From a virus, in IMG/VR virus record IMGVR_UViG_3300042397_000390, positions 1 through 25,496 of that record: 25,496 bases of DNA; one strand, given 5' to 3'. Below the pieces are notes generated by a model. The model saw only the letters and a list, made by a program, of their open reading frames with translations, searched no databases and had not been told where the DNA came from. Positions 1 through 25,496 of the stretch are shown piece by piece (position 1 is the stretch's first letter; every line of letters begins with the position of its first letter). The position numbers and the translations under genes are program-made.

Positions 1-5
1 CCCAT
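1..5 (-). CDS. Start of a further tail-region gene, cut by the window edge
   Basis: Reading the minus strand past the stop of the preceding gene at 37, an ATG occurs at positions 5-3 followed by GG before the window ends. It is called as a start only because a GTGTAA box lies 8 bases upstream (19-14), in the same position as boxes before several other genes here. Only one full codon is visible, so no product can be named. By its place after the tape measure and one more gene, a baseplate or tail-tip protein would be expected. Confidence 0.4.
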
Positions 6-36
6 ATTTTATATTACACCTTTATTATTATAAAAA

Positions 37-1011
37 CTATTCTAAATAATTTCCAACGTATGATGGATATGTTTTATTTAAATATGTTAAATATGTTAGT
101 TTAACAATAGCTACATCATCTACCGTGCTAGTAAATTGTTCAGAAATTAATCTTGTATTAGAACTGTTAAAATTAAAAATCTGATTAGTGCTAGGATCAA
201 CCTCATTTTTCTGTTTAAATAATAAAGGAACTCCAGCTTCAGTTGTTATCGACACGCCATCTTCTGTTAGCAGTTCAGAATCTTCATAAACGATTCCATT
301 AATATTAATAGAAAAAACATTAAAAGCATTAGTTCTTAAAGCATCAGATTGTCTTCTTAATTCATAGTCATCAATTTCCATTGTTATATTTGTTAAAACT
401 TCAATGGGCCATTTAGTTTTAATTTGAAATGGAGAGGTTGAATTTGTGCGCCAAATCTCATGTTTATTTATTTGAGTAGATAAATCAAAGCTTACCACTC
501 TATTCGTAGTACTACCATCACATGTGATACTTATTGTACTTGGAAGAGGCACAACTGCTGGATTATCAGTATTGTAACCAATAGCATTTAATGATGATGC
601 ATCACCAAGCATTGTTGTATTTGTACTATCTATATATAAACCACTACCAATATCGCCATATACAGTTATACCATAGTTAGCAACAGGAGCTTCACCATAA
701 TTTACAGAATAAGAATAAGAAGTTAAACTTCCCAACTCAAAACCAAAAACTTTATCTGAATAATTTATAGATCCTCTTATAAAAGAATCAATACCCGTAT
801 ATTGACGCATAAAATCTTCTGCAATCATTGTTCTTGTTATCGAAAAATCTCCTTGAGGTATAGAAGCTACAACATTTTTAATAGTCCCTTGACCCATTAT
901 ATTAATAGGTCTTACTGTATTAGAATATGATCCATCTACATCGGTGACATAATCTAATTTACGACCACCAATGTAAACTGTTTGATCATATTGAGCTTGT
1001 GAGAATTTCAT
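37..1011 (-). CDS. Probable distal tail or tail-tip structural protein
   Basis: This 324-residue protein follows the tape-measure gene directly. Its ATG shares one base with the tape-measure stop (TAATG), implying translational coupling. The residues alternate hydrophobic and polar stretches, rich in Ser, Thr, Tyr and Asn, as expected of a mostly beta-strand virion protein. A YIGGRKLDYVTDVDGSY segment near the N terminus suggests a beta-sandwich start, and a DGVSITTEAGVPLLF segment near residue 250 looks like a further strand pair. There is no signal peptide or membrane segment. In siphophages the gene after the tape measure usually encodes the distal tail protein joining the tube to the tip, and that position is the main basis of the call. 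No family signature was recognised; a tip-associated adhesin is also possible. Confidence 0.5.
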   Translation of the reverse strand: MKFSQAQYDQTVYIGGRKLDYVTDVDGSYSNTVRPINIMGQGTIKNVVASIPQGDFSITRTMIAEDFMRQYTGIDSFIRGSINYSDKVFGFELGSLTSYSYSVNYGEAPVANYGITVYGDIGSGLYIDSTNTTMLGDASSLNAIGYNTDNPAVVPLPSTISITCDGSTTNRVVSFDLSTQINKHEIWRTNSTSPFQIKTKWPIEVLTNITMEIDDYELRRQSDALRTNAFNVFSININGIVYEDSELLTEDGVSITTEAGVPLLFKQKNEVDPSTNQIFNFNSSNTRLISEQFTSTVDDVAIVKLTYLTYLNKTYPSYVGNYLE

Positions 1012-4000
1012 TATCGTTTCTTAGTTGAATCTAATAATCCGCCAGTTCTTTGTTCGGTTGTTATAACATCAAGAACAACAGCTTTAATTCTATTACTTAA
1101 TTCTTTAGCATTTCCCTCTGTTCCTTCGTTATTAGAATCTGATTCTTGATCTCCAACTTTACCACTACTTGCATTAACAGTAATATTTATAGAAACATTA
1201 TTATTAGAAGTATTTGAAGTGTTAGACGGAGAGCTTGTTTCAGTATCAACCATTCCTCCATCTTGGAATCTTGCTACGCCAGAATTTATTTTATTTAATC
1301 CACCAACACCATATTTTCTAACTGCTCTACTATTTACAACATATTCGCCACCCGTTAAATAAGCTGGAATACTATCAGTTAAACGTGAACCATATGGTAA
1401 AAATCCACCTTGATTAAAACCGATTGCACCACCTTGTTGTTTTCCTTTATAAGGCGTGAATTCATATATAGATTGTGAACGACTAAAAGCAGCAGCAGGA
1501 TTTGTAAAATTTTCTTTAACAGCTTGATTAGCATAATCTTTACCCATTAAAGTAGCTGAAGATTTTCTAAATAAATTTCCTGAATTAATTCTTATTCCAG
1601 ACTGAGAAAATCTAGTTGCAGCAACTTCATTAAATGTTGATCTTGAAAAACCATCAGCAAAATTAGATTTTGTTAAAACAGAACCATTTGCTAATGTAAT
1701 TGAACCGCCACTGTCAATCAAAGATTTAGCATCAGCAAAATTTGTTACTTGTGTTGTTGTTCCATTAGACATAGATCCTGTTGCGCCCTTCAAATTTGCA
1801 TTTGCCATTGAACTATTTTTAGCAGCGCTAACAGCAGAAGATATGCCCATCGATACACCAGTACTAATTAATGTTCCAATAAATTGGTTTAATAAAGCTT
1901 TTCTTTCTGCACGTTTCTTTTCTTTAGCAGCTTCTTCTTCTCTAATTTTTTCTAAATAATTTTGGAACTCTGGACTTTGTTCGCGTCCATACATGCTTAA
2001 TCTTTCAAATGGAGCATCCATATTTACAGAAGCTGACATTGAACCGGGATCTCCACCTGTGGCAAAACGTGGAAATGCATTAAAATTTAATTGATCAATA
2101 GCTCTTGGACCACCAAGAGATTTGACAGCATTTCTATTTAATACGTATTCGCCATCTTCAAGCAATGCAGGATTCTTGTCTCCAGTTCTTCCGCCGCTGA
2201 TATACATTCCTTTTTGAGCGCGAATGAATCCGCCTCTTTGCTGTCCCGCTTCAATTGCTGATTTAGGTTGACCAAATGAAAAAGAGCTTCCAATACTTCC
2301 TACTATATTATTAGCAATATTGCGCAACATCATTCCTTGTATTTCTCTTAAGAAAGAAGCAGCTACTCCCATCAAAGCCGATTCAAGATCATCAGCTTTA
2401 TTAAGAGCAGCATCCATAGCTCCAACCAAACCATCTCTAAATAAACCTGGAATTTTTTGTCCAAAGTCATTTGCAAAAGTTTCTCTTTCTTTATTTATAT
2501 CATCAAAACCAGCACTCAATCCAACAGAAAAAGATTTAGCATCACGAACTCGTTTTCTTTCTTCTTCATTTCTTATTTTTAGCAATTCTGTTTCTCTTTT
2601 GGTATTATTTATTATATCTGCCTGAATTCGTTTCAACTGAGTTAAAGAATTATTTGCAGCAGTAAATTGCTCACCTTGACCATTCAATGATTTTACATAT
2701 TTTTCTTGTTCAGATATTGTTTGTTGTAATGTTTCAAGATTTTCTAAATTAGTCTGATTCAATAATGGAGATTTTCTTAATGAATCTGCTAATTGTTTAT
2801 TATTAGCAGCATTAGCGGTTGCTATTTCATTTGTTATACGAAGCCTTTCAGCATCTAAAACATTTGTATTAGCTGTTTCTAATTGATTTGCATTAAACGT
2901 TTGAATATTTCTTGCAGTCGCAGTTTCTCTATAACCAATGCGAAGCTCTGATTGTCTCTGCATACCCATGTTATAAAAATTCGAAACATCGTTTAAATAT
3001 CTATCTTCTCTTGCTTGTTGAATTTCAGAAGTTGTTTGTCTTCCAGATAGTATAATGTTTCTTTCCATCTGTGCAGAACCCATTTGAGAAGCTCTAATAT
3101 TTGCAGATCGAGATAGCTCTTCTCTTAAAATCGCTTGGCGACCACTTTCATCAAGATTCTTTTTTTCTCTAGACAAATTATCTGCTTTATCTTTTTCAAG
3201 AGCTTTTTGATCAGATATCATTTTCATTATTTTTTGCAATGTATCTGGTGGAATGGTCATTAATGGAGCTTCGTTTATAAACTGCTCTAGTTCCGCTGTA
3301 GTCGCTCCACCTTCTTTATTCGTAAAATCTTTTAATTTTTGAATTACTGTTGGATTGCTTCCCAATACAGGAGTACTTCTTATCTGATCAGCGAATTTTG
3401 TTGTAAAATCTAAGTTAGCTGTTTTTATTTCTCTATTATAAGCGTTTTGTAAATTACTCTTTTTTAATTCTGTTTGTGCTGTAATTGATTTTACAGGAGA
3501 AATTAAACCTTCTACTAAAGAATTTTCAAATGTTGTTTTTAATTCATTGAACTTATCAGCGAATTCTTCTTCAGCTAATGTTTGTCTAAGAGTGATAGCT
3601 GTAGAATTTAAAAATTTATCTATTTCTAAATATATATCTGAAGCCGATTTTTTTGCACTATTATTAGGAGCAGTTCTTTTGATTTCTTCTGCAACTTGTC
3701 TGGCATCTTGCATACTAGTTCCTAACTTAGAAGCTCTTATAGTTCCTTGTGTATTTTCAGCAAAAGCATTTCTAAATCCTTCAATAACTTGTTTTTGTTC
3801 TTCTGGTTTTAAAGATTTAAAAGTTTCTGATCTAGATAATTGTTGCTCTAAACCCCCACCTTTTGCTAAAAATGCAGCCCTTTCTTCACCAGTCTGTGAT
3901 GAAGTTATAGCGTCAGCTATATTTTTAAATCTTTTATCTACTAATGATAATTCAGCTATTGTTTGTCTTGCTGTATCAAATTGATCTTTAGTTAAATCGG

Positions 4001-7000
4001 ACGATGCAAGAACTTGTAAATTTCTTACTTTTTCTCTTTTATCGTTTGATATCTGAAGGTCTTCTAAAGTTTTTTCAACTTCAGCGGATGAAGCGTTTGG
4101 ATTTATTCCTGCTTTTATAGCGGCAGGTATTTTTAATAAATATTTTTGTCTTTCTTTTTCTGTTTTTTCTCGTTCTTTTGGAGTCAATCCGCCTTCTTCA
4201 AGTTTTTTTAAAGAACTTGTATAACCTTGTACTGCATTTTCAGCTTCTTTATCTTTTTGAGTTGCATTCTGAATTGATTTTGCAAAATCATCAACATTAG
4301 ATCTTGCGTTAATCATGGCTCCACCAAATCCAACCGCTGCCCCAACTGCTGCGCCTAATGCTGTTCCAAATCCTGGAATTATACTGCCTATCAATGCTCC
4401 AGTACTAGCTCCAGTTAAAGCTGCGCTAACACCAGTTGATCCCAATCTTTGACCATAACTCATTTCAGATCTATCTCTACCTTGTGCAATAATTGATTCT
4501 AACTGTCCAGCAATCATTGGAACCGCTATCTGAAAACCAACGTTTCCAGATAATTTATTAGTCATTGATGATAATGAATTCATCAAACCCCCACGATTTG
4601 CTGAAATTGTATTCGGATTTATAGAAGCAGGATTAACAGATCTTGAAGGCATTGGCTTTAGTGCCGCTGCTGCGGAAGCTGCGGATGCAGCAGCAGCTTT
4701 TTTCTGTGCATTTTGATTTTGCTGAGTAGCTTTAATTAAACCATTATTTGCCTCTGCAACTATCGTACTTGATTTAGTGCTTTGTTGTAAAGCTTGAGCA
4801 TTTTGTTGAACTGTATTTTGCAACATCGCCTGCTCTTGTGCTGATAAATTTATATCTCTTGTTAATCTAGAAAGAGCTTTATTCAATTCAACAAATAATT
4901 GTTGTTCTGAACCAGTTAAAGCTCCAAAATCCATACCTAAAGATTGTTTAGCATTTAAAGTCGCAAAATTTGGGACAAACCCTTTGCTCATTAATCCAGC
5001 GGCTTCTTGATTACGCATTGAATCATTCAAAGCATTTTTTAAACCACCATGGTCTGAGATAGCAGAAGCAAAATTTGGCTGACTGCTATTTCTAATAAAT
5101 GGAAAAGGTCCAGACTTAGTATCAAGAATAGCTTTATTACCACTCATACTTTGTTCAAGACCCATTACCGCTTGTTCATAAGCAAAGTTAGGTATAAAAC
5201 CACCATATACAGTATTTTTCTTAGCTTCGTATCTTCTTAATAAACCGTCTGTAACTTTTGTGAGTTTTGCGCTTATTGTAGGATTAACATTTGAATATTT
5301 ATCTTTAACAATTGATGCAGCGGCCATTTCAAATTCACTAAATTGTCCTGCTGGATTTTTACCAGTAGGATCAATAAATTTAGGCATATTTGATACCGCT
5401 ATCATCGAACTTACTTTTTTTGCCAATTCTGGATTTTCTTTTTTAAGATTTTCAAGTTTAGCATTCATGAATCCACTAATTGATCCAGAAATATTTTTGA
5501 AATCTTGCTTCAACTCCAACATGCTGTATGAACCATCAGCAATTTTATATAATAAATCAAAATCATTACTATTTGCTATATCACCTATAGGTTTATTTTT
5601 AAACCCAACTTCTGATGGTCTTATTACCTTTTTTGAACCTAAAGCTATATTTAATGCAGATCTAACAAAGTCTTCATGCAAATAAGAAAGCATATTGGCA
5701 TTACCTTTTTTAGCGTATTCGTGATTTAAACCTTTTCCATAAGTAGGAAAATCTCCCATTTTGAAAAGATCTGTATCACCAGCAATATCTTTATATTTAC
5801 TAGAATATTTTTTAAACCAAGGAATTCTTGCAGTACTCATTGGTACAGCAAAATTAGGAATAAAACCATTAAATTTATCGTAATCAACATTTACCTTATC
5901 TTTGGCAAACTCCATTATAATTCTTTGTTTTAAAGCTTTTGTTTGTTGCTTTTTGTTTAAGCCTTGCAAAAATACAGATTTAGAATCAGGAGCTAAACTT
6001 GATGCTCTACTACTAGCAATAGCAATCGGCTGATCTTTTCCTTTTCCTATTATTTCAGTAAAATTAGGATCTAAAATTAAATCTTTTCCATCAAAAAAAT
6101 AATCATCTGAATATGGATTTTTAAGTATATTACCATAATTCAAATTAAGATGTCTTATTACTTTTCCAATATTAGTCGCTGCATTATGTCCGGTGCCACT
6201 ATAAGCATCTGCAAATGTTTGTGATGAATAAAAATTTTTATTATACTCTTTAGCTGGATCAGATGGAACTTTAGGTACGCTTATAAAATCTATAGGCTTA
6301 TTGAACGAAGGAGACATTCCAATATCCATACCGACTTTATCTTCAAAAGCTCTTCCAATTCGTTTATTAAACAAAATTTGATCTTTTTTAGTTGCAAAAT
6401 TAGGTATAAATCCACCATACATATATGGATCAATACCAGTTTTATTTATAGAATTTTTTCTGTGTGCGCGACCAGCTTTTGATCCAGCAGGAGGATTAAT
6501 AAATGGTTGATTAAAACCAGAAACATATTTTGTTTCCTCCGCTGTATTCATGTAAGTGTTAGCTCCTACTGAGCTTGGAGCTTTTATAACCTTACCAGCC
6601 TTGTAACCACCCATGGCTGCACCCATTCTTTCAGACATTTCAGCAAATGCTGGAATATGACCACCAGCTTTTATTCTTGGCCCTACTTGAATGCCTCTAG
6701 CTCCAACGGTTGCTCCTTGAGCAGACAATAACGGAGCTAATTGTTGAGCTAATTGTAATTGTTGTTGATACTGTGCTGTTTGTAATTTTGCAAAATTTAA
6801 TAATGTTTGCGCTTGTGCAATTTCGTTACCTTGTTGTCCTTGAAGAGCCATTGATAACTGGCTTTGACCCTGAAGAATTGATAATATTGATTTTTCAATA
6901 TTCGCTCTTTTTTGAGCTTCTGTTGTTAAACCTAAAATAGCTGGCAAAGCTTTTGTAGCATCTTCAAATGTATTTTTAGCGACTTTAGCAATAACTGCAA

Positions 7001-8309
7001 ATGCAATAGCCAATCCCGGTCCAGTAATTACATTGCGAATACCTTTTAATAAACCATTAGCAAAAATAGACCCCGGACCTTCTCCCTCTAAAGTGTCATT
7101 TATATATTTTACGGCATCATTTACTGGAGATACTATAGCTTCAAATATTGGAGCAAACGTTACTTTACCTACATTATTAGCTAATTGCTGTAAACCTAAA
7201 CCTGTTTGAGTAGCGAGTGCGCTTAGAGTTTTATTTAATTTTTGATTTGCCAAATCAGCTTCATTTGAAGCTTTAGCTCCTCTTTCTAATGCTTTTGTAT
7301 AAGTTCCTTGAGTATTTGTTAAATCATTAACAATTCCTTTAAGAATGTTAACTTGATAAACACCAGCTACTTGTTCTGATAATTGAGCGCGTTGAGCGTC
7401 AGCAAGATCATTATATTTATTAGCAAAATTTTGTAAAATTTGAACGGCTGGTAAAATATTACCCTCGACATCGCGAACAATAATATTAAATTTTTCTAAC
7501 TGATCTAGAGTATCAGTTCTTTGTAGACGAGTAAAAATTGTTTTTAATGCGTTACCAATTACAGCGCCACCTCTTGCTGTACTTTGTTGAGCGGTTGTAA
7601 CCAAAGCATTTAGTTGATCGAAATCAACTCCAGCTTCTTGGGCTGCTTGACCTGTTCTTGACAAAGCTTCAGTTAAATCGCTTGCTGATACTGCGAAATC
7701 TTGTTCAACTGCTGCTAATTTATTAACAACTTGAGCTGTTGTTAATCCAGCTTTAGAAAATCCATTGATTGTAGAAGTCAAATCTTCAACGGCTTGTCTA
7801 GAACTTATTCCAGTTAAACGAACTAGAGTTAAAGCATCAGCAGTTCTTTTTAATGTTTCTTCTGTATTTAAACCTTGACGAGAAAATTCTAAAGCAGCTT
7901 TTGTAGCATCGTCAAAAGACGAAGCTGTTTGTTTAGATATAGTGAACAATTCACTTGAGAATTTTTGCAATCCTGAAGTTGATAAACCTAAAACACGATT
8001 AACATCTGTTAGAGATTTTTCAATTTCAATAGTTATATTAGCTAATTCTTTAAAAGTCTTTACTGCACCACCTAATACAGCAGTAGAAGCTCCGAATGCA
8101 AGTACGCGAGCATTAGAAGCTTTCAATGCAGATTCAAAATCAGCTAAATCACTAGTTATTCTGCCTAAAGGTTGAGAAAAACTTCTGGGATTAATCTGTA
8201 AATTTAATTGATTTTGGCTTGCAAATCTAGCATTATATGCCGCCACACCTTGCGATATGCTCTGAGCTAATGCCGATTGACTCGCTTGGACGTTAATCTG
8301 TACTGACAT
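1011..8309 (-). CDS. Tape-measure protein with embedded cargo-like domains
   Basis: This 2432-residue protein sets tail length during assembly and is normally ejected with the DNA. Residues about 88-340 resemble the phage tail tape-measure core (PhageMin_Tail/TIGR01760 type), with repeated amphipathic helices around IEKSLTDVNRVLGLST and an SRQAVEDLTSTINGFSKAG stretch. A hydrophobic helix lies near residues 420-455, a Gln-rich coiled region near 490-535 and a Gly/Ala-rich membrane-like segment near 1290-1335. Long charged coiled coils follow to about 1980. Two tail-type repeats with GEYVLN (2053-2058) and GEYVVN (2321-2326) lie near the C terminus. Residues 549-1116 are unusual: GFIPNFA motifs separate inserts of about 175 and 214 residues, listed separately. 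A GTGTAA box sits 11 bases before the ATG. The tape-measure role is confident; the function of the inserts is inferred. Confidence 0.93.
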   Translation of the reverse strand: MSVQINVQASQSALAQSISQGVAAYNARFASQNQLNLQINPRSFSQPLGRITSDLADFESALKASNARVLAFGASTAVLGGAVKTFKELANITIEIEKSLTDVNRVLGLSTSGLQKFSSELFTISKQTASSFDDATKAALEFSRQGLNTEETLKRTADALTLVRLTGISSRQAVEDLTSTINGFSKAGLTTAQVVNKLAAVEQDFAVSASDLTEALSRTGQAAQEAGVDFDQLNALVTTAQQSTARGGAVIGNALKTIFTRLQRTDTLDQLEKFNIIVRDVEGNILPAVQILQNFANKYNDLADAQRAQLSEQVAGVYQVNILKGIVNDLTNTQGTYTKALERGAKASNEADLANQKLNKTLSALATQTGLGLQQLANNVGKVTFAPIFEAIVSPVNDAVKYINDTLEGEGPGSIFANGLLKGIRNVITGPGLAIAFAVIAKVAKNTFEDATKALPAILGLTTEAQKRANIEKSILSILQGQSQLSMALQGQQGNEIAQAQTLLNFAKLQTAQYQQQLQLAQQLAPLLSAQGATVGARGIQVGPRIKAGGHIPAFAEMSERMGAAMGGYKAGKVIKAPSSVGANTYMNTAEETKYVSGFNQPFINPPAGSKAGRAHRKNSINKTGIDPYMYGGFIPNFATKKDQILFNKRIGRAFEDKVGMDIGMSPSFNKPIDFISVPKVPSDPAKEYNKNFYSSQTFADAYSGTGHNAATNIGKVIRHLNLNYGNILKNPYSDDYFFDGKDLILDPNFTEIIGKGKDQPIAIASSRASSLAPDSKSVFLQGLNKKQQTKALKQRIIMEFAKDKVNVDYDKFNGFIPNFAVPMSTARIPWFKKYSSKYKDIAGDTDLFKMGDFPTYGKGLNHEYAKKGNANMLSYLHEDFVRSALNIALGSKKVIRPSEVGFKNKPIGDIANSNDFDLLYKIADGSYSMLELKQDFKNISGSISGFMNAKLENLKKENPELAKKVSSMIAVSNMPKFIDPTGKNPAGQFSEFEMAAASIVKDKYSNVNPTISAKLTKVTDGLLRRYEAKKNTVYGGFIPNFAYEQAVMGLEQSMSGNKAILDTKSGPFPFIRNSSQPNFASAISDHGGLKNALNDSMRNQEAAGLMSKGFVPNFATLNAKQSLGMDFGALTGSEQQLFVELNKALSRLTRDINLSAQEQAMLQNTVQQNAQALQQSTKSSTIVAEANNGLIKATQQNQNAQKKAAAASAASAAAALKPMPSRSVNPASINPNTISANRGGLMNSLSSMTNKLSGNVGFQIAVPMIAGQLESIIAQGRDRSEMSYGQRLGSTGVSAALTGASTGALIGSIIPGFGTALGAAVGAAVGFGGAMINARSNVDDFAKSIQNATQKDKEAENAVQGYTSSLKKLEEGGLTPKEREKTEKERQKYLLKIPAAIKAGINPNASSAEVEKTLEDLQISNDKREKVRNLQVLASSDLTKDQFDTARQTIAELSLVDKRFKNIADAITSSQTGEERAAFLAKGGGLEQQLSRSETFKSLKPEEQKQVIEGFRNAFAENTQGTIRASKLGTSMQDARQVAEEIKRTAPNNSAKKSASDIYLEIDKFLNSTAITLRQTLAEEEFADKFNELKTTFENSLVEGLISPVKSITAQTELKKSNLQNAYNREIKTANLDFTTKFADQIRSTPVLGSNPTVIQKLKDFTNKEGGATTAELEQFINEAPLMTIPPDTLQKIMKMISDQKALEKDKADNLSREKKNLDESGRQAILREELSRSANIRASQMGSAQMERNIILSGRQTTSEIQQAREDRYLNDVSNFYNMGMQRQSELRIGYRETATARNIQTFNANQLETANTNVLDAERLRITNEIATANAANNKQLADSLRKSPLLNQTNLENLETLQQTISEQEKYVKSLNGQGEQFTAANNSLTQLKRIQADIINNTKRETELLKIRNEEERKRVRDAKSFSVGLSAGFDDINKERETFANDFGQKIPGLFRDGLVGAMDAALNKADDLESALMGVAASFLREIQGMMLRNIANNIVGSIGSSFSFGQPKSAIEAGQQRGGFIRAQKGMYISGGRTGDKNPALLEDGEYVLNRNAVKSLGGPRAIDQLNFNAFPRFATGGDPGSMSASVNMDAPFERLSMYGREQSPEFQNYLEKIREEEAAKEKKRAERKALLNQFIGTLISTGVSMGISSAVSAAKNSSMANANLKGATGSMSNGTTTQVTNFADAKSLIDSGGSITLANGSVLTKSNFADGFSRSTFNEVAATRFSQSGIRINSGNLFRKSSATLMGKDYANQAVKENFTNPAAAFSRSQSIYEFTPYKGKQQGGAIGFNQGGFLPYGSRLTDSIPAYLTGGEYVVNSRAVRKYGVGGLNKINSGVARFQDGGMVDTETSSPSNTSNTSNNNVSINITVNASSGKVGDQESDSNNEGTEGNAKELSNRIKAVVLDVITTEQRTGGLLDSTKKR
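1332..2153 (-). repeat. Two C-terminal GG..PA.L..GEYV.N repeats of the tape measure
   Basis: Two copies of one motif lie about 268 residues apart. Each has a GG pair, then Asp, then PALLEDGEYVLNRNAV (first) or PAYLTGGEYVVNSRAV (second), then a Gly-rich turn and a short FxxxGG end. This kind of motif is common near the C termini of tape-measure proteins. Each copy is preceded by GGFI or GGFL, which resembles the start of the GFIPNFA motif found in the middle of the protein. The range covers the two GEYV cores. Confidence 0.75.
5205..5846 (-). other. Tape-measure insert 2: PD-(D/E)XK nuclease-like domain
   Basis: Residues 822-1035 lie between two GFIPNFA motifs. They hold a helix with Glu (LHEDFVRSAL, E879), then a strand with Asp (NDFDLLYKI, D918), then 13 residues, then a strand with LELKQ (E932, K934). 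A helix follows and then a hydrophobic strand SSMIAVSN. This order (helix E, strand D, strand ExK, helix, strand) is the core signature of the PD-(D/E)XK nuclease fold, with all expected catalytic positions occupied. The motif is seen directly; the fold is inferred from spacing. A processed or ejected nuclease is one possibility, and a fold reused as a structural spacer is another. Confidence 0.55.
5868..6392 (-). other. Tape-measure insert 1: possible degenerate nuclease-like domain
   Basis: Residues 640-814 lie between two GFIPNFA motifs. The start, a helix RIGRAFEDKV (E656) followed by a PIDFI strand (D674), looks like the first half of a PD-(D/E)XK core. Where an (D/E)xK strand would be expected the protein reads ADAYSG (D701, Y703), so the lysine would be missing. 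The rest is mixed helix and strand with a Lys-rich end. If the reading is right, the domain kept the fold but lost its lysine. It could equally be an unrelated small domain. Confidence 0.3.
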
Positions 8310-8320
8310 ATATCAAATAA

Positions 8321-8326
8321 TTACAC
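8321..8326 (-). promoter_or_regulatory. GTGTAA box before the tape-measure gene
   Basis: GTGTAA on the minus strand ends 11 bases before the tape-measure ATG, inside a 23-base intergenic gap. With the next base it reads TGTAAT, close to a -10 hexamer. No -35-like sequence is evident upstream. Confidence 0.5.
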
Positions 8327-8332
8327 TTAATT

Positions 8333-9319
8333 TTACTCAACACCCATTAATTTCATTAAATCCTTCATATCTAAACTGCCACCTTTCTTTTTAGCTTCTT
8401 CGGCCAAACTTACATTTTTTGTATTTCCTTTATCCATATTAATGTATTTATAATCTTCTTTTGTAGCTCCAACAATAGATGTAGCTTGATTATCTTTTTG
8501 TTGCATTTTTTCTTTAGCTTTTTCATTTGCATTTACATAATCTATTAACTTATCTGGATCTTTCTTATAATTTTCTGGAATCTTATCATTTGTAGACAAT
8601 ATATTCTTAAAATATCTTGCATATAATATTAAACGCAACTGATTATATGTAAGATTTATAATAGGTTTTCCATAAAAATGTATAGGATCTTCACAATATG
8701 GCATGTAATAACTAAAAAAATCTTCTAAAACTAATTTCTGAATTTTAGAATCAGAAAAATTATTTAATATTGAATTATATATTTTAATAAGTTCAGATAA
8801 GTTATCTGAATTTATATTATCAAACTCTTCTTCTAGATAAAAAAGTGTATCTAAATTTTTATCTTTATATATTGTAAATTTAAGAAACTCTTCAGTTACC
8901 CTTTGTTCGGCGTAATGTTCGCAAGTATTACCAAGATAAGAATTTCTTTTATTTTTTAATTCATTTATTTTAAGCAAAGAGTCGTTTAGCTGTTTATTTA
9001 ATATATCTATTTGAGATTTAAGATAAGTGTTTTTTTTCTGCTCGGTAATCTTATGTAAAAAAACTTCTTCTTGTTTTATGGCTCTCTCATCAACATCTGT
9101 CCAATAACCTTCTTCTTTTAAATTTATTAAAGACTCTTCAATAGTTGGTATACCACGATTTTTAGCTTCTTTTAAATAATCCTCTTTTGACTCATCAAGT
9201 AAAACTTGATCAGAAATATTTATATGTTTAAAATATAATTTGCCAAAGCTACAATTTATTAAGGTGTAGCCTTGGCAAATATCTCTGAAACTTTTTTTAT
9301 AATCTAAAGTGTAATCCAT
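8333..9319 (-). CDS. Second protein of the tail assembly chaperone position
   Basis: This 328-residue protein lies immediately upstream of the tape measure. Its ATG shares one base with the stop of the preceding gene (TAATG). A central coiled coil of Lys, Asn, Leu and Glu (about residues 90-130, including QIDILNKQLNDSLLKINELK) is followed by mostly helical, acidic and aromatic segments. The C terminus is Lys-rich and ends in KGGSLDMKDLMKLMGVE. There are no transmembrane segments. In long-tailed phages, two genes between the tail tube and the tape measure usually encode assembly chaperones that coat the tape measure, often joined by a programmed frameshift. Here they are separate genes in the -1 relation with coupled stop/start. 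The role is inferred from position; no family motif was recognised. Confidence 0.5.
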   Translation of the reverse strand: MDYTLDYKKSFRDICQGYTLINCSFGKLYFKHINISDQVLLDESKEDYLKEAKNRGIPTIEESLINLKEEGYWTDVDERAIKQEEVFLHKITEQKKNTYLKSQIDILNKQLNDSLLKINELKNKRNSYLGNTCEHYAEQRVTEEFLKFTIYKDKNLDTLFYLEEEFDNINSDNLSELIKIYNSILNNFSDSKIQKLVLEDFFSYYMPYCEDPIHFYGKPIINLTYNQLRLILYARYFKNILSTNDKIPENYKKDPDKLIDYVNANEKAKEKMQQKDNQATSIVGATKEDYKYINMDKGNTKNVSLAEEAKKKGGSLDMKDLMKLMGVE

Positions 9320-10077
9320 TATTGTCCAGCAAGAATCTTATCAAATTCTTCCTTATCGATCTTGCCAGTAAAGAACCAAAAACTAATAATACTAGCTAAT
9401 TTATTATAAGTCTTAGTGTATATCTCATCTTCCTTTTCCTCTAAAGAATAAAGATATTCTTCTTTTTCTTCTAGAGTTTTTCCAGGAAATATTGGAAGAT
9501 AATCAACTTGATTCTTACTTGGATCTTTATAAAAACTTAAACTTAAAACATACCATAGAATTGATCTATTTTGTGCTTTTGTATCTGCTGTGTGATTAAA
9601 AAGATTTAAATAACTAGTTTCTCTTTCTACGATTTCTCTTCTTACATCTATCAATTCAGATTGTTTTAATGATATTAAATCTTTATCTTCTTGAGTTCTT
9701 TCCGATTCAGGCTTCAAGTTAAGATTTACTATCTCAATTTGAAGTTGACCATATTTTTCATATCCAGCGTTCAGTTCGTCTGAATCTTTTTGATTTACTA
9801 ACCCACCTGTATCACTATATTTATTAAGCAACATCGCTTTCGTTAATACGCCTTGCTTGATACATTTACTCATTTCGATAGAAAACACCATTTCAGCTTC
9901 TTGAATTTGCTTTCTATTTGGTTGTTTTATTAAAATTTCAACAGGAATTGTCTTATCTACCATTTCTGAAATAGTGCGCTCTTTTTCAACACCGTTTTCA
10001 TCAGTATACTTTTCTTGTCTTTTTTCTGTAATTTTTGCGACCTTTTCGATATTAAATGTGTAAATGTACTTAGACAT
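9319..10077 (-). CDS. Probable tail assembly chaperone (first of two)
   Basis: This 252-residue soluble protein is rich in Glu and Lys. It begins with a short beta-like segment (SKYIYTFNIEKV) and continues with charged helices. One reads ISEMVDKTIPVEILIKQPNRKQ and is interrupted only by short turns; a second long helix contains KQSELIDVRREIVERE. The C-terminal FWFFTGKIDKEEFDKILAGQ is compact and helical. Its place between the tube gene block and the tape measure, and its pairing with an overlapping downstream gene, fit the first tail assembly chaperone of long-tailed phages (lambda gpG position). No slippery heptamer was seen near its 3' end. It begins a minus-strand group whose only upstream space is the 40-base divergent region 10078-10117. 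Confidence 0.5.
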   Translation of the reverse strand: MSKYIYTFNIEKVAKITEKRQEKYTDENGVEKERTISEMVDKTIPVEILIKQPNRKQIQEAEMVFSIEMSKCIKQGVLTKAMLLNKYSDTGGLVNQKDSDELNAGYEKYGQLQIEIVNLNLKPESERTQEDKDLISLKQSELIDVRREIVERETSYLNLFNHTADTKAQNRSILWYVLSLSFYKDPSKNQVDYLPIFPGKTLEEKEEYLYSLEEKEDEIYTKTYNKLASIISFWFFTGKIDKEEFDKILAGQ

Positions 10078-10117
10078 ATTTATAATATTGTATTTTTAAT
10101 GTGTTTAAATTCTAATT
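10078..10117. promoter_or_regulatory. Forty-base divergent intergenic region
   Basis: This gap separates divergent genes starting at 10077 (minus) and 10118 (plus), so promoters for both directions should lie here or inside the flanking coding sequence. Plus-strand signals are TATAAT at 10081-10086 and GTGTTT at 10101-10106, the latter ending 11 bases before the plus ATG. On the minus strand, ATACAATATT (10093-10084) also occurs upstream of the terminase gene (25492-25483). No convincing -35 element is present. Confidence 0.45.
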
Positions 10118-10573
10118 ATGGGAACTAGTTTATTAACTTCTACTGAAAAAGCAGCTTTGGCGGCTGTCTTTGATGATATACATGAAACTTTTGCCCGTGA
10201 AATAACTGTTTTTAAAGAAGCCTCTACAGTTGTTATCATAACGGACCCTAATTATAATCCGCTGTATAAGACCGCTGGTCAAACTACTTCAATAATAAAT
10301 ACACCTGTTTATAAAACATTCAAAGCAAGAATTCAATATCAAGATGACGTTGGTAAAAAATATTGGAGTGAACAAGGATTAAATTCTCAAATAAAACTAG
10401 AAGCTGTAGTTGGAACTGTAAGATTAAAGATCGATCAAGACGCTTATGATTACGTCAAAGACGCTCGCCGTTTTGATGTTGACGGTAAAAGATATGTTCT
10501 TAATTCTACATTTAGACCTCATGGCTTATTTGATGTACAATATTATACATTATATCTCAAACCTGATCCCTAA
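10118..10573 (+). CDS. Probable head-tail stopper (head closure) protein
   Basis: This 151-residue protein is the first gene of the plus-strand block. An N-terminal helix (STEKAALAAVFDDIHETFAR) leads into a beta-rich body. It includes EITVFKEASTVVIITDPNYNPLY, then KARIQYQD, KLEAVVGTVRLKID and a final FDVQYYTLYLKP. The size, the helix followed by a small beta barrel and the gene order (before a neck-type gene, a tail completion gene and the tube) match head-closure proteins that plug the portal-adaptor channel. The assignment is from architecture and context rather than a family signature. The following gene starts two bases after its stop, so the two are co-translated. No Shine-Dalgarno sequence precedes the ATG, but a GTGTTT box sits 11 bases upstream. 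Confidence 0.55.
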   Translation: MGTSLLTSTEKAALAAVFDDIHETFAREITVFKEASTVVIITDPNYNPLYKTAGQTTSIINTPVYKTFKARIQYQDDVGKKYWSEQGLNSQIKLEAVVGTVRLKIDQDAYDYVKDARRFDVDGKRYVLNSTFRPHGLFDVQYYTLYLKPDP

Positions 10574-10575
10574 AA

Positions 10576-11175
10576 ATGACAAAACTTGATTCAGCAGATC
10601 TAAATCAAATTGCCGAACAGTTAGTGAAACAAAACAATTATATACAATATGTTTATTCACAACTTCAAAAACAAATTGAAAAAATTAAACAAGAAATTAT
10701 TGAAGAGTTTGAAAACCATCCTGTCACGCAAGAAATAAATGGCGGAATAACTGCCAGCAATATTTCCAATACGCTTGATGGTGTTACAAATCTTTATTCA
10801 TTTATAGGATTTGAAAGTGGCGACAATCCACTAAATCCTATTCGTGAAGAATTAAAAAAAATTAATTTAAAACATACTACAAATAGTAAAGGCGAATTGG
10901 TCTTCTCTGTTGAATTTCCAACTGCCAAAGATATTTTTAAAGTGACTCCCATGCCTTGGGCAACTGGACGCAGTTGGTCACAAGGCATAGAATTAGGAAT
11001 ATCAGGATTGGGATATTATATTAAAAAAACTAAGAATAGCAGATCTGGATTAGGCATTCAATCTCAAACACCCATAAGAAATGGAGTTAGATTTAAGAAT
11101 ACAAAATACATATCATATCTTATAAATTCATACACAAAAAAAATTCAAGATTTATCTAAGGATACAATTTTATGA
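10576..11175 (+). CDS. Probable neck or tail-joining protein
   Basis: This 199-residue protein has an N-terminal coiled coil (about residues 8-48, ending EIIEEFENHPVTQEI). A conserved-looking segment follows, with NISNTLDGVTNLYSFIGFESG and NPLNPIREELKK. Strands and a basic segment (KKTKNSRSGLGIQSQT) lead to a C-terminal amphipathic helix. The HPVTQEI...NLYSFIGF pattern is reminiscent of neck-region proteins in environmental phages, and the position corresponds to HK97 gp10-like tail-joining proteins. The stop overlaps the next start by four bases (ATGA), showing coupling. The protein is soluble, without signal or membrane segments. Assignment rests mainly on position. Confidence 0.45.
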   Translation: MTKLDSADLNQIAEQLVKQNNYIQYVYSQLQKQIEKIKQEIIEEFENHPVTQEINGGITASNISNTLDGVTNLYSFIGFESGDNPLNPIREELKKINLKHTTNSKGELVFSVEFPTAKDIFKVTPMPWATGRSWSQGIELGISGLGYYIKKTKNSRSGLGIQSQTPIRNGVRFKNTKYISYLINSYTKKIQDLSKDTIL

Positions 11176-12032
11176 TCCCAGCATTTTCACATAATATAAC
11201 AAATAGTTTTTTCTTATGGTTTGATAATCATTTAATGAGAAAAGCTGAAGCTTTTCAAACATATACTACAAAATTATATAATTATACTGATGCGCGACTT
11301 GGCGATAATAAAGTTGTTTATGGTAGTCCATATAAACAATGGGCATATGACAATAGTGTAGCAGGAATTTCTATACCTTCTGGATTTTTAATTAATAATT
11401 CTTTTGTACCAACTGGAACGAGCGGCATGTATATTGATTTCGACAATGGGCGCATAGTTTTTAATAGTGGAGTTTCTAAAAATCTAAATATAACTGGTAC
11501 ATATACTGTAAAAGAAATAAATAGTTACATAACAGATCAGCCTGAAGATAATTTAATAATCGAAGGAAAATATGTTACTAATAGTAGATTCACAGTTAGT
11601 GAAACATATGTGCCTCCATATAATCCAGTTACACCTTGTGCATTTATATCAATAGAAAATATAGATAATAATGGATTTGCGCTTGGTGGTGAAGACGAAA
11701 CAAGAGTACGAATGAAAGCGGTTGTGTTTGCAGAAAATCTTTATCAATTAGACGGTGTTCTAAGCGCATTTGCCGACACATATAACACTAATTTCAATAT
11801 CATACCAATGACTAATCACCCATTGGGTGAATATAATAATTTAAAGACGGGATTGTATCCTACTGGTTATAATTATATTGATGTCAACAAACAACATACA
11901 GATAAAAAATGCTACATATATGACGTAACAACATCTAAAATAAAAGATGATGTTGTAAAAGAACTTAATCCAATTCTTCATATTGGATTTATCGATTGGA
12001 ATATAGGCAACATTAGATACCCAAGATTATAA
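11172..12032 (+). CDS. Probable tail terminator/completion protein
   Basis: This 286-residue protein lies between the neck-type gene and the tube gene. An N-terminal helical segment (FSHNITNSFFLWFDNHLMRK) precedes a beta-rich middle typical of virion proteins, with GMYIDFDNGRIVFNSG and a YTVKEINSYIT strand-turn. The C-terminal half mixes strands and helices (RVRMKAVVFAENLYQLDGVLSAFADTY). Genes in this slot normally cap the tail tube and join it to the head. At nearly twice the usual terminator length it may carry an extra beta domain (about residues 60-150), which could be surface-exposed. It overlaps the previous gene by four bases, and a short AAGGA lies upstream within that gene's end. No direct family signature was recognised. 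Confidence 0.45.
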   Translation: MIPAFSHNITNSFFLWFDNHLMRKAEAFQTYTTKLYNYTDARLGDNKVVYGSPYKQWAYDNSVAGISIPSGFLINNSFVPTGTSGMYIDFDNGRIVFNSGVSKNLNITGTYTVKEINSYITDQPEDNLIIEGKYVTNSRFTVSETYVPPYNPVTPCAFISIENIDNNGFALGGEDETRVRMKAVVFAENLYQLDGVLSAFADTYNTNFNIIPMTNHPLGEYNNLKTGLYPTGYNYIDVNKQHTDKKCYIYDVTTSKIKDDVVKELNPILHIGFIDWNIGNIRYPRL

Positions 12033-12090
12033 TTTCACAAAATAGCCCATACACTGTAAAAATAATTAACATTTTAACAAATAAAAAAAT

Positions 12091-13389
12091 ATGGCAAGAA
12101 ATCGCGTAATTTATCAAAGTCAGGCTTTATACATAGCTCCAAACAGCACTGGTATTCAAGTCAGTGGCGCTACAATAGCTGAAAACGCAGTAGCTACATC
12201 AGCTTATACAACTGGCCAATTAGCCAGCGGTATAAGCCTTCTTTATAAACTTGACAGAGTACAAAATTGTAATTTCAATTTTACAATTAATCGTCAAGAC
12301 ATCAACGAACTAGGTCAACTAGCTCGTATTGATAGTATTGTAAATGATACTCCAACAGTAGGCTTGGATTTCAGTTATTATGTTACTGATGGCTTAAATG
12401 AAAGATTGATGGGATTCAATTTTTCTGGAAGAAGTTCAACCGCTGATCTTCAATGCGTTAGTAATGCTAGTGCCATTTCTGGTTTAATGATAGATACTCA
12501 AGGTAATAATTATTATATCATAACCGTAGATGAAGGTGAGGATGTTGTAGGTGCTAATTTATCTAGCGCTAGTAATTCTGTTATTGCTGTAGGCAATGGA
12601 TTTGTTACAGAATATAGTCTAGACGCTTCTGTTGGAAACATTCCAACAGCCAGTGTAACTGTTGAAGCTTTCAATATAAAGAGTGATGTAAATAAAACTC
12701 AATTACTTGATAATGGCTCAACTGTTTTAACTGGAAGATCTCCTGCAATAGATTATACTCAAACCCCAGCAACTCGTTTAACAGGAGATAATAGAGGATA
12801 TGTTATCGGTACTGGAAATAATACAACAGGAGTAAGTTCGGTTTCTGCTCTCCGTCCTGGTGATATTGTTCTTTCTTTACCAGTTAACGATGGATTTACT
12901 GAACTAGATGAAGCTGGAAATAAAGCTCATATTCAAAGTTTTGCTTTTACTATTCCTCTAACTAGAACAGTTCTTCAAAGACTTGGAAATGTATTCGGTT
13001 TCGCTCGCGTTTTAGAAGTTCCATTAAATATGGATATAACTATTAACGCTATTGTTAATGAACTACAAGAAGCTGATATCTTTGATCAGCTTTGCGGCGC
13101 TGCTGATAAGAAAAACTTTACTGTAACTCTAAATCAATGCGCTGATGTTGGCGGAACAGTTACTCCAAAAATAGTATATCAAATTAAAGGTGCTATTTTG
13201 AGTTCTGAAAACTTCTCAACTGATATTGGTGGAAACCAAACTGTCGATTTGACTTATAGTGTTCAAATCGGTGGAGCTAATGATACAAACAACGGTATCT
13301 TCATGAGTGGTTCTTATACAACAGGCGCTGCGCTAACAAGTGGTGTTCTTAATAACTACTATAAGCTTGGCACTGGAAAGAATTACTAA
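12091..13389 (+). CDS. Major tail tube protein
   Basis: This 432-residue protein is the last gene of the plus block and is followed by a strong terminator. The protein is beta-rich with few charged clusters. It contains NFNFTINRQDINELGQLARIDS, the kind of strand-helix-loop segment seen in tube subunits, and the strands FDLSYYVTDGL-like and FAFTIPLTRTVLQRLG. The C-terminal half (VDLTYSVQIGG, GIFMSGSYTTG) resembles the closing strands of a tube fold or an appended Ig-like domain. Placement before the chaperone/tape-measure genes (once the inversion is undone), size and composition support the tube call. A 58-base gap (12033-12090), rich in A, precedes the ATG and lacks a Shine-Dalgarno sequence. 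A sheath subunit is the main alternative, but no second tube-like gene is present. Confidence 0.65.
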   Translation: MARNRVIYQSQALYIAPNSTGIQVSGATIAENAVATSAYTTGQLASGISLLYKLDRVQNCNFNFTINRQDINELGQLARIDSIVNDTPTVGLDFSYYVTDGLNERLMGFNFSGRSSTADLQCVSNASAISGLMIDTQGNNYYIITVDEGEDVVGANLSSASNSVIAVGNGFVTEYSLDASVGNIPTASVTVEAFNIKSDVNKTQLLDNGSTVLTGRSPAIDYTQTPATRLTGDNRGYVIGTGNNTTGVSSVSALRPGDIVLSLPVNDGFTELDEAGNKAHIQSFAFTIPLTRTVLQRLGNVFGFARVLEVPLNMDITINAIVNELQEADIFDQLCGAADKKNFTVTLNQCADVGGTVTPKIVYQIKGAILSSENFSTDIGGNQTVDLTYSVQIGGANDTNNGIFMSGSYTTGAALTSGVLNNYYKLGTGKNY

Positions 13390-13400
13390 AAATAACTAAC

Positions 13401-13433
13401 AAAAAACCCCAGTCGAAAGACTGGGGTTTTTTT
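13401..13433. terminator. Bidirectional Rho-independent terminator
   Basis: An 8-bp stem (CCCCAGTC, 13407-13414, with GACTGGGG, 13419-13426) closes a GAAA tetraloop. It is flanked by six A on the left and seven T on the right, so it can work in both directions. It sits between the convergent ends of the tube gene (13389) and the adaptor gene (13436) and should insulate the plus-strand block from the minus-strand operon. Confidence 0.93.
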
Positions 13434-13435
13434 AT

Positions 13436-13948
13436 TTATGGATTTCCATATCCATACGGATAATAAAAATATCCAGACCCAGTATATATTGGCGAACCAT
13501 CTTCACCAGCTACTTGCACAGGAACGGCTTGATAAATATTATAACTTGTAACTAACCTTTCCATTTCTTCTCTTGCATCATTTGCAAGTCCACGATATGT
13601 TTTGGCTAATTCATTTTTATTTGTACGAGTAATCATACTATCTCCTTCGCGCAAAGTTACGAAATCAACCGAACTATCAATTCCTCTCAATACCTGACGA
13701 GTCTTTTTTGTATAAAACTCGTATAAATACATTTGTTTATATATTGCTCTTTCTTCTTGCTGAAAAGCTCCTGTTGGTATGAAATTAGAATCTTGTACAG
13801 AATACTGGCTATATATTTTAGTATTTAATAAACCAACATTATTAGCAAGCCAACCTGAAATATAATAAAACTGAGCATATCCGCTATCATAATCAAATTC
13901 ATTTGCGAATATTTCGTCAGCTAAATCATGTACGCTGTAAGTTACCAT
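13436..13948 (-). CDS. Probable head-tail adaptor (connector) protein
   Basis: This 170-residue, mainly helical protein has aromatic helices (DYDSGYAQFYYISGWLANNVG, AIYKQMYLYEFYTKKTRQVLR) and a long charged C-terminal helix (KNELAKTYRGLANDAREEMERL). Helical-bundle proteins of this size bind under the portal as adaptors (gp15/gp6-type). The C terminus, GSGYFYYPYGYGNP, is an aromatic-glycine tail that may be disordered or used for docking. The gene is last before the convergent terminator and lies next to the plus block that starts with the other connector-type genes, which supports the role. A GTGTAA box lies 9 bases before the ATG. Other head-tail connector roles cannot be excluded. Confidence 0.55.
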   Translation of the reverse strand: MVTYSVHDLADEIFANEFDYDSGYAQFYYISGWLANNVGLLNTKIYSQYSVQDSNFIPTGAFQQEERAIYKQMYLYEFYTKKTRQVLRGIDSSVDFVTLREGDSMITRTNKNELAKTYRGLANDAREEMERLVTSYNIYQAVPVQVAGEDGSPIYTGSGYFYYPYGYGNP

Positions 13949-13957
13949 ATATTATAC

Positions 13958-13963
13958 TTACAC
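13958..13963 (-). promoter_or_regulatory. GTGTAA box before the adaptor gene
   Basis: GTGTAA ends 9 bases before the ATG at 13948, within the 62-base gap 13949-14010, and is followed by GTATAATAT. The gap is AT-rich and contains no hairpin that was recognised. Confidence 0.45.
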
Positions 13964-14010
13964 TTTTTTATTCATTTTTCGAACTATTTCGTTTGCAATC
14001 TCTAGTTTTA

Positions 14011-14502
14011 TTAGCTATTTATATTAATTAAATCCTGAATTGTCTGATTGTTGTTTGTACCTGGTTTTATCGGCCAATTTATATTATCTAAATCTTGAAT
14101 TGTCTGAGGTAAATCTCTTAAATCCTGTCTATACTGTCTCCAAGCATTTTTTTTATCTTCCGAATATGTTTCCCACCTATCAATAGTAACATAAATATCA
14201 GATATGTTTAAAAGATCGTCGCGAAACTTTCTAACTTTTAAAAGCTTTTCTGATTTGATTTCTTCAGTTGTTTTTGCAATTATCTCAACAGTGTAAACAG
14301 TATTGTCTATTAATAATGGTTTTTCAAGCAAGCGAAATATTTGTGTTTCTGGGTTATAAGATATTGAATCAATAACTCTATATAAACTATTTTCTTCTAA
14401 GAATAAATCTGGCACACCAATATCTGGAAAAGATATATTAGGAAACATTTCGTATATACTTTGAATTAGAAATTCATTATTTATTATTTTTGCTACTTTC
14501 AT
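14011..14502 (-). CDS. Tail fibre assembly chaperone-like protein
   Basis: This 163-residue protein has an N-terminal beta-type domain (about residues 1-80) and a C-terminal helix pair. The second part carries the pattern of the phage tail assembly chaperone family (Phage_tail_APC type). It has RDDLL at 94-98, an IDRW at 107-110, WRQYRQDLRDLPQ at 121-133, and WPIKPG at 143-148, matching the usual 'W..YRQ.LRDLP.Q...WP..P' arrangement. Such proteins help fold or trimerise tail fibres, and the gene directly follows two fibre-type genes. The end contains a small internal duplication, QTIQDL at 133-138 and again at 153-158. Family assignment rests on the motif; partner specificity is inferred from position. 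Confidence 0.65.
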   Translation of the reverse strand: MKVAKIINNEFLIQSIYEMFPNISFPDIGVPDLFLEENSLYRVIDSISYNPETQIFRLLEKPLLIDNTVYTVEIIAKTTEEIKSEKLLKVRKFRDDLLNISDIYVTIDRWETYSEDKKNAWRQYRQDLRDLPQTIQDLDNINWPIKPGTNNNQTIQDLININS

Positions 14503-14527
14503 AGTTTTTTAAAAATTATTAATTATT

Positions 14528-15496
14528 TTATAGTTTTTCGAGTAAAATGCTGCCATCATATAGCCAATTATATGCAGCAGATTGATCTATTAATGTTGCT
14601 GCAAAGTTAAGAAAAGATCCACCACCACCACCGCACCCTAAAGCAGCGCAGGAACATGTATTAACACTACCACCACCACCACCTGAATAACCACCACCAC
14701 CAGCACCACAATAGAAGGATGAGCCACCACCACCACCAAAACCACCATACGCACCACCGGCTGCGGATGGATCTCCCCCATTGAAACCAAAACCATAAGA
14801 TTTACCACCAAAACCACCACTGGATGCGTTACCCCCAGCAGAACTTATTCCACCTCCACCGCCCCCTCCACCTACACAACCTATATTGGATATATTTCCA
14901 CCATTTGCATTAGTTCCACCAGTTCCACCTACAGCACCTCCTGCGGACCCATTATTTCCGGTGTTACTAAGAGAAGCATTTTGGTTTCCATTAGCACTAG
15001 TAGAAGAACCTCCACCACCACCACCTACTGCTAATAACACTGAACCTCCTTGAGATATAAAAAAGGAACCACCACCACCAGATCCTACAGGAGAACTGCA
15101 AGGACTTGTGACAGTACTTCCTTTCTGACCAACAATAAATAAATATTTAGCCCCTTGAGTTAGCGCAAATGTTGCCTGTATATAAGCCGCATACCCATAA
15201 CCAGAATAAGCTGTTGCTGCTCCACCAGCTGCACCCTGAGCAGTAATTCTATATGTGCCAGTTTGAGGTATAGTAAATAATTGATAACCATCTGTTAAAC
15301 AATTAAAATAAGCAGTGTTAGTTAGCCATGGATTAGCAGCAGTATCATATACAGATTGATAAGTACTATATGATGGACCTGCACTCCCTGAAACACTAGC
15401 GTTTGTGAATGTAAAGCTACTAAATGAAAATAGCCCACCACCGCCTGATGATTTTACTCTAATTAATGGGGATCTACCTGCTCCTTTTGTCGCCAT
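14528..15496 (-). CDS. Glycine-rich, cysteine-containing adhesin candidate
   Basis: This 322-residue protein starts with a Gly/Ser segment and a short beta region. From about residue 70 it resembles the glycine-rich domain of ALK/LTK-type receptors, with FTIPQTGTYRITAQGAAGG (about 74-92), a TF.L..G..L.I.VGQ.G strand set (about 109-126), then GGGGSFF and LLAVGGGGGG. The rest is dominated by poly-Gly runs with Asn, Ser and aromatic spacers. There are seven cysteines, three of them clustered near residues 280-290 (NTCSCAALGC), which is unusual for a phage structural protein. Glycine-rich folds of stacked polyglycine helices occur in tip adhesins such as T4-like gp38. A receptor-binding role fits the neighbouring fibre and chaperone genes, but the function is inferred. 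Confidence 0.6.
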   Translation of the reverse strand: MATKGAGRSPLIRVKSSGGGGLFSFSSFTFTNASVSGSAGPSYSTYQSVYDTAANPWLTNTAYFNCLTDGYQLFTIPQTGTYRITAQGAAGGAATAYSGYGYAAYIQATFALTQGAKYLFIVGQKGSTVTSPCSSPVGSGGGGSFFISQGGSVLLAVGGGGGGSSTSANGNQNASLSNTGNNGSAGGAVGGTGGTNANGGNISNIGCVGGGGGGGGISSAGGNASSGGFGGKSYGFGFNGGDPSAAGGAYGGFGGGGGSSFYCGAGGGGYSGGGGGSVNTCSCAALGCGGGGGSFLNFAATLIDQSAAYNWLYDGSILLEKL

Positions 15497-15501
15497 AAAA
15501 A

Positions 15502-17094
15502 TTAGAAATTTTGCCCTCCATTAAAACCGTACCAGTTAGTACCATCGTATATAAAACTAAATACATCAAATTTACCATTTGTTGTCGTTAATGTTGGTGC
15601 TGTACCACCTGCCCACTTAACAGCAACACCTCCAAATGTCCAAGTTATTGTGTATACAGATCCGTTTGGAACTGTAATGAGAGTAAAACTGCTAATTTTA
15701 CCAGCAGTTAAATTACTTATCGTCCAACTTGTAACGCTTGCATTTAAAGTTAGTCTTACAACAGTTTCATTATTCAAGTCAACTGTTACAACACCTGTCG
15801 ATGGAGATACGGATGAAAAAGTTTCTCTAATTCCTTCTAATTGAAATGCATTAGTAGTAGTAACTACAGTTCCATCATCAGTAATAGATGATGTAGTCAA
15901 AGAGTTTGCTCCAGAATATTTTGCAATTGTATTAACTGTTCCACCCGAAACTCCAGATCCACTAGTTCCTGAAGAACCACTAGTTCCAGACGAACCACTG
16001 CTGCCAGAAGTACCAGATGAACCTGTACCACCAGAAGTTCCAGACGAACCACTGCTACCAGAAGTTCCAGATGAACCTGTACCACCAGACGTTCCAGACG
16101 AACCACTGCTGCCAGAAGTACCAGATGAACCTGTACCACCAGAAGTTCCAGACGAACCACTGCTGCCAGAAGTACCAGATGAACCTGTACCACCAGAAGT
16201 TCCAGACGAACCACTGCTACCAGAAGTGCCAGATGAACCTGTACCACCAGAAGTTCCAGACGAACCACTGCTACCAGAAGTACCAGATGAACCTGTACCA
16301 CCAGAAGTTCCAGACGAACCACTGCTACCAGAAGTGCCAGATGAACCTGTACCACCAGAAGTTCCAGACGAACCACTGCTACCAGAAGTGCCAGATGAAC
16401 CTGTACCACCAGAAGTTCCAGACGAACCACTGCTGCCAGAAGTACCAGATGAACCTGTACCACCAGAAGTTCCAGACGAACCACTGCTGCCAGAAGTTCC
16501 AGATGAACCTGAGCTACCTGAAGTTCCCGCACTACCTCCACTGCCTCCACCACCAGTTTGATCCACCCAAACCACATCATAATTAGTGGAACTAGCCTTA
16601 GCTAAAACCTGATTAACTGCACCTCCAGTAGGAACGCCTATACCGTTAGTTCCAGACGAACCACTGCTACCAGAAGTGCCAGATGAACCTGTACCACCAG
16701 AAGTTCCAGACGAACCACTGCTACCAGAAGTGCCAGATGAACCTGTACCACCAGAAGTTCCAGACGAACCACTGCTACCAGAAGTGCCAGATGAACCTGT
16801 ACCACCAGAAGTTCCAGACGAACCACTGCTGCCAGAAGTACCAGATGAACCTGAGCTACCTGAAGTTCCCGCACTACCTCCACTGCCTCCACCACCAGTT
16901 TGATCCACCCAAACCACATCATAGTTAGTTGAACTCGCTTTGGCAAGAACTTGATTAACTGTACCACCAACTGGAATACCTATACCACTAGTTCCAGAAG
17001 TTCCAGATGGACCTACTGGACCTAGAGTTTGAGTGGATAAAGCTATATTATTTGCATTAGAACTTATTGTTATTGAAAAATCATTAGATGGCAT
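15502..17094 (-). CDS. Collagen-like fibre protein
   Basis: This 530-residue protein has a short N-terminal region ending in GPVGPSGTSG, then long Gly-X-Y tracts. The repeat unit is 18 residues (six triplets of Gly with Ser, Thr or Gly, no proline), and 12 units begin with GGTGSS. A fibre spacer containing VNQVLAKASSTNYDVVWVDQ interrupts the collagen-like part and is duplicated. The C-terminal 130 residues are a beta-rich fibre tip of a type common in phage fibres (ending KFDVFSFIYDGTNWYGFNGGQNF). Trimeric collagen-like rods are known in phage fibres, and the order rod then tip supports that use here. It lies next to the glycine-rich protein and a fibre chaperone. No enzymatic motif was seen. 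The fibre could attach to the tail or the head. Confidence 0.75.
   Translation of the reverse strand: MPSNDFSITISSNANNIALSTQTLGPVGPSGTSGTSGIGIPVGGTVNQVLAKASSTNYDVVWVDQTGGGGSGGSAGTSGSSGSSGTSGSSGSSGTSGGTGSSGTSGSSGSSGTSGGTGSSGTSGSSGSSGTSGGTGSSGTSGSSGSSGTNGIGVPTGGAVNQVLAKASSTNYDVVWVDQTGGGGSGGSAGTSGSSGSSGTSGSSGSSGTSGGTGSSGTSGSSGSSGTSGGTGSSGTSGSSGSSGTSGGTGSSGTSGSSGSSGTSGGTGSSGTSGSSGSSGTSGGTGSSGTSGSSGSSGTSGGTGSSGTSGSSGSSGTSGGTGSSGTSGSSGSSGTSGGTGSSGTSGSSGSSGTSGGTGSSGTSGSSGSSGTSGSSGTSGSGVSGGTVNTIAKYSGANSLTTSSITDDGTVVTTTNAFQLEGIRETFSSVSPSTGVVTVDLNNETVVRLTLNASVTSWTISNLTAGKISSFTLITVPNGSVYTITWTFGGVAVKWAGGTAPTLTTTNGKFDVFSFIYDGTNWYGFNGGQNF
15958..16521 (-). repeat. 54-bp repeat array encoding collagen-like Gly-X-Y units (nine units)
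   Basis: Nine units spaced 54 bases apart, each marked on the plus strand by CCTGTACCACC, encode the 18-residue collagen-like unit. Units differ by only a few silent or near-silent bases, so the array is prone to recombination and length change. It is coding sequence, not a CRISPR array. Confidence 0.9.
16509..16990 (-). repeat. Second Gly-X-Y array (three units) and duplicated spacer
   Basis: Three further 54-base units (about 16675-16850) lie on the 5' side, toward the N terminus. The block encoding the glycine-rich segment and the VLAKASSTNYDVVWVDQ spacer occurs twice, starting at 16509 and at 16851 on the plus strand (342 bases apart). The copies agree almost exactly for about 75 bases and then diverge. 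This indicates a segmental duplication inside the fibre gene. Confidence 0.85.
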
Positions 17095-17108
17095 ATATAA
17101 TTTTTTTA

Positions 17109-17438
17109 TTATAAATGGGTTACATCTGGCAATACGTCTAATCTAAATTCAAAAAATGTTCTATCTGATATACCTGTAGAATAAAAATGTATATCTCCAT
17201 ATAAATTAATAGGAGGAAAACCTTTTGTAACTGAACCAGGAATATCAAAATAAACTATACCTGTTCCAACAGTTGCAGTAGCTACCACTGGTAAAAATCG
17301 ATATATTAAGTTACCATCTGGATGAGGTCTGATTTCTCCAGTACAAGTTATATTAGAAAAATCTAAAGTAGAAGAAGTTAAATTTAACGTCTGAGTTCCA
17401 AGATCATCTCCTCTTATAACTGATAACTGCGTTGCCAT
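17109..17438 (-). CDS. Small beta-sandwich virion protein, BppU N-domain-like
   Basis: This 109-residue protein opens with VIRGDDLGTQTLNL, has CTGEIRPHPDG in the middle, an IVYFDIPGS strand and ends in EFRLDVLPDVTHL. The pattern of a GD-containing first strand, an 'xIRxxP' turn and a C-terminal 'DVT' resembles small beta-sandwich proteins in phage tail or baseplate regions, including the N-terminal domain of BppU-type proteins. They often link fibres to the virion. It lies upstream of the collagen-like fibre gene with a 14-base gap, so an anchor or linker for that fibre is a reasonable inference. A GTGTAA box ends 11 bases before the ATG. Confidence 0.5.
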   Translation of the reverse strand: MATQLSVIRGDDLGTQTLNLTSSTLDFSNITCTGEIRPHPDGNLIYRFLPVVATATVGTGIVYFDIPGSVTKGFPPINLYGDIHFYSTGISDRTFFEFRLDVLPDVTHL

Positions 17439-17449
17439 TTGTTAGTATA

Positions 17450-17455
17450 TTACAC
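17450..17455 (-). promoter_or_regulatory. GTGTAA box before the small virion gene
   Basis: GTGTAA ends 11 bases before the ATG at 17438 in the 65-base gap 17439-17503. It is followed by TATACTAACAA, so the sequence reads TGTAATATA. Confidence 0.5.
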
Positions 17456-17503
17456 ATTTAATATAAGCAAGAGATAAAAAAATATAAATGGCTATAAGTT
17501 TGA

Positions 17504-17923
17504 TTATATCTCTCTTAAGATTTTTATAGTTTTTTGATGCTGTGGATTATTAGGATCTAAAATCAATGAAGGATTTTGCACAAGCATTGAAATAGTTCCT
17601 TTGTTTGTGGACTTAAATTCGCGCATCAATTTTTCTTTAATTTGTTGACGCGATCCACTTGCAAAGATACCAACTTTTTCGCACATATGTTGCAAATCCA
17701 CAATTGTCATTTCATTTAGTTTTTCTCTAAATATATCGATATTAGATGTTCCAAATGGATTCATTTTTTTAATACCAAGGATTTCTTCTAACTTTTTAAC
17801 CTTTTCAATATCTGGATCAACATAAGCTTTTCCATCTGTAAGTGTTAAATTATCAAGCTCTGACTTCTTAGGTTCAGGCTTTTTTTCGTTTTTTGAATTT
17901 TTCTTAATTGACTTTTTAGCCAT
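17504..17923 (-). CDS. Small basic protein with SAP/HeH-like helices
   Basis: This 139-residue protein has a strongly basic N terminus (about residues 1-20, nearly half Lys). A helix-turn-helix segment at about 62-103 (IFREKLNEMTIVDLQHMCEKV, then GSRQQIKEKLMREF) fits the SAP or HeH helix-extension-helix pattern of DNA- or protein-binding modules. The C-terminal part (LVQNPSLILDPNNP) is short and hydrophobic. The gene lies just downstream of the capsid gene and its terminator. Small SAP/HeH or Rho-N-like proteins are often found in phage head modules, where they may act in packaging or head-tail joining. The role here is not established. Confidence 0.6.
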   Translation of the reverse strand: MAKKSIKKNSKNEKKPEPKKSELDNLTLTDGKAYVDPDIEKVKKLEEILGIKKMNPFGTSNIDIFREKLNEMTIVDLQHMCEKVGIFASGSRQQIKEKLMREFKSTNKGTISMLVQNPSLILDPNNPQHQKTIKILREI

Positions 17924-17956
17924 ATAATATATTAAGTAAATTTAATATTATTCAAT

Positions 17957-17987
17957 AAAAAAGGCGTTACCCTTTCGGATAACGCCT
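17957..17987 (-). terminator. Rho-independent terminator after the capsid gene
   Basis: An 8-bp stem, AGGCGTTA at 17962-17969 paired with TAACGCCT at 17980-17987, encloses a ten-base loop. On the minus strand it is followed by a T tract (complement of the A run at 17957-17961). It lies 26 bases past the capsid stop and should limit readthrough from the head genes to the SAP-like and fibre genes. Confidence 0.9.
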
Positions 17988-18012
17988 AATTTATGACGAA
18001 CGAACTATTATA

Positions 18013-19191
18013 TTAGACAATCAATCCAACTAGAGCGCGATTGTCGAGAACCATACGGCCCTCTTCCAAAGCACCATAATAACCGATCTTACCCTGACGA
18101 AGTGTATATTGATCATCAGCGACGAGGTTGAATTCAGAACCGCTGTCAGCATCGACAGCAACGGCGCGAACTAGAGAATCGCGACTTCTATCGAGACCAA
18201 CAATGATTTCTTCATTAGCACCATCGAAAGCTGTAGCAGTACCACCGTAAGAAGTAATGCTATAGTGATCAGCATAAGCTGTAGCACCAGCTACAGTATC
18301 GAAGATAGTGTTAAACTTCTTGCCAATTCCTAGCTCTAGAATTTCCATGATACTAACACCATAGAATTCAGGTAGACCAGCTTGATTAAAGATTTGATCA
18401 CGAATTGCATCTGTAGCTACAACAGGAGCGTTACCAGCAGTATTACTTGTGCTTGCAGCAACTACTGGAGCGATTTTAGTGTTAATGGGGTTGTAAGCCA
18501 TACCACGAATTTCTTCAACGATTTCTGGAGAAACGATAAGATCAGTTAGACCTCTACGAGCGCCAGAAGGAGTTCCACCAACGAACGAAGCGTTAATACG
18601 CTTAATCTTTGTGAACAACTTGTTCAAGTCGTTAAGAACGAAACGTCCAGCAGCAGCAGAACGGAAAGTATGATAGTTATTAGCAGCAGTACTATCATTA
18701 CCTGTAGAAGCTTGAGCTAGAGCAGTCATTACGAGATTAGCAGAAGTTCTTTCTTGCTTGAGCATGACTTCTTGAGCAATACGAGTGAAAGACTTGCTAA
18801 CTACGTCCAAGCGGCTCTTAGCAGCGTACTTCTTATCGAAAGCGATAGCGCTATCTAGACGATAAGTAGCGATCTTTAGCTCAGAAGCTAAAGGTTGTAC
18901 TACGTTCTGAGGAAGACCACCAGCTACACTTTGGCTATAAACCTTGATATAGTCCTCATCGAAGATATCATAATAGAGATCTAGAGGAATTGAGGGATTA
19001 TCTTCAGCATTGAATTGAAGACTAGTGAACAAATTTGAAATAGTTGGAGCGTTATTAATAACTTCAGCCAAAACTGGTCCAATGAATTCAGCCAAAGCTA
19101 CTTGAGCGTCGAAGGCTACTTCACGGTTTTTGGAGGCTAGAGCTTTGATTAGCTCAACTTGTTCATCTGTTCTCTTTAAAACGATTTTCAT
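18013..19191 (-). CDS. Major capsid protein
   Basis: This 392-residue protein has the length and position of an HK97-fold capsid protein, after portal, protease/scaffold and decoration genes and before a strong terminator. An N-terminal helix (about residues 5-45) is followed by an extended loop (PTISNLFTSLQFNAEDNPSIPLDLYYDIFDE). A long helix (about 125-165, VSKSFTRIAQEVMLKQERTSANLVMTALAQA) fits the spine helix. Later segments (DLIVSPEIVEEIRGMAYNP, GVSIMEILELGIGKKF) fit the A domain. No cleavage motif is certain. Codon use is visibly G/C-richer at third positions than in neighbouring tail genes, as expected of a very highly expressed protein. No Shine-Dalgarno sequence precedes the ATG. Confidence 0.85.
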   Translation of the reverse strand: MKIVLKRTDEQVELIKALASKNREVAFDAQVALAEFIGPVLAEVINNAPTISNLFTSLQFNAEDNPSIPLDLYYDIFDEDYIKVYSQSVAGGLPQNVVQPLASELKIATYRLDSAIAFDKKYAAKSRLDVVSKSFTRIAQEVMLKQERTSANLVMTALAQASTGNDSTAANNYHTFRSAAAGRFVLNDLNKLFTKIKRINASFVGGTPSGARRGLTDLIVSPEIVEEIRGMAYNPINTKIAPVVAASTSNTAGNAPVVATDAIRDQIFNQAGLPEFYGVSIMEILELGIGKKFNTIFDTVAGATAYADHYSITSYGGTATAFDGANEEIIVGLDRSRDSLVRAVAVDADSGSEFNLVADDQYTLRQGKIGYYGALEEGRMVLDNRALVGLIV

Positions 19192-19212
19192 ATTATTTGA
19201 TAGTTAAATAGA

Positions 19213-19890
19213 TTAGACAACGTAAGATGTGGTGCAGTCAAATTGAACGAGAGCGTATTTACCAGTAGTAGTACCGGCAAAATAATCACTCTTACCATTC
19301 TGAGAAACACGTTGACCAGTGCCAAGAATACGGCCAATGATGCTTGTGGTTCCAGTGAGTGGTGATACTGCTGAAGCGGCAAGACCAGAAACCTTACCAG
19401 CGTTAGCAGAGATAATGAGGTGGTTATTTACTGTCATGCTGCCATCAACCCAGTCGATAGCTGTATCAGCCAATGTAAAGATACCGCGAGTAGCTACAGG
19501 AACAGCTTGTCCAGTGAGAACGGCTTGTAGTTCGGCTCTCTTTACAGGATTATAAAGAAGTCTTTCGCCATTTTCATCGGTGGCTAGAGTCTGATTCAAA
19601 GTCATGCCAAGAACTGGAGTACCAGCGGTGGCAGCAGTGAACTGCAAAGGTACAGCAGGGTATTGAGCAGCACCCAAGAAAGGATAATCTGCCTTACCAA
19701 GTGTATTTGTAATATCGGTAGCTGTGTATTGAATTGGATCTAGATCCAAGTTACCAGCGGATACCTTGACGAAAACACCGGCTGAACCATTACCATTTGT
19801 AGATGGGGTGGCATCAACAGTGTCGCTTGCGAACATGTTGACAACATCAACGTCGCTATACTGTCTGAATGGATATAATCTTAGTGACAT
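19213..19890 (-). CDS. Probable capsid decoration protein
   Basis: This 225-residue protein lies between the protease/scaffold and the major capsid gene, the place of lambda gpD-type decoration proteins. It is poor in charge and rich in Ala, Thr, Gly and Val, as beta-rich virion proteins are. Features include PFRQYSDVDVVNMFAS near the N terminus and a C-terminal GRILGTGQRVSQNGKSDYFAG followed by a final strand. Codon use matches the capsid gene, supporting high copy number. It starts MSLRLYPF after an AT-rich leader, and only 21 bases separate its stop from the capsid ATG. A head fibre or minor capsid role is possible. Confidence 0.6.
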   Translation of the reverse strand: MSLRLYPFRQYSDVDVVNMFASDTVDATPSTNGNGSAGVFVKVSAGNLDLDPIQYTATDITNTLGKADYPFLGAAQYPAVPLQFTAATAGTPVLGMTLNQTLATDENGERLLYNPVKRAELQAVLTGQAVPVATRGIFTLADTAIDWVDGSMTVNNHLIISANAGKVSGLAASAVSPLTGTTSIIGRILGTGQRVSQNGKSDYFAGTTTGKYALVQFDCTTSYVV

Positions 19891-19895
19891 ATATT

Positions 19896-20606
19896 TTAAA
19901 ATTTAACTGTTATATTTTCCTTACTGAAAGCCTTACCTAGTCTTTCTTTCCAAGAAGTTTTTGAATCTGAAGGAGAAACTGACTGAGTGGGTATAGCTGG
20001 CTCTTCGCGTTTGGCATTAGCCAAAGCTGTTTCAACTTCAACTGTCTTTTCGACAACTTCAGTTTGTTGAGTCTTTGCTTGTCCCATTCTCTTAGCCAAT
20101 TCGGCTTCTAGACGTTCTTGGAAAATCTTATCTTGATCTTGCTTTGAAGCTTTGCTCTTGTGTCTAAAAAGAACAGCGAGCTTTTCTTTGTAAGAAGCGA
20201 AAGCTTCTTCTGTATTAGCCAAAGCAGATACTTCTTTAGCTAGAAATTGACGATCAACTTCATCAAGATCGTAATCATTATCTAATGAACTCATTCTTGA
20301 ACTGTAAAGTTCTTGAGCAGCTTGAGCAGAAATTGTGCTTTCAAGTTCTGCGAGCTTGGCAGCAGTCTCAGAAAGTTTCTTATTGTTTTCTTCAAGATCC
20401 TTCTTGAATTGTTCAGCTTGAGCGACAGCTTCAGCCTTAGCGACTTCAGCCTTTTCGATTTCTAGCTTGATTTCTTCGTTCTTTAGTTTAATGCTTTCAG
20501 CGATTTTAGCTGAAATAGAAGCCACAGCTTCTTCACTAAACTTTGCAGTATCTTGCTTTTCAGCGAGAACTGTTTTTAATGCAGATAGTATTTGTTCTAA
20601 ATCCAT
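19896..20606 (-). CDS. Nested in-frame scaffold protein (internal start)
   Basis: An in-frame ATG at 20606-20604 (residue 303 of the long protein, MDLEQILSALKTVL) could start a 236-residue scaffold. It coincides with the end of the linker and with a visible change to G/C-richer codons like those of the capsid gene. That fits a scaffold made in greater amount than the protease, as in lambda C/Nu3. No Shine-Dalgarno sequence precedes it. The start is inferred; only the protein architecture and the composition change are seen. Confidence 0.5.
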   Translation of the reverse strand: MDLEQILSALKTVLAEKQDTAKFSEEAVASISAKIAESIKLKNEEIKLEIEKAEVAKAEAVAQAEQFKKDLEENNKKLSETAAKLAELESTISAQAAQELYSSRMSSLDNDYDLDEVDRQFLAKEVSALANTEEAFASYKEKLAVLFRHKSKASKQDQDKIFQERLEAELAKRMGQAKTQQTEVVEKTVEVETALANAKREEPAIPTQSVSPSDSKTSWKERLGKAFSKENITVKF

Positions 20607-21512
20607 AATTTTAGTTTTGGTAATATTTACAGGTTGTTTTTCTGTTTGTGAAAATATTTTATTATTCAAATTGAGTAATTCTATAGAATTCACTTCGTAA
20701 GACTCAGCTTCTTCAGTTTCCATTTCTTCAATCTCGCCTTCATCTTCAGTTTCGTTTTCATCTTCGGTTTCGATAGCAGATGTTCCATCATCAATCACAA
20801 CTCCTTGAACATCAGCAGCAGGATTAGTAGTAAAGCCAATACCTAAAGGATAAATACGACCAGTAACTAAACGATATACTGGAGTACCATCATTCATAAA
20901 ACCAGAACCATCAAAGCCTTTTAAATATTTTTTAAATTCCTCTATCTGTTCTTTTTTTGTAATAATTTCTGCTTGCTTCAAATCTAAACTTCCAACTGCA
21001 ACGTAATATTCGTTAAATCCAATTTCCCAACTAGCGCTAATTTTTTCAAACAATGCTGATTGTGGATCATTAGAATCTACAAGTGCATCAGCAAATTGAC
21101 GATCAACTGTTTTATATACAACAGCCGCCAAAGCAATATTAAATGGACTAAGAGTTCCTCTCACATCTTCATCAGATAGAATTTTATTTTCTCCATAAGA
21201 AGAAAATGCTGAATTAACAATGTGACCAACTACTCTTTGCTTCTTGTGTTCAATATTTGTTGGTTTATGTATAAAATATTTTTTAAATGCAATTGCGGTA
21301 TTCGTATCAATACCATCACCATTCTTATTAAAACGATTAACAACAGCAGCGTTAAATGCAGCGCCAACTAAATCTACATTTTTTTCCAAATTAACTGAAG
21401 AAGGTATAATTGACTTAAGAGAATTCAATGAAGCTTGAGACAATAAAACATTATTATCAAAATTCAATGAAGCTGTAACTATATTGTCAAATTTAGTTCT
21501 ATAAAGAAACAT
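19896..21512 (-). CDS. Prohead protease fused to scaffold
   Basis: This 538-residue protein has an N-terminal half matching a herpesvirus-type prohead protease. NIEH (H89) lies in a helix-strand region, and SASWEIGFNEYYV (S161) has the serine context usual for this fold; the third catalytic residue was not identified. An acidic linker (about residues 240-270, rich in Glu and Asp) follows. The C-terminal half from M303 is a long coiled coil (about 315-395), then a helical domain and a basic end (SWKERLGKAFSKENITVKF), typical of scaffolds that nucleate the shell. The fusion and the internal Met suggest a lambda C/Nu3-like arrangement. Codon use becomes G/C-richer after about M303. A GTGTAA box overlaps the portal stop, 11 bases before the start. 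Confidence 0.8.
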   Translation of the reverse strand: MFLYRTKFDNIVTASLNFDNNVLLSQASLNSLKSIIPSSVNLEKNVDLVGAAFNAAVVNRFNKNGDGIDTNTAIAFKKYFIHKPTNIEHKKQRVVGHIVNSAFSSYGENKILSDEDVRGTLSPFNIALAAVVYKTVDRQFADALVDSNDPQSALFEKISASWEIGFNEYYVAVGSLDLKQAEIITKKEQIEEFKKYLKGFDGSGFMNDGTPVYRLVTGRIYPLGIGFTTNPAADVQGVVIDDGTSAIETEDENETEDEGEIEEMETEEAESYEVNSIELLNLNNKIFSQTEKQPVNITKTKIMDLEQILSALKTVLAEKQDTAKFSEEAVASISAKIAESIKLKNEEIKLEIEKAEVAKAEAVAQAEQFKKDLEENNKKLSETAAKLAELESTISAQAAQELYSSRMSSLDNDYDLDEVDRQFLAKEVSALANTEEAFASYKEKLAVLFRHKSKASKQDQDKIFQERLEAELAKRMGQAKTQQTEVVEKTVEVETALANAKREEPAIPTQSVSPSDSKTSWKERLGKAFSKENITVKF

Positions 21513-21523
21513 AATATTAGATT

Positions 21524-21529
21524 TTACAC
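21524..21529 (-). promoter_or_regulatory. GTGTAA box before the protease/scaffold gene
   Basis: GTGTAA ends 11 bases before the ATG at 21512. Its last three bases are the portal stop codon, so here part of the element is coding sequence. Confidence 0.45.
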
Positions 21530-23560
21530 AGAATATTTAGTACTGTGATATAAAAGTGCTGCTGCATATGTATCTAAATCATGTTCGCTTGCAGTTGTTT
21601 GCACTTCATTAAGTATACTTAGCTTGTCTAATTTATCAGTGTTATTCAAAACATCTGTAGCGGTAGAGATCCAATTTTCTGATTCAGATCCAATTATAAT
21701 TGCTTCAGAAATTCCTTGTGCTAGTTTCTTTTGTTCAGCATTTAAAGATTTTTTAGAATATTTCTTTTTTAAACCAGCTTCAATAATAGAATATAAATCT
21801 TTTGTTTTATCCATTACTTTAGCAATTGCATCTTTAGCGTAAACAGTTGCTTTTGATCCAATTGGACGACCCCTTTCATTTGGAGTGGTAGTCTTTTTAA
21901 TTGGAGGTTTGACTCCTGAAACTTCAGGCATTGGTGGAGGAATAACAGGAACGCCACCAACAATTGGATTATAAAATCCCTTCTTTCTTTCTTCTACAAA
22001 TTTAGCCTGAGCAGCACCCAATTCTTCTTGAGTTGGATAAATACCTGTTTCAATAACTCGTAGACCTTCTTCAGGCGGTAATATACCAAGCTCCATCATG
22101 CGCGTGACCACGCGATTAAATTGAGTTTCATCTTTAATGGATACTTCCTCAAATTTAGCAATAGGACATTTACCTTTAAATCCTAGATTACGGAATATTA
22201 ATTCCATTTCTGGCTGCAAGAAATCATTCAAGAAAGCTTTTCTAGCTTCTTTTAATCTTTCAAAAAATACCTGAGCTTTTACTGTTGTATTTGCAAACTT
22301 TTCAGATCCAATTAATATATTTTGCAATCCTTCTTTAATATCTTCATTTACAACTTTATATTTTTCATATCCCAATACTTTATTCATGTCTGGGATAACG
22401 AATTCAGCTTTAGTAGTATAGTCCGCAACAAGAACGCGACCAACTGACTGATTGGTCAAAAGACTTTGCATTGCTTTAATATTTTTATGATTGATACCGC
22501 CCTTCGTTGGCTCAGTACCCATAGTAATCAATAGAATTACATTCTCAATCGTGCGACAAATAGCTTGATCAATCTTTTTCATTTCCATTTTAAAATTGAT
22601 ATCATCAAGAACTGCAAATCCAAAAGGAACAGCAAAAGGTTCGTAATCCTGCTTCTTATAAAAAGAATATATAATATTTGTAGGATTTATTTGTATCTTC
22701 AGACCATCTCTTGCCCATTGCCCATTGGCGATCTTGTCTTGAGTCTCTTTATCTAAACTGTTAAAAACCATTTGATCATGATCGTTTTTTGGTGAGCGAA
22801 GTCTTTCTAACTCATATTCAGAAAGTATCTTTTGATAAACGACTTGATTCCAAGAACTTGTGTGATTCGTTGTTAAATAAAATGGATTAAGAAGAATATA
22901 TTGAACAGGAATCAAATTCTTTACATCATATGGAGTTGGATAATTGTATAATTTAATATCTGTATTATATGATGCTCCATCATACGATGCATATGTTTCT
23001 AAAATCTTTTGAAAATCGTCGATTTCAAACTTAGCGTTTATTTTATAAAAGAAAACATTACCACTACGATAGTATTCACGAAAATACTGATCTTTGACAT
23101 TCCACATTCTTGTATACTTCATCCATTTTGCAAAAAAATCTTTTGCTTTTTGACTTCCACCTTCAAGATATATTTCTGCATTGGCAAATTCAGACATAAT
23201 ATCTACTGCGTTTCTAAAAATAGCTACGTTAGCATAAGCCTTTTGACAAAGCTCAATTGCATCGCGGATATTATATCCATTTATTGAAAATTCGAAAGGC
23301 AATAAGCCTTCTCTGATATTGCCATATTTATAAATTTTTGGTCCTATATAAGCTAAATTTCTTCGCAAATTAGTAGACTCTCCAGCCCCACCTCTTTCAT
23401 AAGTCGAAGCCTTTGATTCTTGTTGATAAAATGGATCACCAACCAAAGAAGGCTCTGATGAGTTTTCTTTTAAAAGAGCGTCGAGAGGTTCAGATTGACC
23501 TTCTTGAGCTTTAGAGAATTTATCCCAATAATCTGATCTTTTATTATATTTGCGACTCAT
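21524..23560 (-). CDS. Portal protein
   Basis: This 678-residue protein forms the dodecameric head vertex ring through which DNA is packaged and ejected. An N-terminal Ser/Glu-rich tail of about 70 residues leads into NLAYIGPKIYKYGNI and a helical wing (DAIELCQKAYANVAIFRNAVDIM). The middle has a beta and clip-type region (YNYPTPYDVKNLIPVQYILL). Then come a long helix near KIDQAICRTIENVILLIT and a crown-like helical region with GLQNILIGSEKFANTT. A Pro-rich linker (VPVIPPPMPEVSG) precedes a helical C-terminal extension of about 110 residues. Size, order and position after the terminase support the call; no fused Mu-F domain was seen. A GTGTAA box lies 11 bases before the ATG. Confidence 0.85.
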   Translation of the reverse strand: MSRKYNKRSDYWDKFSKAQEGQSEPLDALLKENSSEPSLVGDPFYQQESKASTYERGGAGESTNLRRNLAYIGPKIYKYGNIREGLLPFEFSINGYNIRDAIELCQKAYANVAIFRNAVDIMSEFANAEIYLEGGSQKAKDFFAKWMKYTRMWNVKDQYFREYYRSGNVFFYKINAKFEIDDFQKILETYASYDGASYNTDIKLYNYPTPYDVKNLIPVQYILLNPFYLTTNHTSSWNQVVYQKILSEYELERLRSPKNDHDQMVFNSLDKETQDKIANGQWARDGLKIQINPTNIIYSFYKKQDYEPFAVPFGFAVLDDINFKMEMKKIDQAICRTIENVILLITMGTEPTKGGINHKNIKAMQSLLTNQSVGRVLVADYTTKAEFVIPDMNKVLGYEKYKVVNEDIKEGLQNILIGSEKFANTTVKAQVFFERLKEARKAFLNDFLQPEMELIFRNLGFKGKCPIAKFEEVSIKDETQFNRVVTRMMELGILPPEEGLRVIETGIYPTQEELGAAQAKFVEERKKGFYNPIVGGVPVIPPPMPEVSGVKPPIKKTTTPNERGRPIGSKATVYAKDAIAKVMDKTKDLYSIIEAGLKKKYSKKSLNAEQKKLAQGISEAIIIGSESENWISTATDVLNNTDKLDKLSILNEVQTTASEHDLDTYAAALLYHSTKYSV

Positions 23561-23571
23561 GTTAATAATAG

Positions 23572-23577
23572 TTACAC
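23572..23577 (-). promoter_or_regulatory. GTGTAA box before the portal gene
   Basis: GTGTAA ends 11 bases before the portal ATG at 23560, within the 47-base gap 23561-23607. It is preceded by TTACAAT and followed by CTATTATTAAC. Confidence 0.5.
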
Positions 23578-23607
23578 ATTGTAACTTTAAAAGTGACTTT
23601 TTAACTT

Positions 23608-25473
23608 TTAAGCAATAAACATTGGTTCAAAAGTTTCAGTCATATCTTCAACGTGAGTATTATTCATGTCAAAATATACCTTAGATAACCAATTACCTAA
23701 TACTAATGCTGAATAACTATCTTTTCTAGGTTTATCTGGTCCAGATTTACGTTTAAGATTTGCAGGAAGATCAAAATTCTGCATACCTTGAGCAGATGTT
23801 GTTATTTGTATAAGAGCGCATTCTGTTTTTGTAAGCAAAATCATATCAGATAAATGTTCAACAAAGTCAATCATTTTAGCTTCTTCATTTTCTTTTTCAC
23901 TATCTAAAGCATTTGAAAATTTTATATCTGTTATACCTATATGCTTTTTAGTTTGACTTCTGAAGTTATCATCAATAGCGCGACTTGCAAAATATGTACG
24001 ACGATGATCGAAATTAGCTTGCAACATTTCATTCGCTAATCGTATCCAACCAGAAGTAGGCTTTCTTAAGAAAACATATTTGTAATCTGATTTATTATAT
24101 TCGCTCTTTGCAGAATATAAGTTCTGAGCATACTCTTCTGGTCTCTCAAATTCAGTTACCATTGGTTTCAAATTGATTTTAGCATCTTTAAATAATTCAC
24201 TTTCATTGCAAGAATTCATAAACTGAACGCCACCGTTATAATCCATGCAAATAGCCACAATATTAAAGTTCTGTAGTAGATATAAGAAATATTTAATATG
24301 ATCTTTCAATGAAGACCCAGAAAGAGCGTAAGAATGAACTAATGTGTTGATTTGTTTTTCTTTATTAATTTTTAAAACTTGAATAGCGAAATCGTCAGAT
24401 GATTCTGTTTCTGACCAAGAAGGATCAACCGCTAATATATATTCATCTTCAGAATTTCCTACGACTTCAACAGCAGGAAGCTCACCATCAGGCACTGTGC
24501 ATAATGCCATTTTAGATATTTTAAAATATCCAGAACTATCATCACTAAATTGTGCGCCAAACTCTCGCAAGAATTGTGATTCACTCATTGTAGCTTTCGC
24601 CTGATTGATCAAATTCTGATCGTATAACTGCACTGGAGCGCAATCATAAGAAAACTGCATGACGCAACGCTTTGTCTTTTCTTTGTTTTTAGGATTGAAT
24701 ATTAAATTCTCATACTGCTCATAAAGCTTATATAAATATTCAAATTTAAACGATGCTGAAGACAATGCAATCAATTTATTATTAGGCCAAATGTATCTTT
24801 CTTCTTCAGTCATCTCTCCTTTAGCAATTAATTGTGTTTCAAGATTATACAACTCTTCTCTCTGTGTGGGATTCTGAACTACAGACAAGAACGGTACGAT
24901 TACTTCGTTATAAATGCGCTCTGGCATCAATAAAAACTCATCAATAATAATTCTATGAAAGCGAAAACCACGAAGCTTTTCACCATCACCCAAAGGCAAT
25001 GCGCGAATGCGGCTTTTGCCAATTTCCATCACCCATTCATCATTAGATTTTGATACTTTTGTAATACATTGCTTGAGAAGATAGGCTTCAGGTTTAGCTG
25101 CAATATCTTCAATCTTTTTAAATATCATTTTTGACTGACGAAATGAGCGCGACAATATACCTGTTTCAACTCCTTGATTTAAAATAGCATCAAGTACAGC
25201 ATAAATACCAGTAGTATAAGATTTACTCATACCACGCGACCATACCCCTAAAAAATAATCACTTTCTAACATTCCTTTGATAGCCATGTGTTGAAAAGGA
25301 AAAAGTTTGACACCTGTTATCAAATCTGTAGCGAAAGTAGTATTATTGCGAAGAAATTGATAAAACAATAACTTCGCTTCTCGCTCTTCTATGTATCCAG
25401 GTATCTGCGCTAACTCCTCATTGGAAATTAAACGCGATTTCCTTGGTACTTGATTGCCTGTCTCCCAACTCAT
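23608..25473 (-). CDS. terL: Terminase large subunit
   Basis: This 621-residue protein is the packaging motor and headful or site nuclease. The ATPase has a Walker A variant SRGMSKS (79-85) and a Walker B with catalytic Glu, IIIDE (175-179). A coupling-type segment, LIALSSAS, follows near 234-241. The nuclease domain has D350 (ILAVDPSW), D411 (ICMDYNGG) and a distal acidic helix (FVEHLSDMILL). The protein is full length and starts MSWETGNQVP. No small terminase gene is visible in the remaining 23 bases. Its leader contains ATACAATATT, also found upstream of the 10077 gene. It heads the minus-strand structural operon. Confidence 0.93.
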   Translation of the reverse strand: MSWETGNQVPRKSRLISNEELAQIPGYIEEREAKLLFYQFLRNNTTFATDLITGVKLFPFQHMAIKGMLESDYFLGVWSRGMSKSYTTGIYAVLDAILNQGVETGILSRSFRQSKMIFKKIEDIAAKPEAYLLKQCITKVSKSNDEWVMEIGKSRIRALPLGDGEKLRGFRFHRIIIDEFLLMPERIYNEVIVPFLSVVQNPTQREELYNLETQLIAKGEMTEEERYIWPNNKLIALSSASFKFEYLYKLYEQYENLIFNPKNKEKTKRCVMQFSYDCAPVQLYDQNLINQAKATMSESQFLREFGAQFSDDSSGYFKISKMALCTVPDGELPAVEVVGNSEDEYILAVDPSWSETESSDDFAIQVLKINKEKQINTLVHSYALSGSSLKDHIKYFLYLLQNFNIVAICMDYNGGVQFMNSCNESELFKDAKINLKPMVTEFERPEEYAQNLYSAKSEYNKSDYKYVFLRKPTSGWIRLANEMLQANFDHRRTYFASRAIDDNFRSQTKKHIGITDIKFSNALDSEKENEEAKMIDFVEHLSDMILLTKTECALIQITTSAQGMQNFDLPANLKRKSGPDKPRKDSYSALVLGNWLSKVYFDMNNTHVEDMTETFEPMFIA

Positions 25474-25482
25474 TGTCTAAAA

Positions 25483-25492
25483 AATATTGTAT
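25483..25492 (-). promoter_or_regulatory. ATACAATATT element upstream of the terminase
   Basis: The minus-strand 10-mer ATACAATATT lies 9 bases before the terminase ATG. The same 10-mer lies 6 bases before the ATG at 10077 (10093-10084). It fits the looser RTRYAA pattern that includes the GTGTAA boxes and contains a -10-like TACAAT. Confidence 0.4.
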
Positions 25493-25496
25493 ATCT

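Follow-up and report, generated by a model that had tools for sequence, protein, structure and literature searches.

The tape measure gene of an uncultivated phage carries in its middle a series of modules, each of which opens with the short peptide motif GFIPNFA. The phenomenon is larger than the sequence-only reading of this DNA had seen: in many uncultivated phages, modules are set off by the motif, and these phages exchange whole modules there. Since the swaps between related viruses fall cleanly at the motifs, they suggest that the genes encode a payload which travels in the tail of the virus and can be exchanged. The window, that is, the whole stretch of 25,496 nucleotides that was analysed (positions 1 to 25,496 of the IMG/VR record IMGVR_UViG_3300042397_000390), contains the following features.

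1011..8309, minus strand: tape measure protein gene, 2432 aa
7362..7940, minus strand: PhageMin_Tail (PF10145) domain, residues 124-316, E=3.9e-27
6414..6662, minus strand: entry cassette (block family 3), residues 550-632, with GHIPAFA at its start; 28 of 337 blocks; aligned with relatives
6642..6662, minus strand: motif copy 1, GHIPAFA, residues 550-556
6393..6413, minus strand: motif copy 2, GFIPNFA, residues 633-639
5868..6413, minus strand: cargo block A (block family 5), residues 633-814; 9 blocks; 6 sequences aligned
5847..5867, minus strand: motif copy 3, GFIPNFA, residues 815-821
5202..5867, minus strand: cargo block B (block family 2), residues 815-1036, with E879, D918, E932 and K934
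5181..5201, minus strand: motif copy 4, GFIPNFA, residues 1037-1043
4983..5201, minus strand: exit cassette (block family 0), residues 1037-1109; 78 of 337 blocks; aligned with relatives
4962..4982, minus strand: motif copy 5, GFVPNFA, residues 1110-1116
1014..4961, minus strand: C-terminal part of the tape measure, residues 1117-2432

By its N-terminal domain, the gene product is predicted to belong to the phage tail tape measure proteins. All 11 of its PHROG matches are tape measures (10 of them at E<=1e-8), and PhageMin_Tail is also found in 41 of 45 non-redundant regions, reduced from 72, that precede the first motif of motif-bearing ORFs. Region 4962-6665, which corresponds to residues 549-1116, had been described as holding five GFIPNFA-type motifs, and these are present at the sites given. 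Their exact starts are residues 550, 633, 815, 1037 and 1110; the starts at 549, 632 and 1036 had been counted from one glycine earlier (GG...). A further partial copy had been proposed, and QPNFA is indeed present at residue 1078, but it was dropped as a delimiter, since its place within the exit cassette is fixed and relatives have QPTFSSA, QPSFASA or QPNFAAA there. A total of 1316 residues follow the last motif in the window's tape measure, so that the modules are internal.

The motif is not expected by chance, with a mean of 0.0 copies in 2,000 shuffles of the tape measure protein. A pattern scan of IMG/VR found it in at least 119 stretches, compared with 8 for the reversed pattern; among the matches listed (119), the motif lay inside an ORF of at least 250 aa in 109, and at least two motifs lay within one ORF in 102. 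Removal of ORFs contained in others reduced 159 ORFs to 121 motif-bearing ORFs or fragments, of which 114 hold at least two motifs. Seven loci (L001, L002, L004 and L014-L017) were left out before the blocks were clustered, and single-linkage clustering was dropped because its cluster 0 was chimeric. The replacement clustering gave 337 blocks in 80 families, 36 of them with more than one member, and some odd blocks, one of 10 residues, remain in these families.

Several comparisons show that the motif is where these genes come apart. In 40 of 40 loci a motif stands at either end of block B, whose neighbours, besides ORF ends, come from 10 block families on the left and 8 on the right. In the cargo zone, 1359 of 1413 homology ends lie no more than 30 nt from a motif, where chance would put 15%; for disjoint pairs the average is 66 of 70 ends, where chance would put 11. 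Close relatives share the N-terminal part, while modules are swapped, inserted or lost at the motif. L172 and L176 have distantly related modules at one position and unrelated modules at the next; identity collapses at one motif and recovers at the last, and the exchanged modules are flanked on both sides by DNA of 94-97% identity. The C-terminal parts after motif copy 5 also diverge between many close relatives. The locus L003 encodes a tape measure identical to that of the window, and its C-terminal part is near-identical to that of L010 (96.0% and 97.8% at the nucleotide level over the two stretches compared), and yet the cargo of the two differs. The earlier proposal that domains are exchanged at the motif between conserved flanks is therefore borne out, since homology ends at the motifs instead of running collinearly across them.

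Every example comes from a metagenome contig, and chimeric contigs joined at a short repeat could in principle produce such a picture. However, the motif DNA is only about 20 nt long, its copies differ in sequence, and the same motif layout recurs under different metagenome ids (four for L172-L175 and five for L166-L170), which leaves an assembly artefact scarcely credible. A second explanation sees in the motif a site of recombination at the DNA level, or the trace of selfish, homing-endonuclease-like inserts that are neutral for the virion. PD-(D/E)XK-type signatures, such as those described below, can belong to mobile nucleases and would fit this explanation. Within a gene, the DNA of motif copies also differs a little less than codon usage would lead one to expect (2.33 differences observed, 3.11 predicted), with about 1.7 identical pairs expected, and because of this a DNA-level role in recombination keeps some small probability. 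On the other side, of 129 pairs of exact motif copies within one gene, only 5 share identical DNA, and the modules are diverse in kind. Blocks begin with the motif and show no intein-type ends by eye, for which reason inteins were dropped as well. We consider a DNA-level or selfish origin highly improbable, and the motif is best read as a module delimiter that marks module ends at the protein level.

The sequence-only reading had also placed a PD-(D/E)XK nuclease in block B, and residues E879, D918, E932 and K934 are located as it stated. In alignment A2, E58, D97 and K113 (equivalent to E879, D918 and K934) are invariant in 14 sequences and column 932 is E or D; E879, D918 and [E/D]932-x-K934 are kept in relatives down to about 29% identity. 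The E/D/[ED]xK order is present in 26 of 26 distinct block B sequences, 22 by the family's own regex and four by eye, these four being missed only because their spacing is shorter than the regex minimum. Residue order and conservation thus stand behind a putative nuclease, whereas the fold predictions are of low confidence and have no convincing match. The prediction from A2 (14 sequences) reached a pLDDT of 41.7 and that from A4 (18 sequences) a pLDDT of 57.0 and a pTM of 0.63. For the latter model neither Foldseek (best matches AAA-ATPase chains, E 0.13 and worse) nor VIA-align (best Z 3.3) gave a convincing match. The third VIA-align row was 3fov, which we take to be a UPF0102/PD-(D/E)XK-fold protein, with Z 2.9 over 79 residues (model 63-164), tied with noise. 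The lack of a restriction-endonuclease-like chain among the matches of such a predicted model is an absence and not a refutation.

A PDB profile search returned no match for family 4 and nothing convincing for family 2 (six matches, E 0.48 and above), and hhalign of 35 block families, families 1, 2 and 4 included, against Mrr_cat (PF04471) found no significant match. The latter comparison used a 20-sequence alignment, reduced from 27 loci after three of 30 had been removed by hand, with reversed and column-shuffled controls. In it, the family 4 match spans 10 columns, and families 5 and 17 lie above the controls over 15-16 columns (E 0.017 and 0.037), with the family 5 alignment sitting on G-R-A-F-E. 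Members of the PD-(D/E)XK superfamily are often undetectable by profile similarity. Families 4 and 1 match each other at 97.7%. Block B matches family 1 with a probability of 75% over 37 columns, and we do not claim homology of block B to families 1 and 4, the E879 helix pairing upstream of the family-1 F-E. Block A follows the pattern G-R-x-F/Y-E ... I/V-D-F ... F-x-D-A-H/Y and has D-A-H or D-A-Y in place of the usual (D/E)xK lysine in 6 of 6 aligned sequences (A3). Its hhalign match to family 4 is weak (E 8e-4, probability 24%), and block A is possibly a PD-(D/E)XK relative lacking the usual lysine. The window's two modules are thus PD-(D/E)XK-like by signature only.

Modules of relatives carry a wider set of signatures. 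A regex of the PD-(D/E)XK type fits 32 of 32 family-1 and 17 of 17 family-4 sequences, whereas shuffled ones gave 2.6 and 1.3 fits, the regex having been written after the alignments were seen (the family 1 alignment held 28 of 29 non-redundant members and that of family 2 the members below 350 aa). The same regex fits 4 of 26 sequences of family 2, whose helix motif differs. With families 1, 2, 4, 17, 20 and 24 assigned by us to a nuclease-like class, such a family is present in 37 of 42 tape measures that have a long N-terminal part and the exit cassette last, and in 19 of 24 of the same type in the pattern-scan set, which was not chosen via block B. Over all pattern-scan ORFs that hold a block, a set that includes many fragments, the count was only 54 of 88. 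One module (L116, family 10) scored 38.3 bits against the Pfam SNase model, for which the cut-off is 21, and by this gathering score is assigned to the staphylococcal nuclease family. Other Pfam matches among modules include GNAT (2e-5) and HATPase, a GHKL ATPase (3.8e-5). Three assignments made by eye were rejected, having no matching Pfam match at E<=1: ADP-ribosyltransferases (L012, L054), kinases (L037, L054) and a HAD phosphatase (L046).

Tape measures serve as length rulers, and the blocks might simply be structural spacers for tail length or stiffness, their motif-bounded exchange being ordinary mosaicism. Most modules match no known family, as this explanation would have it. Among 121 non-redundant blocks, reduced from 194 of at least 95 aa, Pfam gave 20 families at E<=0.01, most of them weak. 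NCBIfam gave 8 families, all weak, and PHROGs at least 25, the strongest being of unknown function (6.5e-12). One block matches a tape-measure PHROG family at 0.0017, and therefore some blocks may be structural. However, the SNase match over the Pfam cut-off and the GNAT and GHKL ATPase matches are not what spacers would show, nor are the invariant E, D and K columns found in diverse block families, since spacers need not conserve catalytic residues. We regard spacers as an improbable account of the array as a whole.

A virion-borne, exchangeable multi-effector array in the tape measure, with the motif as its delimiter, is probably the right explanation. From the N-terminus, the order is a tape-measure domain, the entry cassette, the modules, the exit cassette and the C-terminal part. 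This cargo bay holds one to six exchangeable modules, mostly of 60-600 aa, and each starts with GFIPNFA preceded by an A/S/G-rich linker. We infer that the modules are probably virion-borne enzymes, nucleases above all, with acetyltransferase-, ATPase- and peptidase-like domains as well, which would ride in the tail tube and leave it together with the tape measure and the DNA. Once delivered, they could act early in the host, on host DNA, host regulators, anti-phage defences or rival phages. GFIPNFA itself would be either a flexible hinge or dock for threading and refolding, or a cleavage site that frees the module.

Between these two mechanisms the evidence is divided. If GFIPNFA is a proteolytic site, the polyprotein would be cut during assembly or after ejection, releasing separate effectors. 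The recurrence of the motif at module starts is consistent with this, as are A or S at position -2 (366 of 456 instances), A as the commonest residue at -3 (138) and the richness in A, S and G of the ten preceding residues. Zincin-like peptidases have been proposed to process multidomain effectors (in the part of PMC5512222 cited here), and HExxH occurs in the cargo zone of four ORFs, two of them alike. However, an HExxH motif alone does not make a zincin, the remaining ORFs among the 121, including the window's twin L003, have none in their cargo zones, and the hydrophobic, proline-containing core of the motif would fit a binding peptide equally well. Cleavage is a tentative reading, somewhat short of an even chance. 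Alternatively, GFIPNFA would stay uncut and serve as a hinge or dock, fastening the linker to the tail tube, the tape-measure coils or a chaperone for packing and threading of the modules. Its conservation at the protein level argues for this, with N at position 5 in 448 of 458 instances, a count to be read knowing that the search patterns themselves demand G, P and F and favour N; so do the linker-like composition upstream and the presence of the motif in the entry and exit cassettes too. Against it, motif-to-motif spacing ranges from 10 to 1249 residues, and therefore no fixed tube-ring register is possible. We place the uncut dock or hinge not far short of even; some other role for the motif is rather unlikely.

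Among known systems, several invite comparison. Some tape measures have built-in muralytic domains, a cell-wall hydrolase that aids entry, and they resemble the present protein in having an enzyme, here putative, within the tape measure; they differ in that the array here is exchangeable and made of diverse enzyme-like modules. Polymorphic toxins combine a constant delivery part with toxin-like modules exchanged by recombination, the toxin being C-terminal and paired with an immunity gene. The analogy drawn earlier with these toxins holds for a constant part and variable, exchanged modules, but not for their position: the modules occupy internal slots rather than the C-terminal end, and conserved entry and exit cassettes flank the variable region.

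The closest known kind of multi-effector array is best sought among the polyvalent proteins of phages and conjugative elements, which, in the part of the article considered here, combine unrelated enzyme domains in one polypeptide, have shuffled architectures and are thought to travel into the host alongside the DNA (Iyer et al. 2017, PMC5512222). Their domains include RNases and zincin peptidases (PMC5512222), as well as ART and GNAT domains (as told in part of PMC7824862); the zincin-like metallopeptidase domain is common in them but not universal. Group-wide, different modules described here have nuclease, GNAT and ATPase matches, which would make them comparable; the window's own two modules, both PD-(D/E)XK-like by signature, need not differ in activity. 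Polyvalent carriers are linked to MuF or to the portal, or are large proteins whose genes lie beside virion genes, and the term 'tape measure' does not occur in the portion of the text drawn on (PMC5512222). In contrast, the carrier here is a tape measure, and its modules open with one motif between entry and exit cassettes. Sle1-type effectors of contractile injection systems are related to tape measures and are packaged in the particle, according to the part of the account cited (Nagakubo et al. 2026, PMC13277306). They share with the present proteins a tape-measure-like carrier and exchangeable functional domains. They belong to a bacterial nanomachine, however, and have a coiled-coil N-terminal part and a C-terminal functional domain (same part of PMC13277306), whereas here a phage has several internal modules and a delimiter motif. 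Domain exchange in phage proteins was surveyed by Smug et al. 2023 (PMC10684548), who, in the sections cited, found tape measures mosaic by sequence and could not confirm genuine recent mosaicism in them; L172 and L176 look like a case of it.

If the array is what it appears to be, the tape measure, usually a ruler and DNA conduit, would also be a payload carrier in widespread uncultivated phages, and clear recent domain exchange in tape measures would add what was left unconfirmed in the cited part of that survey (PMC10684548). The delimiter motif would then be a handle for finding injected phage effectors from sequence alone, and the carriage of enzymes into the cytoplasm by tape measures would become directly testable. 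We give an even chance to the wider idea of a general effector-delivery platform, in which a few-copy multi-enzyme chain in the tail tube, with a seven-residue delimiter and trading of cassettes, would enter the host upon ejection and be cut or unfolded at the delimiter, so that the arsenal would precede phage gene expression.

Isolate phages gave no match at E<=10 to residues 549-1116 and none at 1e-3 to the cargo region of L080. The string 'gfipnfa' was not found in the open-access papers searched, among which there were no preprints, and 'ipnfa' occurred as a substring only in unrelated texts. The exit cassette was absent from 396 of 396 other Flavobacteriaceae genomes, the only one of the 397 drawn that held it being L177's own. 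In a scan with one peptide pattern, the cassette was found in two MAG contigs labelled Flavobacteriaceae. The whole tape measure protein matched 174 records, chiefly Gordonia, Bacillus and Lactococcus phages, and the best 40 of these 174 matches span 11-15% of the query.

The ORF at 1011..8309 on the minus strand (2432 aa) encodes a tape measure protein, identical to that of locus L003, with matches to PhageMin_Tail (E=3.9e-27) and to eleven tape-measure PHROGs. A GFIPNFA-type heptapeptide opens each of its modules and occurs five times, against a mean of 0.0 copies in 2,000 shuffles of the protein. The sequence-only reading had counted five copies plus a partial sixth; the five are confirmed, and the supposed partial copy lies inside a conserved cassette.

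Motif copies and layout of the tape measure protein (residues)
550, motif copy GHIPAFA
633, 815 and 1037, motif copies GFIPNFA
1110, motif copy GFVPNFA
550-632, entry cassette
633-814, block A
815-1036, block B
1037-1109, exit cassette
1110-1116, final motif, followed by the C-terminal part

The C-terminal part of this tape measure (1011-8309) also carries, twice, a GG...GEYV-N-x-AV type motif (residues 2026-2080 and 2293-2355) of a kind present in many tape measures; one copy closes with PRFATGG, a faint resemblance to the delimiter.

A degenerate DNA pattern encoding GFIPNFA matched at least 119 stretches of IMG/VR, compared with 8 for the reversed pattern. Among the 119 stretches listed, the motif lay within an ORF of at least 250 aa in 109, and 102 had two or more copies in one such ORF, with nine the highest count seen. 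When the sequence ahead of the first motif was scanned, 41 of 45 non-redundant regions matched PhageMin_Tail; the four exceptions must include L110, in which the domain lies beyond the upstream edge of the scanned stretch, and L031, where the locus end cuts the ORF and no PhageMin_Tail was seen. No Pfam family was matched in the Pfam scan by L103 and L093. Removal of contained ORFs left 121 ORFs or fragments, 114 of them with two or more motifs, and their 337 blocks fell into 80 families, of which 36 have at least two members. Two cassettes bracket the cargo, one at the entry (family 3, ~83 aa, 28 blocks) and one at the exit (family 0, mostly 71-77 aa, 78 blocks). In the 42 ORFs that end their blocks with the exit cassette and have 480 residues or more ahead of the first motif, the cargo comprises 1 to 6 modules totalling 222 to 1481 residues. 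Two MAG contigs with long motif-bearing ORFs and the exit cassette (L177 and L178) are labelled Flavobacteriaceae, which is only a hint of the host.

The proposal that domains are swapped at the motif is borne out by nucleotide comparison of all pairs, in which 1359 of 1413 ends of cargo-zone homology lay no more than 30 nt from a motif centre; random positions would give 15%. Since all-pairs comparisons share members and are not independent, the count was repeated with disjoint pairs, giving a mean of 66 of 70 ends near a motif against 11 for random positions (200 random sets). The cleanest case of exchange is L172 against L176, which share 95-97% identity over three modules and the part that precedes the first motif. 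Their next two modules differ, one being 70% alike by global alignment and the following one belonging to another family; identity is 96.8% past the last motif and 93.8% further on. In 60-nt windows, identity drops at one motif and returns at the last. The otherwise diverged fourth blocks of these two loci share the end SPLAAFRNE right before the next motif, so some exchange junctions may sit slightly upstream of it.

Some cargo modules are more alike between relatives than the remainder of the gene: between L008 and L012, identity is 98.9% in module 5 and 87.5% in the part before the first motif, which fits modules that travel. The C-terminal part directly past the last motif is 60-75% alike in most close-relative pairs compared; between L010 and L003, whose cargo modules differ, the two stretches of it that were compared reach 96.0% and 97.8%. 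Relatives of block B, collected with peptide patterns that left out the motif, came from 40 viral loci, some of them near-identical contigs. A motif lay 8 or 14 residues upstream in 40/40, and the next followed after 37-44 residues in 39 and after 199 in L171; the neighbours belong to 10 families on the left and 8 on the right.

When exact GFIPNFA copies of the same gene are paired, 5 of 129 pairs are identical in DNA and the mean is 2.33 differences per 21 bases, which argues that the motif is kept as a protein sequence; the copies are nevertheless more alike in DNA than the gene's codon usage predicts (3.11 differences expected). The ten residues upstream of it are richer than module interiors in A (15.4 vs 8.2%), S (11.3 vs 8.6%), G (11.3 vs 9.1%) and K (11.8 vs 10.1%). 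The motif could act as a hinge or dock, or as a cleavage site.

Pfam at E<=0.01 recognises few of the 121 non-redundant blocks.

Pfam matches of the blocks
GNAT acetyltransferases, two members, best 2e-5
Staphylococcal nuclease, 2e-9 (38.3 bits, over the cut-off of 21)
Cytidyltransferase-associated region, 6e-8
GHKL ATPase, 3.8e-5 (24.2 bits, slightly below the cut-off of 25)
AAA_30, two members, 0.0013
ParB_N, 0.0069

The remaining Pfam matches at this threshold were taken for chance. PHROGs added a few block matches: the best were to families without a known function, and one was to a tape-measure family. An NCBIfam scan of the blocks added no firm match. Four ORFs, two of which are alike, have an HExxH in the cargo zone. 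By eye, judged by known motifs, modules of L010/L012 and L054 look like ADP-ribosyltransferases, those of L046 and L172 like HAD phosphatases, and those of L037 and L054 like kinases; Pfam supported none of the five such modules scanned.

Families 1 (33 blocks) and 4 (17 blocks), the most frequent in the cargo, match each other in profile comparison at 97.7%. In both, G-x-x-F-E, a D and K residues occupy columns that vary little or not at all, and the alignments show (D/E)-x-K. A PD-(D/E)XK-type regular expression, composed after these sequences had been seen, fits 32/32 and 17/17 of them, against 2.6 and 1.3 after shuffling. Block B had been read as a nuclease of this type from E879, D918, E932 and K934, all of which were found at these positions. 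In 14 sequences, down to ~29% identity, E879, D918 and K934 never change and position 932 holds either E or D, and the order of these residues is kept in all 26 distinct family sequences (22 by regular expression, 4 by eye). The better model (pLDDT 57.0, pTM 0.63) places E879 in a helix and E932-L-K934 in a strand followed by a helix and another strand, with D918 in a very-low-confidence stretch; this predicted layout is compatible with the PD-(D/E)XK superfamily and is not evidence by itself. Foldseek and VIA-align gave the model no convincing match and the profile was negative against Mrr_cat; on balance, block B is probably a PD-(D/E)XK nuclease. Six sequences of block A share G-R-x-F/Y-E, D-F and F-x-D-A-H/Y; the block aligns weakly to G-x-I-F-E / F-D-F / A-D-A-K of family 4 and is perhaps a catalytically changed or dead cousin.

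Families that we classed as nuclease-like are carried by 37 of the 42 tape measures, and by 19 of 24 in the set selected independently of block B, which suggests nucleic-acid attack as a core task. Tape measures sit in the tail lumen and participate in genome injection, according to two papers (PMC13190303, PMC13277306); the cargo modules would ride with the tape measure, get into the cell and act immediately. Among known systems the polyvalent proteins come closest; the paper that describes them does not mention tape measures (PMC5512222). Sle1-type effectors show that, in an injection machine of bacteria, a tape-measure relative can bear domains that are exchanged (PMC13277306), and a survey of phage domain mosaicism saw mosaicism in tape-measure sequences and could not confirm genuine recent cases (PMC10684548). 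By comparison with these, the system is best classed as polyvalent-type cargo with a new carrier, the tape measure, and a common delimiter.

Elsewhere in the window, nine structural-region proteins (37-1011, 9319-13948, 18013-23560) had no PHROG at E<=0.01, which points to a little-known phage lineage; TerL was matched. GC rises to 0.506 at 16001-17000; the other 1-kb windows lie at roughly 0.28-0.43.

Other genes of the window
10118-13389, plus strand, four genes amid an otherwise minus-strand structural region
14528-15496, minus strand, glycine-rich protein (322 aa) adjoining the repeat protein
15502-17094, minus strand, collagen-like repeat protein of GTSGSSGSSG type (530 aa)
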